Source of the DNA: Pseudomonas sp. Q2-TVG4-2
Lineage (GTDB): Bacteria > Pseudomonadota > Gammaproteobacteria > Pseudomonadales > Pseudomonadaceae
NCBI RefSeq assembly: GCF_013620795.1
Contig: NZ_LGLW01000001.1
Span: forward strand, 868,001 to 932,000
Length of the DNA: 64,000 nt
Direction: 5' to 3'
Shown: positions 1 through 64,000 of the stretch, one piece after another
Layout: each line of letters opens with the position of its first letter
How positions within the stretch are numbered: position 1 is the stretch's first letter
Program-made: the position numbers and the translations under genes
Notes under the pieces: model-generated
Told to the model about the DNA's origin: nothing
The model's database searches: none
What the model saw: the letters and a program-made list of their open reading frames with translations, nothing else

Positions 1-734
1 ATGACGATCAGCAGGGCGCAGGTTTGGCCGAACTGGAAGCCGCGAATGGCCTCCCAGAGGATCACGCCGATACCACCGGCACCGACCATGCCCACCACCG
101 TTGCGGAGCGCACATTGGATTCGAAGCGATACAGCGCGTAGGAAATCCACAACGGCAGCACCTGCGGGATGACTCCGAAGATGACCTCCTGCAGAGCACT
201 GGCACCAGTGGCACGCACCCCTTCCACGGGACCTGGCTCGATGGCTTCCACCGCTTCAGCGAAGAGTTTGGCCAGCACGCCGGTGGTGCCGACGAACAGC
301 GCCAGCACGCCGGCGAAAGGCCCCAGGCCGACCGCAACGACGAAGAGCATGGCGAAGACCATCTCGTTGATCGAACGACAGGCGTCCATCACCCGCCGGA
401 CCGGCTGGTACACCCACCACGGCACGATGTTCTCGGCGCAGAGAATGCCCAACGGGATCGCGCAGAGAATCGCCAGCACCGTGCCCCAGAGGGCGATCTG
501 CACGGTAACGATCATCTCCGTCAGATACAGCTCCCAGTTGCTGAAGTCAGGCGGGAAGAAGTCGGCGGCGAAGGTCGCCATGTTGCCGGCGTCGCGGATC
601 AGCGCCAGCGGATTCATTTCGGCACCCTGCCAGGACCAGCCCAGCAGCGCGAGAAAAAGCCCCCAGCCGATCAGCTTGAACCAGGAGCGTTTCTGCGGTG
701 CGACAACGGGAGTAGGTGCGGTCAGAGAAGTCAT
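1..734 (-). CDS. phnE: Phosphonate ABC transporter permease PhnE (partial, cut by window edge)
   Basis: Inner-membrane permease of the phosphonate importer, working with PhnC (ATPase) and PhnD (binding protein). The visible 244 residues begin [11 protein letters not shown], followed by a hydrophobic segment ([15 protein letters not shown]), a region resembling PhnE/PtxC permeases, and several membrane spans. An EAA-type loop that contacts the ATPase is visible around [19 protein letters not shown]. The C-terminus lies beyond position 1. It is the last visible gene of phnC-phnD-phnE and is separated from phnD by 54 bases that hold a strong hairpin. Phosphonate, phosphite and related transporters share this architecture, so the exact substrate cannot be read from the sequence. 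Confidence 0.93.
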
Positions 735-757
735 GGAGGCTCCGGCAATCGAGAAAG

Positions 758-783
758 CTGGCCGCCGCTTGGGCGGCGGCCAG
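758..783 (-). terminator. Strong hairpin between phnD and phnE
   Basis: Perfect 11-bp arms (CTGGCCGCCGC / GCGGCGGCCAG) enclose a 4-base loop. The hairpin lies a few bases after the phnD stop codon and before the phnE start, and no T-run follows it. It looks more like an mRNA-stabilising or partial-termination element, which would give more binding protein than permease, than a full terminator. The role is inference. Confidence 0.6.
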
Positions 784-788
784 TGGGA

Positions 789-1799
789 TCAGCCTGCCGT
801 GGCGGCTGCGGTTTTCTGCTGGAGCTCGGCCATGCGCTGCTCGAGCGCGGCGAGCTGAGCGTCCAGTTCCTTCAACTGAGCCTGCTTGTCGCTTTCGTCG
901 AGCTTGCTGTTGTTGGCGATTTCACTGCGTTTTTTGAACAGATCGAGCTGGCGGATCGGCAGCAGTTGATCGTCATCGGAGGCGCGGAACTTGCCCCACT
1001 GCAGGCCCGCCAACACTTCTGCCTCACCGGGCTTGTCGCCGTAGGTCATGAAGAACTCGCGAATGCCGGCCTTGGTCGCCTCCGGCAGGTTCTTGCGCCA
1101 GACCATCGGGTCGGCTGGGATCAGCGGCGAGGTCCAGATCACCTTGAGCTGGGCGGCCTTCTTCGGTGCGGTCAGTTCCAGGCGCTCCATGCCCTCGTTG
1201 TTGAAGGTGCCGACATCGACCTGCTTGTTGGCTACCGACAGGGCATTCACTTCGTGGCTGCCGTTGAGCGAGCGCTTGAAGATCTTGTTGGCGTCCACCT
1301 TGTTCTTGGCGAAGACGTAATAGCCCGGCACCAGATAGCCGGAAGTGGAGTTCGGATCGCCGTTGGCGAAGGTCAGCTTGCCGGCGTCCTTGAGCATATC
1401 TTCGACGGAGTTGATAGAGCTGTCCTTGTGCGCCACCAGCAGGCTGTAATAACCCTGCGCACCGTTGGCGGCGACGGTCTGGGCGAAGATCTCGCCGCCG
1501 GCGCGGTCCACGGCTTCCATCGCCGACTTGTTGCCGTACCAGGCCAGGTCGACCTTGTCGAAGCGCATGCCCTGAATGATGCCGGCATAGTCGGGGGCGA
1601 AGAAGGCGTTGATCTTCATCCCGGTGCGCTCGCTCATCGCGGCGAGGAAGGGATCCCAGACGGCTCGCAGGTTCTGCGAGGATTCGGTGGAGATGATGCC
1701 GAAATTCAGTTCCTTGCCATCATCCGCATGGGCGCCGCCCAGCAATGAGCCGGTCAGCAGGGCGGAGGCGGCCAGGACGCGGCCAATACGATTGAACAT
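789..1799 (-). CDS. phnD: Phosphonate ABC transporter substrate-binding protein PhnD
   Basis: Periplasmic binding protein, 336 residues. The start at MFNRIGRVLAAS is chosen because a Sec signal peptide follows directly (cleavage near GAHA-DDG) and an AGGAGC ribosome site sits about 7 bases upstream; longer in-frame starts would bury the signal. The body carries PhnD-type features: LNFGIISTESSQNL, then DYAGIIQGMRFDKVDLAWYG and a PADPMVW segment near the ligand cleft. The last 50 or so residues form a charged, alanine- and glutamine-rich coiled coil, as in other proteobacterial PhnD proteins. It lies between phnC and phnE. Ligand specificity (phosphonate, 2-aminoethylphosphonate or phosphite) is not determinable here. 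Confidence 0.93.
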   Translation of the reverse strand: MFNRIGRVLAASALLTGSLLGGAHADDGKELNFGIISTESSQNLRAVWDPFLAAMSERTGMKINAFFAPDYAGIIQGMRFDKVDLAWYGNKSAMEAVDRAGGEIFAQTVAANGAQGYYSLLVAHKDSSINSVEDMLKDAGKLTFANGDPNSTSGYLVPGYYVFAKNKVDANKIFKRSLNGSHEVNALSVANKQVDVGTFNNEGMERLELTAPKKAAQLKVIWTSPLIPADPMVWRKNLPEATKAGIREFFMTYGDKPGEAEVLAGLQWGKFRASDDDQLLPIRQLDLFKKRSEIANNSKLDESDKQAQLKELDAQLAALEQRMAELQQKTAAATAG

Positions 1800-1845
1800 G
1801 GAAAAGCTCCTGTCATTGGATGACGTTGGGGTTGGCAATTGGTGT

Positions 1846-2694
1846 TCAGGCCTTGGCCAGGCTGAGCGGGCGAAGCTGTACGGGCGCCACTGCGGCAGGC
1901 GAGCGCGTCTGATCGGAAAACAGCAGACTGGCGTCGAGATCGGCGCCATAGAGATCGTTAAGAAGCCGCGCATCGAGGTCGGCACAGGCACCGTCGTAGT
2001 GAATACGGCCGTCCTTGAGCGCCACGGCTCGATGGCAATAGCGCAGGGCGTAGTCGACCTGATGCAATGTCACCACCACCGTCTTGCCGTCGCGGCGGTT
2101 GATGTCGGCGAGTATTTCCATGACCTTGCGAGCGGACTCGGGGTCGAGCGAGGCGATCGGCTCGTCCGCGAGGATCACTTCGGCCTGCTGGGTCAGCGCA
2201 CGGGCGATGGCCACCCGCTGCTGCTGACCGCCGGAAAGCGTCGATGCGCGCTGCTCGGCACGGTTGGCCAGCCCCACGCGCTCGAGCGCCGCCAACGCCT
2301 GCTGCTTCTGCTCAGCGCTGAACATGCCCAGCGAGCCGCGCCAGCGCGGCATGCGCCCAAGAAAGCCCAGCAGCACGTTGTCCAGCACACTGAGGCGGCT
2401 GACCAGATTGAACTGCTGGAAGATGTAACCGATGTCTGCCCGCAGGCGGCGCACGTCGCCATTCAAACGCCCCGCCGACTGCACCTCTCGGCCAAGCACC
2501 TGGATGTTGCCGCCGGCGCTGCGATCGCAGCAGGCCAATCCGGCAATGTGCCGCAGCAATGTGGACTTGCCGGAACCCGAGGCTCCAATCAGCGCCACCA
2601 TCTCGCCCGGCTGCACGGACAGCGCCAGGTCATGCAGGGCACGTTTGCCTGCGAAGGTCTTGTTCAGACTGTCGACACGGATAACCGCATTCAT
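1846..2694 (-). CDS. phnC: Phosphonate ABC transporter ATP-binding protein PhnC
   Basis: ATPase subunit of the phosphonate importer, 282 residues, peripheral at the cytoplasmic membrane. Walker [10 protein letters not shown] lies at residues 37-45, the Q-loop near YIFQQFNL, the ABC signature [15 protein letters not shown] near residue 155, Walker B as [12 protein letters not shown], and the H-loop in [10 protein letters not shown]. It is the first gene of phnC-phnD-phnE and lies 46 bases before phnD. A Pho-box-like sequence is found about 100 bases upstream, consistent with PhoB control under phosphate starvation. Confidence 0.95.
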
Positions 2695-2790
2695 GGACCG
2701 CCTCCCTCATCGAGAACGACGGCAGCCCCTGGCGGCCGTCTGATGAGGCATGACCTTAGGCACGGCCAGTGTCACTTGGGTGAAGCGTTC

Positions 2791-2808
2791 ATGACGGTTT
2801 GGTGACTT
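2791..2808 (-). promoter_or_regulatory. Candidate Pho box upstream of phnC
   Basis: On the minus strand the sequence is AAGTCAC-CAAA-CCGTCAT: two 7-base half-sites separated by 4 bases, as in the PhoB consensus CTGTCAT-N4-CTGTCAT. The second half matches 6 of 7 bases and the first keeps the GTCA core. It sits about 100 bases before the phnC start codon. Confidence 0.6.
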
Positions 2809-2894
2809 GTCTGGACAGGCGGAGCGGGTTCGACGGGCGCGAATCAAAGCGCGCCTTCTAGCCCGCCGACTGGCGTCTGTCAGCGTTCCGTGAA

Positions 2895-3317
2895 CTATTT
2901 CGGGATGCCCTTCACCTGATCGCCAGTGCCCAGCTGGTGTTGACGAAACCAGCCCTGGTTCGCCTCCAACGCATAACGCGCCGGCTCGCGCGAACAGCGG
3001 ATCGCCGTGCTCAAAGGCTCCAGGTCGATGACATCGACGATGCGCCCCTGCTCGTCCATGAAAGCAGCCGACAGCGGCAGCGGCGTATTCTTCATCCACA
3101 GGCAATGGCGGCGAACATCATCGAAGCGAAACAGCATGCCGCGGTCCGCCGCCAGCTCGGTACGCTGCATCAGCCCGCGGGCCCGCTCATCCGGCGAGCG
3201 GGCGTACTCCGCCTGCAAATGCGCATCGCCGACCTGCAGGTCGAGCAGCGACTCCGCGGCAGCAGCCGAGGAAAGGCAGCTCAGGCCCATGAGAAAGAAC
3301 AGCAAAGCAGTGCGCAT
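2895..3317 (-). CDS. DUF192 family secreted protein
   Basis: A 140-residue protein with an N-terminal signal peptide (MRTALLFFLMGLSCLSSAAAA-E). The mature part is the DUF192 fold, recognisable from ARGLMQRTEL, GMLFRFD, CLWMKNTPLPLSAAFMD and VDVIDLEPL. A GAGG ribosome site lies upstream of the start. DUF192 proteins are small periplasmic or extracellular proteins of unknown biochemical role. It reads in the same direction as the gene at 3373 but shows no functional link to it or to the phn genes. Confidence 0.85.
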   Translation of the reverse strand: MRTALLFFLMGLSCLSSAAAAESLLDLQVGDAHLQAEYARSPDERARGLMQRTELAADRGMLFRFDDVRRHCLWMKNTPLPLSAAFMDEQGRIVDVIDLEPLSTAIRCSREPARYALEANQGWFRQHQLGTGDQVKGIPK

Positions 3318-3372
3318 CGAACGCCTCTAGAGCTAGAAAGAAGCCACCGCAGCATAACCAAAGTAGTCACCT

Positions 3373-4149
3373 CTAGTCCTCGGTCACTGGCGCCTCGATT
3401 GCCACATGCTCGCTGTCGCCATAGCGCCTCTGGCAGCGCTCGCAGTAGAAGCTGCGGCGTTTACTGCGGCCCAGCGACTTGGCTTTGACGAAGGGGATCT
3501 TGCAACGTGGACAGGTGGTCTTGGTATGCGCGAGCCAATGGGCCTTGAGCGTGCCTTCGCGCTTCCATTGGAGAAATTCGAAACTGTAGCTGCGGACCTC
3601 TCGCACCAGCTCGCGCAGTTTGGTTGCCGGCAGATCGCCGATCAGCGACAGCGGATGAATCCGTGTACGGAACAACACCTCGCTCTTGATGATATTGCCG
3701 GAGCCGGAAAACAGCGTCTGGTCCAGCAGCGCATCGCATGCCAGCAGGCGTGGCCGCGCGCGTAGCTTCTTCAGCGTCGCGCGACCGTCCCAGGCCTCGC
3801 TCATGACATCCGCGCTCCAATCGTAGGCCTCGTCCAGCGGGCCTTCGATGAACTGCACCGAGCAACCGTAGAAATTCAGCTCCCCGTTGGCGAAACCCAG
3901 CCTAAGACGAGGAGCGGATTCCTTGCGCTCATTGATCCGATAACTGCCGAACAGCAGCAGATGGATGCGCAGGGAGACGTCCTCCAGTTCGATGAGAAAG
4001 TGCTTGCCCCAGCTGCGAAGCGAACGCACCGACTGGCCTACCAGCCGCGTCTGGTCTAGCTTGGCGCTGCCCTCCGCTCGCTCGACGGTCTGGCCGGTGA
4101 AGCCGGCGACTTCTTCTCGAAGAATAACGATGGACGGACCTTCGGGCAT
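3373..4149 (-). CDS. Fpg/Nei family DNA glycosylase (endonuclease VIII-like)
   Basis: Base-excision repair glycosylase/AP lyase of 258 residues. It begins MPEGPSI, giving the N-terminal proline nucleophile and adjacent glutamate that define the family, so the start is secure despite a weak ribosome site. The helix-two-turn-helix part is visible (LLDQTLFSGSGNIIKSEVLF). The C-terminus has a four-cysteine zinc finger, CPRC near residue 215 and CERC near 236. Overall it resembles the shorter Nei-like group rather than canonical MutM; the choice between these is made on appearance only. Oxidised pyrimidines are the likely substrate class. Confidence 0.88.
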   Translation of the reverse strand: MPEGPSIVILREEVAGFTGQTVERAEGSAKLDQTRLVGQSVRSLRSWGKHFLIELEDVSLRIHLLLFGSYRINERKESAPRLRLGFANGELNFYGCSVQFIEGPLDEAYDWSADVMSEAWDGRATLKKLRARPRLLACDALLDQTLFSGSGNIIKSEVLFRTRIHPLSLIGDLPATKLRELVREVRSYSFEFLQWKREGTLKAHWLAHTKTTCPRCKIPFVKAKSLGRSKRRSFYCERCQRRYGDSEHVAIEAPVTED

Positions 4150-4440
4150 GGCGATATCGCTTCGGCTGGGGATATCGATATCGACTGGTTCCGGTCGCGA
4201 AGGTGCGGCCCGGAGGACAGAAGCGGCTTCGAAGGGCGCGAAAAAAGGAGCGCGCTGTAACCAGCACCACGGTTATCCGCCCACGCGAAGCATCGAAACG
4301 GGATCGATCCACCCTGCTGCTCAGGCGCGTTTAACGTTGTGCCAGCCGCCGCTCGGCCATAAAGTGACCGCCACCATGGCGTCTGCGGCCAGTTTCTGTG
4401 CCTCGTGCCTGGCAAAAATGACTTCGTCTGGATGTAGCCG
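4150..4440. other. Divergent intergenic region between nei-like gene and pilU-like gene
   Basis: This 291-base stretch must contain the promoters for the two divergent neighbours. I see no convincing -35/-10 pair, operator, RNA gene or small ORF with a ribosome site. Confidence 0.4.
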
Positions 4441-5634
4441 ATGGATATCAAACCCTTACTGAAAACCCTGGCCGCCCAGGATGGCTCCGATCTGTTCCTT
4501 TCCACCGGGGCGCCTCCCTGCGCCAAGTTCAACGGTGTGCTCAAGGCGCTGTCATCCGAGCCGCTGAAGCCCGGCGACATCGCCACGATCGCCGATGGCG
4601 TGATGGATGCCGAGCAGCGTGCCGAGTTCGAGCGCGAGCTGGAGATGAACCTGGCGATGTCGATACCCGGTGTCGGGCGCTTTCGTATCAATATCTTCAA
4701 GCAGCGCAACGAAGTCTCTATCGTCGCGCGCAATATCAAACTGGATATTCCCAACTTCGATGACCTCAAGCTGCCCAAGGTGCTGCTCGACGTCATCATG
4801 GAAAAGCGCGGCCTGGTGCTGTTCGTCGGCGGTACCGGCTCGGGCAAGTCCACCTCGTTGGCGGCCCTGATCGATCACCGCAATCGCAACAGCGGCGGGC
4901 ACATCATTACCATCGAAGACCCCGTGGAATATGTGCATCGGCACAAGAAATCCATCATCAACCAGCGCGAAGTCGGCGTGGATACCCGCAGCTTCCAAGC
5001 CGCCTTGAAAAACACCCTGCGCCAGGCGCCGGACGTAATTCTGATTGGCGAGATCCGCGACCGAGAAACCATGGAGCATGCCCTGGCGTTTGCTGACACA
5101 GGCCACCTCGCAATTTCCACGCTGCATGCCAACAACGCCAACCAGGCGCTGGATCGCATCATCAACTTCTTCCCCGAGGAGCGCCGTCCGCAGCTGCTCA
5201 ACGACCTGGGCAACAACCTCAAGGCTTTCATCTCTCAGCGACTGGTGAAAACGCTGGACGGTAAGCGCCGAGCCGCGGTGGAGGTGATGCTCGGCACGCC
5301 GACGGTTCGCGATCTGATCAAGCGCAACGAGTTCAGCGAACTCAAGGAGATCATGGAAAAGTCGAAGAATCTGGGCATGCAGACCTTCGACCAGGCACTC
5401 ATCGATCTGGTCAACGAAGGCGTGCTGAGCGAAGAAGAAGCAACCAAGAATGCCGACTCGGCGAACAACGTACGACTCAAGCTCAAGCTGCACCGCGACG
5501 GCGGCGTCGCAGCCAGCCCGAGCAACACGCCGGCCTCGCCACAGGCAGCTGGCGAAGCCAAGACCGCGAACTGGGGGATGGAGCTAAAGCTGGAAGAGCT
5601 CGATGACCCAAACGAGGAGAACGACAAGCCCTGA
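4441..5634 (+). CDS. PilT/PilU-family pilus retraction ATPase (PilU-like)
   Basis: Hexameric secretion ATPase of the type IV pilus retraction class, 397 residues. Seen in order: N-terminal PAS-like domain (DGSDLFLSTGAPPCAKFNG), Walker A GGTGSGKST near residue 130, an Asp box in IITIEDPVEYVH, Walker B in DVILIGEIRDRETMEHAL, and the His box HLAISTLHANNANQALDRIINFFP. It is closer to PilU than to PilT in motif details and carries a low-complexity acidic tail (about 50 residues ending DDPNEENDKP). It stands alone, without pilT, and far from the minor pilin cluster in this window, so it may be a second copy beside the pilT-pilU pair usually found elsewhere. The ribosome site is weak. Confidence 0.88.
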   Translation: MDIKPLLKTLAAQDGSDLFLSTGAPPCAKFNGVLKALSSEPLKPGDIATIADGVMDAEQRAEFERELEMNLAMSIPGVGRFRINIFKQRNEVSIVARNIKLDIPNFDDLKLPKVLLDVIMEKRGLVLFVGGTGSGKSTSLAALIDHRNRNSGGHIITIEDPVEYVHRHKKSIINQREVGVDTRSFQAALKNTLRQAPDVILIGEIRDRETMEHALAFADTGHLAISTLHANNANQALDRIINFFPEERRPQLLNDLGNNLKAFISQRLVKTLDGKRRAAVEVMLGTPTVRDLIKRNEFSELKEIMEKSKNLGMQTFDQALIDLVNEGVLSEEEATKNADSANNVRLKLKLHRDGGVAASPSNTPASPQAAGEAKTANWGMELKLEELDDPNEENDKP

Positions 5635-5662
5635 CGGCCCCGAGCACCCAGGCCAAACAAGG

Positions 5663-5691
5663 ACCGGCCATCTACCGCGCAGATGGCCGGT
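5663..5691. terminator. Bidirectional hairpin between convergent genes
   Basis: Perfect 11-bp arms (ACCGGCCATCT / AGATGGCCGGT) with a 7-base loop lie between the pilU-like gene and the convergent pseudouridine synthase. There is no clear T-run, so termination efficiency is uncertain. Confidence 0.6.
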
Positions 5692-5695
5692 GACC

Positions 5696-6583
5696 TTACC
5701 AATCCAGGTGCAAGCGGCTCTCGAAACGGCGCCGCTCGCGCGTCAGCGGATCGCGAAATTCCAATGCCTGCGCCAGCAGCTTCAACGGCCTGGAGTAGTC
5801 ATCCTGATCGCGTCGTGCGCGCTCGATCAGCTCCGGATAGAAAGGATCGTTGCAAATGCCAGCCCCCAGCGTAGCCATCTGCAGGCGCAGCTGGTGTTTG
5901 CGACCAGTGACCGGATAGAGCGCGTAGCGCCAAAGCTCGCCGCGATGCTCAAGCACCTCGATACGCGTCTCGCTGTTGGGCTCGCCCTCGCCTTCCTTCA
6001 TCAGGAAGAACGGCTCACCCTCGACCATGTGCAGTCGCTGCTGACGCGGAAACGCCAGTTCGGGCAGCGCCGGGCAGATCGCCTCGTAGCGCTTGTCGAT
6101 CTTCCGCTCGCGGAACAGTGCCTGATAACGGCCGCGGCTTTCACGATTGGTGGAGAACAGCACCAGCCCAGCCGTTAGCCGGTCGATACGATGGATCGGC
6201 ACCAGATCTGGATTGCCCACACGCTTGCTCAGCCGCGCCAATAGCGTTTCATTGACGTACTCGCCGGCCGGCATCACCGGTAGGAAGTGCGGTTTGTCGG
6301 CCACCAGCAGATGCTCGTCGATATGCAACACCTGTTCCTTGAAGGGAACAGGCTTCTCGTCCGGCACTTCACGAAAGTAGTGAACCTTCAACCCGACCTG
6401 ATAGGGATGCGCGACGGTCAACGGCTGCCCATCCGCGCCCATGACGCGGCCACGGGCGAAGCGATCGGTCCAGGTCGCGCGGTCGATCGCCGGGAAATGC
6501 GCGCACAGGCAATCGAGCACCGTTGCCCAATCGCCTTGGGGTAAATGCAGGGTGCTGCGGGCATTGGGAGCAGGAGCGGACAT
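5696..6583 (-). CDS. RluA-family pseudouridine synthase
   Basis: Isomerises uridine to pseudouridine in structured RNA. The 295-residue protein has the family motif HRIDRLTAGLVLF, whose aspartate is the catalytic residue, then the GRYQALF and KRYEAI segments and a C-terminal GRKHQLRLQMA motif. The start MSAPAPNARSTL is preferred over an upstream in-frame ATG because the extra 32 residues are unlike the family and overlap the promoter region. An N-terminal extension before the catalytic domain (SxLHLPQGDWATVLDCL) is typical of the subgroup that includes tRNA/rRNA enzymes of unassigned target. The modified site cannot be inferred. Confidence 0.88.
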   Translation of the reverse strand: MSAPAPNARSTLHLPQGDWATVLDCLCAHFPAIDRATWTDRFARGRVMGADGQPLTVAHPYQVGLKVHYFREVPDEKPVPFKEQVLHIDEHLLVADKPHFLPVMPAGEYVNETLLARLSKRVGNPDLVPIHRIDRLTAGLVLFSTNRESRGRYQALFRERKIDKRYEAICPALPELAFPRQQRLHMVEGEPFFLMKEGEGEPNSETRIEVLEHRGELWRYALYPVTGRKHQLRLQMATLGAGICNDPFYPELIERARRDQDDYSRPLKLLAQALEFRDPLTRERRRFESRLHLDW

Positions 6584-6770
6584 GACTAAGGTATGCGAGC
6601 GGAAACGGCCGATGATGATAACCGACTGCGCCGTGGCAGCTCCGACAGTAGCACCTCGAATTACGGCAATTTTCACCACGGCCTGTCGATTTGCATCGAT
6701 GCCAGTCGACCATCCGAGCGCGCATCGAACTCATCGATGCGCCATCGCTCGTTCCGCAACGGAGGTCACG

Positions 6771-7547
6771 ATGAACAACCATCCGATCGTTTCCCGTCAG
6801 CAGTGGCTGGCCGCCCATACCGAACATCTGCTCAAGGAAAAGCAGGTCACCCGTCAACGCGAGGCCCTTGCCGCGGCCCGTCGCGAATTGCCCTGGATGC
6901 TCGTGGAAACGGATTACCGGTTCCAGGACGCACAAGGGACAGTGGGCCTTGAGGAGCTGTTCGATGGACGCAGCCAGCTGATCATCAAACATTTCATGTT
7001 CGGCGCCGACTGGCAGGAAGGCTGTGTCGGCTGCTCCTTCGAGATGGACCACCTGCAGGGCGCCCTGGTGCACCTGGCCAACCACGACGTCAGCGTCGTG
7101 GCTGTGTCGCGCGGCCCTTTCGAAGCGATCGAGGCCTTTCGCCGACGTATGGGCTGGCAGATTCGCTGGGTGTCGTCTGCCGGCAGTGATTTCAATCGCG
7201 ACTTCCACGTCTCGTTCGATCCCGAGGATATCGTCGAAGGCAAGGTGTTCTACAACTTCACCTGGGAGCCGTTCGTCTGTGAAGAGCTGTCGGGTTTCAG
7301 CGTGTTCTATCGCGACGAGGACGGGCGCATCTTTCACACGTTCTCGGCATATGGGCGCGGCGCGGAGGAGTTACTGGGCAGCTATGTGCTGCTCGATATG
7401 ACACCCAACGGGCGCAACGAAAACGAACGGCACAACCTGACCGATTGGGTCCGCCATCATGACCGTTACGGCAGCGGAGGCAGCGTGGGCCCCGATGGGC
7501 GCGCCGTTCCAGCTGCCCAAGAATCGGCTTCAGACTGTTGCCATTGA
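6771..7547 (+). CDS. DUF899 family thioredoxin-like protein
   Basis: A 258-residue cytoplasmic protein. The start is set by a strong GGAGG ribosome site 5 bases before the ATG. It shows the DUF899 pattern: an N-terminal helical region (EALAAARRELPW), then a thioredoxin-like core with FGADWQEGCVGCSFEMDH, in which the C-x2-C pair sits where thioredoxins keep theirs, followed by VVAVSRGPFEAIEAFRRRMGW and a conserved SVFYRDEDGRIFHTFSAYGRGAE stretch. The biochemical role of the family is unknown; a redox or adduct-handling role is inference. It lies 201 bases before the TPP enzyme in the same direction and may not be in its operon. Confidence 0.85.
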   Translation: MNNHPIVSRQQWLAAHTEHLLKEKQVTRQREALAAARRELPWMLVETDYRFQDAQGTVGLEELFDGRSQLIIKHFMFGADWQEGCVGCSFEMDHLQGALVHLANHDVSVVAVSRGPFEAIEAFRRRMGWQIRWVSSAGSDFNRDFHVSFDPEDIVEGKVFYNFTWEPFVCEELSGFSVFYRDEDGRIFHTFSAYGRGAEELLGSYVLLDMTPNGRNENERHNLTDWVRHHDRYGSGGSVGPDGRAVPAAQESASDCCH

Positions 7548-7748
7548 GCCGGAGCGCGCGTTGGTCACACCCGTGAATTTCCCTGAAACCCTCGCGGCCT
7601 TGTCCGGTCCAGATTAGGACAGCAGGCATTCCGGGGCTGCGAAGGCCGCTTCCATTGCGCGTGAGAGTTGCGTTGCGTGCGAACGCCTCCGGTGTACCAG
7701 CCCTCCCTTTGTCTGAACGGTTCATCCTCCAGACCAAGCGAGGTTTCC

Positions 7749-9548
7749 ATGGCAATGACAGTGGGTGACTACCTAATCGAACGCCTCTACCAATGGGGCG
7801 TTCGCCGCATCTATGGCTATCCTGGCGACGGCATCAACGGCGTGTTCGGCGCCCTCAATCGTTCGGATGAAAAGATTCGCTTCATCCAGGCACGCCATGA
7901 GGAGATGGCTGCTTTCATGGCTTCTGCCGATGCCAAGTTCAACGGCGGCCTCGGCGTCTGCATCGCCACCTCTGGCCCTGGGGCGGCACACCTGATAACC
8001 GGCCTGTACGACGCGCGCCTGGACCATATGCCGGTGTTAGCCATCACCGGACAGAAATCGCGCACCGCACTAGGGAGTCATTACCAGCAGGAAATCGATT
8101 TGGTCTCGCTGTTCAAGGATGTTTCCGGCGCGTTTGTCGAGCAGGCCAGCGCACCGGCCCAGGTCAGGCATCTGATCGACCGGGCCATTCGTACCGCGGT
8201 GGGCGAGCGCAAGGTAGCGACCATCATTCTACCCAGTGATCTGCAGGACGCCGAATACAGCGAGCCACCACGCGCCCATGGCGCGGTGCATTCAGGCATC
8301 GGTTACACGCGGCCGAAAATGGTGCCCTACGAGGCTGACCTGCAGCGCGCCGCAGACGTGCTCAATGCCGGCAAGAAGGTCGCCATCCTGGTCGGTGCCG
8401 GGGCGCTGAACGCCACCGATGAGGTCATCGCGGTTGCCGAAAAACTCGGGGCCGGGGTGGCCAAGGCGCTGTTGGGCAAAGCGGCGGTACCGGACGATCT
8501 GCCCTGGGTGACCGGCTCCATTGGTTTGCTCGGCACCGAGCCGAGCTACAAGCTGATGACGGAATGCGACACTCTGCTGATGATCGGTTCGGGCTTCCCC
8601 TACTCCGAGTTCCTGCCCGAAGAAGGCCAGGCGCGAGGCGTACAGATCGACCTCAAGGCAGACATGCTGAGCATTCGCTACCCCATGGAAGTCAGCCTGC
8701 AAGGCGACTCCGCCGAAACACTCCGAGCGCTGCTGCCGCTGCTCACCGAGAAGACCGAACGCAACTGGCGCAGCGACATCGAAGGCTGGCGGATGGAATG
8801 GGAACAGACCCTTGAAAAGCGTGCCATGACCCAGGCGGACCCCGTCAACCCTCAGCGCGTCGCGTACGAACTGTCGCCGCGCCTGCCCGACTATTCGATC
8901 ATCACCAGTGACTCGGGCTCCTGCGCCAACTGGTACGCGCGGGACGTGAAGATCCGCCGCGGCATGATGTGCTCGCTGTCTGGGGGGCTGGCCTCGATGG
9001 GTGCAGCGGTGCCCTACGCCATCGCCGCCAAGTTCTCGCACCCTGATCGGCCGGTCGTTGCGATGGTTGGCGACGGCGCGATGCAGATGAACAACCTGGC
9101 CGAACTGATCACTGTCGCCAAGTACTGGAAGGAGTGGCAGAACCCGCAATGGATCTGCTGCGTATTCAACAACGAGGACCTCAACCAGGTGACCTGGGAG
9201 CAGCGGGTAATGGAAGGCGATCCTAAGTTCGAGGCGTCGCAGAACATCCCCAATGTGCCCTATCACCGCTTCGCCGAGTCGATCGGTCTGAAAGGCATCT
9301 ATGTCGACCGGGAAGATCGTGTTGCTGCCGCATGGGATGAAGCCTTCGCCTCTGACAAACCCGTGTTGATCGAATTCAAGACCGACCCGAACGTGCCGCC
9401 GCTGCCACCGCACATCACGCTGGAACAGGCGAAGAAATACGCCTCGGTGTTGCTGCATGGCGACCCGGATCAGGGCGGGATCATCAAGCAATCGGCCAAG
9501 CAGGTGCTCAGCAAGGTGATGCCCGGGCATGACAAGGATAAAGAATGA
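7749..9548 (+). CDS. Thiamine-pyrophosphate-requiring enzyme, pyruvate oxidase/acetolactate synthase type
   Basis: A 599-residue TPP enzyme with the three-domain plan of pyruvate oxidase and acetolactate synthase. The N-terminal PYR domain has GYPGDGINGVFGAL and the catalytic glutamate context ARHEEMAAFMA; the central domain has VAILVGAGAL; the C-terminal PP domain has the TPP/Mg motif GDGAMQMNNLAEL, beginning at the GDG. It most resembles YdaP/PoxB-like proteins annotated as thiamine pyrophosphate-requiring protein. The start MAMTVGDYLIERL is preferred because AGCGAGG lies upstream and homologous enzymes begin near VGDYL. Its stop overlaps the next start by 4 bases (ATGA). Substrate is unproven; decarboxylation of pyruvate or a 2-keto acid is likely. 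Confidence 0.9.
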   Translation: MAMTVGDYLIERLYQWGVRRIYGYPGDGINGVFGALNRSDEKIRFIQARHEEMAAFMASADAKFNGGLGVCIATSGPGAAHLITGLYDARLDHMPVLAITGQKSRTALGSHYQQEIDLVSLFKDVSGAFVEQASAPAQVRHLIDRAIRTAVGERKVATIILPSDLQDAEYSEPPRAHGAVHSGIGYTRPKMVPYEADLQRAADVLNAGKKVAILVGAGALNATDEVIAVAEKLGAGVAKALLGKAAVPDDLPWVTGSIGLLGTEPSYKLMTECDTLLMIGSGFPYSEFLPEEGQARGVQIDLKADMLSIRYPMEVSLQGDSAETLRALLPLLTEKTERNWRSDIEGWRMEWEQTLEKRAMTQADPVNPQRVAYELSPRLPDYSIITSDSGSCANWYARDVKIRRGMMCSLSGGLASMGAAVPYAIAAKFSHPDRPVVAMVGDGAMQMNNLAELITVAKYWKEWQNPQWICCVFNNEDLNQVTWEQRVMEGDPKFEASQNIPNVPYHRFAESIGLKGIYVDREDRVAAAWDEAFASDKPVLIEFKTDPNVPPLPPHITLEQAKKYASVLLHGDPDQGGIIKQSAKQVLSKVMPGHDKDKE

Positions 9549-10654
9549 CCGCTCGGCCGGACGCGGCCATTCGCGCGCTACGGGTCGGGGCCTACCGCGT
9601 TCCGACCGACGCGCCCGAGGCCGACGGTACCTTTCGGTGGGACGCGACCACGCTGGTGCTGGTTGAGCTGGATGCGGCCGGCGAGACCGGCATGGGATAT
9701 ACCTATGCCGACGCCTCGTTGGTGCGGCTAATCGACGACCATCTGCGCCCATTGGTTGTAGGTGCCGACCCGATGGCCATAGCCGGCATCGCCGAGCAGC
9801 TCTGGGCCAGCGTGCGCAATCTGGGGCGTTCAGGCCTGGCCGCCTGTGCAATTTCGGCAGTCGACGGTGCGCTGTGGGATCTCAAGGCGAAGTGCCTTGG
9901 CGTGCCGCTGGCGCAGCTGCTGGGCACGCGGCGGACTGCAGTACCGGTGTACGGCAGCGGCGGGTTCACGAGTTATGCCGACGACAGGTTGCGCGACCAG
10001 CTTGGGCGCTGGGTAGAAGAGGACGGCTGCCGCTGGGTGAAGATGAAAATCGGCGCCGATGCCGATCATGACGGCCAGCGCGTGGCCGCGGCTCGGGATG
10101 CGGTCGGTGACGCCGGGCTGTTCATCGACGCCAACGGTGCGCATAGCAGCCGCAGCGCCATCGCTTTCGCCGCGCGCATCGCCGAGTACCGTGTCGGCTG
10201 GTTTGAGGAGCCGGTCAGTTCGGATGATTTGAACGGGCTGAGCGCGGTGCGTGAGGCTGTCGGCGCACAGGGACTGGCGGTGGATATCGCCGCTGGGGAA
10301 TACGCATATACGCCGGACGATTTCCGCCGGCTGCTCCAGTGTGGCGCCGTCGATGTGTTGCAGGCTGACGCGACTCGGTGCGGCGGCATCAGCGGTTTTC
10401 TGCAGGCAGCAGCCTTGAGCGATGCCTTTCATATCGATGTTTCTGCGCATTGCGCCCCTGCCTTGCATCGACACGTGGCTTGCGCGGTGCCGCGACTTCG
10501 ACATATCGAATGGTTTCACGACCACGTGCGCCTGGAGTCACGGTTGTTCGACGGGGCTCCTGAAATCGATCGGGGCGTGATCACCCCAGACTGGAGTCGG
10601 CCTGGTCATGGCTTGCAGTTCAAGCATGCCGATGCGCGGCAGTACCAGATATGA
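9545..10654 (+). CDS. Enolase-superfamily (mandelate racemase/sugar-acid dehydratase) enzyme
   Basis: A 369-residue member of the mandelate racemase/muconate lactonizing subgroup. Visible features: capping domain at the N-terminus; KMK catalytic lysine motif in WVKMKIG; metal ligands in DANGA, EEPVSSDDL and AAGEY; then LQADATRCGGISG and the C-terminal SAHCAPALHRHVACA with the catalytic histidine region and HIEWFHDH. This pattern is typical of acid-sugar dehydratases, making 2-keto-3-deoxy sugar acids. It overlaps the TPP enzyme stop by ATGA, so translation is probably coupled. Substrate is not determinable by eye. Confidence 0.88.
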   Translation: MTARPDAAIRALRVGAYRVPTDAPEADGTFRWDATTLVLVELDAAGETGMGYTYADASLVRLIDDHLRPLVVGADPMAIAGIAEQLWASVRNLGRSGLAACAISAVDGALWDLKAKCLGVPLAQLLGTRRTAVPVYGSGGFTSYADDRLRDQLGRWVEEDGCRWVKMKIGADADHDGQRVAAARDAVGDAGLFIDANGAHSSRSAIAFAARIAEYRVGWFEEPVSSDDLNGLSAVREAVGAQGLAVDIAAGEYAYTPDDFRRLLQCGAVDVLQADATRCGGISGFLQAAALSDAFHIDVSAHCAPALHRHVACAVPRLRHIEWFHDHVRLESRLFDGAPEIDRGVITPDWSRPGHGLQFKHADARQYQI

Positions 10655-10684
10655 CGCTCGCCCAACCTGCGCAAGAGAGGCTTC

Positions 10685-11659
10685 ATGGTTTCAGGCACTC
10701 AACTCAAGCTGATCGCCGCTGGCGCAACCACGGCGTTGGCTGCGGCCTCACTGGTCTGGCAAAAGCATGAACGACGCGGTCGCGGGCTGCTCTTCCGCCC
10801 CGCGGACGACAGCCTCGTCGCGGCGGCACGCACGCTCAATCGTGGCGCCGGGTTGCTGGCCCTTGCAGTCGGTATGGACAGCGCCGCTGAGCATTACCGC
10901 GGCGACTTTCAGAACCGGGCCATGTACACGCCACTGGCGGTATCGGCGCTGTCATTGCTCGCAAGCAGTCAGGGGCAGCAGGACCCGGACCCAGCCTCCA
11001 GCCGACTGCGCAACGGGATCTACCTGGGCACGGTGTTAACCGGTCTGGCCGGGACGGGCTTCCATCTCTACAACGTCACCAAGCGGCCCGGCGGCTTCTG
11101 CTGGAGCAACCTGTTCTATGCTGCCCCCCTTGGCGCGCCGTCGGCGCTGGTGCTTTCCGGCGTACTTGGTTATTACGCCGAACGGTTGCGCGCCGAAACG
11201 GATGACGCGATACCGCAAGTGTTCGGCCTACCGGCAGGCAAGGCGGTCGCGCTGATGGCGGCCGCCGGGTTGCTCGGCACCACGACCGAGGCCGGGCTGC
11301 TGCATTTTCGCGGCTCGTTCCAGAACCCCGCCATGTACTTGCCTGTCACTGCGCCTCCGATCGCCGCAGGGCTGCTGGTCGCCACGGCGCTTGCCGGGCC
11401 ACAACATCCGCGTCTGCGCTGGTGGTCGCGTTTGACCCTGCGTTTCACCACGTTCATGGGCCTCGCCGGAGCGGGCTTCCATACCCTGGGCATCGCCCGC
11501 AACTTCGGCGGCTGGCGCAACTGGCGGCAGAATCTGCAGGCCGGCCCGCCGCTCCCCGCTCCGCCGAGTTTCACCGGCCTGGCGCTGGCGGGCCTCGCCG
11601 CACACACCTTGCTCGATGAAGAGCGCGACCTGTCGGAATACCGATGGTGGGACAAATGA
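10685..11659 (+). CDS. Uncharacterised membrane protein with internal duplication
   Basis: A 324-residue protein rich in alanine, leucine and glycine with roughly eight hydrophobic segments. I do not recognise a named family. Its two halves are clearly related: HYRGDFQNRAMYTPLAV (residues 70-86) matches HFRGSFQNPAMYLPVTA (207-223), and GLAGTGFH (120-127) matches GLAGAGFH (259-266), followed in each case by a glycine-rich FGG/PGG turn. The spacing between copies is constant at about 138 residues, so the gene arose by tandem duplication of a module with about four helices. It is 30 bases after the enolase-type gene with an AAGAGAGG ribosome site and overlaps the next gene by ATGA, so it belongs to the dehydrogenase operon. 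The conserved histidines could bind heme or metal (inference). Confidence 0.85.
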   Translation: MVSGTQLKLIAAGATTALAAASLVWQKHERRGRGLLFRPADDSLVAAARTLNRGAGLLALAVGMDSAAEHYRGDFQNRAMYTPLAVSALSLLASSQGQQDPDPASSRLRNGIYLGTVLTGLAGTGFHLYNVTKRPGGFCWSNLFYAAPLGAPSALVLSGVLGYYAERLRAETDDAIPQVFGLPAGKAVALMAAAGLLGTTTEAGLLHFRGSFQNPAMYLPVTAPPIAAGLLVATALAGPQHPRLRWWSRLTLRFTTFMGLAGAGFHTLGIARNFGGWRNWRQNLQAGPPLPAPPSFTGLALAGLAAHTLLDEERDLSEYRWWDK

Positions 11660-12297
11660 ATCAGCGCTATCCCGGCTATGACGTACAGAGCAAACGCCAG
11701 GGTCCCTCCTGGAACGAGCCGACTCGCCGGGCGATCGATACCCGGGTTTCGGTACCCGATCAGCCGCGCTTTTTTGACTCCACGCAATGGCTTGTGCTCA
11801 GGGCGGTTTGCGCGCGAATCGTGCCGCAGCCGAGCAATAGACCGCCGGTGCCATTAGCGGCGCTGGTCGATTCGAAGGCCTTCCAGCGGCACGGCGAGGG
11901 CTATCGGGATGCGCGCCTGCCACCGTTGCCGCAAGCCTGGCGCAGCGGGTTAGCCGCGCTGAACGCCGAGGCGCAAACGCTACACAGCAAAGCTTTCGCG
12001 CAGCTCAGCGACCACGAGCAGGATGCGCTATTGGCAGCCATGCAGAAGGGCCAGCTGCACCATCCGGCGTGGGGCACGATGCCGCCCAAGGTGTTCTTCA
12101 GCGAGCGGGTGGTGCATGACATCACCGCCGCGTATTACAGCCATCCGACAGCCTGGAACGAAATCGGCTTCGGCGGGCCCGCCAGTCCGCGCGGCTATGT
12201 GCGGCTGGAGGCCAACGCCCGTGATGCCTGGGAACCGGCCGAGGCCAAACCCGACGACGAAGGCAAAGCCAGGGAGCTCAATCACCGTGTCAGATGA
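11656..12297 (+). CDS. Gluconate 2-dehydrogenase subunit 3-like protein (GMC dehydrogenase small subunit)
   Basis: A 213-residue protein resembling the gamma subunit of membrane FAD dehydrogenases (gluconate, sorbitol and related). Recognisable parts are FFDSTQWLVLRAVCARIVPQ, DGEGYRD-like and FSERVVHDITAAYYSHPTAWNEIGFGGPASPRGY (shown here in pieces: FSERVVHDIT, YYSHPTAWNEIGFGGPASP). The start at MNQRYPG gives the ATGA overlap with the previous gene. Usual gamma subunits carry a Tat signal that exports the complex; none is visible here. It overlaps the GMC catalytic subunit by 11 bases. Probably a partner or chaperone of that subunit. Confidence 0.82.
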   Translation: MNQRYPGYDVQSKRQGPSWNEPTRRAIDTRVSVPDQPRFFDSTQWLVLRAVCARIVPQPSNRPPVPLAALVDSKAFQRHGEGYRDARLPPLPQAWRSGLAALNAEAQTLHSKAFAQLSDHEQDALLAAMQKGQLHHPAWGTMPPKVFFSERVVHDITAAYYSHPTAWNEIGFGGPASPRGYVRLEANARDAWEPAEAKPDDEGKARELNHRVR

Positions 12298-13945
12298 GTT
12301 GTTTTTGCGAGCACTGCAAACCACCCGCGGTCGCGACGGGCGCGCCCCCGATGTATTCAAGGTCGGCCGTTGGATACCCATGCGCGAGTACCCACAGAAC
12401 GAGCCCGTGGACTTCGCCATTGTCGGTACCGGGGCGGGTGGCGGCACCCTTGCCTGCAAGCTCGCCGAAGCCGGATTTTCGGTGGTGGCCTTCGATGCAG
12501 GCGCCTGGTGGAGACCGCTTGAGGAATTTGCCTCGGATGAAGGACACCAGCAGAAACTCTTCTGGACGGACGAACGCCTGTGCGACGGGGCGAACCCGCT
12601 CAAGCTCGGGAGCAACAATAGCGGCATGGCGGTGGGCGGCAGCACGGTGCACTTCGCCATGGTCTCGTTGCGGTTTCGCCCGGAATGGTTCAAGGCGCGT
12701 AGCCTGCTTGGCTATGGCTGCGACTGGCCGATCGACTGGCAGGAAATGTGGCGTTATTACACCGAGGTCGAACAGACGCTGAAAATCGCCGGACCGGTTC
12801 GCTACCCCTGGGGCCCGAAGCGTCCCCGCTATCCCTATCGCCAGCATGAGGTGAACGCTTCCGGGCTGGCGCTGGCCCAGGCCTGCGAATCGCTCGGCGT
12901 GGATTGGTCGCCTACCCCCTTGGCGACACTCTCTGCACCGCGCGGCGACGCACCGCCCTGCGTTTACCGGGGTTTCTGCGTCACAGGGTGCTCCACCAAC
13001 GCCAAGCAGAGCGTACTGAACACCTGGATACCCCGCGCGGTGAAGGCTGGCGCGGAAATAAGAGATCTGGCGATGGTCGGTCGCGTCGAGACGGGCCCGG
13101 ACGGCTTGGCTACCGGACTGCACTTTCATCGGGAAGGCCGGTGGCAGTTCCAGCGCGCCAAGCATGTGGTCATCGCTGGCTATGCCATCGAAACCCCCAG
13201 ACTGCTGCTCAATTCAGCCAATGATCGATACCCGGACGGGCTCGCCAACAGTTCCGGGCTGGTCGGCAAGAACCTCATGGTGCATAGCAATCAAGCGGTA
13301 TGGGGCACGCTGGAAGACGAGATTCGCTGGTACAAGGGCCCGCCGTCGCTGGCGGTGTGCGAGCACTGGAATTACGAAGACCGCGGCAAGGACTTCTTCG
13401 GTGGTTATGCATTCATGAGCCAAGGTCCGCTACCGGGCGCCTGGGCCGCGACCCAGACCGGCAACCACGGTCTCTGGGGGCAGGCGCTGGTGGACGAAAT
13501 GCAGCACTACAACCATCAGGTGGGCCTGAAGATCGTTGGCGAAACCCTGCCGCAAGCACACAACCGGGTCACGTTGGCCGATGAAACCGATCAGTACGGC
13601 CTGCCGATCGCGCGCGTCAGCTGGAGCTATAGCGACAATGATTGGCGGTTGATCGAGCATGCGCTGGACTTCACGCGCCGCGGTCTCGAGGGAATCGATG
13701 CGAAAAACATCTGGGCCGAAGCCGAGGGTACTGCCCATCTTGCCGGAACCGCGCGGATGGGCAGCGATCCGGCCAGCAGCGTGGTCGATGGTGACTGCCG
13801 CAGCTGGGATATCCGTAATCTGTGGATCTGCGACGGGTCGGTGATGCCCACCATTGGCGGCGCCAATCCGTCCCTGACCATCCAGGCGATCGCCTGCCGC
13901 ACCGGCGACCGCATCCGTGAACTGGCGCGCCGGGGGGAACTGTAG
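12287..13945 (+). CDS. GMC-family FAD-dependent dehydrogenase, catalytic subunit
   Basis: A 552-residue GMC oxidoreductase. The GTG start at 12287 (MSDELFLRAL) is preferred: AGGGAG lies upstream and the start falls just inside the end of the small-subunit gene. The FAD-binding motif is VGTGAGGGTLACKLAEAG near residue 47. Cysteines at about 225, 231 and 235 (CVYRGFCVTGC) form C-x5-C-x3-C, the [3Fe-4S] ligand pattern known from FAD-glucose dehydrogenase type enzymes. The C-terminal domain has HLAGTARMG and the GMC ending VMPTIGGANPSLTIQAIA. No signal peptide is seen, and no cytochrome c subunit is encoded nearby. Substrate is probably a sugar, sugar acid or polyol. Confidence 0.88.
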   Translation: MSDELFLRALQTTRGRDGRAPDVFKVGRWIPMREYPQNEPVDFAIVGTGAGGGTLACKLAEAGFSVVAFDAGAWWRPLEEFASDEGHQQKLFWTDERLCDGANPLKLGSNNSGMAVGGSTVHFAMVSLRFRPEWFKARSLLGYGCDWPIDWQEMWRYYTEVEQTLKIAGPVRYPWGPKRPRYPYRQHEVNASGLALAQACESLGVDWSPTPLATLSAPRGDAPPCVYRGFCVTGCSTNAKQSVLNTWIPRAVKAGAEIRDLAMVGRVETGPDGLATGLHFHREGRWQFQRAKHVVIAGYAIETPRLLLNSANDRYPDGLANSSGLVGKNLMVHSNQAVWGTLEDEIRWYKGPPSLAVCEHWNYEDRGKDFFGGYAFMSQGPLPGAWAATQTGNHGLWGQALVDEMQHYNHQVGLKIVGETLPQAHNRVTLADETDQYGLPIARVSWSYSDNDWRLIEHALDFTRRGLEGIDAKNIWAEAEGTAHLAGTARMGSDPASSVVDGDCRSWDIRNLWICDGSVMPTIGGANPSLTIQAIACRTGDRIRELARRGEL

Positions 13946-13958
13946 CGGACCGCTGCGA

Positions 13959-14225
13959 TCAGTCCTGTTCCTCGTGGGTCACTTCGCCGGTTTTGCCGTC
14001 CAGCTTGAAGTCCCAGACCTTGCCATCGGCCTTCATCCCCTCGCCTTCCCAGGAATCGCCCTCAGCGTCGATGGAGTGGAGCGTGGTAAAGCCAGCGGAC
14101 TTGGCCTTTTCCACCGCCTGCTCCAGGGTGATCCAGTCGGCACCCGGCTTGTCCGCCAGCGCGACTCCGCTGGCTATTCCGAAAACGGCGATGGCAAGGG
14201 CGGCGGTCAGGTGTTTCTGGTTCAT
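13959..14225 (-). CDS. PepSY-domain secreted protein
   Basis: An 88-residue small protein: signal peptide (MNQKHLTAALAIAVFGIASGVALA), then a single PepSY domain (WITLEQAVEKAKSAG, ending VWDFKLDGKTGEVTHEEQD). The start is preferred over a longer in-frame one because the signal peptide begins there, with AAAGGATC upstream. It converges on the GMC gene with 13 bases between the stops. PepSY proteins are periplasmic and often linked to metal stress or protease inhibition; the neighbouring BqsRS-like system makes the former likelier. Confidence 0.8.
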   Translation of the reverse strand: MNQKHLTAALAIAVFGIASGVALADKPGADWITLEQAVEKAKSAGFTTLHSIDAEGDSWEGEGMKADGKVWDFKLDGKTGEVTHEEQD

Positions 14226-14338
14226 GGCGAGATCCTTTGTTTCATGATCGGGATGAGCTGCGATGTGCTCTTGTAAATGCGAGCCCGACGGCCGGCCGGG
14301 GTTCACCGATACGTCTGGAATGGGGCCGGCGGTCTGTT

Positions 14339-14701
14339 TCAGCGCTTTTCAATGGAGACGAGGGCCGCTTCGTCGCCTTCGCTCTGAAAGCCGATCCGGA
14401 CCTCATCACCCACCGCCAGGCCCTCGAGCTGTTCGCGCCGGGCCTGGAACTCCATGGTCGATGCCGGCCATTTCAACGCGGGTACGGGTCCGTGAGCGAT
14501 GGTTACAACGCCTCGTTCGCGATCCAGGGCCTCGATGGTGCCGCTGGCGCGCATGACCGGCTCGGACACCATTTCGGTGGCGGGCCCGGCGTCGACATCC
14601 GGCGACCCCGCCGGAGCCGTCGGCTTGAGCAGATCCTGTGCCAGCACGGTCGGAGCGAGCAGCAGCAGGCTTGATAGCGTGACGCAATGGAGTGGTTTCA
14701 T
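14339..14701 (-). CDS. CusF-like copper-binding periplasmic protein
   Basis: A 120-residue protein with a signal peptide (MKPLHCVTLSSLLLLAPTVLA) and a C-terminal OB-like domain of the CusF type. The core LKWPASTMEFQARREQLEGLAVGDEV fits the CusF tryptophan-methionine region (W-x2-x-TM-x-F), with GTIEALDRERGVVTIAHGP before it carrying the conserved histidine. The family binds Cu(I) or Ag(I) in the periplasm. It is divergent from the PepSY-regulator operon at 14862 and shares its intergenic region, which contains a palindrome. Confidence 0.75.
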   Translation of the reverse strand: MKPLHCVTLSSLLLLAPTVLAQDLLKPTAPAGSPDVDAGPATEMVSEPVMRASGTIEALDRERGVVTIAHGPVPALKWPASTMEFQARREQLEGLAVGDEVRIGFQSEGDEAALVSIEKR

Positions 14702-14778
14702 GGCAGGCCTCCCGGAACAGGTGGACGTACGCTGCATTGGACAATGCAGCTGCTGCTATTGCTGCCCCTGGGCGCGGT

Positions 14779-14799
14779 TGAACGACACAGTCTCGTTCA
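14779..14799. promoter_or_regulatory. Palindrome in divergent promoter region
   Basis: TGAACGA-N7-TCGTTCA is a perfect 7-bp inverted repeat midway between the CusF-like gene (minus) and the PepSY-regulator operon (plus). It may be an operator serving both; the binding protein is unknown. Confidence 0.45.
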
Positions 14800-14811
14800 G
14801 CTTCGTGTAAG
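14796..14811 (+). promoter_or_regulatory. Candidate BqsR-type direct repeat
   Basis: TTCAG-CTTCGT-GTAAG has the spacing of the P. aeruginosa BqsR box (TTAAG-N6-TTAAG, recalled from literature), with 4 of 5 matches in each half. It lies about 50 bases upstream of the first PepSY gene of the operon containing a BqsR-like regulator. Autoregulation is inferred. Confidence 0.4.
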
Positions 14812-14861
14812 CCACAGCTCGTAACCTGTGAACCGTCGAAACCCACACAGGAAACGAAACC

Positions 14862-15170
14862 ATGAAGAACCTGACGACGCTTATCACCGCTGCCGCCCTC
14901 GCCCTGGGCACGAACCTGGCGATGGCCCGCGATCTCGGCCCGGACGAAGCACTCAAACTGCGCGACGCCGGCACCATCCAATCCTTCGAGAAGCTCAACG
15001 AAGCGGCAATAGCCAAACACCCTGGCGCCACTGTCGAAGAAACCGAGCTGGAGGAGGAGTACGGCCGTCACATCTATCAGGTTGAATTGCGCGACGACAA
15101 AGGTGTGCAATGGGACATTGAGCTCGATGCCAAAACCGGCGAAGTGCTCAAGGACCATCAGGACGATTAA
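14862..15170 (+). CDS. PepSY-domain secreted protein, first gene of regulator operon
   Basis: A 102-residue protein with a signal peptide (MKNLTTLITAAALALGTNLAMA) followed by one PepSY domain (LGPDEALKLRDAGTIQSFEKL, then EETELEEEYGRHIYQVEL and IELDAKTGEVLKDHQDD). The acidic ELEEEYG stretch is a plausible cation-binding surface. An ACAGGAAAC ribosome site precedes the ATG. It overlaps the next PepSY gene by one base (TAATG). Probably a periplasmic accessory of the downstream sensor. Confidence 0.85.
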   Translation: MKNLTTLITAAALALGTNLAMARDLGPDEALKLRDAGTIQSFEKLNEAAIAKHPGATVEETELEEEYGRHIYQVELRDDKGVQWDIELDAKTGEVLKDHQDD

Positions 15171-15475
15171 TGCGACCCGCCACCCTTCTCACCATTCCGC
15201 TCGTTCTGCTGCTCGCCGCCACCCCGGTGGCGAGCCGTGACCTGGATCAGGATGAAGCCCTGCGGCTGCGTCGCGATGGGTTGATCCTGCCATTGGAAAA
15301 GGTTTTGCAGCACGCCATGGTGCGTTATCCCGGTGCCCGGCTGTTGGAAGCCGAATTGGAAGAGGAGGATGGCCTCTACGTCTACGAAATCGAATTGCTG
15401 ACCGCCGACGGCGTCGCCCGCGAGCTGGAACTGGACGCGCAAGATGGCGCGCTGCTCAAGGACGAGGTGGACTGA
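15170..15475 (+). CDS. PepSY-domain secreted protein, second copy
   Basis: A 101-residue protein, clearly paralogous to the preceding one: signal peptide ([21 protein letters not shown]), then [40 protein letters not shown] and [16 protein letters not shown]. The acidic EAELEEEDG motif is shared with the upstream copy. Starts and stops overlap by one base on both sides (TAATG and TGATG), so translation of the two PepSY proteins and the response regulator is likely coupled. Confidence 0.85.
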
Positions 15476-16140
15476 TGCGCCTGCTACTGGTCGAAGATAG
15501 CGTACCGCTGGCCGACGAATTGCTGGCCGGTCTGGCGCACCAGGGCTACGCCACTGATTGGCTGGCCGATGGCCGCGACGCCGACTACCAGGGCACCAGC
15601 GAGCCCTACGACCTGATCATTCTCGACCTCGGCTTGCCCGGCAAGCCGGGGCTGGAGGTGCTGCGCGATTGGCGCGCGCGCGGCCTGGCGACGCCGGTGC
15701 TGATCCTTACCGCCCGCGATTCCTGGGCCGAGCGCATCGACGGACTGAAAGCCGGTGCCGACGATTATCTGACCAAACCCTTCCACCCTGAAGAACTGCT
15801 GCTGCGCATCCAGGCACTGCTCCGCCGTGCCCATGGCATGGCCAACCAGCCGCTCCTGCACGCCGCCGGCCTGGCGCTGGACGAGGCACGCCAGAGCTGC
15901 CGCAAGGATGGTCAGGATATCGAGCTGACCGCCGGAGAATTTCGCCTGCTGCGCTACTTCATGCTGCATCCCGGCCAGCTATTGTCGAAGACTCAGCTGG
16001 CCGAACATCTTTATGACGGCGAAACCGAGCGCGATTCCAATGTCATTGAAGTCCACGTCAACCGCCTGCGCGGCAAGCTCGGTCGCGAGCTGATCGAAAC
16101 GCGGCGCGGTCAGGGCTACCGCTTCGGCGGCGCCTCTTGA
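15475..16140 (+). CDS. OmpR-family response regulator (BqsR/CarR-like)
   Basis: A 221-residue two-component response regulator. The receiver domain has the acidic pair in LLVEDS, the phosphoacceptor aspartate in [14 protein letters not shown], the threonine in PVLILTARD and lysine in DDYLTKPF. The C-terminal winged helix ends with [14 protein letters not shown] and the [12 protein letters not shown] wing. It is joined to the upstream PepSY gene (TGATG) and the downstream sensor kinase (4-base overlap). Similarity to P. aeruginosa BqsR is argued from operon layout and sensor motif, not from alignment. Confidence 0.9.
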
Positions 16141-17465
16141 AATCCATTCAGCGCAGCCTCAGCCTCGGGCTGATTGCAGGCCTGCTGCTGGTCGGCCTGC
16201 TATTGGTGCAGACCAGCCTGTGGCTGTTCGAAGCCGGCCTGCGGCGCAACCTGGCCATCGACCTGCGGGAGGAAACCGAGGGGTTGCTGATCGCCGTGGT
16301 GCAGGGCTCGGACGGCTTCAAGCTAGACTCGAGTCGGCTTAACCCTCGGTACCAGCGGCCGTTTGCCGGCCACTATTTCCGTATCGACCTGCCGACGCAG
16401 AGCTGGCGGTCGCGCTCGCTATGGGATGCCGAACCGGCTTGGCCTACCGACAATGGGCTGGCCGATGAGCTGCTGGACGGCCCGCAGGATCAGCGGCTGC
16501 TGAGCTATCGCGCCGAATATCGCCGCGACGGCCAGGCCATCGTCATCAACGTGGCGCGCGATTACACGCCGATCCTCAAAAGCTTCGCTCAGGTTCGCCT
16601 CGGCGGCCTGGCGCTGGTTGGTCTGGCACTGCTGGTGTTTCTGCTGTTGCAACGCTATGCGGTCAAGCTCGCCATGCGCCCGCTGGAGCGCGCCCGCCAG
16701 CAGATCGCCCAGTTGCAGCAGGGCCAGCGCCAGCAACTGGACATCCAGGCGCCGGTCGAACTGCAACCATTGGTAGAACAAATCAACCACTTGCTGGCGC
16801 ATACCGACGACACGCTCAAGCGCTCGCGGCACGCCCTGGGCAATCTGGGTCATGCGCTGAAAACGCCACTGGCGGTGCTCGCCAGCCTTGTTCGCCACGA
16901 AGAGCTGGCTGCTCATCCGCAACTGCAAGCGAATCTTCGTGAACAGCTGGAGCAGATCCAGCAGCGCGTCTCCCGCGAACTGGGACGCGCCCGCCTGGCT
17001 GGCGACGTATTGCCGGGTGCCTATTTCGACTGCGCCGAGGAGCTCGCCCCGCTATTCGAAACCCTGAACATGATCCACCGCCGCGACCTTCATCTGCATT
17101 GGCAAGCGCATGAAGGTTGTCGCCTGTCCTGGGACCGTGAAGACATGCTCGAGCTGCTCGGCAATCTGCTGGATAACGCCTGCAAGTTCGCCCGGTCTGA
17201 AGTGCTGCTGACCATCACGCAGTCGCCGGACGGCTATCTCATACGGGTAGAAGATGACGGACCGGGCATCCCGACCGAACGTCGCGACGCGGTTCTGGAG
17301 CGCGGCATACGCCTCGACGAGCGTGCCGAAGGGCACGGCTTGGGGCTTGGCATCGTGCGGGATATTCTGGCCGCCTGGAGCGGTCGGCTGACACTGGAAC
17401 AAAGTGCGTTGGGCGGATTACGCGCAAGCATCTACTTGCCGATGCACAAGCGCAGGACGCAATAG
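16137..17465 (+). CDS. Sensor histidine kinase with periplasmic RExxE motif (BqsS-like)
   Basis: A 442-residue membrane sensor kinase starting with TTG inside the regulator stop codon region. Transmembrane segment 1 spans about residues 9-32; a periplasmic domain of about 125 residues follows; segment 2 is near 158-182; then HAMP-like linker, HisKA with [17 protein letters not shown] (phosphoacceptor His) and HATPase with N-box [17 protein letters not shown] and GHGLGLGIV. Directly after the first membrane segment, residues 44-48 read REETE, which is RExxE, the Fe(II)-binding motif described for BqsS. This supports ferrous iron or another divalent cation as signal. Confidence 0.9.
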
Positions 17466-17495
17466 TCAGGTCAAGAAAGCGGAAGGCTCGGGAGG

Positions 17496-17711
17496 TTATT
17501 GCGTGCGCGCCAGCTCTTTGCGCATGTCTTCGAGCATCGTTTCCACTAACAGGCCATTCTGCACCTGGCGGCCGGACACCATGCGAATGGCCTCGGTGCC
17601 GTTGATCGGATAGCCGACACGAACGACCAGGTATCCGTCGTCCTGCGGCTCTACGCAGGTTTTGTAATCAGCCGGGAAATTATCGGCAAGGTGACGGGAC
17701 AGGGTTTTCAT
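17496..17711 (-). CDS. Small hypothetical protein, possibly DUF3509
   Basis: A 71-residue soluble protein, start chosen at MKTLSRHLADNFP. It has the layout YKTCVEPQDDGYLVVRVGY ... RMVSGRQVQNGLLVETMLEDMRKELAR, resembling the Pseudomonas-limited DUF3509 family (two strands then a helix ending R-x-L-A). The assignment is from memory and is weak. It converges on the sensor kinase gene. Confidence 0.55.
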   Translation of the reverse strand: MKTLSRHLADNFPADYKTCVEPQDDGYLVVRVGYPINGTEAIRMVSGRQVQNGLLVETMLEDMRKELARTQ

Positions 17712-17827
17712 GAGTGCCTCGAGCGCTAAGTCTGGAACAAAGACCCAGCAATAAGCCTGGAGATTCCAAGCCACTCATCGGATGACCGCCTATCGACAAA
17801 AAACTGTAACGGTAAGCCCGTCCAGCC

Positions 17828-17929
17828 TCACTTCCCCTCGCTTCGCCCGTAGGCCAACCAGGCCAGAACGCCCATGCCGGCAAAAGCAGTTGCAGAGAAA
17901 AGCAGCGCATTCAGTAACAGGCTCATCAT
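17828..17929 (-). CDS. Small membrane protein, 33 residues (unannotated-size ORF)
   Basis: ATG ATG ... TGA encodes 33 residues: two methionines, then one hydrophobic helix (SLLLNALLFSATAFAGMGV), then LAWLAYGRSEGK with a basic end. An AGGATG sequence 5 bases upstream can serve as ribosome site. It is divergent from the WYL regulator at 18043. One membrane span with a short charged tail is typical of regulatory small membrane proteins. No family recognised. Confidence 0.5.
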   Translation of the reverse strand: MMSLLLNALLFSATAFAGMGVLAWLAYGRSEGK

Positions 17930-18042
17930 GTTGTCATCCTCGCTCGGCTCGCTTGAAGTACGTACCGAATATATGTAGCTTCGCGCGACACGTCGAGCCA
18001 CCTGATAGTCGCATGTAAAGTTTTCCGGCAGATGAGGCGAAT

Positions 18043-18912
18043 ATGAAAAGGAAGCAATCGATCAGTCAGATCCGCTGGGATCTGGCGCTGCGTTACCGCC
18101 TGATCGAAACGGTGGCCTGGTGGGAAGGCCGCCTGACCACGGGCCACCTGATGCAGAGCTTCGGCATCAGCCGGCAGCAAGCCTCGAAGGACATCAATAC
18201 CTATCTCAACGAGCATGCGCCGAATAACCTTACATATGACCGTCATCTGAAAGGCTACAAGCCGAGCAAACAGTTCGAACCACTGTTCATTGATGGCAGC
18301 GCCAGCGCCTACCTGCACCTGCTCGACCAGAACCGCGATCGCGCTCCGCATATCGAAGGTTTGGCGTTGGCCTATGCGCACACCGAAGTACTGCACATGC
18401 CCGACCGCAGCATCCGCCCGGAAGTGCTGCGGCCGATCCTGCGCGCCTGTCGCGAGGGGCTGCGGCTGGAAACCGAGTACGTCTCCCTCGCCCATCCCGA
18501 GGTGGAGATCCGCGTGATGGCGCCGCATACGCTGGTATTCACCGGCACCCGCTGGCATGTACGTGCCTACTGCGAGAAGAACCGCGGCTACCGTGACTTC
18601 GTCCTCAGCCGTTTCCGCGGTGAGCCGGACCTGATGGACGAGAGCGTCAACACGCAGGACACCGACGAAGCCTGGAACACACCGGTCGCGGTAATCATCG
18701 AGCCCGACACGCGCCTGACGCCGGAGCAGAAAGCCATCATCGAGATCGACTACGGAATGGATGATGGTGCGCTGCGCATCGCGACCCGTGGAGCGCTGGT
18801 GCAGTACGTGCTGCAGCGCTATCAGATCGATCCGAACACCGTGCAGGCCAATGCGGCGGCGCAGCAGATTCAGGTGAGGAATCTGCAAGCGCTGAAGGCG
18901 TGGTTGTACTGA
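18043..18912 (+). CDS. WYL-domain transcriptional regulator
   Basis: A 289-residue protein: N-terminal winged helix (RYRLIETVAWWEGRLTTGHL, FGISRQQASKDINTYL), a WYL domain (the WYL signature read here as FTGTRWHVRAYCEKN followed by RDFVLSRFRGEP) and a C-terminal WCX-like segment (LTPEQKAIIEIDYGM ... LQRYQIDP). This three-part layout is that of BrxR/CapW regulators of defence systems and of other ligand-responsive WYL proteins. No defence genes are adjacent. The target may be its own promoter or the divergent small membrane ORF. Confidence 0.85.
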   Translation: MKRKQSISQIRWDLALRYRLIETVAWWEGRLTTGHLMQSFGISRQQASKDINTYLNEHAPNNLTYDRHLKGYKPSKQFEPLFIDGSASAYLHLLDQNRDRAPHIEGLALAYAHTEVLHMPDRSIRPEVLRPILRACREGLRLETEYVSLAHPEVEIRVMAPHTLVFTGTRWHVRAYCEKNRGYRDFVLSRFRGEPDLMDESVNTQDTDEAWNTPVAVIIEPDTRLTPEQKAIIEIDYGMDDGALRIATRGALVQYVLQRYQIDPNTVQANAAAQQIQVRNLQALKAWLY

Positions 18913-18942
18913 TGACTACGCCGCGCCGCAACGCCGCTTTTC

Positions 18943-19653
18943 GTAGGAGCGAGCTTGCCCGCGAAATGGTGCTGGCGGCACGTACATTTTTATATGGCGC
19001 CGCGCTTTCCTCAGCCCAACCCACAGGTTGCGCCTTGCACGGCGCGTCACTTTTTCTTGAATGGCCAAGAAAAAGTAACCAAAAAGAAGGCCACCCCAAC
19101 ATCCGGACTAGGCGTCCCCGGTTTGCTTCACAAAATTCCCATTCTCTGGCGCTGCTCCGGGGGTCGTCGCGAAGGGACATCCTTGTCCCATCACTCCTCG
19201 CTCGGCATCCATGCCTCGCGCGCCCCTACGCACCGCCTACGCTCGGCCTCCTGAAGGGGATCTCGGACCGAGTTGTCTGCAAGTTTCTAAACGGTGATAG
19301 CCGCACAGCGCTTCGCTCGTTTGTTGACCAACAAACTATCAGGCGACGCCGAACGCCCCTTTCAGAAGGCCGAATGGAATCCGCGTGGAGGGGAGCGAGC
19401 GGCATGGATGCCGCGAGAGGCGTAAAGGGCCAGGGATGGCCCTTGTACGCCGGCCCCCGGAGCACGGATGGAATGAGGGAAGTTGAGCGCAGCGAAACCC
19501 GGATGCAGGGGCAAGCGTTTTTGCTTACTTTTTTCGCGTTTGAAAAAAGTGAGTCGCCCAGCAGGGCGAAACCAATGCCTCAGCCGACCCTGCAAATAGG
19601 CCGTACCCCACCAATCCCGAGCCAAAAAGCTTCGCGAGCAAGCTCGCTCCTAC
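18943..19653. repeat. Long imperfect inverted-repeat element bounded by inverted REP sequences
   Basis: The stretch from the WYL gene to sbcD has no credible gene. It is bounded by GTAGGAGCGAGCTTGCCCGC (18943) and its near-exact inverse ending at 19653. Inside, the sequence is palindromic around about 19304: tcactttttc...aaaaagtaac (near 19046) mirrors ttacttttttc...aaaaaagtgag (near 19530-19555); GGCCTCCTGAAGGGG mirrors CCCCTTTCAGAAGGCC; GGCATCCATGCC occurs in both arms. Long intergenic elements of this type recur in Pseudomonas genomes as I recall. An in-frame open stretch of 280 codons across it is an artefact of the repeat. Confidence 0.7.
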
Positions 19654-19732
19654 AAGATCCACGCATGAGCTCTTCGCTCACATTTCCGCATTCAGTCGCG
19701 CCAGGCGACTCCAACGAAAAAAGCCCCCGCCC

Positions 19733-20968
19733 ATGCGCCTGATCCACACTTCCGACTGGCACCTCGGCCAGACCCTCCACGGCCAGGACCGCGACTACGA
19801 ACACGCGCAGTTCCTCGCCTGGCTGCTCGACCAGCTGACCCAGCATCAGCCAGACGCCCTGCTGATCGCAGGCGACATCTTCGACACCGTCAACCCGCCC
19901 CTCAAGGCCCAGGAACGCCTCTACGACTTCATCGTCAGCGCCCACGAGCAGCTACCGCAACTGGACATCGTGATGATCGCCGGCAACCACGATTCCGGCG
20001 GACGAATCGAATTGCCCGGGCCGCTGATGAAACGCCTCAACGCCCACGCCATCGGCCGCATCAGTTGGCTGGCGGACCACCAGCTCGATCACGGCCGGCT
20101 GCTGGTACCGCTGCACGACGCCAAGGGTCAGATTGAAGGCTGGTGCCTCGCCCTGCCCTTCCTGCGCCCGGCGGAAGTCACCGGCGGCGAGGCGGGCGAG
20201 GATTACATGGCCGGTATCCGCCACGTCCACCAGCACCTGATCGCCGCCGCCGAAGCCCAACGTCAGCCCGGCCAGGCGCTGATCGCCATGAGCCACGCAC
20301 ACATGGCGGGCGGCGCGGTCTCCGAAGATTCGGAGCGCAACATCGTCATCGGCAACGCCGAGGCGCTGCCGGCCAGCCTGTTTTCCGAGCCCATCGCCTA
20401 CGTCGCCCTCGGCCATTTGCATAAGCCGCAGAAAGTTGCCGGCCAGGAGCGCATCCGCTACAGCGGCTCGCCGCTGCCGCTGTCGTTTGGCGAGATCAAC
20501 TATCCCCATCAGGTGCTGCTGGTGAGCTTCGATGGCGATCGGCTGGGCAACATCGAAAGCCTGCCCGTGCCACGCGCCGTGGAGATGATCCGCATCGGTC
20601 GCGCGCCGCTGGCCGATGTGATCAGCCAGCTCGAAGCCCTGCCGCCGGTAGGCCTGTTTGCCGAAAACCTGCCCTGGCTGGAAGTGCGCGTACAGCTCGA
20701 CGAACCGCTGCCGGACCTGCGCCAGCGCATCGAAACGGCCATCAACGGCAAGGCCTGCCGACTGGTGCGCATCGCCAGCGAGTATGCTGGCAAGCGCGGC
20801 GAGGCGGATTCGGAAGTCCTGCTCGGCCTCGATCAGATCACCCCGCAAGAGCTGTTCGCCCGCGCCTGGGAAGAACAGTTCGGCAACCCGCCCGATGAGC
20901 AGGCGCTGGACGACTTCGCCAGCCTGCTGCAAGACGTCGAATTCGCCAGTGAAGGAGACGTGAAGTGA
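19733..20968 (+). CDS. sbcD: Exonuclease subunit SbcD
   Basis: Mre11-type nuclease subunit, 411 residues. The five phosphoesterase motifs are visible: DWHLGQT, GDIFDT, GNHDSGGR, MSHAHMAGG and ALGHLHKPQ, which supply the di-manganese ligands. With SbcC it cleaves DNA hairpins and processes blocked ends, so a long palindrome next door is notable. The start MRLIHTSDWH is typical of the family. It overlaps sbcC by 4 bases. Confidence 0.96.
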   Translation: MRLIHTSDWHLGQTLHGQDRDYEHAQFLAWLLDQLTQHQPDALLIAGDIFDTVNPPLKAQERLYDFIVSAHEQLPQLDIVMIAGNHDSGGRIELPGPLMKRLNAHAIGRISWLADHQLDHGRLLVPLHDAKGQIEGWCLALPFLRPAEVTGGEAGEDYMAGIRHVHQHLIAAAEAQRQPGQALIAMSHAHMAGGAVSEDSERNIVIGNAEALPASLFSEPIAYVALGHLHKPQKVAGQERIRYSGSPLPLSFGEINYPHQVLLVSFDGDRLGNIESLPVPRAVEMIRIGRAPLADVISQLEALPPVGLFAENLPWLEVRVQLDEPLPDLRQRIETAINGKACRLVRIASEYAGKRGEADSEVLLGLDQITPQELFARAWEEQFGNPPDEQALDDFASLLQDVEFASEGDVK

Positions 20969-23900
20969 AGATTCTCGCCATCCGCCTCAAAAACCTCGCC
21001 TCGCTGGCCGGCGAGCAGGTCATCGACTTCAGCCGCGAACCCCTGGCCAGCGCAGGCCTTTTCGCCATCACAGGCCCGACTGGCGCGGGCAAGAGCACCA
21101 TCCTCGACGCGTTGTGCCTCGCCCTGTTCGGCAGCACGCCGCGGCTCGACGGTGCCTCGCTGCTGAGCAAGGTGCCCGACGGGAGTGATGAGATCGGCAG
21201 TGGCGACGAACGCAACCTACTGCGCCGTGGCTGCGGCAGTGGCTATGCCGAAGTGGACTTCGTCGGTGTTGATGGCCACCGCTACCGCGCCCGCTGGGAG
21301 GTCAAACGCGCCCGCGAGAAAATCGATGGCCGCCTGCAAGCCAGCAACCAGAGCCTGCTCGATTTGGACCTCGATCAACTGCTGGCCAGCGGCAAAAAGC
21401 GTGAATTCAAGGAGCTGCTTGAGCAAAAGCTCGGGCTGACGCTGCCGCAGTTCACCCGTGCCGTCATGCTGGCGCAGAGCGAGTTTTCCGCCTTCCTCAA
21501 GGCCGACGACAACGACCGCGGCACTCTGCTGGAAAAGCTCACCGACACGGGTCTATACAGCCGCCTCGGCCAGGCCGCTTTCGAAGCCGCCAAACGCGCC
21601 CGCGAAGCACTGACTGCCCTGCAACAGCAGGCCGGCGGTGTGCAACCCCTGGAGCCCGACGCGCGCCAGGCGCTGGAAGCCCAGCACCAGACGCAACAGG
21701 TCGAACTCAAAGCGCTACAGCAGCAGCTCGATATCCTGAAACAGCAGAGCCAATGGCTGCAGGACCTGGCCCGCTTGCAGGGTGAACGCGACAACGCCGG
21801 GCAGCAGCTTGCCGACGCCGAAACCGAATATGAAAATCTGGCCGACGCCCGCCGTGTCCTCGGGCTGTTCGAACTCTTGGCGCCGCAACGGCATCGCTTC
21901 CTTCTCGAGCAGGAGCTGGCGCCGCTGCTGGCCAAGGTCGAGGAAAACCTGATTCGCCATGGCCGTGAACACGGTGCGGTGCAGCGTCGGCTCGACGAGC
22001 TGGAACAGCTCTGTCACGCATCGACCGAGGCATTGAAATTCGCCGAACAGGAACTCCGGACCGCCGAACCCCGCCTCGCCCAGGCGCGCCGTGATGAAGA
22101 GCGCTTGAGCCATCTGACTAATGACTTGAGTGATGTACGCCGGCAAGCCGAACAGGCTGAAGCCGCGAGCAAGGCCGGCGAGCAGACCCTCGCTCAGCTG
22201 CGCGAGCAGCAGGACCAGGCCGCCACCCAACTGGCAGCGCTGACCGAAGGGCTTGCTCGCAGCGCCGAGCTGCAGCCGTTGTGCGCGGCCTGGAATGGCT
22301 ATCGGCCCCGACTGCAGCAGGCCGTGCAGATTGCGGCTCGTCTGCAACAGGGCCGTCAGGAACTTCCAGCCCTGGAGACAGCGGCCAAGACCCGCGAGGC
22401 CGCACAGGTGCAGGCACGGCAGGCGCTCGATGAACTGCAGGCGGGCATTGGCGGGGAGACGAGCCTGGCTGAACAGCTCGCGAAATTCAGCGCGCACCTC
22501 GAAGCCTTACACGACGCCGAGAACAACCTCAAAAATCTGCTCGGCCTCTGGTCCCGCCAGCAGCAACTGGCAAATCAGCAACAGGCGTTGCTCGACGAGA
22601 AAAGCCGCCAAAAGTCGGACGTCGACGCCCTTACGCAAGCCGGCAAGCTCGCCCGCAGCGAACGCGACGACGCGGAAAAGGCGCTCAAGGTGGTGCAGGC
22701 ACTGCTGGATCGCCAGCGTCTTGCCCGCAGCGCCAATGTCGAAGCCTTGCGTGCGGCGCTGGTCCTGGGCGAGCCGTGCAGCGTCTGCGGCAGCCTCGAG
22801 CATCCCTGGCATGACGGCAAGGCCCTGCTCGCCGCCCTCGATCAGGGGGACGAGCACGAAGTCGAACAGGCCCAGCTGCACCTGAAAAACCATGATGAGA
22901 AGCTCCAGACGCTGCGCGACCAGCACATCGCACTGACGACAGGCATCAAACAGAACGGACAGCGGCAGGCAGAAATTGCCGATGAGCTGGCGACGCTGGA
23001 ACCGCACTTGGCCGCCCTGCCCCTCTATGCCGAGCTGCTGAAAGAGTCGGAAACGGAGCGTCAGTCCTGGTTCGATACGAGACTCGCCACGCTCAAAGCC
23101 GAGATCACCACGGCCAACGCCCGCCAGCGTGAACTGCTGGCGCTGCAGCAGCGCCGCGAAACCCTACAGAACGCCTGGCAGAGCGCGCGCGATACCTGCG
23201 TGCAGGCGGCCCAGGCGCTCACCAGCCAGCGCGATGCCATCGCACGCGACGAGGAACGACTGGCCGAAGAGCTGGCTGAATTCGCCAATCTGCTGCCCGC
23301 CGCGCTGCTCGCCCGTTGGCGCGAGGCACCTGCCGAGGCGTTCATGCAGCTCGACAGCCAGGTCGAGGCGCGGCGTCAGCAGCTCGACCAACAAAACGAG
23401 GTAGCCGAGGAGCAACAGCGGCGCCAGACCGCACTGGAGCGCGAGCAGCTGCAGCAACAGCATCGTCTCGACCAGCACAAGGCCTGCGTCGCCCGCCTTA
23501 CGGAACTCGAAGCCCGCGAGCTGGCCTGTCGTCAGAGCCTGCGCGGAAGCCTGGGCGAGCAACCCAGCGCTCAGGCCTGGCAGCAGCAACTGGAGAACGC
23601 GATCCAGGCCGCTCGCCAGCAACAAGGCGACGTCGACCGGCAACTGAACGAGGCGCGCGTCGAGCTGACCCGACTCGCCAGCGAACAGCAGAGCTGCAGC
23701 CAGCGTCGCGACGAGCTGCTGGCCGAACGCAAAAGTCTCGGCGAAGAGCTCGCCGCCTGGCGCGCCGACCATCCCGACCTGGACGATGCGACCCTGACGC
23801 AACTGCTACACCTTGACGACGCCTTGCTCACCGAAGCCCGCGAACGCCTGCGCGACAACACCGAACAGCTCGCCCGCAGCCGCGAACGGCTGGACGGTTG

Positions 23901-24618
23901 CACGCAGCGGCTGGCCTCGCATCAAGCTGGGCAACCCGATGCGCCGGATGGCGAAACCCTGAAACGCCAATACGCGGTGCAGGAAGATCTTTTCAACGCG
24001 GCCGAACAACGCTGCGCCGAAACCCGAGCGGCGTTGCTCGACGATGATCGCCGCCGCAACCAGAGCCAGACATTGCTGGAGCAGATCGCCGAAGCCACCA
24101 CCGAAAGCCAGCGCTGGGGCCGTATCGCCGCCCTGATCGGCTCGAGTGACGGCGGTGCCTTCCGCAAGATCGCCCAGGCCTACAACCTCGACCTGCTGGT
24201 TCAGCATGCCAATGTGCAGCTGCGTCAGCTGGCCAAACGTTACAGGCTCAAGCGCGGAGGCAGCCCGTTGGGGTTGCTTGTGATGGATACGGAGATGGGC
24301 GACGAGCTGCGCTCGGTGCATTCGCTGTCGGGTGGCGAAACCTTCCTCGTCTCACTGGCCTTGGCCCTGGGCCTGGCATCGATGGCTTCGAGCAAGCTGA
24401 AGATCGAGTCACTGTTCATCGACGAAGGCTTCGGCAGCCTCGATCCGGAGTCGCTGCAGATCGCCATGGATGCGCTGGATTCGCTGCAGGCCCAAGGGCG
24501 CAAGGTCGCAGTGATTTCACACGTGGCGGAGATGCACGAGCGCATCCCGGTGCAAATCCAGGTACAGCGGCAGGGCAACGGTCAGAGCGGGCTGCGGATC
24601 ATCGGTGGGGCGGGTTGA
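20965..24618 (+). CDS. sbcC: Exonuclease subunit SbcC
   Basis: Rad50-type SMC ATPase, 1217 residues, GTG start overlapping the sbcD stop. Walker A is GPTGAGKST at residues 37-45. Long glutamine-rich coiled coils flank a central zinc hook, C605-x2-C608 in EPCSVCGSLEHPW. The C-terminal lobe has the signature LSGGETFLVSLALALGLA and Walker B SLFIDEGFGSLD, followed by VAVISHVAEMHERI. All catalytic elements are intact and the length is as expected for the pseudomonad protein. Confidence 0.96.
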   Translation: MKILAIRLKNLASLAGEQVIDFSREPLASAGLFAITGPTGAGKSTILDALCLALFGSTPRLDGASLLSKVPDGSDEIGSGDERNLLRRGCGSGYAEVDFVGVDGHRYRARWEVKRAREKIDGRLQASNQSLLDLDLDQLLASGKKREFKELLEQKLGLTLPQFTRAVMLAQSEFSAFLKADDNDRGTLLEKLTDTGLYSRLGQAAFEAAKRAREALTALQQQAGGVQPLEPDARQALEAQHQTQQVELKALQQQLDILKQQSQWLQDLARLQGERDNAGQQLADAETEYENLADARRVLGLFELLAPQRHRFLLEQELAPLLAKVEENLIRHGREHGAVQRRLDELEQLCHASTEALKFAEQELRTAEPRLAQARRDEERLSHLTNDLSDVRRQAEQAEAASKAGEQTLAQLREQQDQAATQLAALTEGLARSAELQPLCAAWNGYRPRLQQAVQIAARLQQGRQELPALETAAKTREAAQVQARQALDELQAGIGGETSLAEQLAKFSAHLEALHDAENNLKNLLGLWSRQQQLANQQQALLDEKSRQKSDVDALTQAGKLARSERDDAEKALKVVQALLDRQRLARSANVEALRAALVLGEPCSVCGSLEHPWHDGKALLAALDQGDEHEVEQAQLHLKNHDEKLQTLRDQHIALTTGIKQNGQRQAEIADELATLEPHLAALPLYAELLKESETERQSWFDTRLATLKAEITTANARQRELLALQQRRETLQNAWQSARDTCVQAAQALTSQRDAIARDEERLAEELAEFANLLPAALLARWREAPAEAFMQLDSQVEARRQQLDQQNEVAEEQQRRQTALEREQLQQQHRLDQHKACVARLTELEARELACRQSLRGSLGEQPSAQAWQQQLENAIQAARQQQGDVDRQLNEARVELTRLASEQQSCSQRRDELLAERKSLGEELAAWRADHPDLDDATLTQLLHLDDALLTEARERLRDNTEQLARSRERLDGCTQRLASHQAGQPDAPDGETLKRQYAVQEDLFNAAEQRCAETRAALLDDDRRRNQSQTLLEQIAEATTESQRWGRIAALIGSSDGGAFRKIAQAYNLDLLVQHANVQLRQLAKRYRLKRGGSPLGLLVMDTEMGDELRSVHSLSGGETFLVSLALALGLASMASSKLKIESLFIDEGFGSLDPESLQIAMDALDSLQAQGRKVAVISHVAEMHERIPVQIQVQRQGNGQSGLRIIGGAG

Positions 24619-24670
24619 GCGGCCCGCTATTGCGAAGCCGCTTATCTGGGGTTAGCGGTGCGGGTCAGCC

Positions 24671-24910
24671 TCAGCGCACCAGCGGCAACATGCCCTTGAG
24701 CACGTCGTCACGACGCACGTAGTGATGCCAGAGGACAATGGCGGCATGGCCCAGGATCATCGCGAAAAGCACGTACTGGTCGGCGATATGAACGTCTTTC
24801 GGGATGCCGCGAACATCCGAGGAGAACGGTAGCGGCTCGATTTCCACCAGCCAGAACGGTGCGTTGAAAATCGTCGGCGATTCTCGCTCATACGACGCCG
24901 GCATTCCACG
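24671..24910 (-). pseudogene. C-terminal remnant of a cytochrome b561
   Basis: The last 75-80 codons read like the C-terminal half of a cytochrome b561: FWLVEIEPLPFSSDV, then a membrane helix with VLFAMILGHAAIVLWHHYVRRDDVLKGMLPLVR (split here: VLFAMILGHAAIVLW, HHYVRRDDVLKGMLP). The HHxxRRDxVLxxMLP ending is diagnostic. The N-terminal helices with the other heme ligands are missing; the upstream sequence is unrelated. Family members are about 180 residues, so this is a decayed gene. Confidence 0.65.
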
Positions 24911-25138
24911 CCAGTGCGGTTTCCGATGAACGCCGTATTCATTGCCGACGAATAAAAGCGAAACCGGCAAACGTCGCTTGTGGCGGCGCCGCCAGATTCC
25001 GCACGAGGAGAGATGAAACGGGCCCACCGCTTGTGGCCGTGCGCCTGCTGCAACGACGGATCGTCGCAAGCGGCGGCAGCATACGAACCCAGGCTTTCAG
25101 CCAGCTGTCGACTGCCAAAGCACATCGAGTCTGCCGCC
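24911..25138. other. Intergenic region with no recognisable gene
   Basis: Sequence between the b561 remnant and the dioxygenase gene. Open frames run through it on both strands but they lack family features and ribosome sites. It probably contains the dioxygenase promoter and decayed sequence. Confidence 0.4.
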
Positions 25139-25900
25139 ATGCCACGAACCCGCCACGCTGTCGACCTATTGCGCGCCATGCATGGGCACGGCTTCGTGCT
25201 GCTGCACGGCGTACTGGCCCCTCAGCAGATCGAAGCCGTACGCACCGCCATTGATCGTCTCGAGCCGATCCATTGGGATTATCAGGGCCTGGTCGACGAT
25301 CATTACAAATGCGTATTCAACCGCGATCCGTTCTGGCTGCCCTTCCTCGATTTGCCGGGCGTCATCGAACTCGCCGAAGCCTGCCTGGGCGACGACTGTC
25401 ATGTAATCGGACAGACCGCCTGGCGCAGCCATCCGGGATTTATCGGCGGGGAGCTGCATGCAGATTATCTGGCGATGGAATTGCCGGAGCGCTGTCTGTC
25501 CGACCCAGGCTTCGAGTTGCCGATGCAAGTCTGCACCGCGCATATCTATCTCGACCGGATCGATGCCGACCTGTGCCCTACCCGGGTGATACCCGGCAGC
25601 CACCGGGCCGGCCGCAAACCACGCCCAGGTGAGACCCATTGGCAGGGCCGCGAACCACAGCCGGTGCTCTGCGAAGCCGGTGACGTGCTGCTGTTTCGCA
25701 GTGACCTCTGGCACGGCGGTAGCCGTAATCGCACGGCCGATCGCAGCCGCTATCTTCTGCAGGTGCACTACGGGCGGCGCATGGTCGCGCAGAAGTTCTC
25801 GCCCTATCTGCAGTGGCGTTTCAACCCTGAGGTAGTTGAAGCCGCCACACCAAGGCAGCGTCGTCTGCTTGGTGAACACGAAGCGTCGGAATACGATTGA
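25139..25900 (+). CDS. Phytanoyl-CoA dioxygenase (PhyH) family protein
   Basis: A 253-residue Fe(II)/2-oxoglutarate dioxygenase-like protein. The start MPRTRHAVDLLRAM is chosen since the family fold begins with GFVLLHGVLAPQQIEAVRTAI. Iron ligands are visible as H-x-D in ELHADYLAM and the distal histidine in DLWHGGSRN; an arginine for 2-oxoglutarate is in RSRYLLQVHYG. IYLDRIDADLCPTRVIPGSH is a typical PhyH segment. Substrate unknown. It stands alone; an antisense b561 remnant precedes it and cynS follows. Confidence 0.82.
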   Translation: MPRTRHAVDLLRAMHGHGFVLLHGVLAPQQIEAVRTAIDRLEPIHWDYQGLVDDHYKCVFNRDPFWLPFLDLPGVIELAEACLGDDCHVIGQTAWRSHPGFIGGELHADYLAMELPERCLSDPGFELPMQVCTAHIYLDRIDADLCPTRVIPGSHRAGRKPRPGETHWQGREPQPVLCEAGDVLLFRSDLWHGGSRNRTADRSRYLLQVHYGRRMVAQKFSPYLQWRFNPEVVEAATPRQRRLLGEHEASEYD

Positions 25901-25999
25901 GCCGAAATGACACGGCCGGCGCCAGCCCCCGGTGGGGATCGCGGTTCAAGCCGCCCCCCACAAACGCCTCGCAACTCCTTCGCGTACTAACGTGGGATG

Positions 26000-26025
26000 G
26001 GTCGAGCAAGCGATGGTCTTCGACC
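26000..26025. promoter_or_regulatory. Inverted repeat upstream of cynS promoter
   Basis: GGTCGA-N14-TCGACC lies about 40 bases before the candidate sigma-54 promoter of cynS. The position suits an activator site, but it does not match the NtrC consensus. Confidence 0.3.
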
Positions 26026-26061
26026 AGTCCTTCCGATCAGTAGCGGCTTCATCCAGCCGAC

Positions 26062-26077
26062 TGGCACATCCTCTGCA
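26062..26077 (+). promoter_or_regulatory. Sigma-54 (-24/-12) promoter of cynS
   Basis: TGGCACATCCTCTGCA matches the RpoN consensus TGGCACRNNNNTTGCW at all defined positions except one (C for the first T of TTGC). The essential GG and GC pairs are correctly spaced. Transcription would begin near 26088, giving a leader of about 50 bases before cynS. Confidence 0.7.
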
Positions 26078-26138
26078 TTGAAGTGAGCGACCAGCCGTAC
26101 CACGCGGCTCGCTCACTCCACTCGAAGAGGAACCGCAA

Positions 26139-26588
26139 TTGATTTCCTGCCGTAACCAGGTTACCCAGATGATCGTTTCCACCAAGGTGCGCAAAAACCT
26201 CAGATGGCGCGACATAGCCGAATCCATTGGCATGTCCAAGGAATGGACGACCGCCGGCTGCCTTGGTCAGATGGCCTTCGACAAGACCCAGGCGGAAACC
26301 CTCGGCAAGCTATTCGAGCTGCCGGACGAAGCCATCGCCTGGCTGCAGATCGTGCCCTACAAAGGGTCACTGCCGACTGCGGTGCCCACCGACCCGCTCA
26401 TCTACCGCTGGTATGAGCTGGTCAATGTCTACGGCAGCACCATCAAGGAGCTGATCCACGAAGAATTCGGCGACGGCATCATGAGCGCCATCGATTTCTC
26501 CATGGACATCCAGCGCCAACCGGATCCAAAAGGCGATCGGGTCAACGTGGTCTTGTCCGGCAAATTCTTGCCTTACAAGAGTTACTGA
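26139..26588 (+). CDS. cynS: Cyanate hydratase (cyanase)
   Basis: Converts cyanate plus bicarbonate to ammonia and carbon dioxide, so it detoxifies cyanate and supplies nitrogen. The 149-residue protein has the N-terminal helical DNA-binding-like domain (RWRDIAESIGMSKEWTTAGCLGQ) and the cyanase C-terminal domain with TDPLIYRWYELVNVYGSTIK, carrying the catalytic Arg and Glu, and HEEFGDGIMSAIDF with the catalytic Ser. The TTG at 26139 is preferred over ATG at 26169 because AAGAGG lies upstream and the extra residues align with the cyanase N-terminus. No carbonic anhydrase (cynT) or CynR regulator is adjacent; a sigma-54 promoter suggests nitrogen control. Confidence 0.93.
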   Translation: MISCRNQVTQMIVSTKVRKNLRWRDIAESIGMSKEWTTAGCLGQMAFDKTQAETLGKLFELPDEAIAWLQIVPYKGSLPTAVPTDPLIYRWYELVNVYGSTIKELIHEEFGDGIMSAIDFSMDIQRQPDPKGDRVNVVLSGKFLPYKSY

Positions 26589-27140
26589 TCAGCGGGTACG
26601 AATTTCCCCGCGCGCCAAGCTCTCGACCCTGTTGCCCAGCGGATCGCTCGCATCGAGGTCGGCTCCGCGCTCGCGTAACGCTTGGAGCACGGCTTGTCGC
26701 TGGAACAGCGCGGCATACATGGCCGGGGTCTGGCCGGCATTATTGCGCTGGTCCGGGTCGCATTCGGTAGCCAGCAGGCGCTTGGCGATGCGTAGCTCAC
26801 CCTTGAAGATCGCGCCCATGAGTGCGGTATTGCCGCGTTTGTCTTCGGCGCAGGCATCGGCGCCGGCGGCAATCAACCGCTCCACCGTATCCAGGTGACC
26901 GTTGTAGGCCGCCAGGATCAAGGCGGTGTAGCCCCTATTGTCAGCGGCGTTCAGGTCGTATCCAATCTGGATGAACTCGTCGAGGACTTCGTTATCGCCG
27001 AAGCGTGCGGCATTGAACAAATAGTCGCGCAGCTGGGCATGGACCTGCTCGGCGTCATTGCCCAAGAACGGGGCGGGTTCCGAAGCGGCTGAAACGTGCC
27101 CAGCGAGCAGCAAGGCGGCCAGCAGAAACAGGCTTTTCAT
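26589..27140 (-). CDS. ankB: Periplasmic ankyrin-repeat protein AnkB
   Basis: A 183-residue protein with a signal peptide (MKSLFLLAALLLAGHVSAA) and about four ankyrin repeats (DNRGYTALILAAYNGHLDTVERLIAAGAD, shown in parts; KRGNTALMGAIFKGELRIAKRLL; NAGQTPAMYAALFQRQAVLQALRERGAD in parts). In P. aeruginosa AnkB is encoded with KatB and supports its activity in the periplasm. Here ankB follows katB by 80 bases, with a terminator-like hairpin in between. It converges on cynS with adjacent stop codons. Confidence 0.88.
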   Translation of the reverse strand: MKSLFLLAALLLAGHVSAASEPAPFLGNDAEQVHAQLRDYLFNAARFGDNEVLDEFIQIGYDLNAADNRGYTALILAAYNGHLDTVERLIAAGADACAEDKRGNTALMGAIFKGELRIAKRLLATECDPDQRNNAGQTPAMYAALFQRQAVLQALRERGADLDASDPLGNRVESLARGEIRTR

Positions 27141-27151
27141 GTTCTGTTCCT

Positions 27152-27185
27152 CAAAAAAGGCGACCCGAGCGATGCGCCCGGGTCG
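27152..27185 (-). terminator. Intrinsic terminator between katB and ankB
   Basis: On the minus strand CGACCCGGGC-GCATC-GCTCGGGTCG forms a 10-bp stem with one mismatch, followed by CCTTTTTT. It lies right after katB and before the ankB start, so it probably limits read-through into ankB. Confidence 0.7.
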
Positions 27186-27220
27186 GAGGCCGGCGTCGTG
27201 GTGCCGACCCGTTGTTACAT

Positions 27221-28765
27221 TCAGTCCTGCAGTCTGGCGGCCAGCGTCTTTACCCGATCAAGATCGGATCTGGCAGCCTTGGTCAGCCCTTCGCCGTATC
27301 CGGCGTCAGCCTTGTAGAAATACGACAGCAGGTGATAGCGCGCCTCTTGGTCGGTCTTGGCGAGCTCGCCGCCCAGCGTGTTGATCAGATCACGCTGCTC
27401 CTTCTCGCTGAACGAGCGATACAGCTCGCCGGTCTGCTTGAAGTTCTGCTCACGGAAGATAGCTGCCTGCTGAGTAGTACCGGAGAGCGGCAGCTGGCTG
27501 TACAGCCCACGCCCGCTTTCCTCGCGGTTCATCCGGCGGCTCGGCTGGTAATTGACACTGCCGGTCGTGTGGCCAACATTCAATTGACCATCCTGGTTGC
27601 CATTGCTCACGTCAGTACGCGCCTTATTGATTGGTAGACTCAGGGCGTTGGCACCGATGCGGTACATCTGGGTATCGGCATAGGCGAACAGGCGGCCTTG
27701 CAGCAGGCGATCCTCAGACGGCTCGATACCGGGTACCAGGTTCGACGGGGCCATGGCGACCTGTTCGGTTTCCTGGAACACGTTGCCTGGGTTCCGGTTC
27801 AGCACCATGGTGCCGATCTTCGTTGACGGGACCAGCTCTTCCGGCCAGATCTTGGTGGCGTCCAGCGGATCGAACGCGAACGTGGCAAGCGCTTCGGGCT
27901 CCAGCACCTGCAGATAAAGATCCCACTTCGGATAGTCGCCCTGGTCGATGGCACTGATGAGGTCGCGGGTCATGTGGCTGTAGTCACGCCCCTGGATCTC
28001 CTGAACCTGCTTGGGATCGAGATTTTTCACGCCTTGCTGACTCTTCCAGCCGAACTTCACGTAGCGGTATTCGCCCTCATCATTGACGAACTTGTAGGCG
28101 TGCACGCTGCTGCCGTCCATGTAGCGGTAGCTGGCCGGCGTTCCGTAGTTGGAATAGAGCATCGTCAGCGTGCGCGTGGATTCAGGATGGTGGGAGAGAA
28201 AATCCATGCGACGGCTGTCGTCGTCCAGGTTGGTGCGCGGGTCGGTCTTGAACGCGTGCACCATATCGGGGAACTTGATGGCATCGCGGATGAAGAAGGT
28301 CGGGAAGTTGTTGCCGACCAGATCCCAGTTACCTTCTTCGGTATAAAACTTGGTGGCGAAACCGCGAGGATCGCGTAGCGTTTCTGGCGAATGACTGTTG
28401 TTGGTCACCGCGGAGAAGCGCACGAACACTGGCGTGGTGGCGCCTTTCTCGAAGACCTTTGCGATGGTCAGGTCGGAAATATCGGCCGTGGCGGTGAACT
28501 CACCATGAGCACCGGTGCCACGGGCATGCACCACACGCTCCGGTACCCGCTCGCGGTCGAAGCGCTGCAGTTTCTGCAGCAGCTGCACGTCTTGCAGCAA
28601 GATCGGGCCATTGGCCCCGGCAGTCTGGGAATTCTGGTTGTTGCCGACCGGCGCGCCGTTGTCGCGAGTCAGCGGAGCGGCATGGACCGACAAGCTCAGC
28701 AGGCTGGCACAAAGCACGCCCAGGAGCATGCGGGCAGGCAAAGCGCCTGACAGGTAACGATTCAT
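27221..28765 (-). CDS. katB: Periplasmic catalase KatB
   Basis: Heme catalase of 514 residues with a signal peptide (ARMLLGVLCASLLSLSVHAA), which places it in the periplasm. Catalytic histidine is in RVVHARGTGAHGEF, asparagine in FPTFFIRDAIKFPD context, and the heme-ligand tyrosine in LFAYADTQMYRIG. A GAGGA ribosome site precedes the ATG. Together with ankB it matches the P. aeruginosa katB-ankB peroxide defence pair. A candidate OxyR site lies about 100 bases upstream. Confidence 0.95.
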   Translation of the reverse strand: MNRYLSGALPARMLLGVLCASLLSLSVHAAPLTRDNGAPVGNNQNSQTAGANGPILLQDVQLLQKLQRFDRERVPERVVHARGTGAHGEFTATADISDLTIAKVFEKGATTPVFVRFSAVTNNSHSPETLRDPRGFATKFYTEEGNWDLVGNNFPTFFIRDAIKFPDMVHAFKTDPRTNLDDDSRRMDFLSHHPESTRTLTMLYSNYGTPASYRYMDGSSVHAYKFVNDEGEYRYVKFGWKSQQGVKNLDPKQVQEIQGRDYSHMTRDLISAIDQGDYPKWDLYLQVLEPEALATFAFDPLDATKIWPEELVPSTKIGTMVLNRNPGNVFQETEQVAMAPSNLVPGIEPSEDRLLQGRLFAYADTQMYRIGANALSLPINKARTDVSNGNQDGQLNVGHTTGSVNYQPSRRMNREESGRGLYSQLPLSGTTQQAAIFREQNFKQTGELYRSFSEKEQRDLINTLGGELAKTDQEARYHLLSYFYKADAGYGEGLTKAARSDLDRVKTLAARLQD

Positions 28766-28862
28766 CTAGTCGTCCTCTTCTCATTTTGATTGCGTCTGGA
28801 ACGCGAGGAGCAGACTAGTGGCCGGCATCGCCCAGCCGAAATTGAATAAGCGAAGCGGCGCG

Positions 28863-28899
28863 ATAGACAGATTCTGGTTGTTTCATAGCGGCGGACGGT
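28863..28899. promoter_or_regulatory. Candidate OxyR-binding site upstream of katB
   Basis: ATAG-N7-CTGG-N7-ATAG-N7-CGGT follows the four-element OxyR spacing (ATAG-N7-CTAT-N7-ATAG-N7-CTAT). The two ATAG elements are exact and the other two match at 2 of 4 positions. It is about 100-135 bases before the katB start. Confidence 0.4.
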
Positions 28900-28970
28900 T
28901 CACGCGCGCTACCCGCATGCGGCGCGGGTCGTCGCTGCTGCCTCTTGTCAGCGGGAACCTTCAGGCGAGG

Positions 28971-29129
28971 TCAGCGCGCTCGTAACAATGCGCGCTCCTG
29001 ACCGGCCGCATAGGCATGCTCGCGCCGCTCGGCATCGCCCATCAGATAGCTGAAGCGTTCCATTGCCTCCTCGCTGACGTGGGTGAATGGCACGATGCAG
29101 CTGAGCAGAATAGGGATGAATAGGCGCAT
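28971..29129 (-). CDS. Small hypothetical protein, 52 residues
   Basis: An ATG-TGA frame of 52 residues: a hydrophobic N-terminus (MRLFIPILLSCIVPFTHVS) that could be a signal or anchor, then a charged helical tail (EEAMERFSYLMGDAERREH ... RALLRAR). No strong ribosome site is visible. It lies in the 728-base gap between katB and the thioesterase gene. The hydrophobic-then-charged pattern argues for a real gene, but conservation is untested. Confidence 0.4.
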   Translation of the reverse strand: MRLFIPILLSCIVPFTHVSEEAMERFSYLMGDAERREHAYAAGQERALLRAR

Positions 29130-29493
29130 GGCGAGTCCGGCACTGGTTGAAATTGAAGCGCTTGGGTAGCCGGGACTATAGGGACAAAAGCGTTAGCGAC
29201 ACTGGCGTAAGTCAATGAAGACTCAAACGGCCCGCCGGGTCGGACAGGACCGGGAGTCCGTCCACAATTTTTCAGCGTTCACGCATTGCGGATGGCTGGA
29301 GCGGCCTGGTTGACCGCGACGCGATTGACGCGCACGTCGCGTCAGCGGGTTAAATTGCTGGTGAATATAAGCTGCGCGTTATTGCCACATTGACCCTGTG
29401 AAAAAAAACTGAAGGCAAGCCACGCCGAGCGCACACAGCCGCTTCGTATTCGACTAAAGTAGCGGCCCTTTTTGCCAGCACGAGCCGCGCACA
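29130..29493. other. Upstream region of thioesterase gene without recognised gene
   Basis: This 364-base stretch before the thioesterase gene contains a locally AT-rich section (around 29345-29460, including a run of A at 29400) that may hold the promoter. I see no ORF with a ribosome site and no RNA structure I can name. Confidence 0.35.
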
Positions 29494-29976
29494 ATGCTAG
29501 ATGGACACGCCGAACTGACCATGACCGTACTGATGACCCCGGACAAGGCCAACTTTTCCGGCAACGTACATGGCGGCACGCTGCTGAAGTACCTCGACGA
29601 AGTCGCCTATGCCTGCGCCAGCCGTTACGCCGGGCAATACGTCGTCACCCTGTCTGTCGATCAGGTGAATTTCCGTCAGCCGATCCACGTGGGTGAGCTG
29701 GTGACATTCCTCGCCTCGGTCAACTACACCGGCAACACCTCGATGGAAATCGGCATTAAAGTCGTGACCGAGGACATCCGCCAGAAGACTGTGCGCCATA
29801 CCAATAGCTGCTTTTTCACCATGGTGGCGGTCGGTGAAGATGGTCGCCCGGCCACCGTGCCCGTGCTAAAACCCCAGACCCCGGACCAGAAGCGACGCTT
29901 CGCCCAGGCTCAGCATCGCCGGCAGATCCGCCGTGAGCTGGAAGAGCGCTATCGGGCTATCAAGGACGACTACTGA
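29494..29976 (+). CDS. Hotdog-fold acyl-CoA thioesterase
   Basis: A 160-residue hotdog protein of the YciA/BFIT type. The catalytic and substrate-binding region is FSGNVHGGTLLKYLDEVAYACASRY (shown as FSGNVHGGTLLKYLDE and VAYACASRY), followed by VDQVNFRQPIHVGELVTF and a C-terminal charged helix (RQIRRELEERYRAIKDDY). It hydrolyses acyl-CoA to free acid and CoA in the cytoplasm; chain-length preference is not readable. Confidence 0.88.
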   Translation: MLDGHAELTMTVLMTPDKANFSGNVHGGTLLKYLDEVAYACASRYAGQYVVTLSVDQVNFRQPIHVGELVTFLASVNYTGNTSMEIGIKVVTEDIRQKTVRHTNSCFFTMVAVGEDGRPATVPVLKPQTPDQKRRFAQAQHRRQIRRELEERYRAIKDDY

Positions 29977-30155
29977 GTCATGGCAACCAGCCGCCCCGCA
30001 AACCTATTACGGGGCGGTATCGTGGCGCACTCATCCAGCCACAGGCCGCCCGGCGCTATCACTGACCGGGGCCATGCGGAACCGAGCAGAACCGCAATGC
30101 TGGATGACCCTATACAATCCACGGCTTTTCGCTGTAGCCAAACCGAGGACCTGCC

Positions 30156-30497
30156 GTGAGCGCTCTGCCACCCTGCCCCCAATGCGATTCCGAATACACC
30201 TACGAAGACAGCATGACGCTGGTCTGCCCGGAATGCGCGCACGAGTGGTCCTCGACCGAGCCGCAAACTGCGAGCGAGGACGGCAAGATAAGCAAGGATT
30301 CGGTTGGCAACAGACTGCAGGACGGCGACACCATCACCGTGATCAAGGACCTCAAGGTCAAAGGCTCTTCGCTGGTGGTGAAAGTCGGCACCAAGGTCAA
30401 GAACATCCGCCTGGTCGACGGCGACCATGATATCGACTGCAAGATCGATGGAATCGGCGCGATGAAGCTGAAGTCGGAATTTGTTAGAAAGGCTTAA
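30156..30497 (+). CDS. PhnA/YjdM family zinc-ribbon protein
   Basis: A 113-residue protein with a GTG start preceded by GAGGA. The N-terminus has a zinc ribbon, CPQC-x16-CPEC (residues 7-30), and the C-terminus is the PhnA domain ([36 protein letters not shown]). The family was named for alkylphosphonate uptake in E. coli but YjdM is not essential for phosphonate use, so the function is open. It is far from the phn transporter genes here. Confidence 0.9.
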
Positions 30498-30552
30498 TTG
30501 CGAATCGCCTGGTTCAGCGTAGTCGCGGTAGTCGCGAGATCGTTGCTGTCTT

Positions 30553-30612
30553 GTAGAAGCGAGCTTGCTCGCGAATTGGCCATAAAAAGCATGCCAGCAA
30601 GCTGGCTCCTAC
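30553..30612. repeat. REP doublet (REPIN-like)
   Basis: GTAGAAGCGAGCTTGCTCGC (30553) and the inverted GCCAGCAAGCTGGCTCCTAC (ending 30612) form a head-to-head pair of REP units. Related units occur at 18943, 19631 and 43564. No RAYT transposase gene is present in the window. Confidence 0.7.
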
Positions 30613-30626
30613 AAAAAAGCGGGACC

Positions 30627-30657
30627 GTTCGTCCGCACACTGAGCGTGCGGACGAAC
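30627..30657. terminator. Bidirectional terminator between phnA-type gene and speA
   Basis: Perfect 12-bp arms (GTTCGTCCGCAC / GTGCGGACGAAC) with a 7-base loop between two convergent genes. On the minus strand no strong T-run follows directly. Confidence 0.65.
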
Positions 30658-30675
30658 ATCACCTTCTAGCCACCC

Positions 30676-32589
30676 TCAAGGCGTCAGATACGAAGACCGC
30701 GTCAGACCCAGACGTAGCGCATCGATATACTGAGTGCGCTCCTTGGCGCTGAGCCGAGCACTGGAAACCTTGTCGCGGTAATAGGTCATCAGCTCCTCCG
30801 GCGACAGGTGTACGTAGCGCAACATGTCCTCAATCGTGTCGTGGGTCTCGATGCCAGCGTGATAGAAACTGCCATCCTCGCGCTGATAGACGTTCACCGA
30901 GTCGGTATCGCCGAACAGGTTGTGCATGTCGCCAAGGATCTCCTGGTAGGCGCCAACCAAGAACACGCCCAGGAAATACTCCTCGCCCGCCTGGATTTCG
31001 TGCACCGGCATGCTGTTTTCAATGCTCTGCTCGTCGACGTAGTGTTTGATCTTGCCATCGGAGTCGCAGGTCAGATCCTGTAGCACGGCGCGGCGCACCG
31101 GCTCTTCGGTCAGCCGCTGCAAGGGCACGATCGGCAGGATCTGGTCGATTGCCCAGGTGTCCGGAAGGCTCTGGAAGACAGAGAAATTGCAGATGTACTT
31201 GTCCGCCAGCTTATCGTTGAGCTCGTCGAGCACGGCGCGGTGCGAGCGCTGGCGCGCCTTGAGCTGGTTGTACAGCCGACGGCAGATAGCGAAGTAACTT
31301 TGTTCGGCCAGCGCCTTCTGCGCCAGGGATAGCTTGCCCGACGCGTACTGCGCGGCGGCCTCGCTCATGTAATGGGTCGCCCGCCAGTAAGTCTCGGTGA
31401 CCATCTCCGGATCGGTCGGCCCGAGCAGATCAGCCAGGGCCTGGACGATCTCGGGCAGCTCGTCATAATTTTCGATCGTCGGTGCCTCGTCATTGTGACG
31501 TTCGAAATCGGTGACCTGCATCACCAGTACCGCATGATGTGCAGTCATGGCCCGACCGCTCTCGGAGAAAATATGCGGGTGAGGCAGCTCCTGCCGATCA
31601 CAGAACTCCTTGAGCATGCCAACCACGGTGCCGGCGTATTCGTCGATGTCGTAATTAATCGAACTGGCGTTGCGCGAGTGGGTGCCGTCGTAGTCGACCC
31701 CAAGCCCGCCACCCACGTCGATATGATCGACTGGCAACCCGAGCGCGCGCAGCTCGGCGTAGTAACGGATGGCTTCGCGAAAACCCTCACGGTAGTCGGC
31801 CAGGTTCGCAATCTGCGAGCCCATGTGAAAGTGCAGCAAGCGCACGCCCTGGTCGACGCCAGCCGCGCGGAAGCGGTCGATGACGGTAAGCAGCTGGGCT
31901 GCGGACAAACCGAACTTACTCTTCTCTCCGCCAGTGTCGGCCCACTTGCTCGACGCCAGCGACGACAGCCGTACACGCAAGCCGACCTGCGGCAGAATTT
32001 TCAGCTCGGCCGCCTCTTCGATCACCATGCCGACTTCAGACATCTTTTCGATCACGATGAACACGTTATGACCGAGCTTCTGCCCCATCAGCGCCAGGCG
32101 GATGAATTCGCGATCCTTGTAGCCGTTGCAGACAATGGTGCCGCCCTTCGGCGCCAACGCGAGCACCGCCATCAGCTCCGGCTTGGAGCCGGCCTCCAGG
32201 CCGATGGCGACGTTCTGCGTGGCGATGATGTTTTCAACCACTGCCTCCTGCTGATTGACCTTGATCGGGTACAGAGCGGTGTATTGGCTCTGGTATTCGA
32301 GGCGCTCGATGTTAGCGTCGAAGGCGCCGGTCAGCCGACGCACCCGGTCCTGCAGAATGCCAGGGAACCGCACCAGCAACGGCAAAGTCAGCCCGGCCTC
32401 ACGCAACTGCTCGATCAGCCCGGTGAATTCGACTGATTCCCCAGCGGGCCCTTGGGGGCGCACTTCGACATGGCCATCGTCATTGATCGAAAAATAACCG
32501 GCGCCCCAGTGGCGAATGCCGTAAACGCTCCGGCTGTCCGCTGCGGTCCATTGGCTGCCGTCGTCTTTACGTGTGCGTCGAACAGGCAT
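30676..32589 (-). CDS. speA: Biosynthetic arginine decarboxylase
   Basis: PLP enzyme converting arginine to agmatine, the entry to putrescine and spermidine synthesis. The 637 residues match the SpeA family length. PLP lysine context is [17 protein letters not shown]; phosphate-binding and metal regions include [11 protein letters not shown] and [15 protein letters not shown]; the C-terminal barrel has [11 protein letters not shown], the decarboxylase cysteine region, and [20 protein letters not shown]. The start has an AGGAGG ribosome site 5 bases upstream. Confidence 0.96.
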
Positions 32590-32702
32590 TCAAGCCTCCT
32601 GAAAAATTGGGTAGGGGTCTGCCGAGCGTAGAACACGGCAGAAGGCTATCTCGATTGGACAGCCGGTACGCAAGAAAGCGCAAAATCGGAGACGTAACAG
32701 GC

Positions 32703-33074
32703 TCAACCGCCAGATTTTTTCGCCTTGAATCCACGCTTGATCAGCTCGTCGAGCAGCAGCTGAACATGATCGCCCTGGATCTCGATAATGCCGTCTTTGA
32801 GCGCGCCGCCAGTACCACAACGACGCTTGAGCCCGCTGGCAAGCTCCTTGAGCTCAGCTTCGGCCAGCGGCACGCCGGTTATGGTCGTCACAGTCTTGCC
32901 ACCGCGGCCCTTGCTCTCCCGACGGACCCGAGCGATGCCGTCTCCTTCCGGAATAGCCGACTGTTTGCAAACACAGGCGTCCAGTGGCTGGCTGCAATCG
33001 GGGCAGTGCCGTCCCGCATCCGTGGAGAACACCAGCCCGCCAAGGCCTGAAAAGGAAGTGGTTTTCTTGGCCAC
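32703..33074 (-). CDS. yciH: SUI1/YciH-type translation factor
   Basis: A 123-residue SUI1-domain protein related to eukaryotic eIF1. Seen: N-terminal CPDCSQPLDACVCK with a probable zinc site, then RVRRESKGRGGKTVTTITGVPL and the SUI1 core LKKRCGTGGALKDGIIEIQGDH read here as LKRRCGTGGALKDGIIEIQG. It may affect initiation fidelity. It lies 113 bases upstream of speA in the same direction. Confidence 0.9.
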   Translation of the reverse strand: MAKKTTSFSGLGGLVFSTDAGRHCPDCSQPLDACVCKQSAIPEGDGIARVRRESKGRGGKTVTTITGVPLAEAELKELASGLKRRCGTGGALKDGIIEIQGDHVQLLLDELIKRGFKAKKSGG

Positions 33075-33156
33075 ACGAACCTCTTGAGCGAAGAAATCGG
33101 CGCGACTAGACCGAGCGCCACAAAGCCAGGCAATTTAACAGCAAAAACGACTCATA

Positions 33157-33228
33157 CGTAGAGCCAGACGCCATACTCTCTGACGAATACCGGCAACGCC
33201 GCCTTGGCGGTAAGGCTTCGGCTCTACG
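33157..33228. repeat. Short inverted-repeat element between yciH and thiO
   Basis: CGTAGAGCC (33157-33165) and GGCTCTACG (33220-33228) form 9-bp inverted arms. The interior has GC-rich short palindromes (GCCGCCTTGGCGG). The 72-base unit looks like a dispersed intergenic repeat, but no second copy is in the window. Confidence 0.4.
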
Positions 33229-33318
33229 CACTGAGTTTCGCCGAGATGGGCTCGTCTGCAATGAATAGCGCCCAGCTACGAATATTGCTCAGCTGCTCCG
33301 CAACCCATACGGCCGACG

Positions 33319-34407
33319 TCAGAGCCGCCCGGCAGGCGCGTACGGTTCCGGGTCGATGCAGGGCGCGTTGCCAGTCATCAGATCGGCCAGTAACTGGCAC
33401 GAGGCAGGCGCAAGCACCAGGCCGTTCCGGAAGTGTCCGCAATTGAGCCAGAGCCCGTCATGGCCGGGTACCGGGCCGATATACGGAATGCCCTCAGGCG
33501 ATGCGGGCCGCAGCCCTGCCCAATGCTTGATCACTTCGGCGTCGGCCAGCCCTGGCAGCAAGTCGAGGGCAGTCGCCTTTAGGCTTTCCAGCGCATCATT
33601 GGTAGGCGTCTTGTCGAAACCGACATCTTCCAGCGTACTGCCCACGAGAATATGACCATCACGTCGTGGGATCGCATAGCGCCGCTTGGCCAGCACCATG
33701 CTCGGCAGAAAATCTTCGGCACACTTGAAGAGAATCATCTGGCCCTTCATGGGCTTCACCGGCAGCTCGAACCCCAGCGTGGCCAGCAAGTTGCCGCTCC
33801 AGGCGCCCGCGGCGACGACAACCCGCTCGGCACGCATCTCGCCCTTTGTCGTCTGCACACCGACAACCCGCTGTCCATCGCGAACGAAGCCGGTTACGGG
33901 GCAGTGCTCGACGACCCGAACGTTGGGCAGCTTGATCAGTGCCGCACGCAACGCCTGCAGCAAGCGAGGGTTGCGCACGTTGGCCACACCAGGCATGAAC
34001 ACCGCGCGAGAAAAGCCTTCACCGAGGGCCGGCACAGCGGCATGCACCTCTTCTATCCCCACCCGGTGCAACGGTCGACGTTCACGCTCGGCCCAGGTCA
34101 GCGCCTCGCCTTCATCATCCAGATCCAGCCAGTAAAGCCCCGTCTCGTAAACCTCCGGATCGATACCGGTTTGCTCTCGCAAGCGCTCCCCCAACCGCGG
34201 ATAGAAATCCTGCGACCAATGCGCCAACGCCGTAACCGCCGGACTGTAACGCCACGGGTACAACGGCGAAACGATCCCACCGCCGGCCCAGGAGGCTTCG
34301 GTGCCCGTTTCGCCTGATTCGAGCAGGACGACTTCCTGGCCCGATCTCGCCAGTAAATAAGCCGATAGCAGCCCGATGACACCGCCACCAACAATCCCGT
34401 TTCGCAT
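33319..34407 (-). CDS. thiO: Glycine oxidase ThiO
   Basis: FAD-dependent amine oxidase of 362 residues that makes iminoglycine for the thiazole half of thiamine. The start MRNGIVGGGVIGLLSAYLL is chosen because the Rossmann motif GGGVIG begins there with GGGAGAA upstream. Further motifs: ESGETGTEASWAGGGIVSPL, VVVAAGAWSGNLL and the C-terminal WAGLRPASPEGIPYIGP and NCGHFRNGLVLAP. Located beside the pilus cluster, as in P. aeruginosa. Confidence 0.93.
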   Translation of the reverse strand: MRNGIVGGGVIGLLSAYLLARSGQEVVLLESGETGTEASWAGGGIVSPLYPWRYSPAVTALAHWSQDFYPRLGERLREQTGIDPEVYETGLYWLDLDDEGEALTWAERERRPLHRVGIEEVHAAVPALGEGFSRAVFMPGVANVRNPRLLQALRAALIKLPNVRVVEHCPVTGFVRDGQRVVGVQTTKGEMRAERVVVAAGAWSGNLLATLGFELPVKPMKGQMILFKCAEDFLPSMVLAKRRYAIPRRDGHILVGSTLEDVGFDKTPTNDALESLKATALDLLPGLADAEVIKHWAGLRPASPEGIPYIGPVPGHDGLWLNCGHFRNGLVLAPASCQLLADLMTGNAPCIDPEPYAPAGRL

Positions 34408-34420
34408 GATTTCTCCCAGA

Positions 34421-34444
34421 AAAAAAGGGCCATAGGCCCTTTTC
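34421..34444 (-). terminator. Rho-independent terminator after pilE
   Basis: On the minus strand AAAAGGGCC-TAT-GGCCCTTTTTTT, a 9-bp stem with a T-run, lies downstream of the pilE stop and just before the thiO start. It ends the minor pilin operon. Confidence 0.85.
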
Positions 34445-34458
34445 TCCACGTTAAGCTA

Positions 34459-34878
34459 TTACCAGCACTCCGCTACTGTCTTTCCACCTGCACTATCGTT
34501 CAGCCCACGTACACCGGCATGGGTCAATTCATAGTTGCCGCACGGATCACTAGCCATCGATCCGGTACGCGTGGCTCGCAGGGTATAGGTACTGGCAGTT
34601 GCGGCCTGAGAGGCGAGCACATAGGTCGCAGCTCCGCTGGCTGGCACATTCGCTTGAAATACGGTTGCCAAGGCTCCGCCCGCATCCAGATAAGTATTGT
34701 TTGCCGAGTAATGGCGCTCCAGTGCCTGAGCGGCATCTAGCAAAGCCGCTTTGACCTCCGCTCGTTTACTTTTTCTCACCGACTCGATGTAGCTAGGATA
34801 CGCGACTGCAGCAAGAATCCCGACGATCGTCACCACGATCATCAGCTCGATTAAGGTAAAGCCCCTTTCACGCTTCAT
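34459..34878 (-). CDS. pilE: Type IV minor pilin PilE
   Basis: A 139-residue pilin-like protein with the class III signal: MKRERG, cleaved before FTLIELMIVVTIVGILAAVA by PilD. Conserved Glu5 of the mature protein is present. It ends with a disulfide-bonded loop (DPCGNYELTHAGVRG ... VAECW). The start gives an ATGA overlap with pilY1. It is one of the priming minor pilins that start pilus assembly. Confidence 0.93.
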   Translation of the reverse strand: MKRERGFTLIELMIVVTIVGILAAVAYPSYIESVRKSKRAEVKAALLDAAQALERHYSANNTYLDAGGALATVFQANVPASGAATYVLASQAATASTYTLRATRTGSMASDPCGNYELTHAGVRGLNDSAGGKTVAECW

Positions 34879-37800
34879 TTCAACTGCCTCCAAGACATAC
34901 GGCCAGGACGCGAGCCGCTTCCAGACATATCAAACTGCTCGATGCTGCCGCCCGTGCCGGAAACGTAACCGGAATCGCCTCCATCACCGAACAGGTTTTC
35001 AGGGGCATCTACAGTGCCATCGCCTAGCTTAAAGCCACTAGGAGCGCAACTTGTGCTACCGCAGCTAACAACATCTTTGGTGTCGAAATACTTGTCGTTA
35101 TTAACGTCGAACAGGCTTTCATTGAGGCGCCCCCCGCTCAGCGCGTCCATACCAAGCACCCAACTCTCACCACCTGACAGGCAGGGGTCGCTGCGAGGTA
35201 TGAACGTTGTAAATAGCGCCCTGTCCTTGGAAAGGGACGGCGTGGCTATGACACGCTCCCCATCCAACACACCGCCCTCAAGGCGCAAGTTAACATACCA
35301 GCCATGATGAAGATCCCAATCAATAGGCTCTTGACTCAACACTCGATACTCACGATCGTTAGCAACGGCTTCGTTCAAAAAGGTTTGTTGCAGTAGTTTC
35401 GACTTGGCAACGGTGTTGCTCGTGCCGGATAAGTCCCGGTCCCATATTCCGTACATCGTCTGCAACTCGGTATTTACCTTGTCCGCCGCAACTAAGTACT
35501 GTCCCGTCCCAAAAATCACCAAACGGCCCAAAGTAGGGTGAAGCATGACCCGCACCTTCGCCGTAATCGGCTGTCGTGCACCGGAATTGCGAGCTTTGAA
35601 TAGCAGGCTGCTGGACCACTGACTGGTTTTGCTGGAGCTCAAATCAAACTTCCAGAGGTTCCCCAAAACATCACCGGCATAAACATGCGTCACCCTGCGA
35701 TTGGAGTCGAAAAACGCAGTAGCAGTAGACAGTCCGTTCGGCGCAGTACTCCCGTCTGGATCAGTCACCGTAAGCTTGTTTATGAGCCCCCCCGTTGCCG
35801 AATCAACAACGTAGAGAGCAGCTTTCCCCGCGTTACTCGCGTATCCGTTGCCAAAAATTGACACATAGCGGTCTTCGCTCCCCACCAGTACTCTCGAGAC
35901 CGTAGGCTCACCGAATTGATAACCAAGGTCATTCCAGTTGTTAGTCGGTTCGTTAGTATCCGGGGCGGTGCGCTCCCACAACACATCGGAACCTTCAAAG
36001 TTTCGATCGGTCATGTCTAGGGCAAAAATCCCTCGACCACCATAGCCGAGCGTACCGACCATATAAGTTTTCCAGCTACTTTTGTAGTAGACGTCGCCTA
36101 GACCAAAAGAGCCATCGACGTAAAAATGATGATTGTAGTCCGGCTCGGTGAGGGCAATAAGCCCCGGCGTTGCGCCTGGACTAATCGCACGAGTCTTAAA
36201 TAGACTGACCGGAACGTAAGCGAACTCTTCGCCTCCCGAGTTCGCATTGAATCCATGCAACATCCCATCGTTCGCACCGACTACTACAAGCGGCGTTAGG
36301 CCCTCTTTCGATTCGACATAAGCCATGTAACTGTCGGCAGGCTCGCCCACATCGTCGGCGTCGTTTGGGACGTTATAACCGTTATTTTGTTGTCCTATAA
36401 ATAGCGGGTCGGAATTGACGATATCGCCAAGTACAGAGCTCCGGTTACGAAGGCGCTGCCCTTCATAGGGGGCCTCAAGTACTGCGCCATCATTACCTCC
36501 TCTTAGCCAAGTCAAGCGCTTCTGAGCGTTCGCATTATCAGTTTCATCCGCCTTCATCAGACTTGCACGCTGAATACTGTTCAGATTATCCCAGACCAGC
36601 GCCTGCCCACGGATACCCGTGAAGCCCGCATCGTCATTGTAAGTAAATATTTTTCGAGCCGATGGTGAAGGAATTTTACCCGCATCAGATGTTCGCCAAG
36701 CGACGTCACCAACTGTGCCATCTAAACTTACACGATAGGCAAGAACCTCTCCAGTCCAGTCCGCGCTATTATATCTCGCCTGATATATGAGAGACCCTTC
36801 CTGAATACGCTTCGTATTTGCTGAAACTGCTGAAGCTGAACTCATCTGCCGGCGAATCGATTGTAGTGCAGAGTTAAGCGCATTATTCAACTGGCTTGAA
36901 TCATTCGCAATGTAATAAGCGCCATGACCATACTCCGCAGCATCCTCCAGCATTTGGTTATCGACAGCGAAACCTACGGTGTAGGTAAGTAAATTCTGCT
37001 TCGGGTATGCACTATCATTGAAGCTCTTTCCTGCCAGGTCGCTGCCAGTCTTCACCAAATCAATATCGTAGCCAAACTTTGCTATATCATCGAGATAGAG
37101 CGTGTCCCCCTCCCCCGTGCCAGACAAGTTCTTTCCATCAGAATAGGGCTGTCCGAACGCCTCATTTTTCCCATCCCAGTCAGGGAGATTGTAACTACCC
37201 GCCACATCCGGACTATTGCCATCAGGATCATTCTCAGGAAACGAAGAATCATGGGTCGGCAAGCCATCAGTCAGTACCACTCCAAAGTTTTTTTGGCATC
37301 GGTATTGCACTGGACTAGTATAGTCGCCACTACCCGCTCCCTGATGGCGGCTAATCCCACGGTAATAACGGGTAACTTCGTAATAGGTTTCGGCTAGAGG
37401 AGTGTTAGCTATAGGCTGCAGCGCGCCGATTTCCGAAACCAGATCGCTATAGTTCTGATCAGCCTGTTCCTGTGTTACACCTTTCGCAGCGGAAAGATCG
37501 AGAATATCTCGTAGAATACTCCCGCCAGGCCCCGAGTTCCCTGATGTAGCTCCATTGAATGCCGATAATCCAATACGCATACCACGATTGGCTGTGATGA
37601 TATTTTCTGCTGCATTACGAGCAACCTCCATTCTGTACTCATTAGGCAGGACTGCTCGCAGATCGTTACCACTGGCACCAGCCGCAGTATATGTATAGTA
37701 AATATAAGAAAGATATTTCGACGTATACCGCGTTCTCTGGCTCCCCGCGGGATCGGGTAGCATATAACAACGGCGAACCGCACCAGATCCATTGGTGTTG

Positions 37801-38123
37801 TACAGTGCCTTAAACCCGCTCGCGCAGTCCCGCTGAGTTATAGTAGACAGGGAAATATTCCCATCTTCAACACCACCTCCCCAATAAAAACCCCCTCCGG
37901 ATTGATATATATAGTACACCGGCGCAAGAGTGTTAGTTTCCACCCCAAGCGGAGCAATTGCGTTATACATGCTTCCGGAGTTATCCACTAAAAGCATAAC
38001 GTTAGGTGGCACAGAGCCTGAAATAGAAAGCGGCTGATTGGGAAACGGACCAACAGCATAAACGGGCGCCGCCAAGTAAAGGACTAGAGCAGCACCCATC
38101 ATTGAAGCCTTATACTTTTCCAT
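34875..38123 (-). CDS. pilY1: Type IV pilus tip adhesin/assembly protein PilY1
   Basis: A 1082-residue exported protein. The start at MEKYKASMMGAAL is preferred to the GTG 6 bases earlier because TGAGG lies just upstream. A signal peptide (ALVLYLAAPVYA) precedes an N-terminal von Willebrand A-like domain with MIDAS residues DNSGSM (Asp47, Ser49, Ser51). The C-terminal half is the PilY1 beta-propeller (PLVVVGANDGMLHGFNA, LGYGGRGIFALDMTD, VYAGDVLGNLWKFDL). An EF-hand-like loop DVNNDKYFDTKD near residue 1000 could bind calcium. Compared with neighbouring genes the DNA is AT-rich. It sits between pilX and pilE; no pilY2 is present. Confidence 0.93.
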   Translation of the reverse strand: MEKYKASMMGAALVLYLAAPVYAVGPFPNQPLSISGSVPPNVMLLVDNSGSMYNAIAPLGVETNTLAPVYYIYQSGGGFYWGGGVEDGNISLSTITQRDCASGFKALYNTNGSGAVRRCYMLPDPAGSQRTRYTSKYLSYIYYTYTAAGASGNDLRAVLPNEYRMEVARNAAENIITANRGMRIGLSAFNGATSGNSGPGGSILRDILDLSAAKGVTQEQADQNYSDLVSEIGALQPIANTPLAETYYEVTRYYRGISRHQGAGSGDYTSPVQYRCQKNFGVVLTDGLPTHDSSFPENDPDGNSPDVAGSYNLPDWDGKNEAFGQPYSDGKNLSGTGEGDTLYLDDIAKFGYDIDLVKTGSDLAGKSFNDSAYPKQNLLTYTVGFAVDNQMLEDAAEYGHGAYYIANDSSQLNNALNSALQSIRRQMSSASAVSANTKRIQEGSLIYQARYNSADWTGEVLAYRVSLDGTVGDVAWRTSDAGKIPSPSARKIFTYNDDAGFTGIRGQALVWDNLNSIQRASLMKADETDNANAQKRLTWLRGGNDGAVLEAPYEGQRLRNRSSVLGDIVNSDPLFIGQQNNGYNVPNDADDVGEPADSYMAYVESKEGLTPLVVVGANDGMLHGFNANSGGEEFAYVPVSLFKTRAISPGATPGLIALTEPDYNHHFYVDGSFGLGDVYYKSSWKTYMVGTLGYGGRGIFALDMTDRNFEGSDVLWERTAPDTNEPTNNWNDLGYQFGEPTVSRVLVGSEDRYVSIFGNGYASNAGKAALYVVDSATGGLINKLTVTDPDGSTAPNGLSTATAFFDSNRRVTHVYAGDVLGNLWKFDLSSSKTSQWSSSLLFKARNSGARQPITAKVRVMLHPTLGRLVIFGTGQYLVAADKVNTELQTMYGIWDRDLSGTSNTVAKSKLLQQTFLNEAVANDREYRVLSQEPIDWDLHHGWYVNLRLEGGVLDGERVIATPSLSKDRALFTTFIPRSDPCLSGGESWVLGMDALSGGRLNESLFDVNNDKYFDTKDVVSCGSTSCAPSGFKLGDGTVDAPENLFGDGGDSGYVSGTGGSIEQFDMSGSGSRPGRMSWRQLK

Positions 38124-38130
38124 AAACACC

Positions 38131-38619
38131 TCAACGACTGACCGTGGACTGCAGGAGAACTACGGTATCGGTAGTTCCACCAACCGCTCGCGCTGTAACA
38201 CGATATGAATTGATAACTGAAACTTCGACATCGTCATTTGGGGTATACGCTCGAGTGGTTAGCCATTCGAGCGTATATCTTGGCGCACTTCGCACACCGG
38301 CGTAACTATCGGTTATACCCTGCGACCGTGCATCCCAGGGATAAGAATCGGCCATAGGCCGTATACCGTCATAATCCGCCCCTAACAATCCATTGGTACC
38401 AGCGTTCGAAAATACTATACCGGCTTGGCGCAAGTGATCCTCCCCTACACGTAATGCCGCCTCAGCCGCCTGGAACGCCAAATTACGGTCACGCTCGTTG
38501 CCCGCCATTCGCTCTTGCAAAGTGGAGTCCTGGATAGACGCGACACCGATCATGGTCAATATCAGCAGAAACACCAGACTAATAATAAGAGCGGAACCAG
38601 CCTGTTCTTGCTTATTCAT
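38131..38619 (-). CDS. pilX: Type IV minor pilin PilX
   Basis: A 162-residue pilin-like protein: short leader MNKQEQAG, then a hydrophobic N-terminal helix (SALIISLVFLLILTMIGVASIQ). This is a PilX-type leader, in which the residue at mature position 5 is not glutamate. Typical PilX features follow: QERMAGNERDRNLAFQAAEAALR. The pilX stop and the pilY1 start are 7 bases apart. Confidence 0.9.
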   Translation of the reverse strand: MNKQEQAGSALIISLVFLLILTMIGVASIQDSTLQERMAGNERDRNLAFQAAEAALRVGEDHLRQAGIVFSNAGTNGLLGADYDGIRPMADSYPWDARSQGITDSYAGVRSAPRYTLEWLTTRAYTPNDDVEVSVINSYRVTARAVGGTTDTVVLLQSTVSR

Positions 38620-38628
38620 TGCCGCACC

Positions 38629-39657
38629 TCAACGAAGACGATTACGTATGGCTACAACGGATCCGAACGATTGCCGCAAATGTCCATCCGCGGCAATCGC
38701 AGCGCCATTGAAGCTGAACACTTGCGAACCAGCGCCGGCTTTCGGCGCTACGTTATCGTCAGCGCTTTGCAGCAAGAAGCGAAAGCGGACGCTAACCACG
38801 TCAGACCAATCACTCACATGGTCAGCGGTGTGATACACATCAGCCACGGGACGGCTACCGGTGCTGATTCCATACTCGACCTGGAAGTCTTGAACGCCTT
38901 CGACAACTTCAGCAGCACTGGCACTAGCATCATCTCGATATGCGAAACGTCTCTGCATCCACAAAGCTCTAATGGCTGCTCCGCTTGGTGAAACCCTACC
39001 GGTATCTCTTACAAAGAAGGTTATTTGCTCGAAAGCCATCACCTCGGCATCCGAGCCATACGCCTTACTTAGGCGATTGCTTGTATTAAGGTTGTTGGCA
39101 TGCGCAACTGTAGTCTTCCCGCTCGATTGAGAAACACTGGTGGCTCTAAATATGTCAGCCGAGGTGCAATCAGCAATGAATAAGGTATCTTCAGCCTTCA
39201 AACCCAGCTCATTGTCCTCCACTTGAATATTGGCATTATCAACCGCCATATTTCCCGTCAACTGCAACCCTAAATTCGACGCCTTACGGACAACTAATAC
39301 GTCTGTTCCCGGACTAGCACCCCAAACGTTCGCCGAATCTACGTCATTCTCCCCACTCATGATTTGCCCCAAGGGATTACTCGCATCCAACGGTGGCGGA
39401 GAAGCGATTACATTAATACTGATATCTTCTAGATTGCCACACCCCATATAACCCGCCATCCGGCCTTCGGCGGCAAGCAAGCCTACTGCAAACCGACCGT
39501 TTTCCTGAAGCCGTGACATCGCATCTTGCATTCTGTAGGTAGTCTTGCTAGCTAAAAACATCTGCAGAACCGCTGCGCCGATAATCAAACTTAACGCCAA
39601 AGCCACCAGCAGCTCTACCAGGCTTAATCCCTTGCTATAGCGCGTCCTCACGAGCAA
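38629..39657 (-). CDS. pilW: Type IV minor pilin PilW
   Basis: A 342-residue minor pilin with leader MLVRTRYSKG cut before LSLVELLVALALSLIIGAAVLQMF. The core motif RLQENGRFAVGLLAAEGRMAGYMGC is characteristic of PilW. It overlaps pilV by 10 bases and is separated from pilX by 9 bases. Part of the fimU-pilV-pilW-pilX-pilY1 complex at the pilus tip. Confidence 0.92.
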   Translation of the reverse strand: MLVRTRYSKGLSLVELLVALALSLIIGAAVLQMFLASKTTYRMQDAMSRLQENGRFAVGLLAAEGRMAGYMGCGNLEDISINVIASPPPLDASNPLGQIMSGENDVDSANVWGASPGTDVLVVRKASNLGLQLTGNMAVDNANIQVEDNELGLKAEDTLFIADCTSADIFRATSVSQSSGKTTVAHANNLNTSNRLSKAYGSDAEVMAFEQITFFVRDTGRVSPSGAAIRALWMQRRFAYRDDASASAAEVVEGVQDFQVEYGISTGSRPVADVYHTADHVSDWSDVVSVRFRFLLQSADDNVAPKAGAGSQVFSFNGAAIAADGHLRQSFGSVVAIRNRLR

Positions 39658-40085
39658 TCCCTCTCACAAAGCCTGGTTGCGAAAACGAACTGCTGTGCTT
39701 CTTCGCCGTCTGTTTTTGACTCATCCCACTGCACAGTCACAGAGTAAATGTTGCCATTTCGGCTGATGCTGCCATTGCCTGCGGGCAAGTGGTCAGCGAG
39801 AGCACCCTTCCATTCGTTTAAGTCAGTATCCGCAATGCTACTTCCAACCGGTGCAGAGTCAGATAAATTAATGGAATACGCACCTGACAAGGCCGCCGGC
39901 GCGTTCGCGCGCATCCGATCAGCAATATCGTAAGCAAGAAACGTAGCCTGAGAACGAAAGGCCGCGGTCTGGTTATATTTCATTGCATTTAACTGAAGGC
40001 CAACCATACCCAATATCCCCACTCCAAGGACCAGCATCGAGACAAGCACTTCAATTAGACCAAAACCCTGCATCCGTCGATCCAT
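39648..40085 (-). CDS. pilV: Type IV minor pilin PilV
   Basis: A 145-residue minor pilin: MDRRMQG leader before FGLIEVLVSMLVLGVGILGM, then LQLNAMKYNQTAAFRSQATFLAYDIADRMRAN, shown in part, the usual PilV signature, and a C-terminal cysteine pair. The start is set by the ATGA overlap with fimU. Confidence 0.92.
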   Translation of the reverse strand: MDRRMQGFGLIEVLVSMLVLGVGILGMVGLQLNAMKYNQTAAFRSQATFLAYDIADRMRANAPAALSGAYSINLSDSAPVGSSIADTDLNEWKGALADHLPAGNGSISRNGNIYSVTVQWDESKTDGEEAQQFVFATRLCERDCS

Positions 40086-40582
40086 CACGGGCACTCCTTC
40101 GGCAAAACGGTAGCTCTTCCAGCCAGATTAATGGTGATTGTTCTTTCATAACGACAAGCCAGCTCAGGCATGGAGTAATTAAAGTTAATCACCGTACCGA
40201 CTGCCACCCCATCAAGCCGCCCTTGTCCATTTAAAATCAAGCCTGTCGTGGCGGAGGTTAGGGTTGATCCACCTGTCAATGCAGGAAAAACCCGGATAAG
40301 TTCCGCACCGTCAAGTACTGCGTTACTGTTAGAGTCAGCCCAGACACGCCACCCTTCGTGCCAGTTTCCGTTGTTTAACGATGTCACACGCACCTGACCT
40401 CCTCGCTTGATGGCTTCACTGCGCGCTAGGTTGATTGCATTGAGCAATAATCCAGACTGCGTTTGGGCGCGACTCTGCCGCATGAGATCACCAAAACCAG
40501 GCACCGCGATGCTCAAAATTATCGCCAATACGGCAACCGTGACCATTAATTCGATTAACGTGAACCCGGAACTTCGCGACAT
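40085..40582 (-). CDS. fimU: Type IV minor pilin FimU (GspH/FimT family)
   Basis: A 165-residue pseudopilin, first gene of the minor pilin operon. Leader MSRSSG precedes FTLIELMVTVAVLAIILSIA. The GspH domain contains LLLNAINLARSEAIKRGGQV and WHEGWRVWADSNSNAVLDGAEL. GGAAGG lies 6 bases before the ATG, which decides this start over a slightly longer one. Confidence 0.9.
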   Translation of the reverse strand: MSRSSGFTLIELMVTVAVLAIILSIAVPGFGDLMRQSRAQTQSGLLLNAINLARSEAIKRGGQVRVTSLNNGNWHEGWRVWADSNSNAVLDGAELIRVFPALTGGSTLTSATTGLILNGQGRLDGVAVGTVINFNYSMPELACRYERTITINLAGRATVLPKECP

Positions 40583-40714
40583 GCAAAACCTTCCCATTTC
40601 AGACTCGATAACAGTATTCTCTCTGTGCGGAGCGGGTCACTCCGATGCGGATGGCCGGAAGCAAAAGCCGGACGACCGGTACACCGCACTTACTCAGCTA
40701 AAAGGCAGGAAGCC

Positions 40715-41227
40715 ATGCTTACATCAAAGGGACTCAGTCTCGTAGAGTTGCTTGTCACAATTTCGATAATAAGCGTCATTCTTTCGGTCGCCATGCCTAG
40801 CGCAAGCAGATTAAGAGAGCAGCAGCACTTAGCTTCGGTTCTCTCTGACCTGCGAGGCGGCTTGGCGCTAACAAGGCAGGAAGCCATACGTACAGGCAGT
40901 AGCGTATCGATAGCGCCCTCAGCCAATCACTGGCAAAACGGATGGAGAATATTCCGCGACACCGACCATGATGGCATTTGGGACGTAGGAGAACATTTGC
41001 TACGGGAGGTTCCGGCGCTTCCCGACACCCTTTCACTAAGCAGCAATACTCCGTTGCGGCACTATATCCGTTATACGCCGAGCGGCAGAGCCACGCTGGT
41101 TAACGGCGGTTATCAGATGGGTACCCTTTCGCTTTGCGAGAACACGAGCAAAAAGGGATACCAACTTCGATTAAACAACGCTGGTCGCTTCTCAGTGAAC
41201 CCTGTCAATGGATGCGAAAGTTTTTAG
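40715..41227 (+). CDS. fimT: Second FimT/GspH-type pseudopilin, divergent
   Basis: A 170-residue pseudopilin on the opposite strand to fimU. Leader MLTSKG precedes LSLVELLVTISIISVILSVAM. It has LRGGLALTRQEAIRTGSSV and WQNGWRIFRDTDHDGIWDVGE, an acidic loop like a calcium-binding EF loop, matching the equivalent region of FimU. AGGA lies 5 bases before the ATG. The name fimT follows its family and position; whether it works in pilus priming or is a DNA-uptake FimT is open. It stands alone on its strand. Confidence 0.8.
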   Translation: MLTSKGLSLVELLVTISIISVILSVAMPSASRLREQQHLASVLSDLRGGLALTRQEAIRTGSSVSIAPSANHWQNGWRIFRDTDHDGIWDVGEHLLREVPALPDTLSLSSNTPLRHYIRYTPSGRATLVNGGYQMGTLSLCENTSKKGYQLRLNNAGRFSVNPVNGCESF

Positions 41228-41338
41228 GATGTATGCCGAGCGGGCGCAACCCGCCCCGCCCTATGCAAACCCTTGGCGAATTTGGCGAGTAAAAACATCT
41301 ACGAGCGCAACTCAGCGTGTCACGTAAAGCTACGGCAG

Positions 41339-42283
41339 TTATACCGCCTTCAACCGCAGCTCCTTCGGCATTGAAAACGTCACGTTCTCCGGCCGCCCAT
41401 CGAGCTCATCCATCCCCGTAGCCCCCCACTCGCGGAGCTGATCGATTACCCCGCGCACCAGCACCTCGGGAGCTGAAGCGCCGGCGGTGATGCCTATTCG
41501 CTCGATGCTCTCAAACCACTCTCGCTTGAGGTCTTCGGCGCCATCGATCAGGTAGGCTGGCGTATCCATGCGCTCGGCCAGTTCGCGTAGGCGGTTGGAG
41601 TTCGAGCTGTTGGGGCTCCCGACTACTAGCACTACATCGCACTCACCGGCCAGTTGCTTTACCGCATCCTGACGGTTCTGGGTGGCGTAGCAGATATCGT
41701 CCTTACGAGGGCCACCAATGCTGGGAAATCTCCGGCGTAGGGCGTCGATGACTCGGCTGGTGTCATCCATCGAAAGAGTGGTCTGAGTAACGAAGGCCAG
41801 CGATTCGGGATTACGTACCTGCAGCTTGGCGACGTCTTCCTCATCTTCCACCAGATAAATCGAGCCGCCGTTGGCGGTATCGTATTGGCCCATGGTGCCT
41901 TCGACCTCCGGATGACCTTCGTGGCCGATGAGGATGCATTCGCGTCCTTCTCGGCTGTACTTGGTCACTTCCAGATGAACCTTGGTCACTAGCGGGCAAG
42001 TGGCGTCGAAGACTTTGAGACCGCGCTTGTCGGCTTCCATCCGCACCGCCTGGGACACGCCGTGAGCACTGAATATCACAATGAAGCCATCCGGCACCTG
42101 GTCCAGCTCATCAACAAAAATGGCGCCCCGCTCGCGCAAGTCTTCCACCACAAACTTGTTATGGACCACCTCGTGACGCACATAAATCGGTGGCCCGAAC
42201 ACCTCCAGGGCGCGGTTGACGATCTCGATGGCGCGATCAACACCGGCACAGAAGCCACGCGGATTGGCGAGTTTGATTTGCAT
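41339..42283 (-). CDS. ispH: 4-hydroxy-3-methylbut-2-enyl diphosphate reductase IspH
   Basis: Iron-sulfur enzyme of the last step of the MEP isoprenoid pathway, 314 residues. The three cluster cysteines are in [25 protein letters not shown] and [10 protein letters not shown]. Other motifs are [23 protein letters not shown] and NSSNSNRL. It is the distal gene of the ileS-lspA-fkpB-ispH run. Confidence 0.97.
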
Positions 42284-42453
42284 ATGAATTCTCGACGCTC
42301 TTAGCGGGTAAGTTGTGAAGTGTACCGACTGCCTATAGCGATGAAGCGCAGTGGGTCAGCAGTGAGCACACGCACAATGAGGCGACATAATCGCCAGCAA
42401 GAACTAGGCGTCCCCCCTGGTTCCTACAACAGCGGCTGCACGCGATCTAACGG

Positions 42454-42906
42454 TCAGACCGGCTTGACCTCGAATATCTCTACCTCGAATATCTCTACCT
42501 CGAAGGTCAGTGCCTTGCCTGCCAGCGGATGATTGAAGTCAACGGTAACCTGACGATCATCAAAGCTTTTGACGACCCCTGGCAGCTCCGTCTTGGCAGC
42601 ATCGTTGAAAATGACCAGCAGCCCTTCGGATAGCTCCATGCCTTCGAACTGACTGCGCGGCATGACTTGCACATTCTGCGGATTGTGCTGGCCGAAGCCC
42701 TGCTCCGGCGCGATCTGGAAGGTGCGCTTGTCGCCGGCTTGGAGTCCGAACAGCTGCTGTTCGAATCCAGGCAGCAGATTCCCATCACCGACCTTGAACG
42801 TGGCCGGTTGCTTGTCGAAGGTCGTGTCGACCTGCTCGCCGTTTTCCAGGCTGAGCGCAAAGTGCAGGGTAACCTGCATGTCTGGCCCGATGCGTTGTTC
42901 AGTCAT
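42454..42906 (-). CDS. fkpB: FKBP-type peptidyl-prolyl isomerase, SlpA/FkpB type
   Basis: A 150-residue FKBP of the SlyD-like group: MTEQRIGPDMQVTLHFALSLENGEQVDTTFDK (in pieces), then GDGNLLPGFEQQLFGLQAGDKRTF and PEQGFGQHNPQNVQ flanking the insert-in-flap chaperone domain. The C-terminus reads EVEIFEVEIFEVKPV, produced by a 15-bp tandem duplication. It overlaps lspA by 8 bases and is in the usual lspA-fkpB-ispH order. Confidence 0.93.
   Translation of the reverse strand: MTEQRIGPDMQVTLHFALSLENGEQVDTTFDKQPATFKVGDGNLLPGFEQQLFGLQAGDKRTFQIAPEQGFGQHNPQNVQVMPRSQFEGMELSEGLLVIFNDAAKTELPGVVKSFDDRQVTVDFNHPLAGKALTFEVEIFEVEIFEVKPV
42467..42504. repeat. 15-bp in-frame tandem duplication at the fkpB 3' end
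   Basis: The unit ACCTCGAATATCTCT occurs twice in full (42467-42481 and 42482-42496) and then partially (ACCTCGAA). It encodes EVEIF repeats at the FkpB C-terminus. The unit length keeps the frame. Confidence 0.9.
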
Positions 42907-43402
42907 TTACCGTTTCTCCCGTTTTACTGCTACGGAACATATCCAGCGCCAGCATCACGGCACCAATGGTGATGGCGCTGTCGGCAATATTGAATGCCGG
43001 GAAATACCAGCGGTTCTGCCAATGCACCAGAATAAAGTCGACGACATGGCCGAGCATCACACGATCATAGAGATTACCAAGCGCGCCACCCAGAACCAGT
43101 GCCAAGGCAACGGCGAGCCAGGTCTCATAAGGCTTCAAGCGTTTCATCCAGACCACCAGCACGGCGCTGACACCAATGGCGATCAGAGCGAACAGCCATC
43201 GTTGCCAGCCGGAATGATCGGCCAGAAAGCTGAAGGCCGCGCCTGTGTTGTAGGCCAAGGTCCAGGCGAAGTAGTCGGGTATCACGTCAACCTTCTGGTA
43301 CAGGCTGAAATTGGCTTCGAAGTAATGCTTGGTGGCCTGATCCAGCGCAATGACCAAGATGCTGAGCCATAACCACGACAGCTTACCGAGACGGGCGGTC
43401 AT
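42899..43402 (-). CDS. lspA: Lipoprotein signal peptidase LspA
   Basis: Signal peptidase II, 167 residues, four membrane spans. Conserved blocks include ALDQATKHYF, LAYNTGAAFSFLA, GGALGNLYDRVMLGHVVDFI and FNIADSAITIG, containing the two catalytic aspartates (NLYDR and NIADS). The start MTARLGKLSWL is preferred over an upstream in-frame ATG that lies in repeat sequence. It overlaps fkpB and follows ileS after a 195-base repeat-bearing gap. Confidence 0.95.
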   Translation of the reverse strand: MTARLGKLSWLWLSILVIALDQATKHYFEANFSLYQKVDVIPDYFAWTLAYNTGAAFSFLADHSGWQRWLFALIAIGVSAVLVVWMKRLKPYETWLAVALALVLGGALGNLYDRVMLGHVVDFILVHWQNRWYFPAFNIADSAITIGAVMLALDMFRSSKTGETVND

Positions 43403-43461
43403 GCTGCTTTCCTCGAAATAGCACAGCGGGTCTTCCCCGCCACGGAACTGGTATGGCGCCA

Positions 43462-43541
43462 TAGGGTGGGCTGAACGACCCTCCGCTTCAGCCCACCGGC
43501 AGTCCCGCCGTGGCGCCAGCGGCGGGCTGAAGCCCACCCTA
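43462..43541. repeat. Intergenic inverted repeat between ileS and lspA
   Basis: TAGGGTGGGCT (43462-43472) and AGCCCACCCTA (43531-43541) form perfect 11-bp arms, with nested TTCAGCCCACC and GGCGGGCTGA copies in between. It resembles dispersed GTAGGGTGGGCTTCAGCCC repeats of stutzeri-group genomes (from memory). Confidence 0.6.
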
Positions 43542-43563
43542 CGGCGATCATCGAGCCGTGATC

Positions 43564-43583
43564 GCCAGCAAGCTGGCTCCTAC
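43564..43583. repeat. Single REP unit
   Basis: GCCAGCAAGCTGGCTCCTAC is identical to the right half of the REP doublet at 30593-30612. It lies just after the ileS stop codon. Confidence 0.65.
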
Positions 43584-43597
43584 AATCATGCTCTCGG

Positions 43598-46429
43598 TCA
43601 CGCATAGTGACGGACCTCGCCTGCGCCTTCGATGTTCTCAACGCAGCGGCCACAAATTTCCGGGTGCACCGCGTGAGTACCGACATCGGGCAGGTGATGC
43701 CAGCATCGGCCGCATTTAGCGTGGCCGGTCTTGCTGATCTGCAGCTTGAGGCCAGAAAGCTCGCTCTGTACGGCCTCAGCCGGTGCTGCGGTGAGAGGCG
43801 CTACCGCCACCGCCGAGGTGATCAGCACAAAACGCAACTCGCTGCCCAACTTGGCCAGATCGGCCACCAGTGCGTCTTCGGCGTAGAGCACCACTTCGGC
43901 TTGCAGGTTACCGCCGATGGTCTTGGCGGCGCGCTGGGTTTCCAGCTCCTTGTTCACGGCAGCTTTGACCGCCATGACCTTGTCCCAGAATCCGCGACCC
44001 AGTTCCACACCGGCAGGTAGTTCGGCAAGACCTTCATACCAGGTATTGAACATCACCGATTCATTGCGCTTGCCTGGCAGGTACTGCCAGATCTCGTCGG
44101 CTGTGAAGGACAGGATCGGCGCGATCCAGCGCACCAGTGCCTCGGCAATGTGGTACAGCGCGGTCTGGCAGGATCGGCGCGGCAGGCTGTCGGCACCGGT
44201 GGTGTACTGACGATCCTTGATGATGTCGAGATAAAAGCCGCCTAGCTCCTGCACGCAGAAGTTGTGTACTTTTTGGTAAACGTTCCAGAACTTGTAGGTG
44301 CCATAGGCTTCTTCGATTTCCCGCTGCAACAACAGTGCGCGGTCGATGGCCCAGCGGTCGAGCGCGATCAGCTGGTCGGCCGGGACCTGATGCCGCGCCG
44401 GGTCGAAACCGTCGAGGTTGCTCAGCAGGAAACGTGCGGTGTTTCGGATGCGCCGGTAGGAATCTGCGCTGCGCTGCAGAATCACCTTGGAAACCGCCAT
44501 CTCCCCGGAATAGTCAGTAGAAGCCACCCACAGGCGCAGGATATCGGCGCCCAAACTGTCGGTGACTTCCTGTGGCGCGACGACGTTGCCCAGTGACTTG
44601 GACATCTTGCGGCCGTTCTCGTCGACCACGAAGCCATGCGTCAGCAGCCCCTTGTAGGGCGCGTGGCCGTCGATCGCCGAACCAGTCAGCAACGAGGAAT
44701 GGAACCATCCACGATGCTGGTCGGAGCCTTCCAGATAGAGGTCCGCACGCGGGCCCTGGTCGTGCCCCATCGGGTGCGAGCCACGCATGACGTGCCAGTG
44801 AGTGGTACCGGAATCGAACCAGACGTCCAGCGTGTCACTGATCTTCTCGTATTGCGCCGCTTCGTCGCCCAGCAGCTCGGCTGCATCCAGCTTCGACCAG
44901 GCCTCAATGCCGCCCTGTTCCACACGCTGCGCCACGGCTTCCATCAGTTCGACGGTGCGCGGATGCAGCTCGCCGCTTTCCTTGTGCAGGAAGAACGGGA
45001 TCGGTACACCCCAGGTACGTTGGCGCGAAATGCACCAGTCAGGACGTCCGGCGATCATGCCGTGCAGTCGTGCCTGGCCCCATGCCGGAACAAATTCGGT
45101 CTGCTCGATGGCATCCAGCGCGCGGCGACGCAACGAGCTGCCGTCGTGCGCCACCTTGTCCATGCCGACGAACCACTGCGCCGTGGCGCGGTAAATCAAC
45201 GGCGTCTTGTGTCGCCAGCAGTGCATGTAGCTGTGTTGGATCGACTCGTGTTTCAGCAGCGCGCCGACTTCCCGCAGCTTCTCTACGATCGCAGGATTGG
45301 CTTTCCAGATGAACTGGCCGCCAAAGAACGGCAGGTCCGACACGTAAACGCCGTGGCTCTGCACCGGACTGAGAATGTCGTCGTTCTCCATGCCGTAATG
45401 CTTGCAGGAGCGGAAGTCGTCTTCACCGTACGCGGGCGCAGAGTGAACGATGCCGGTGCCAGCGCCGGTTTCCACGTACTCAGCCAGATAGACCGGCGCG
45501 AAACGCTCGTAGAACGGGTGACGGAAGCGGATGAGCTCCAGCGCCTTACCCTCGCAGCGGGCGATGATCTTGCCCTGCAGCTCGTAGCGCTGCAGGCAAG
45601 ACTCGACCAGCTCTTCGGCGAGTACCAGCAGCTTGTCGCCAGTGTCGACCAACGCATAGACGAAGTCAGGGTGTACGTTGAGCGCCTGGTTGGCCGGAAT
45701 GGTCCAGGGGGTGGTGGTCCAGATGACGATGCTGGCCGGCTTGGCCAGCGCAGCGACACCGAAGGCCGCGGCCAGCTTGCCCGCGTCTTCGACCTGGAAG
45801 GCGACATCAATGGCATCGGATTTCTTGTCCTGATATTCGACCTCCGCCTCGGCCAATGCCGAACCGCAATCGAAACACCAGTTCACCGGCTTCAGGCCTT
45901 TGAAGACGAAACCACCTTCGACCATCTTCGCCAGCGCGCGGATCTCACCGGCCTCGTTGGCAAAATCCATGGTGCGGTAAGGATTGTCCCACTCGCCAAG
46001 CACGCCGAGGCGGATGAAGTCAGCCTTCTGCCCCTCAATCTGCTCCGCGGCATAGGAACGGCAGCGCTCGCGCGTCAGGTCAGCCGGCTGATTCTTGCCG
46101 TAGGTGATCTCGACCTTGTGTTCGATCGGCAGGCCATGGCAGTCCCAGCCCGGCACATAGGGCGCATCGAAACCGGCCAAGGTTTTGGAACGGACGATAA
46201 AGTCCTTGATGACCTTGTTCACCGCATGACCGATGTGAATGCTGCCGTTAGCGTACGGCGGGCCATCGTGCAGGACGAACTTAGGACGACCTTCGCCGAT
46301 CTGCCGCAGCTTCCCGTAGAGGTCAATACTGTTCCAGCGCTGCAGGGTCTCCGGCTCGCGCTGTGGCAGACCGGCCTTCATCGGAAATGCCGTGGATGGC
46401 AGATTGAGGGTCGCTTTGTAATCGGTCAT
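43598..46429 (-). CDS. ileS: Isoleucyl-tRNA synthetase
   Basis: Class I synthetase of 943 residues. HIGH-type motif: [19 protein letters not shown]; second class I motif KMSKSLGN; editing domain with the [13 protein letters not shown] region; C-terminal zinc site [12 protein letters not shown] and CGRCVENI. The start [13 protein letters not shown] is set by family alignment; a longer frame overlaps ribF. Only one base separates it from the ribF stop. Confidence 0.97.
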
Positions 46430-46430
46430 T

Positions 46431-47381
46431 TCAGTCCTGACTCGTGGTAAAGGGTGAAGCTCGCCAGTATTCGCGAGCCGCGGCGATATCTGCTTCGATC
46501 GCCGTCTTGAGTGCCTCCAGCGAGGCGAAGCGCTGCTCGTCACGCAGCTTGCTATGGAAAGTCACGCGCAGCAGACGGCCATAGAGGTCGCCCTGATAGC
46601 TGAGCAGATGCACTTCCAGATGCGGCTGCCCGTCACTTTCCACCGACGGCCGCATGCCGATGTTGGCCACTGCCGGCTGAGTGATGCCGTCAACTTCCGT
46701 GCTCACCATGAACACCCCGCTGAGCGGCGTGCTCTTGCGCTTGAGCTGGATATTGGCAGTCGGCGCGCCAAGCTGACGCCCTAACGCCTGCCCATGCATG
46801 ACCCGCCCGGTAATGCTGAACGCTCGGCCGAGCAGCTTGTGCGCCAGCGTCAGATCGCCATCGGCAAGTACCTGTCGCAGTCGCGTGCTGCTAACGCGCT
46901 CACCGTCGACCTCGATAGTGGTGGCGGCCTCGACCGAGAAGCCTTCCACAGCGCCCGCTTTCAACAGAAAGTTGAAATCGCCGGCACGGTCACAACCGAA
47001 ACGGAAGTCATCACCGACCTCCAGATGCCGCACGCCAAGCCCTTCAACCAGCGTCGCGTGGACGAACTCAGCGGCGCTCAACTCGCGTAAACGGCGGTTG
47101 AAGGCCAGGCAGAGCACCAGATCGACGCCCTGCTCATCCAGCAACCGAAGTTTCTCGCGCAGCCGGGTCAACCGCGCGGGCGCCTTGTCCGGCGCGAAGT
47201 ATTCTCGCGGCTGCGGCTCGAAGATCACCACGCAGCTAGGCAGGCCGAGCTCGGCGGCACGCTCGCGCAGGCGCGCCAGGATGGCTTGATGCCCCCGGTG
47301 AACCCCGTCGAAATTGCCGATGGTGGCGACGCAACCCCGATGCCGGGGTCGCAGGTTATGAAGACCTCGAACCAGCTGCAT
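46431..47381 (-). CDS. ribF: Bifunctional riboflavin kinase/FAD synthetase
   Basis: Makes FMN and FAD. The 316-residue protein has the FAD synthetase domain ([28 protein letters not shown]) and the riboflavin kinase domain ([51 protein letters not shown] in pieces). The start [10 protein letters not shown] is the usual one. Located upstream of ileS with 1 base between them. Confidence 0.96.
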
Positions 47382-47464
47382 ACCGCACTTCTTGCTTGAA
47401 AAGTCGTCGATTATACGCATGAGCCGGCAGCCGCGGACAGGTTTGCCACCCGCCTACCTGCGGA

Positions 47465-49012
47465 TCAATGACGTAGATGCCGCGGCCGCAAGCCGAGCAA
47501 TACCAGCCCTGCCGCAAAAGCGCCCAGTCCCGCCACCACGAGCAGTCCTAGCTGCAGCGCGCGCTGCTGCCAGCTCCAGGCGAACCATTCGACCGACGGC
47601 GCGTTGAGCCACCAGACCATCGCCACCATGGCGGTACAGCCGCCGACCAGGCGCAGCAGAAACAACCCCCAGCCCGGCGCGAACTGAAACACGCCGATCC
47701 GATACAGCCCCCAGAACAGCAGCCCGGCATTGAGCATCGACGACAACGACGTGGCCAGCGCAAGCCCAACGTGCTGGAGCGGCCAGATGAGCATCAAGTT
47801 CAGCGCCATGTTGGCAATCATGCAGATGATGGCGACGCGCACCGGCGTCTTCAAATCCTGGCGCGCGAAGAAACCCGGCGCCAGCACCTTGATCAGCATG
47901 AACGCCAGCACACCCAGCGAGTAAGCCTCAAGCGCATTGGCCGATTGCACCACGGCCTCCTCGCTCATCGCGCCGTAGAAGAACAGGCTGGCAATCAGCG
48001 GCTCGGCCAGGATACCCAGCGCAAGCGCGGCGGGAATCCCCACCAGTAACACCATTCGCAGCGCCCAATTGAGGGTATTGGAAAAGGCCTTAGGGTCCTC
48101 GCCAGCGTGCTGGCGCGACAGGCTCGGAAGGATCACCGTGCCGATGGCGATACCGAAGGCGCCGAGCGGCAACTCCGAAAGCCGATCCGCGTAATAGAGC
48201 CACGACACGCTACCGGTCTGCAAAAAGGAAGCGAGCACCGTGTCGAGCAGCAGATTGATCTGGCTGACCGACACCCCGAACAACGCTGGGACCATCAGCA
48301 GCATGATACGCCGCACCCCTTCATCACCGAACTTCACCCGAGGCCGCGGCAACAGCCCCAGCTTGGCAACATAAGGAAGCTGGAAGGCCAGCTGAGCGAA
48401 GCCGGCAATGAACACACCCCAGGCCAGCGCCATGATTGGCTGATCGAAATAGGGCGTAAGGAACACCGCCGAGGTGATCATGGATACATTCAGCAGTACC
48501 GGGGTGAAGCCCGGCACCGCGAAATGTCCATAGGTGTTGAGCACGCCGGAAGTGAATGCCGTGAGGGAAATCAGCAGCAGATACGGAAAAGTGATGCGCA
48601 GCAGCTCTCCTGCCAGCTGCATCTTGGCCGGCTCATCATGAAAACCCGGCGCAAACACCATTACCACATAAGGTGAGGCCAGCACCCCGATGGCGGTAAT
48701 ACCGGTCAGGATCAACCCGAGCATGCCGGCCGTGCGATCGACCAGCAGCTTGACCTCGGTCAGCGTCCGCTTGGTGCGGTACTCAGATAGCACCGGAACG
48801 AAAGCCTGGGCGAAAGCACCTTCGGCAAACAGACGACGCAGGAAGTTGGGAATCTTGAACGCAATGAAGAAGGCGTCGGCGGCGGCACCCGAACCGAAGT
48901 AGCTGGCCACCACCATATCGCGTACCATGCCCAGCACCCGGGACAGCAGTGTCATCACACTGACTACCGCACTGGACCGCAGCAAGCCGCCTTTGCCGGA
49001 TGTATCGGACAT
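47465..49012 (-). CDS. murJ: Lipid II flippase MurJ
   Basis: A 515-residue MOP-superfamily membrane protein with about 14 spans that moves lipid II across the inner membrane. The N-terminal motif LLRSSAVVSVMTLLSRVLGMVRD and GSGAAADAFFIAFKIPNFLRRLFAEGAFAQAFVPV are characteristic (given in parts). The start MSDTSGKGGLL is preferred to an upstream in-frame GTG-type extension. It precedes ribF and ileS on the same strand, as in related genomes. Confidence 0.95.
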   Translation of the reverse strand: MSDTSGKGGLLRSSAVVSVMTLLSRVLGMVRDMVVASYFGSGAAADAFFIAFKIPNFLRRLFAEGAFAQAFVPVLSEYRTKRTLTEVKLLVDRTAGMLGLILTGITAIGVLASPYVVMVFAPGFHDEPAKMQLAGELLRITFPYLLLISLTAFTSGVLNTYGHFAVPGFTPVLLNVSMITSAVFLTPYFDQPIMALAWGVFIAGFAQLAFQLPYVAKLGLLPRPRVKFGDEGVRRIMLLMVPALFGVSVSQINLLLDTVLASFLQTGSVSWLYYADRLSELPLGAFGIAIGTVILPSLSRQHAGEDPKAFSNTLNWALRMVLLVGIPAALALGILAEPLIASLFFYGAMSEEAVVQSANALEAYSLGVLAFMLIKVLAPGFFARQDLKTPVRVAIICMIANMALNLMLIWPLQHVGLALATSLSSMLNAGLLFWGLYRIGVFQFAPGWGLFLLRLVGGCTAMVAMVWWLNAPSVEWFAWSWQQRALQLGLLVVAGLGAFAAGLVLLGLRPRHLRH

Positions 49013-49152
49013 TTGTCTTCCTAGAGTTGCAGCAGGATGATTCCGGCCAGGCACTGGCCATCGAGTCGATGGCCAGTTACGACAGTGAAAGAGGTCGCGA
49101 GTTTAGCGGCAGCCCATCTGTCCGGCCAGTGTCTCGGAGGAATCACTCGGGC

Positions 49153-49181
49153 TTGACAAGGGCTCGATGCATCGGCATGAT
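49153..49181 (+). promoter_or_regulatory. Sigma-70 promoter of rpsT
   Basis: TTGACA (49153-49158), a 17-base spacer and CATGAT (49176-49181) precede the S20 gene by about 50 bases. The -35 is a perfect match and the -10 is 4 of 6. Confidence 0.6.
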
Positions 49182-49229
49182 TCGCGGCCTTATTTGCTTT
49201 GTAATCCCACGTTTTCGAGGAGTTCGACG

Positions 49230-49508
49230 GTGGCCAACAGCCCTTCCGCCAAAAAACGCGCAATTCAGGCTGAGAAGCGTCGCAGCCACAACGCCAGCCT
49301 GCGCTCCATGGTTCGCACCTACATCAAGAATGTGGTCAAAGCCATTGATGCAAAAGATCTGGAAAAAGCTCGTACTGCTTACACTGCAGCCGTGCCTGTA
49401 ATCGACCGCATGGCCGACAAAGGCATCATTCACAAGAACAAAGCAGCCCGGCATAAAAGCCGCCTGAACGGCCATATCAAGGCCCTCGGCGAAGCTGCTG
49501 CAGCTTAA
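49230..49508 (+). CDS. rpsT: 30S ribosomal protein S20
   Basis: A 92-residue basic protein that binds 16S rRNA. The GTG start gives [21 protein letters not shown], the normal S20 N-terminus, with GAGGAG 8 bases upstream. The rest ([35 protein letters not shown]) is standard. A non-ATG start is a known trait of rpsT and may aid autoregulation. It is divergent from murJ. Confidence 0.96.
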
Positions 49509-49522
49509 ACTGCACGCTCTTG

Positions 49523-49551
49523 AAAAAAACCGGCCTAGCGCCGGTTTTTTT
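49523..49551 (+). terminator. Rho-independent terminator after rpsT
   Basis: AAAAAACCGGC-CTA-GCGCCGGTTTTTTT: a GC-rich stem directly followed by a run of seven T, 15 bases after the rpsT stop. Confidence 0.9.
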
Positions 49552-49617
49552 GTGCCTTGCATTTCGGCCAGCGAACGCTCTTCGATGCAAGCAGCATCGA
49601 CAGAAATAAACTGATCG

Positions 49618-50073
49618 CTACTGAACCCAGGGAAGAACTGGAATGGCGGTCACCGCATTTTGCGGACTGCCCTCGATTACGCGATCACTGTAAACCAGGT
49701 AAACAAGCGTACTGCGCGCCTCATCAAAAAAGCGCACCACCTGCATGGTCTTGAATACCAGCGAAGTCCGCTCCCTGAAGACCACCTCGCCATCCTCGAG
49801 ATTGTCATTCATATGAATCGGCCCGACCTGGCGACAAGCAATCGACGCTTCGGCGCGATCCTCTGCCAACCCGAGCCCACCCTTGATCCCGCCGGTCTTG
49901 GCCCTCGATAGATAACAGGTCACACCCTCGACCTTGGGATCATCAAAGGCCTCCACCACGATCTTGTGGTTCGGCCCAAGCCACTTGAAGACCGTATCGA
50001 CCTCACCCACTTCCCGCGCCATACCGACCGCCGGCCAGACCAGCAGCGCGATCAATGCGTTTGCCAATCGCAT
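49618..50073 (-). CDS. creA: CreA family protein
   Basis: A 151-residue periplasmic protein with a signal peptide ([19 protein letters not shown]). The CreA pattern is visible: [42 protein letters not shown], in parts, with the single cysteine at VTCYLS and IACRQVGP later. GTGAGG lies upstream of the chosen ATG. Function unknown. It is 8 bases after proB, so it is likely co-transcribed. Confidence 0.88.
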
Positions 50074-50081
50074 CGGGTACC

Positions 50082-51200
50082 TCACAACAGGATCATGTTG
50101 TCGCGATGGATAAGCTCGGGCTCGTCGACGTAACCGAGCAATTTCTCGATTTCGTCGGAGGAATGACCAAGGATTTTCTGAGTCTCAGCAACACTGTAGT
50201 TAACCAGACCGCGAGCAACCTCCTCCCCTTCTGGCCCCACGCAGACCACCATCTCGCCACGGCGAAAACCACCTTGGGCGGCCTTGACGCCAACCGGTAA
50301 CAAACTGCGATTGCTTTGCTTCAGCGCATGCACCGCCCCGGCATCCAGCGTGACCGAGCCCCGCGTTTGCAGATGGCCGGCGAGCCACTGTTTGCGCGCA
50401 GCGTGACGACTGCGCTCCGGCGCCAGCAGGGTGCCCAGCCGCTCACCGGCCTTCAGCCGCGCCAGAACCTGATCGATGCGCCCGCCAATGATTACCGTAT
50501 GGGCCCCCGAGCGCGCCGCCAGGCGCGCCGCGCGCAACTTGGTCTGCATGCCACCGCGCCCCAGCGCACCGCCCGTAGCGCCCGCTACCGCGTCCAACGC
50601 AGGGTCGTCGGCGCGAGCTTCGCGGATGAGATTGGCGTCGGGGTTATTTCGTGGATCCGCGTCAAACATCCCGTCGCGATCCGTGAGGATCACCAGCAAA
50701 TCAGCTTCGACCAGGTTCGCCACCAGCGCCGCAAGGGTATCGTTGTCGCCGAAGCGGATCTCATCAGTGACGACGGTGTCGTTTTCATTGATAACCGGAA
50801 CCACACCGAGGTCGATTAGCGTGCGCAGCGTGCTCCGCGCGTTGAGATAACGCTTGCGGTCCGACAGATCATCGTGGGTCACCAGAACCTGAGCGGTCTG
50901 CTGATCGCAGCGCCCAAAACTGGCCTCCCAAGCACGAATGAGGCCCATCTGCCCCACCGCAGCAGCAGCCTGCAACTCGTGAACGGCCTTGGGCCGTGCC
51001 GTCCAACCGAGGCGGCTCATGCCGGCCGCAACCGCACCGGACGAGACCAGCACCAACTCGACCCCGACCTGCCGCAGCGCCACCATCTGATCAACCCAGA
51101 CCGCCATTGCCGCCTGATCGAGGCCGCGGCCGTCAGCCGTCAGCAAAGCACTGCCGATTTTCACCACCCAGCGCCGCGCGCCGCTCACCTTGTCCCGCAT
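50082..51200 (-). CDS. proB: Glutamate 5-kinase
   Basis: First enzyme of proline synthesis, 372 residues. The amino acid kinase domain has [42 protein letters not shown] and GTGGMQTKL-type [16 protein letters not shown]. The C-terminal PUA domain spans about residues 280-372. Between obgE and creA in one direction. Confidence 0.96.
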
Positions 51201-51306
51201 CGATCCCGCCTTCTATCCCATATCCGGCCAAACCAGGTCGACGAGCAGCAGACGAGCCAGCCCAACGACCACCCACCTACAGCTACGCAACTACGCGAAC
51301 AAGCCC

Positions 51307-52551
<1,245 letters not shown>

Positions 52552-52640
52552 CTAGAAAACAGGAACATAAGGGTCTTGCGAAACCCAGCGAAAACTAGAG
52601 CAAAGCAGTGTTTTGCAAGAGCCCTACAGAGAATACAGAA

Positions 52641-52672
52641 ACAAAAAAGCCCCGTCGCATGACAGGGCTTTT
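52641..52672 (-). terminator. Rho-independent terminator after rpmA
   Basis: On the minus strand AAAGCCCTGTC-ATGC-GACGGGGCTTTTTTG: an 11-bp stem with one mismatched position and a T-run. It separates rplU-rpmA from obgE. Confidence 0.85.
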
Positions 52673-52687
52673 CCAGCAACGTCGCAA

Positions 52688-52945
52688 TCAGGCCGCGACG
52701 ACGCTCACGTAGCGACGGCCAAAAGCGCCTTTCACTTCGAATTTGATCACGCCTTCCACTTTCGCGAACAGGGTGTGATCCTTGCCCATACCAACGCCGT
52801 AACCAGCGTGGAACTGGGTACCGCGCTGACGCACGATGATGTTACCGGCCTTGATGACTTGACCGCCGTACATCTTCACGCCAAGACGTTTGGCTTCTGA
52901 GTCGCGACCGTTGCGGGTAGAGCCGCCAGCTTTTTTGTGTGCCAT
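52688..52945 (-). CDS. rpmA: 50S ribosomal protein L27
   Basis: An 85-residue protein with the L27 N-terminus [22 protein letters not shown] and no cleavable N-terminal extension. The rest ([27 protein letters not shown]) is standard. It follows rplU by 35 bases. Confidence 0.97.
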
Positions 52946-52980
52946 GAGTTCAATACTCCTATAGGGGGATTCAGGCCCGA

Positions 52981-53292
52981 TTAGCCCTGAATACCGGTGA
53001 TTTTGACCTCAGTGAACCACTGACGGTGGCCCTGACGCTTCATGTGGTGCTTACGACGGCGGAATTTGATGATGCTGACCTTGTCATGACGACCTTGGGC
53101 GATCACTTCAGCAGTAACCTTGGCACCATCGACCACCGGAGCGCCGATTTTGACATCGTCGCCGTTGCCGATCAGCAGAACGCGGTCAAAGGTGACTGCT
53201 TCGCCAGTGGCAACTTCGAGTTTTTCAATCTTGAGGTATTCGCCTTCGGCGACCTTGTATTGCTTGCCGCCGGTAACGATAACTGCGTACAT
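52981..53292 (-). CDS. rplU: 50S ribosomal protein L21
   Basis: A 103-residue protein starting [20 protein letters not shown], the normal L21 N-terminus. The basic C-terminus [18 protein letters not shown] contacts 23S rRNA. A GGAG ribosome site is near. First gene of rplU-rpmA and divergent from ispB. Confidence 0.97.
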
Positions 53293-53540
53293 CTGTGTAT
53301 CTCCGTTGATCCTGCTCACCCAGCGCTTAAGTGAAATAGTTAGTGGCTGGCATGGCTGCTCGGGGCCGGAAAGGACGCCCTTGCAATTGCGTAAGGCAGG
53401 GAAATGCCCAGGGGGAAAGTTCAGGGTCCGCGATTGTACGCATCCACCAGAGTCGGCGCAATAGCCGCCAGGCCTTGCCTTGACAGTGCCTGACCCGCCC
53501 CATAGCATGCCGCGCAATCTCCGAGGAGTACTCGTCGCCG

Positions 53541-54509
53541 ATGCAACCCCAGGCCTTTTACCAAGTAGTAGCTGAAGATTTTGCCGCCGTTGACGGCATC
53601 ATCCGCAATCAGCTGACTTCCCGCGTACCGCTGGTGGAAAAAATCGGGGACTACATTACCTCGGCCGGCGGCAAACGCCTGCGCCCCTTGTTGGTATTGC
53701 TCAGCGGCAATGCGCTGGGACTCAAGGGAGAGCAACTGCGCCTGCTGGCAGCCATCATCGAATTTCTGCACACCTCGACGTTGCTGCATGACGATGTAGT
53801 CGACATGTCGGGCATGCGTCGCGGCCGCTCAACAGCGAACGCCCTGTGGGGCAACGCGCCCAGCGTGCTGGTCGGCGACTTCCTTTATGCACGCTCGTTC
53901 GAAATGATGGTCGACCTGGGCTCGATGCCGGTCATGCGCATCATTTCCCAGGCCACCCGAGTGATCGCCGAAGGCGAAGTACTACAGTTGTCCAAGGTGC
54001 GCGACGCCAGCACCACCGAAGAAATCTACATGGAAGTGATCCGCGGCAAGACAGCCATGCTCTTTGAAGCCTCAACGCACAGTGCCGCCACCCTGGCCGG
54101 CGCCAGCGACGAGCAGCGCGAGGCGCTGCGGACCTTCGGCGATTACCTGGGCATCGCATTCCAACTGGTCGATGACCTGCTCGATTACCAGGGCGATGCC
54201 GAAACCTTGGGCAAGAACGTAGGAGATGACCTTGCCGAAGGCAAGCCAACGCTGCCACTGATCTACACCATGCGCGAAGGCACAGCGGAACAAGCCGCGC
54301 TGGTGCGTCAGGCCATCCAGAAAGGTGGCATCGAAGATCTAGAAAGCATCCGCAGCGCCGTGGAAGCATCCGGCGCGCTGGAATACACCGCCCGCCTGGC
54401 TCGCGAATATGCCGATCGCGCCATCGCTTGCCTCGAGCTCATCCCGGCCAACCATTATCGCGACGCCCTAGTGGAACTCAGCCGCTTCGCTGTTGCTCGC
54501 ACTCACTGA
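53541..54509 (+). CDS. ispB: Octaprenyl/nonaprenyl diphosphate synthase
   Basis: A 322-residue trans-prenyltransferase for the ubiquinone side chain. First aspartate-rich motif [15 protein letters not shown], second [22 protein letters not shown] is the substrate-binding lysine-arginine motif. It is divergent from rplU. Pseudomonads make ubiquinone-9, so nonaprenyl product is likely (inference). Confidence 0.95.
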
Positions 54510-54635
54510 GCCAGCCTCACCGAAGGGTGCGACTGCGCGCTCTTCAGCCCTAACCCTCCCCGCCTCAGCCTCCCACTAACACCGGCTCGGCCACCACTGA
54601 TCGACGCTGAGGATTTTTGCGCTTGCATGTTCGCA

Positions 54636-54654
54636 AATAACAATTATTCTCATT
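54636..54654. promoter_or_regulatory. Fur box upstream of small gene at 54678
   Basis: Read on the minus strand, AATGAGAATAATTGTTATT matches the palindromic Fur consensus AATGATAATNATTATCATT at 15-16 of 18 defined positions. It ends 24 bases before the start codon of the 75-residue gene and would block its promoter when iron is plentiful. Confidence 0.75.
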
Positions 54655-54677
54655 AAAGAGATCAACTGGAGGCGAGC

Positions 54678-54905
54678 ATGACTTATCTGATCGATGCCTG
54701 GCTGGACCGTCCGCAACCTTATCTGCGGATACTCAACCGCAACACCGGAGCGGTTTGCATTTCGTTGGAGGGCGAGGCCCTGGATGAGCTTCGCGACCAG
54801 GGCGATCTAGACTTGCAGGAGCTGAGCACCAGCGAACCCTGTGTGCTCAAGGAACAGGTACGTAACCTGTTCCTATTCTCCTATGCCCGGGCATTGCGCC
54901 CGTAG
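54678..54905 (+). CDS. Small iron-regulated protein (PA4570-like)
   Basis: A 75-residue protein with a good GGAGG ribosome site 7 bases upstream. Sequence starts MTYLIDAWLDRPQPYLRIL, then a conserved-looking acidic middle (ELRDQGDLDLQEL) and LFSYARALRP at the end. No cysteine cluster or membrane helix is seen. It follows ispB as PA4570 does in P. aeruginosa, which I recall as iron-starvation induced. The Fur box supports this. Molecular role unknown. Confidence 0.8.
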   Translation: MTYLIDAWLDRPQPYLRILNRNTGAVCISLEGEALDELRDQGDLDLQELSTSEPCVLKEQVRNLFLFSYARALRP

Positions 54906-54914
54906 CGATCGCTC

Positions 54915-55532
54915 TTACAGAACGGCCAGCAGCTCGATGTCGAACACCAGCACACTGTGCGGTGGGATGCTACCAACGCCCTGCGCGCCATAGGCCAGTT
55001 CGCTCGGCACATAGAGACGCCATTTGCTGCCCACGCCCATCAGTTGCAAGGCCTCGGTCCAGCCGGCAATCACACCGCCAACCGGGAACTCGGCCGGCTG
55101 GCCGCGCTGATAGGAGCTGTCGAACACGGCACCGTCGATCAGCGTGCCGTGATAATGGGTACGCACCTGATCTTCGGCGGCCGGCTTGACGCCTTCGCCC
55201 GCGGTCAACACCTCGTACTGCAGACCTGACGCCAAGGTAGTAACTCCCTCGCGCTTGGCATTCTCGGCCAGGAAAGCCTTGCCTTCACCCGCGGCGGCTT
55301 CAGCCTTGCGCTGCGCTTCAGCCTGCATGCGCTCGCGGATGACGGCGAAGCTGGCATTCAAGTCTTCCGGGCTGACCTGGCTGGCTGTACCGGTAAAGGC
55401 ATCACGAATACCAGCGATCACAGCATCCAGGCTGATGCCTGGCGGTGGGTTCTCGCGCAGCTGATCACCCAGCTGGCGGCCGATACCATAGCTTACGCGC
55501 GTTTCGTCGGTGGATAGGTTGAGGTCGGTCAT
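54915..55532 (-). CDS. fklB: FKBP-type peptidyl-prolyl isomerase (FKBP22/FklB)
   Basis: A 205-residue cytoplasmic isomerase. N-terminal dimerisation helices (YGIGRQLGDQLRENPPPG ... VIRERMQAEAQRKAEAAAG) precede the FKBP domain: VRTHYHGTLIDGAVFDSSYQRGQPAEF, shown in pieces, VIAGWTEALQLMGVGSKWRL, and YGAQGVGSIPPHSVLVFDIELL. No signal peptide. Converges on the Fur-linked gene with 9 bases between. Confidence 0.92.
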   Translation of the reverse strand: MTDLNLSTDETRVSYGIGRQLGDQLRENPPPGISLDAVIAGIRDAFTGTASQVSPEDLNASFAVIRERMQAEAQRKAEAAAGEGKAFLAENAKREGVTTLASGLQYEVLTAGEGVKPAAEDQVRTHYHGTLIDGAVFDSSYQRGQPAEFPVGGVIAGWTEALQLMGVGSKWRLYVPSELAYGAQGVGSIPPHSVLVFDIELLAVL

Positions 55533-55684
55533 GCCTGCGCTCCGGGGAAAAAAAGGGCCGACAGCCTAGCACAGGCAAGCCTCGATCACTGATCCATCGT
55601 CCAGTGGCGCTGTGACACCGCGACGGTCCACTCGCAGAACGAGGGCAGAACGAGGGCAGCTCAGCGGCACTACCGACGGCAGTG

Positions 55685-56173
55685 TCAGTGCTTGGTGAGC
55701 TTATCCAGGTAGCCCATGGCAAAAGCGGAGAAGACGAACGTCAGGTGAATGATCACATACCACATCAGCTGCTCACTCTCGAGCTGCTGAGCATCCATGA
55801 ACATGCGCAGCAGATGGATCGACGAAATCGCCACGATCGAGGCCGCAACCTTCATCTTCAACGAGCCGGAGTCCATTTTGCCCAGCCAGTCGAGCTTTTC
55901 CTTGCCTTCGTCGACATCGAGCTGCGAGACGAAGTTCTCGTAGCCGGAAAGCATCACCATCACCAACAAACCACCCACCAGCGCCATGTCGATCAACGAC
56001 AGCAACTTGAGGATCAGATCGCCTTCGCTCAACGAAAGCACCGCTGGGAGAATGTGCCAGATCTCCTGGAAGAATTTGATCGCCAGCGCCAGCAGGGCGA
56101 ACGCCAGGCCGAAGTAGATAGGTGCCAGCAACCAGCGCGCGGCGTACATGGCGTTTTCGATGAGGCGTTCCAT
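55685..56173 (-). CDS. YqhA/UPF0114 family membrane protein
   Basis: A 162-residue protein with four membrane segments ([65 protein letters not shown]). [10 protein letters not shown] and [20 protein letters not shown] are family signatures. Function unknown. Equivalent to PA4574 in position. Confidence 0.88.
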
Positions 56174-56261
56174 CTGTTCTCACTATGAGCGGATACCGGC
56201 AAGCGAGTATACGCAGCACCGCGGAGTCTTCAAGAAGGCTCCTGTGGCAGCATGTTTTCCT

Positions 56262-56270
56262 TGTGGATAA
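56262..56270. promoter_or_regulatory. Perfect DnaA-box sequence
   Basis: TGTGGATAA, the complement of the strong DnaA box TTATCCACA, between the yqhA-type gene and the small gene at 56338. Confidence 0.35.
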
Positions 56271-56337
56271 GAAAACGGAGAGTGACGCCACATCTGCCGA
56301 ATCGGCTCATGCGCTGAACGCGGAACGAGCCCCGCTA

Positions 56338-56673
56338 TCAGGTTTTGGATTGCCAGCCACTGAGATAACGGGCCTGGTTGGCGTTGATCTTGCGCAACTC
56401 CGCCTGCATGTGCAATTGCCAGATCGAGGGGGAGTCGGATTCGCGATAACCCTGTCCGTACAGGTTAGTGGCAATCGCCTTCAGCACCGATTCGGCCTCG
56501 CGAGGGCCGTGGAATGGGCCCTGCGCCTTGATCGCAGTCGGTTGGCCCGCATCGATACCGGCCGCACAGAGCAACGTCCACAAGCCATTGCCACCAGCCA
56601 GCGGCCGAATGACGCATTCGATACGGGTAACCAGGCCCAGACACTGGCGGTTCAGACAGAGCGTGTGAGACAT
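56338..56673 (-). CDS. Conserved hypothetical protein (PA4575-like)
   Basis: A 111-residue soluble protein starting MSHTLCLNRQCLGLVTRIECV; a GAGGA sequence lies 9 bases before the ATG. Middle part KAQGPFHGPREAESVLKAIA and C-terminus ARYLSGWQSKT are unlike any family I can name. Three cysteines occur early (CLNRQC ... EC). Position between the Lon-like protease and yqhA suggests PA4575. Confidence 0.65.
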   Translation of the reverse strand: MSHTLCLNRQCLGLVTRIECVIRPLAGGNGLWTLLCAAGIDAGQPTAIKAQGPFHGPREAESVLKAIATNLYGQGYRESDSPSIWQLHMQAELRKINANQARYLSGWQSKT

Positions 56674-56735
56674 GACGGCGATCCTCGCGCTAGGTTGCGC
56701 ACCGTCATCCTGGATGAATGGGCGGGCCAACCTGT

Positions 56736-56770
56736 TTATCCCCAAAAGTTGTGGATAACCATGTGGACAG
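56736..56770. promoter_or_regulatory. Cluster of three DnaA-box-like sequences
   Basis: TTATCCCCA (56736-56744), perfect TGTGGATAA (56750-56758) and TGTGGACAG (56762-56770) within 35 bases, in the gap upstream of the gene at 56338. With the perfect box at 56262 they flank that gene. Confidence 0.4.
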
Positions 56771-56847
56771 AGAGTGGGAACCCTCTTCCATTGCAGACCT
56801 GCCGCCGCCCGTATCGTTCCGTCCAGTTATTGCTCAATCAGAAGCCG

Positions 56848-59298
56848 CTAGCCCTGCTCTGCTCCCTTCGCCTGCGCCGCCGCCAGTACCTCCTCGGGAG
56901 AGGCTGCATCACTCCGATGATCATCCTCAAGTTCGATTTCAGCGATATCGCGCAAACGCTCCACCACCCGGGCGTTGACACTGCCTTTGGGAAACTGTCC
57001 ATCCTTGTCTGCAGCCCCTACCGCCTCGCCCACCAGCAGCGACAACGCCTCATCTACATGACGGACCGCGTAGATGTGGAACCGCTCCTGGCGCACGGCG
57101 TCCAGCACGCGCTCGTCGAGCATCAGCGTGGTGACGTTAGCGAACGGAATGATCGCGCCCTGCTCTCCGGTCAGGCCGCGAGCTTCGCAGAGGCGGAAGA
57201 ACCCTTCGATCTTCTCGTTGACACCGCCTACCGCCTGCACCTCACCGAACTGGTTGATCGAACCGGTGATGGCGAAACACTGCTTCAACGGCGTGCGCGA
57301 AATGGCGGAGATCAGGGCACAGCACTCGCCCAGCGAGGCACTGTCACCATCGACATAGCCGTAGGATTGCTCCAACGCGATGCTGGCAGAAATTTCCAAC
57401 GGGAATTCCTGGGCGTAGCGACTGCCGAGAAAACCGGTCAGGATCATCACTCCTTTGGAGTGAATCGGTTGGCCGAGGTTGACTTCACGTTCGATGTCGA
57501 CAATCCCCGAACCACCCGGATAGACGGTGGCGGAAATACGCGCAGGCATGCCGAAGGCTGAATCACCGACTTCAAGGACGGTTAGACCGTTGCACTTGCC
57601 GATCGCCGCGCCTTCGCTATCGATAAGAATAACCCCGGCGAGGATATCTTCGAGGATGCGCGCCGAGACGCGCCCGGTGCGGGTAGCCTTGGCCTTCAGG
57701 GCCCGTTCGATATGGCCGACGTCGGTCACTTCATCCTTGGCCAGCTGGCGGATGAAATCGGCTTCGCTGACCAGCTGGAACAGATCGCCGATGCGCGCCG
57801 ACAGGCGCCCTTGATGCTCGGCCAGCCGCGCACTGTAAGTCGCCAGACGCGCCACAGCAGCCGCCGTCAGAGGCGCCATGCCCTCTTCCGAGGTGCGGGT
57901 TTTCATCAGCTGGGCAAACTGCTCGAGGCTGTCTTCGGCCAGCGGAATCTCTTCATCGAAGTCCACCAGCACGCGGAACATCTCCTGGAAGTCCGGATCG
58001 AGATCCTGCAGCGTGTAGTACAGCTGCCGGGAGCCGATGATCACCACCTTGACGTTGAGCGGAATGACTTCCGGGTTCAAGGTCACGGTGGCCAGACGCC
58101 CTAGCTCTGCCAGCGGCGATTCCATCTTCAGCCTGCGCGACTGCAGGGCACGCTTGAGTGCTTCCCAGACGAAGGGCTCGCTGAGCATCTTCTCCGCCTC
58201 GAGCATCAGGAAGCCACCATTGGCGCGATGCAGCGCGCCGGGACGCAACTGGCGGTAGCTGGTGTAGAGCGCGCCCTGATCGGTGCTGTATTCGATGCGG
58301 CCGAACAGGTTGTCGTAGGTCGGATGCGGCTCGAATACCACCGGCGCACCGCCATCCAGCGGATGCCCCACCACCAGGCTCGGGCTGTACTGCTCTTCCA
58401 GCAGCTGGCGGGTCTGGGCGTCTGGGCGATTCTCGTCAACCAGCTGCTCAACCACGGTCTTCAGAAGATTGACCTGCACGGCCTGCAGATAAGATTCGAT
58501 GCCGGCATTCTCTCCATACTTCTCCGACAGCGGAGCCAGCAACGGCTGCAGGGCCTGACTGATGGTTTCGTCATTGAGCTGTCGCAGCTGATTGCTCGAT
58601 TCGCGCTTCCACTGCGGCAGGCTGGCGAGCCCTTCGTTCAGATGCACTTCCAGCGCGGAAATATCTTCGTGGTAACGCTCGCGATCCGCCTCCGGCAGCT
58701 GCGCGAATTCAGCCTCGTCCATCGATTTGCCATCCTTCATCGGCGTAAAGGCGATGTTCGTGCTGTCGCGGTAGAGCGCAATTTCCTTTTCCAGCGCGAG
58801 CTTCTCGATGACATCCAGCGCCTTGTCGTAGCGCTGATTGAAGGCGCGGTCGATAGCGCTCTTCTTTTGCTGGAAGCTCGGATGCTCGAATACCGCGGGA
58901 AAGGTCGCCATCAAGTTGTCGATCAGCTTCCCGATGTCAGCAATAAACTCAACGGCGCCACCCTGCGGCAATTCCACCACACGAGGCTCACGCGGCTCGT
59001 CGAAATTATTCACGTAAAGCCAATCCGACGGCGTATCCAGGCGCTTGCCTTCGGCCTTGAGGTAACGCCGCACGAACGAGAAGCGCCCCGTGCCCGGCTC
59101 TCCCATCACGTAGACGTTGTAGCCGGGACGCGGCATTGCCACACCGAATTGCAGCGCCTCGACAGCTCGCTCCTGGCCGAGCACGCCAAGAAAAGGTTCC
59201 AGCTCATCGGTTGTCTTGAAGTCGAACTGGCTGGGTTCGAAGGGACGGGTCAGCGCTTCGGGCGCCAGGCGCAGGCCTGCAGCGACAGTTTCGGGCAT
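56848..59298 (-). CDS. Lon-like ATP-dependent protease (AAA plus S16 peptidase)
   Basis: An 816-residue protein of the LonB-like type (AAA_32 plus LonC protease domain), equivalent in position to PA4576. The start MPETVAAGLRLAPE is chosen since upstream residues are not conserved. Walker A reads GEPGTGRFS, with arginine where lysine is usual; a later DPDFQEMFRVLVDFDEEIP belongs to the AAA core. The protease domain has catalytic serine in YVDGDSASLGECCALISAIS and lysine in AVGGVNEKIEGFFRLC. Substrates unknown. Confidence 0.9.
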   Translation of the reverse strand: MPETVAAGLRLAPEALTRPFEPSQFDFKTTDELEPFLGVLGQERAVEALQFGVAMPRPGYNVYVMGEPGTGRFSFVRRYLKAEGKRLDTPSDWLYVNNFDEPREPRVVELPQGGAVEFIADIGKLIDNLMATFPAVFEHPSFQQKKSAIDRAFNQRYDKALDVIEKLALEKEIALYRDSTNIAFTPMKDGKSMDEAEFAQLPEADRERYHEDISALEVHLNEGLASLPQWKRESSNQLRQLNDETISQALQPLLAPLSEKYGENAGIESYLQAVQVNLLKTVVEQLVDENRPDAQTRQLLEEQYSPSLVVGHPLDGGAPVVFEPHPTYDNLFGRIEYSTDQGALYTSYRQLRPGALHRANGGFLMLEAEKMLSEPFVWEALKRALQSRRLKMESPLAELGRLATVTLNPEVIPLNVKVVIIGSRQLYYTLQDLDPDFQEMFRVLVDFDEEIPLAEDSLEQFAQLMKTRTSEEGMAPLTAAAVARLATYSARLAEHQGRLSARIGDLFQLVSEADFIRQLAKDEVTDVGHIERALKAKATRTGRVSARILEDILAGVILIDSEGAAIGKCNGLTVLEVGDSAFGMPARISATVYPGGSGIVDIEREVNLGQPIHSKGVMILTGFLGSRYAQEFPLEISASIALEQSYGYVDGDSASLGECCALISAISRTPLKQCFAITGSINQFGEVQAVGGVNEKIEGFFRLCEARGLTGEQGAIIPFANVTTLMLDERVLDAVRQERFHIYAVRHVDEALSLLVGEAVGAADKDGQFPKGSVNARVVERLRDIAEIELEDDHRSDAASPEEVLAAAQAKGAEQG

Positions 59299-59726
59299 TG
59301 GTAATCCTTGCTGGGGTGACCTGATGGCCACAATTGATGCCGCCATTCTGGCGATGCCTCTATCAGCCTGCAAGGCTCGGCAAGGCCACGAGTCGCGGTT
59401 GGCCGGCTGTCAAGGACCGGCTTCCGGTCCAGCGATCTGAGCGATTGCCGGTTTGCCTGCCAGGCTTGATCAGCGCCGATGTTTCACCAAGGCTGCTACT
59501 GCCGATGAGCGGCACGGGTCCAGGCCCCGTTCAAAACCGATTCCGGCCAAGATTACCGAAGTACACAGCCACCAGCTGGCTGCCGAAGGCCGTCGGCGCC
59601 CGACAGTACACCCAACTCCGAAATCAAAGCTGCTGCGAGCACATTGCTGAACAGATCCAAGCGGCTGATTGCGGCCCGATCAGAAGCAAGCGTCTGAATA
59701 GACCCTAATCTCGAATCGCGCCCGGC
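59299..59726. other. Intergenic region between Lon-like gene and mscL
   Basis: A 428-base gap. It should contain the Lon-like gene promoter (minus strand) and the 3' end of the mscL transcript. Frames run through it on the plus strand but lack ribosome sites and recognisable features. No heat-shock (sigma-32) promoter was convincing by eye. Confidence 0.4.
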
Positions 59727-60137
59727 TCAGGACCGATTCTGCGCCCGCAGCGCATCGCGAATCTCGGTGAGCAATACTTCTTCTTTGCTCGGGGCTGGCG
59801 GTGCGGAAGGCGCCTCGGCCTCCTTGCGCTTGAGGCTGTTGATGCCCTTCACGGCGAGGAAGATGGCAAAGGCCACGATGACGAAGTCGAACACAGTTTG
59901 CAGGAAGCTGCCATAGCTCAAGGTCACTGCCGGCGTATCGCCGACCGCCTGCTTGAGCACGACCGCCAGATCCGAGAAATCCACCCCGCCGATCAACAAG
60001 CCCAACGGCGGCGTCACGACGTCGGCGACAAATGACGAGACGATCTTGGTGAACGCCGCGCCAATGATGATGCCAACGGCCATGTCAATCACATTGCCCC
60101 TGACTGCAAACGCTTTGAATTCGTTGATCATGCCCAT
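59727..60137 (-). CDS. mscL: Large-conductance mechanosensitive channel MscL
   Basis: A 136-residue channel subunit. N-terminal [33 protein letters not shown] contains the first pore helix (given in parts: [29 protein letters not shown]). The second helix is [19 protein letters not shown] charged C-terminal helix follows. Releases solutes on osmotic downshock. Divergent from radA. Confidence 0.96.
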
Positions 60138-60522
60138 CTGACATTTCCTTCGATCGTTTAAAAGTGCGGTCAGAAACGACGCCGTAGCGCTTCGACTGGT
60201 GCAGCATAGTTTGCGTTCAGGCCCCAGGCCAGACCCTTTCAGGGCAAGCTGGAATCGCTATCGGCGTCGGGCAGAGCGTGTGGCGCTCAAGAACGATATC
60301 GTCCGTGACCTCAAGCGCGCCGGGCAGCACACTGAACACGCAGCACCAAATGACCGCCAACTCAGACGCTAGCTGTCAGCACGTGCAGAAACAACACATG
60401 GCGCATGGGGCTGACTCCTGTTCGGTTTGTTTACAGGCTGGCGGCTTATGTGGCGCTTGTGGCTGATGTGGATCAAGCCAGCCGCTATCATGCGACTCCA
60501 TTCGTCAGACGCGGAGTTTCCC
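60138..60522. other. Divergent promoter region between mscL and radA
   Basis: A 385-base gap serving mscL and radA. A longer in-frame extension upstream of radA lacks the family N-terminus and was not accepted. No clear operator seen. Confidence 0.4.
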
Positions 60523-61884
60523 ATGGCCAAGGCCAAGCGCATGTATGGCTGCACCGAATGCGGTTCGACCTTCCCCAAGTGGGCCGGCCAATGCGGCGAT
60601 TGCGGCGCCTGGAATACGCTGGTGGAAACCATCATCGACGGCGCCGCGCCACCGAGCGGTCGCGCTGGCTGGGCCGGTGACAAGGCGAACATCAAGACCC
60701 TGGCCGAAGTCAGCGTCGAGGAAGTCCCGCGCTTCTCCACCGCGTCCGGCGAGCTGGATCGCGTGCTCGGCGGCGGGCTGGTGGATGGCTCGGTGGTGCT
60801 GATCGGCGGCGATCCGGGGATCGGTAAATCGACGATCCTGCTGCAGACGTTGTGCAACATTGCCCGACAATTCCCAGCGCTCTACGTCACTGGCGAGGAA
60901 TCCCAGCAGCAGGTGGCCATGCGCGCGCGGCGGCTGGATCTTCCGCAAGACAAGCTCAAGGTGATGACCGAAACCTGCATCGAATCGATCATTGCCACCG
61001 CTCGCCTGGAAAAGCCCAAGGTGATGGTCATCGACTCTATCCAGACCATCTTCACCGAGCAGTTGCAGTCGGCGCCCGGCGGCGTCGCCCAGGTCCGTGA
61101 AAGCGCGGCGCTGCTGGTGCGCTTCGCCAAGCAGAGCGGCACGGCGATCTTTCTCGTCGGCCATGTCACCAAGGAAGGCGCGCTGGCCGGCCCACGCGTG
61201 CTGGAACACATGGTCGACACCGTGCTGTATTTCGAAGGCGAGTCAGACGGCCGCCTGCGGCTGCTGCGCGCGGTAAAGAACCGTTTCGGCGCGGTCAACG
61301 AACTGGGCGTGTTCGGCATGACCGACAAGGGCCTGAAAGAAGTCACCAACCCCTCGGCGATCTTCCTCACCCGTGCGCAGGAAGCGGTGCCTGGCAGCGT
61401 GGTCATGGCCACCTGGGAAGGCACCCGGCCGATGCTGGTGGAGGTGCAGGCGCTGGTCGACACCAGCCATATGGCCAATCCACGACGCGTCACCCTGGGT
61501 TTAGACCAGAACCGCCTGGCCATGCTGCTGGCGGTGCTGCATCGCCACGGCGGCATTCCTACCTATGACCAGGACGTGTTCATCAACGTGGTGGGTGGCG
61601 TGAAAGTGTTGGAAACAGCGTCCGACCTGGCATTGATGGCCGCGGTGATTTCCAGCCTGCGCAATCGACCGCTGGATACCGATCTGCTGGTATTTGGCGA
61701 AGTGGGCCTGTCCGGTGAGATTCGGCCAGTGCCGAGCGGCCAGGAACGACTGAAGGAAGCAGCCAAGCACGGTTTCAAGCGCGCCATCGTGCCCAAGGGC
61801 AATGCGCCGAAGGAGGCGCCCGCCGGGTTGCAGATCATCGCCGTGACCCGACTCGAACAGGCGCTGGACGCGCTGTTCGAATAA
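60523..61884 (+). CDS. radA: DNA repair protein RadA
   Basis: A 453-residue RecA-like branch-migration protein. The start MAKAKRMYGCTECG gives the family N-terminal zinc finger (CTECG ... CGDCGAW). Walker A GGDPGIGKSTILL; KNRFG motif in RAVKNRFGAVNELGVF; C-terminal Lon-like domain (VGGVKVLETASDLALM, SGEIRPVPSGQERLKEAAKHG in parts). Upstream frame lacks features. Confidence 0.96.
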   Translation: MAKAKRMYGCTECGSTFPKWAGQCGDCGAWNTLVETIIDGAAPPSGRAGWAGDKANIKTLAEVSVEEVPRFSTASGELDRVLGGGLVDGSVVLIGGDPGIGKSTILLQTLCNIARQFPALYVTGEESQQQVAMRARRLDLPQDKLKVMTETCIESIIATARLEKPKVMVIDSIQTIFTEQLQSAPGGVAQVRESAALLVRFAKQSGTAIFLVGHVTKEGALAGPRVLEHMVDTVLYFEGESDGRLRLLRAVKNRFGAVNELGVFGMTDKGLKEVTNPSAIFLTRAQEAVPGSVVMATWEGTRPMLVEVQALVDTSHMANPRRVTLGLDQNRLAMLLAVLHRHGGIPTYDQDVFINVVGGVKVLETASDLALMAAVISSLRNRPLDTDLLVFGEVGLSGEIRPVPSGQERLKEAAKHGFKRAIVPKGNAPKEAPAGLQIIAVTRLEQALDALFE

Positions 61885-62042
61885 GACGACAGGCTACGCG
61901 GGACGGCTATGGGGTGGATGGCGCCTCATTCATCCAGCCGGCCACGTTCTGACACACCGGCAGGCTTCAGCTACGCGGCCACCTGTCCTGCCGTTTGCCT
62001 CAACCCGCCCAACCTGGCCTGTGTTGACGTGACGAGCGCTTA

Positions 62043-62423
62043 TCAGCTTGCCTCGTCTCCCTCCCCCAGCGCCGCCAGTTCGCGCTCGAGCAAGGCTTCG
62101 TCGCCCAGGTTGAGTTCGACCAGCCGCCGCAGATGGCTGATGGAGTCGACGTCGATATGCCGACACACCAGGCCGATCAGCTCGCCCTCTCGATGGACCA
62201 TCTCTGCCGCCATGCGCACCTCGGCATCATCTGCGAGCCGTATCCGTGCTTCGAACGGCTGGGCGGGGTCAGCATCCCAATTCGCCGGACGATGCACCAG
62301 CAAGCCCTTCAGCGACAGGTCATGCAACTCGACAGGCCAGCGACGCGCGCCCTGCGCCAGCTCGGTTTCGGCATCAAAAGCAAAGCGCTGGAAACGCCGG
62401 CGGTCGCTGCTTGTTTCGTTCAT
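62043..62423 (-). CDS. mapZ: PilZ-domain c-di-GMP adaptor MapZ
   Basis: A 126-residue single-domain PilZ protein. The c-di-GMP motif RxxxR is in [11 protein letters not shown] and D/NxSxxG in [10 protein letters not shown]. The sequence closely resembles P. aeruginosa PA4608 (MapZ), including the C-terminal [23 protein letters not shown]. MapZ binds the chemotaxis methyltransferase CheR when c-di-GMP is bound. It converges on radA, as PA4608 does beside PA4609. Confidence 0.88.
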
Positions 62424-62482
62424 CAGAACCACTCCAGGGAATTCTCGTTTTAACTATAGATCAGGCGTTAGCCCAGACATGC

Positions 62483-62950
62483 TCAGAGCCAGCGCCGTAC
62501 GCGCCGCCGGTAGCTCCGGTACTCATCGCCGAACAATCGGGTCAACATGTGCTCCTCGTGGATGATCACGGTGCGCTGCACGCAGTAGATCAGCAAGGGC
62601 AGCAGCAGCCATGGCCAGAGGCTGCCCAGCAACAGCCCGATACCGCAATAGATCAGCGTATCGGCAAGATAGATCGGGTTGCGTGAGAAGCGAAACGGGC
62701 CGGTCTGCAGCAAACTGCTCGGTTTACCGTAGGGATTGATAGTGGTGCGATGGCCAAACATCGCCAGCGCCGCCCAGAGCATCAGCACGATGCCGACCGC
62801 AATCGAAACCCAGCCGGCATAATGCAACAGTTCGTGCTCCGGCAGATCGAGCGGCACCCACTGTGCCAGCCCCCAGGCGCTAGCCACGAAAACCAGGTAG
62901 ATCAGCGGCGGCGGCAGGATCACGCCGGAAGGTTTGACAGACATTGGCAT
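62483..62950 (-). CDS. Isoprenylcysteine methyltransferase-like membrane protein
   Basis: A 155-residue protein with four to five membrane segments and the ICMT/PEMT family C-terminus: LLQTGPFRFSRNPIYLADTL and VIIHEEHMLTRLFGDEYRSYRRRVRRWL (given in pieces: VIIHEEHMLTRLFGDEY, RSYRRRVRRWL). The E-E motif and R-x-NP-x-Y bind S-adenosylmethionine in the family. Start could be 62950 (MPMSVKP) or 62944 (MSVKP). Acceptor unknown. Confidence 0.8.
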   Translation of the reverse strand: MPMSVKPSGVILPPPLIYLVFVASAWGLAQWVPLDLPEHELLHYAGWVSIAVGIVLMLWAALAMFGHRTTINPYGKPSSLLQTGPFRFSRNPIYLADTLIYCGIGLLLGSLWPWLLLPLLIYCVQRTVIIHEEHMLTRLFGDEYRSYRRRVRRWL

Positions 62951-63062
62951 GATCCGCAGGCGATTCGATTGAGGCCATCCTACAGAAGCCAGGGACAATG
63001 CGTCTGCCCAGTCAAATGTCAGCGGCCAAACGGTTATACGACGGAGCGGCGCAGAGAATCCG

Positions 63063-63701
63063 CTAGTGCTGGCCCGGCGACCAGCCATGCATCATGGCGT
63101 GTTTCATCAGGTCCGCGGGCCGATCGATATCGAGCTTGCGGCGAATGCTCAGCCGATGGGTTTCGACCGTGCGCACGCTGATTTGGAGCGCGCGCGCCAT
63201 GGTCTTGTTGTTGTGACCTTGGGCCAGCATCAACAACACCTCTCGCTCACGTGGGGTCAGCTCACGTTCCTCGGCGCCGCGGCTGGCCAGCTTCTCGGCG
63301 ATCCCTTCGCTGTAGTAGGTGCCGCCAGCGGCAATGGCTTCGATGGCGACGATGATTTCCCGCGACGGCGCATCCTTGAGCACGTAGCCGCGCGCGCCGA
63401 CCTTCGCCGAGGTGTTCACGTATTCCTGATTGTCGTACATGCTCAGGATGAGCACGCGAATATCAGGAAACTGCTCGCGCAGGGACTGGGTCAGCTCAAG
63501 CCCGTTAACGTCTTTCAGACCAATATCCATCAGCACCACGTCCGCAGGCACCCGGCGCAGCAGCTCGATCGCCTCGGCACCACAGCCGGCTTCTCCCACG
63601 ACGTCTAGCTCAGGTAGAGCCATAAGCAGCGCACGAATACCATCACGCACCAGCGCGTGATCATCGATGAGTACCACCTTGATGGGATCTTTCGGTTCCA
63701 T
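63063..63701 (-). CDS. NarL/FixJ-family response regulator
   Basis: A 212-residue regulator: receiver domain with VVLIDDHALVRDGI, phosphoacceptor in ADVVLMDIGLKDVNGLEL, lysine in ARGYVLKDA; LuxR helix-turn-helix ELTPREREVLLMLAQGHNNKTMARAL and SVRTVETHRLSIRRKLDI. GAGG lies upstream. It follows the partial sensor kinase on the same strand with 37 bases between. Signal unknown. Confidence 0.9.
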   Translation of the reverse strand: MEPKDPIKVVLIDDHALVRDGIRALLMALPELDVVGEAGCGAEAIELLRRVPADVVLMDIGLKDVNGLELTQSLREQFPDIRVLILSMYDNQEYVNTSAKVGARGYVLKDAPSREIIVAIEAIAAGGTYYSEGIAEKLASRGAEERELTPREREVLLMLAQGHNNKTMARALQISVRTVETHRLSIRRKLDIDRPADLMKHAMMHGWSPGQH

Positions 63702-63738
63702 AAGCGAGCCTCTTCTTATTCATCTGTCCCACCCGGAC

Positions 63739-64000
63739 TCAACCGACCTGGGCGGGTAAGGTCACGTCCAGCACCGTGCAGCCGGGAGCCGAGGCCAGGC
63801 TAAAACGCCCGCCGAAGTGCTCGACTCGCTCGCGAATATTACGCAGACCGATGCCACCCTTGATGTTGTCGAGCCGACGTGGATTGAAACCGATGCCATC
63901 GTCGAGAACGCGCAACCGGACCGCCGCGTCGTCGCCATTCAACGTGATGTGCACCGAACGAGCCGCGGCATGCCGCTCGATATTGGTCAGGGCTTCCTGC
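63739..64000 (-). CDS. Sensor histidine kinase, NarX/DegS type (partial, cut by window edge)
   Basis: Only the C-terminal ATPase part is in the window (about 87 residues): N-box QEALTNIERHAAARSVHI, then LRVLDDGIGFNP and GGIGLRNIRERVEHFGGRF, ending TVLDVTLPAQVG. These are HATPase motifs of HisKA_3 kinases. It forms a pair with the NarL-type regulator at 63063. Confidence 0.88.
   Translation of the reverse strand, partial: QEALTNIERHAAARSVHITLNGDDAAVRLRVLDDGIGFNPRRLDNIKGGIGLRNIRERVEHFGGRFSLASAPGCTVLDVTLPAQVG

Follow-up and report, generated by a model that had tools for sequence, protein, structure and literature searches.

What does a tightly packed set of genes for a thiamine-diphosphate enzyme, an enolase-superfamily protein, a membrane protein and a two-subunit dehydrogenase do in Pseudomonas sp. 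Q2-TVG4-2? In the 64,000-nucleotide stretch analyzed here (the window), the five genes all lie on the plus strand in the order TPP-ENO-MEM-GDH3-GMC (7749..13945). TPP (7749..9548) encodes the thiamine-diphosphate enzyme (Pfam TPP_enzyme N/M/C; NCBIfam NF006129, PRK08273), ENO (9545..10654) an enolase-superfamily protein of the mandelate racemase type (Pfam MR_MLE N/C), MEM (10685..11659) a membrane protein built from two fused repeats of four helices each that matches no Pfam family, GDH3 (11656..12297) the small gluconate 2-dehydrogenase subunit 3 (Pfam Gluconate_2-dh3, PF13618) and GMC (12287..13945) an FAD dehydrogenase with a 3Fe-4S cysteine pattern (Pfam GMC N/C). TPP and ENO overlap in an ATGA at 9545-9548, as do MEM and GDH3 at 11656-11659, and the GTG start of GMC at 12287 lies inside GDH3, which stops at 12297, giving an overlap of 11 bases; ENO and MEM are spaced by 30 bases (10655-10684). 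These junctions are as given in the preliminary description, and the genes in its five-gene title are real, but that title left out GDH3, which is the most important gene for function. A DUF899 gene (6768..7547, plus strand) ends 201 bases upstream of TPP and is probably a unit separate from the operon; it is a frequent neighbor of TPP in Stutzerimonas.

The order MEM-GDH3-GMC is kept in all 33 loci with an intact MEM, drawn from several classes of Pseudomonadota and Deinococcota, and because it recurs across so many loci, classes and both phyla, the gene order is far above chance expectation. ENO is present in 30 of these loci and TPP in 31, the other two being truncated by record ends; the full five-gene set occurs in the order and strand of the window in 24. 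Whether the genes rarely occur together elsewhere, a doubt raised with the original proposal of a single unit, was checked directly, and the set was found to be widely conserved. The count excludes L014 and L015 (judged by length to be the same contigs as in G026 and G037) as well as L142 and L143, and L022, whose MEM is broken, was placed in a comparison set of 22 loci where the operon is not intact. The short contig L142 covers 4.1 kb upstream of MEM, where neither TPP nor ENO was found. GMC orthologs of at least 60% identity occurred solely alongside MEM in a draw of 398 genomes (5/5; next best GMC 42%), and among plasmids the records with them were the 22 that also carry MEM and one more with a GMC fragment but no MEM. 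Distance matrices of ENO, MEM, GDH3 and GMC correlated mutually at r 0.83-0.92 over 25 loci, while TPP was more weakly correlated with the other four (r 0.74-0.83); near-duplicates L090, L093 and L094 were excluded from this comparison yet retained in the gene-order, neighbor and CxxCH counts. The operon is patchy within Stutzerimonas (6/56 genomes), and a search of genome contigs with MEM recovered only 4 close relatives. Many copies are carried on plasmids, with IS elements close to some. No MEM was found in phage records, and a phage origin is not indicated.

The dehydrogenase genes can be read against an FAD/3Fe-4S sugar dehydrogenase whose catalytic complex has been solved, an exported enzyme linked to a triheme cytochrome c and relevant to glucose sensors. 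The complexes of B. cepacia FAD-GDH and fructose dehydrogenase (PDB 6a2u and 8k6k) combine a GMC protein with a PF13618 protein as here, and residues were compared with 6a2u. Cys225, Cys231 and Cys235 of GMC (codons within 12959..12991, plus strand) have the same spacing as the 3Fe-4S ligands Cys212, Cys218 and Cys222 of the B. cepacia enzyme, His122 aligns with the histidine that binds FAD covalently, and His484 and Asn527 with the catalytic His/Asn pair; all are invariant in 33/33 sequences. GMC is not the lone dehydrogenase initially described; the PF13618 subunit GDH3 is encoded next to it, and GMC is likely the catalytic part of an iron-sulfur complex that the two form. The operon differs from the solved complexes in that MEM replaces the triheme cytochrome c, no Tat signal is visible, and Cys213, the residue of B. 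cepacia FAD-GDH that is disulfide-linked to its small subunit, is missing, being Val226 in GMC. Across 33 GDH3 proteins, no strongly hydrophobic stretch was found at the start (13-residue hydropathy over residues 1-48 had a median of 0.12 and reached 1.25 at most) and no Tat signal was visible, as judged by hydropathy and reading only; an Arg pair occurs within the first 35 residues in four of the 33, without a hydrophobic run. The PF13618-like proteins of three MEM-free GMC relatives (L144-L146) have no Tat signal either, and absence of export may be common to a wider group of GMC cousins. The L144-L146 frames continue upstream into an apparent alpha/beta hydrolase, as seen by eye, and do not serve as a positive control. 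No operon-encoded protein contains CxxCH in any of the 33 loci. Because ORFs with at least three such motifs lie inside 1.5 kb at two loci (L074 and L080), a cytochrome c from outside the operon could still be a partner.

MEM in the window belongs to no Pfam, NCBIfam or PHROG family, a PDB sequence search with its profile gave no relative up to E 10, and Pfam searches with four other MEM proteins gave none above cut-off. Its duplication, proposed in the preliminary description, is borne out: MEM consists of 4+4 helices in internal repeats (residues 46-172, 10820..11200, and residues 182-314, 11228..11626, both plus strand) that align with an hhalign probability of 99.1 and 31% identity. Each repeat carries two histidines, close to helix ends in its first and third helices, and all four (His70 and His127; His207 and His266) are invariant in 33 aligned sequences. 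Forms with a single repeat precede GDH3-GMC in Frondihabitans (L149) and Deinococcus AJ005 (L150), and those read retain the histidines. A query with the Frondihabitans protein retrieved 4 plasmid records only and not the double-repeat proteobacterial MEM. No TPP or ENO was found near the Frondihabitans locus, and at the Deinococcus AJ005 locus ENO is split in two pieces and TPP was not found. The ORF preceding the Deinococcus AJ005 gene was considered as a second MEM half and rejected as VKOR-like; the single-repeat protein itself gives two DUF matches at E 0.05, under the Pfam cut-off. An AlphaFold model of the whole protein was poor (pLDDT 54) and gave no useful Foldseek match, while a single repeat was modeled as a plain four-helix unit (pLDDT 80) with nothing in Foldseek at E 0.001 and VIA matches of Z up to 11.5, a range deemed uninformative for helical bundles. 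Neither Foldseek nor VIA gave a clear match to a cytochrome b-like fold, the matches being to generic helical bundles only. MEM is probably a membrane anchor, and its four histidines make it a candidate site for b-type heme or quinone.

An acid-sugar dehydratase role for ENO, as originally suggested, is compatible with its residues. K166, K168, D195, E221, E252, D275, H302 and E322 are invariant in all 29 aligned sequences (the partial copy of L017 was omitted) and fit the mandelate racemase subgroup pattern of Lys-x-Lys, Asp/Glu/Glu ligands, Asp-His dyad and Glu; the roles and reference numbering of these residues we take to be those of mandelate racemase. ENO resembles L-talarate/galactarate dehydratase and other acid-sugar dehydratases in its Lys-x-Lys, three acidic metal ligands and His-Asp dyad, but unlike these named enzymes it reaches no equivalog model. 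The nearest solved structure is PDB 3cyj, whose function is listed as putative only in the passage that mentions it (PMC2996407). An alpha-hydroxy-acid oxidase gene lies nearby in all three loci without ENO (L025, L080 and L081) and in none of the 30 with ENO, although L025 and L081 are related and two of the three supplied search queries. Because the oxidase is nearby only where ENO is missing, each of the two may be a source of the 2-oxo acid for the PoxB-like TPP protein.

TPP scores 1111 bits against NF006129 (PRK08273), above the curated cut-off of 724. Against pyruvate-oxidase models it scores 320-458 bits, with cut-offs of 638-893 (NF006591, 395 of 792; NF006377, 458 of 742), and against acetolactate-synthase models 277 bits at most. 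HEE at residues 50-52 is invariant in 32/32 sequences (31 operon loci and L022). E. coli PoxB is a pyruvate:quinone oxidoreductase, which bears on a possible quinone role. Its structure (PDB 3ey9) is the closest solved one to TPP, aligning over residues 1-570 but with merely 298 bits, well under the PoxB model cut-off, whereas TPP's own family is PRK08273.

The preliminary description knew of no pathway with this set of genes, which is partly right: a four-gene form without ENO has been described in Asaia bogorensis (Asbog_02184-02187), where it was named a 'pyruvate oxidase operon' in 2015 and ranked among the membrane-associated quinone-reducing dehydrogenases (PMC4596401). By the description in that paper, the unit comprises a PoxB-like TPP enzyme, a membrane protein predicted to have seven helices, a GDH3-domain protein and a GMC protein, in the order of the window and of the ENO-less loci L025, L080 and L081; it differs from the window operon in the absence of ENO. 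According to the section on this unit, its expression shifts as an operon, reaches a high level under one of the three conditions and follows a pattern resembling that of the cyo-2 oxidase; a periplasmic site is favored with the cytoplasmic side left possible, and the unit, from one genome, is deemed unique to that of A. bogorensis (PMC4596401). The same section is silent on cluster residues, the repeat, histidines and spread. The operon is thus already reported; the present analysis contributes its spread, the cluster residues, the structure of the repeats and a proposed mechanism. Other open-access PMC passages name PF13618 genes, in one case those of a three-subunit gluconate dehydrogenase. 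Membership of a Burkholderia low-oxygen locus was considered and dropped, since term searches in PMC6127331 and PMC3759415 turned up nothing on gluconate, thiamine, GMC, glycosyl hydrolases or enolase.

We tentatively propose, with slightly less than an even chance of being right, that the core of the operon is a cytoplasm-facing FAD/3Fe-4S sugar dehydrogenase that passes electrons via MEM to quinone, accompanied by ENO or the oxidase and by decarboxylation by TPP. MEM-GDH3-GMC would oxidize sugars or sugar acids at the membrane as an enzyme of the GMC type, akin to the gluconate, fructose and FAD-glucose dehydrogenases, with its core on what we infer to be the cytoplasmic side. It would do without the triheme cytochrome c that usually serves such enzymes in the periplasm. 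Electrons would run from substrate to covalent FAD and 3Fe-4S cluster in GMC, then to MEM, quinone and a terminal oxidase, with MEM anchoring the complex and its four histidines probably holding b-type heme or quinone. Terminal oxidase genes close to the operon in several loci speak for this reading, as do the SDR and GH15 genes counted below. ENO would dehydrate the aldonic acid product to a 2-keto-3-deoxy acid, and in the version without ENO an FMN-dependent alpha-hydroxy-acid oxidase would yield the 2-oxo acid instead. The PoxB-like enzyme would then decarboxylate the 2-oxo acid and leave the chain one carbon shorter, in a reaction that is probably oxidative and would pass electrons to quinone. 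If TPP acts in this way on 2-keto-3-deoxygluconate, the expected product is 2-deoxyribonate, which oxidative deoxyribonate catabolism (PMC6365646) would accept; its link to the operon we infer.

Several other explanations were weighed, three of them concerning TPP. TPP lies first in the operon or divergently beside the MEM set in all 31 sufficiently long loci, including Deinococcus peraridilitoris (divergently in four), and likewise in Granulicella. It is nevertheless separable, and not the fixed part of one system that had been supposed: of the 26 genomes that carry it in the phylum draw, 21 have no MEM, it is found without an intact operon in 24 of the 29 Stutzerimonas genomes that have it, and at L054 the flanks are unchanged but TPP is the only one of the five genes present. 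Relics of other operon genes were seen in two of 18 Stutzerimonas TPP loci without an intact operon (18 of the 24 genomes, with mostly 1.5 kb downstream covered). Together with the weaker co-inheritance of TPP and its absence near the single-repeat loci, these patterns favor two modules that have only a promoter and the quinone pool in common, with GMC-GDH3-MEM-ENO as a cassette for sugar oxidation and TPP as an independent PoxB-like oxidase, a possibility that the constant position of TPP beside the operon makes us regard as rather unlikely. We find it distinctly improbable that all the genes together encode a single multi-subunit pyruvate oxidase, with TPP catalytic and MEM, GDH3 and GMC relaying its electrons. 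The name given to the Asaia form (PMC4596401) and PoxB as closest solved relative speak for it, but TPP scores far below the pyruvate-oxidase cut-offs, such an enzyme would leave ENO, found in 30 of the 33 loci, without a function, and GMC probably acts as a dehydrogenase itself because its active-site, FAD and cluster residues are all kept. Equally improbable in our view is a TPP that acts as a carboligase or plain decarboxylase giving an aldehyde, which a nearby SDR would reduce or oxidize. An SDR gene is near the operon in 17/33 loci against 1/22 loci without an intact operon, and acetolactate-synthase models do match TPP, but less well than pyruvate-oxidase models, and none of the 7 Pseudomonadaceae loci had an SDR, GH15, lactonase or oxidase gene found nearby.

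The role of MEM and the purpose of the operon also allow other readings. MEM could be a mere structural anchor or a heme-free quinone subunit, with the 3Fe-4S cluster of GMC reducing quinone directly at the membrane surface; a heme motif is not readable from its sequence, and the modeled units are plain, with histidines close to helix ends. Yet four histidines invariant across two phyla and kept in single-repeat forms are more than anchoring needs, and we hold this reading to be doubtful. The operon might also help cells to survive stress or low oxygen, with trehalose or glucose feeding electrons to respiration instead of sustaining growth. GH15 genes lie near it in 15/33 loci against 0/22 where no intact operon is present, and the three checked by Pfam have an N-terminus like that of a trehalase; on several plasmids, terminal oxidase genes adjoin the operon with genes for a universal stress protein, BON, PRC-barrel and YetF. 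Patchiness in Stutzerimonas and the culture-dependent expression described for Asaia (PMC4596401) point the same way, but the support comes mostly from neighborhood, and we consider this purpose possible though on the unlikely side; it is compatible with the cytoplasm-facing dehydrogenase proposed above.

Bolder, and in our judgment improbable, is the joint reading that the operon encodes a non-phosphorylating respiratory route inside the cell, shortening sugars from the acid end via a cytochrome-like MEM, and that MEM arose by fusing two copies of a four-helix unit that is still single in Frondihabitans (Actinomycetota) and Deinococcus. The GMC dehydrogenase would make an aldonic acid, ENO or the hydroxy-acid oxidase a 2-oxo acid, and TPP would remove CO2, so that two or three steps would deliver electrons to quinone; where the oxidase replaces ENO, the shortened acid could go through another round. 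This route, if true, would assign to the gene set a chemistry other than pyruvate oxidation. The unclassified MEM, if our proposal is true, would represent a new and widely spread coupling of sugar oxidation to the quinone pool, and roles would follow for the MEM family, for the PRK08273 TPP enzymes and for the enolase group of PDB 3cyj.

The five genes reported in the preliminary description were present in the window as it described them: a thiamine-diphosphate enzyme of family NF006129/PRK08273 (TPP, 7749-9548), an enolase-superfamily protein of the mandelate racemase type (ENO, 9545-10654), an unclassified membrane protein of two fused repeats (MEM, 10685-11659), gluconate 2-dehydrogenase subunit 3 of family PF13618 (GDH3, 11656-12297), and an FAD/3Fe-4S dehydrogenase (GMC, 12287-13945). 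Its title was right in the genes it named and omitted the fourth, GDH3. The search it proposed for the same gene order elsewhere bore out the arrangement across 33 loci with intact MEM (the window, six other Pseudomonadaceae loci, four distant genome loci and 22 plasmid loci). MEM-GDH3-GMC kept this order on a single strand in 33/33, and the full set had the order and strand of the window in 24/33. ENO was missing from three loci (L025, L080, L081), TPP was divergent in four (L024, L082, L087, L093), and in two (L017, L088) the contig or record stops short of where TPP would stand. Outside the 33, two loci found later showed TPP-ENO divergent from MEM-GDH3-GMC (L143) and, on a 9972-base contig, MEM-GDH3-GMC only, the 4.1 kb ahead of it containing no TPP or ENO (L142).

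MEM was found in 6/56 genomes of the genus Stutzerimonas (one of the six a fragment), in 5/398 genomes drawn evenly over the phylum, and in 4/385 drawn evenly over the class of genome G337, two of these four being already among the phylum-draw genomes. It also occurred in 22 plasmid records, with hosts in Burkholderia, Paraburkholderia, Caballeronia, Rhizobium, Bradyrhizobium, Nitrobacter, Methylocystis, Komagataeibacter, Lichenicola, Croceicoccus and Deinococcus peraridilitoris; none was found in phage records. In Acidobacteriota, a Granulicella plasmid carries TPP, ENO, a cyclase, MEM at 28% identity, GDH3 and a GMC that is annotated as two pieces.

At 60% identity or above, GMC orthologues were confined to exactly the five MEM genomes among the 398 (next best 42%), and on plasmids to the same 22 records as MEM, apart from a partial copy in P. 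aromaticivorans, which lacks MEM. Over 25 loci, pairwise distances correlated among ENO, MEM, GDH3 and GMC (r 0.83-0.92) and between TPP and the other four genes (r 0.74-0.83), each above 999 permutations; shared species history adds to these correlations, which are therefore support rather than proof. TPP was far commoner than MEM (26/398 in the phylum draw, 29/56 in the genus). In L054, a Stutzerimonas locus with TPP but without the operon, the flanks of TPP are unchanged (DUF899 before; PepSY, CusF, PepSY, PepSY, response regulator and histidine kinase after) and just the other four genes are gone. Relics were seen in 2/18 examined loci lacking an intact operon (24 such genomes), both in Stutzerimonas downstream of intact TPP: a decayed MEM stub (L022:9988-10113) and decayed ENO and GMC pieces (L130:3311-4133). 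The flanks and relics point to loss of ENO, MEM, GDH3 and GMC, at least in places, with TPP retained, so TPP is probably useful in its own right. In the window, a DUF899 gene (6768-7547) precedes TPP, as in many Stutzerimonas loci having TPP without the operon, and the segment 3' of the operon (13959-17465) encodes PepSY, a CusF-like protein, two more PepSY proteins and a two-component system, an order kept in L054. Farther on, G+C drops to 0.49-0.55 and GC skew is negative at window positions 34001-42000 (G+C elsewhere about 0.61), possibly a foreign island.

For GMC, the top alignments were to B. cepacia FAD-glucose dehydrogenase (alpha subunit, 6a2u) and fructose dehydrogenase. In the B. 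cepacia structure (PMC6719666), Cys212, Cys218 and Cys222 hold the 3Fe-4S cluster, His105 binds FAD, His476/Asn519 are the catalytic pair, Cys213 is disulfide-linked to the small subunit, which is a Tat export carrier, and a third subunit has three heme c. By alignment, the window equivalents Cys225, Cys231, Cys235, His122 and His484/Asn527 are invariant in 33/33 GMC proteins, whereas Cys213 corresponds to Val226 (Ala in L026). The operon also differs from the B. cepacia system in having no visible export signal on GDH3 and no heme c subunit. Judged by hydropathy alone and without a positive control, no strongly hydrophobic GDH3 start was found (13-residue mean over the first 48 residues: median 0.12, maximum 1.25, n = 33); four of the 33 carried paired Arg residues but no hydrophobic run. 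No operon protein at any of the 33 loci contained CxxCH. ORFs with at least three such motifs lay within 1.5 kb at two loci (L074, L080), and the same scan gave ORFs with one motif at five more. With no hydrophobic GDH3 start and no CxxCH in the operon, the complex is probably cytoplasmic and must pass its electrons to an acceptor other than a cytochrome c of the operon. GDH3 is the sole PF13618 protein of the window's genome. In Methylocystis iwaonis, a three-CxxCH c-type cytochrome (L080:5910-6998) lies directly upstream of TPP in an operon copy without ENO. GMC relatives at some 40% identity that lack MEM (L144:9114-11170, L145:8634-10708, L146:8719-10736) each adjoin a GDH3-like protein whose frame extends upstream into a stretch that by eye resembles an alpha/beta hydrolase; they may represent a related system with a fused subunit.

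For MEM, no family was found in Pfam, NCBIfam or PHROG and no sequence relative in PDB. Its two repeats, each some 130 residues long, align mutually (hhalign 99.1, 31% identity), and His70, His127, His207 and His266, two per repeat, are invariant in 33 sequences, in the motifs E-H-x-R-G (most members) or L-H-x-R-G, and F-H. A single-repeat model (pLDDT 80, pTM 0.75) has four main helices, with the histidines near the ends of helices one and three, i.e., alternate helices. Known b-type cytochromes hold heme between alternate helices, and by analogy a putative heme in this position of MEM would fit. One-repeat forms precede GDH3-GMC in Frondihabitans (Actinomycetota) and in Deinococcus AJ005 and D7000 (D7000 from match positions only), and the two sequences read retain both histidines. 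The Deinococcus single-repeat query recovered 21/22 double-repeat plasmid records, the Frondihabitans query none of them. On this basis we take both forms as one family, the window form being a probable fusion of two copies. In Deinococcus sp. AJ005, a VKOR-like gene just below the Pfam cut-off (L150:5161-5550) directly precedes the single-repeat MEM.

The catalytic residues known from the mandelate racemase group are invariant in 29/29 ENO proteins. The nearest solved relative, 3cyj (336 bits), appears in one paper among structures whose function is only putative (PMC2996407). TPP is closest to PoxB and other pyruvate oxidases, yet far below their cut-offs. An FMN alpha-hydroxy-acid oxidase lay within the fetched stretch at all three ENO-less loci (immediately before TPP in L025, end to end with GMC in L080, and in L081 upstream again, beyond one intervening gene), and the 30 ENO-bearing loci gave no match at E 1e-20. 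Two of the three oxidases were the queries (each still matched the remaining pair at 55-67% identity), and L025 is related to L081 (73% SDR identity, TPP genes paired in the tree), so the independent evidence is below what the count implies. From an aldonic acid, dehydratase and hydroxy-acid oxidase alike yield a 2-oxo acid, and 2-oxo acids are what TPP decarboxylases act on; this shared product is the main argument for one pathway.

Genes near the 33 loci, counted by tblastn with queries drawn from operon loci, included SDR (17/33), GH15 (15/33), cytochrome c oxidase subunit I (11/33), cytochrome bd (3/33) and gluconolactonase (2/33), compared with SDR 1/22, GH15 0/22 and oxidase subunit I 2/22 at loci without an intact operon (21 having TPP without MEM, among them L068 with ENO adjoining TPP and L053 with a GMC piece, plus L022). 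Nine plasmid records are Caballeronia or Paraburkholderia, and the counts are therefore not independent. None of SDR, GH15, the oxidases or gluconolactonase was found near the seven Pseudomonadaceae loci; two GH15 proteins, at 32-33% identity, are encoded elsewhere in the genome of the window.

The preliminary description knew of no pathway with this set, which was only partly right: a four-gene form without ENO has been described in Asaia bogorensis (PMC4596401), the only description found in open-access papers. The likeness, by gene kind and order, is drawn from the description rather than from sequences. That paper deems the operon unique to the species, groups it with membrane-associated quinone-reducing dehydrogenases, considers the periplasm while leaving the cytoplasmic side possible, and reports high expression in co-culture with a profile resembling the cyo-2 oxidase (PMC4596401). 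Its account supports a single, quinone-linked unit. It also offers a reading of the whole operon as one pyruvate oxidase, but GMC retains a complete active site of its own, and ENO or a hydroxy-acid oxidase accompanies 33/33 copies examined.

Best supported is a cytoplasm-facing FAD/3Fe-4S dehydrogenase reaching quinone via MEM: GMC-GDH3 would oxidise a sugar or sugar acid, MEM would carry the electrons to quinone, and ENO and TPP would process the product. If ENO uses gluconate and TPP decarboxylates oxidatively, 2-deoxyribonate would result; Pseudomonas and Burkholderia relatives have oxidative pathways for this compound (PMC6365646), and a link to them we only infer. The dehydrogenase, dehydratase and TPP kinds, and the four-gene operon in one species, were already known. 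Added here are the five-gene form, its spread over two phyla and a looser version seen in a third phylum; the residues for cluster and FAD, in a complex where neither export signal nor cytochrome c is apparent; the MEM repeat, its histidines and single-repeat relatives; and the exchange between ENO and the oxidase.
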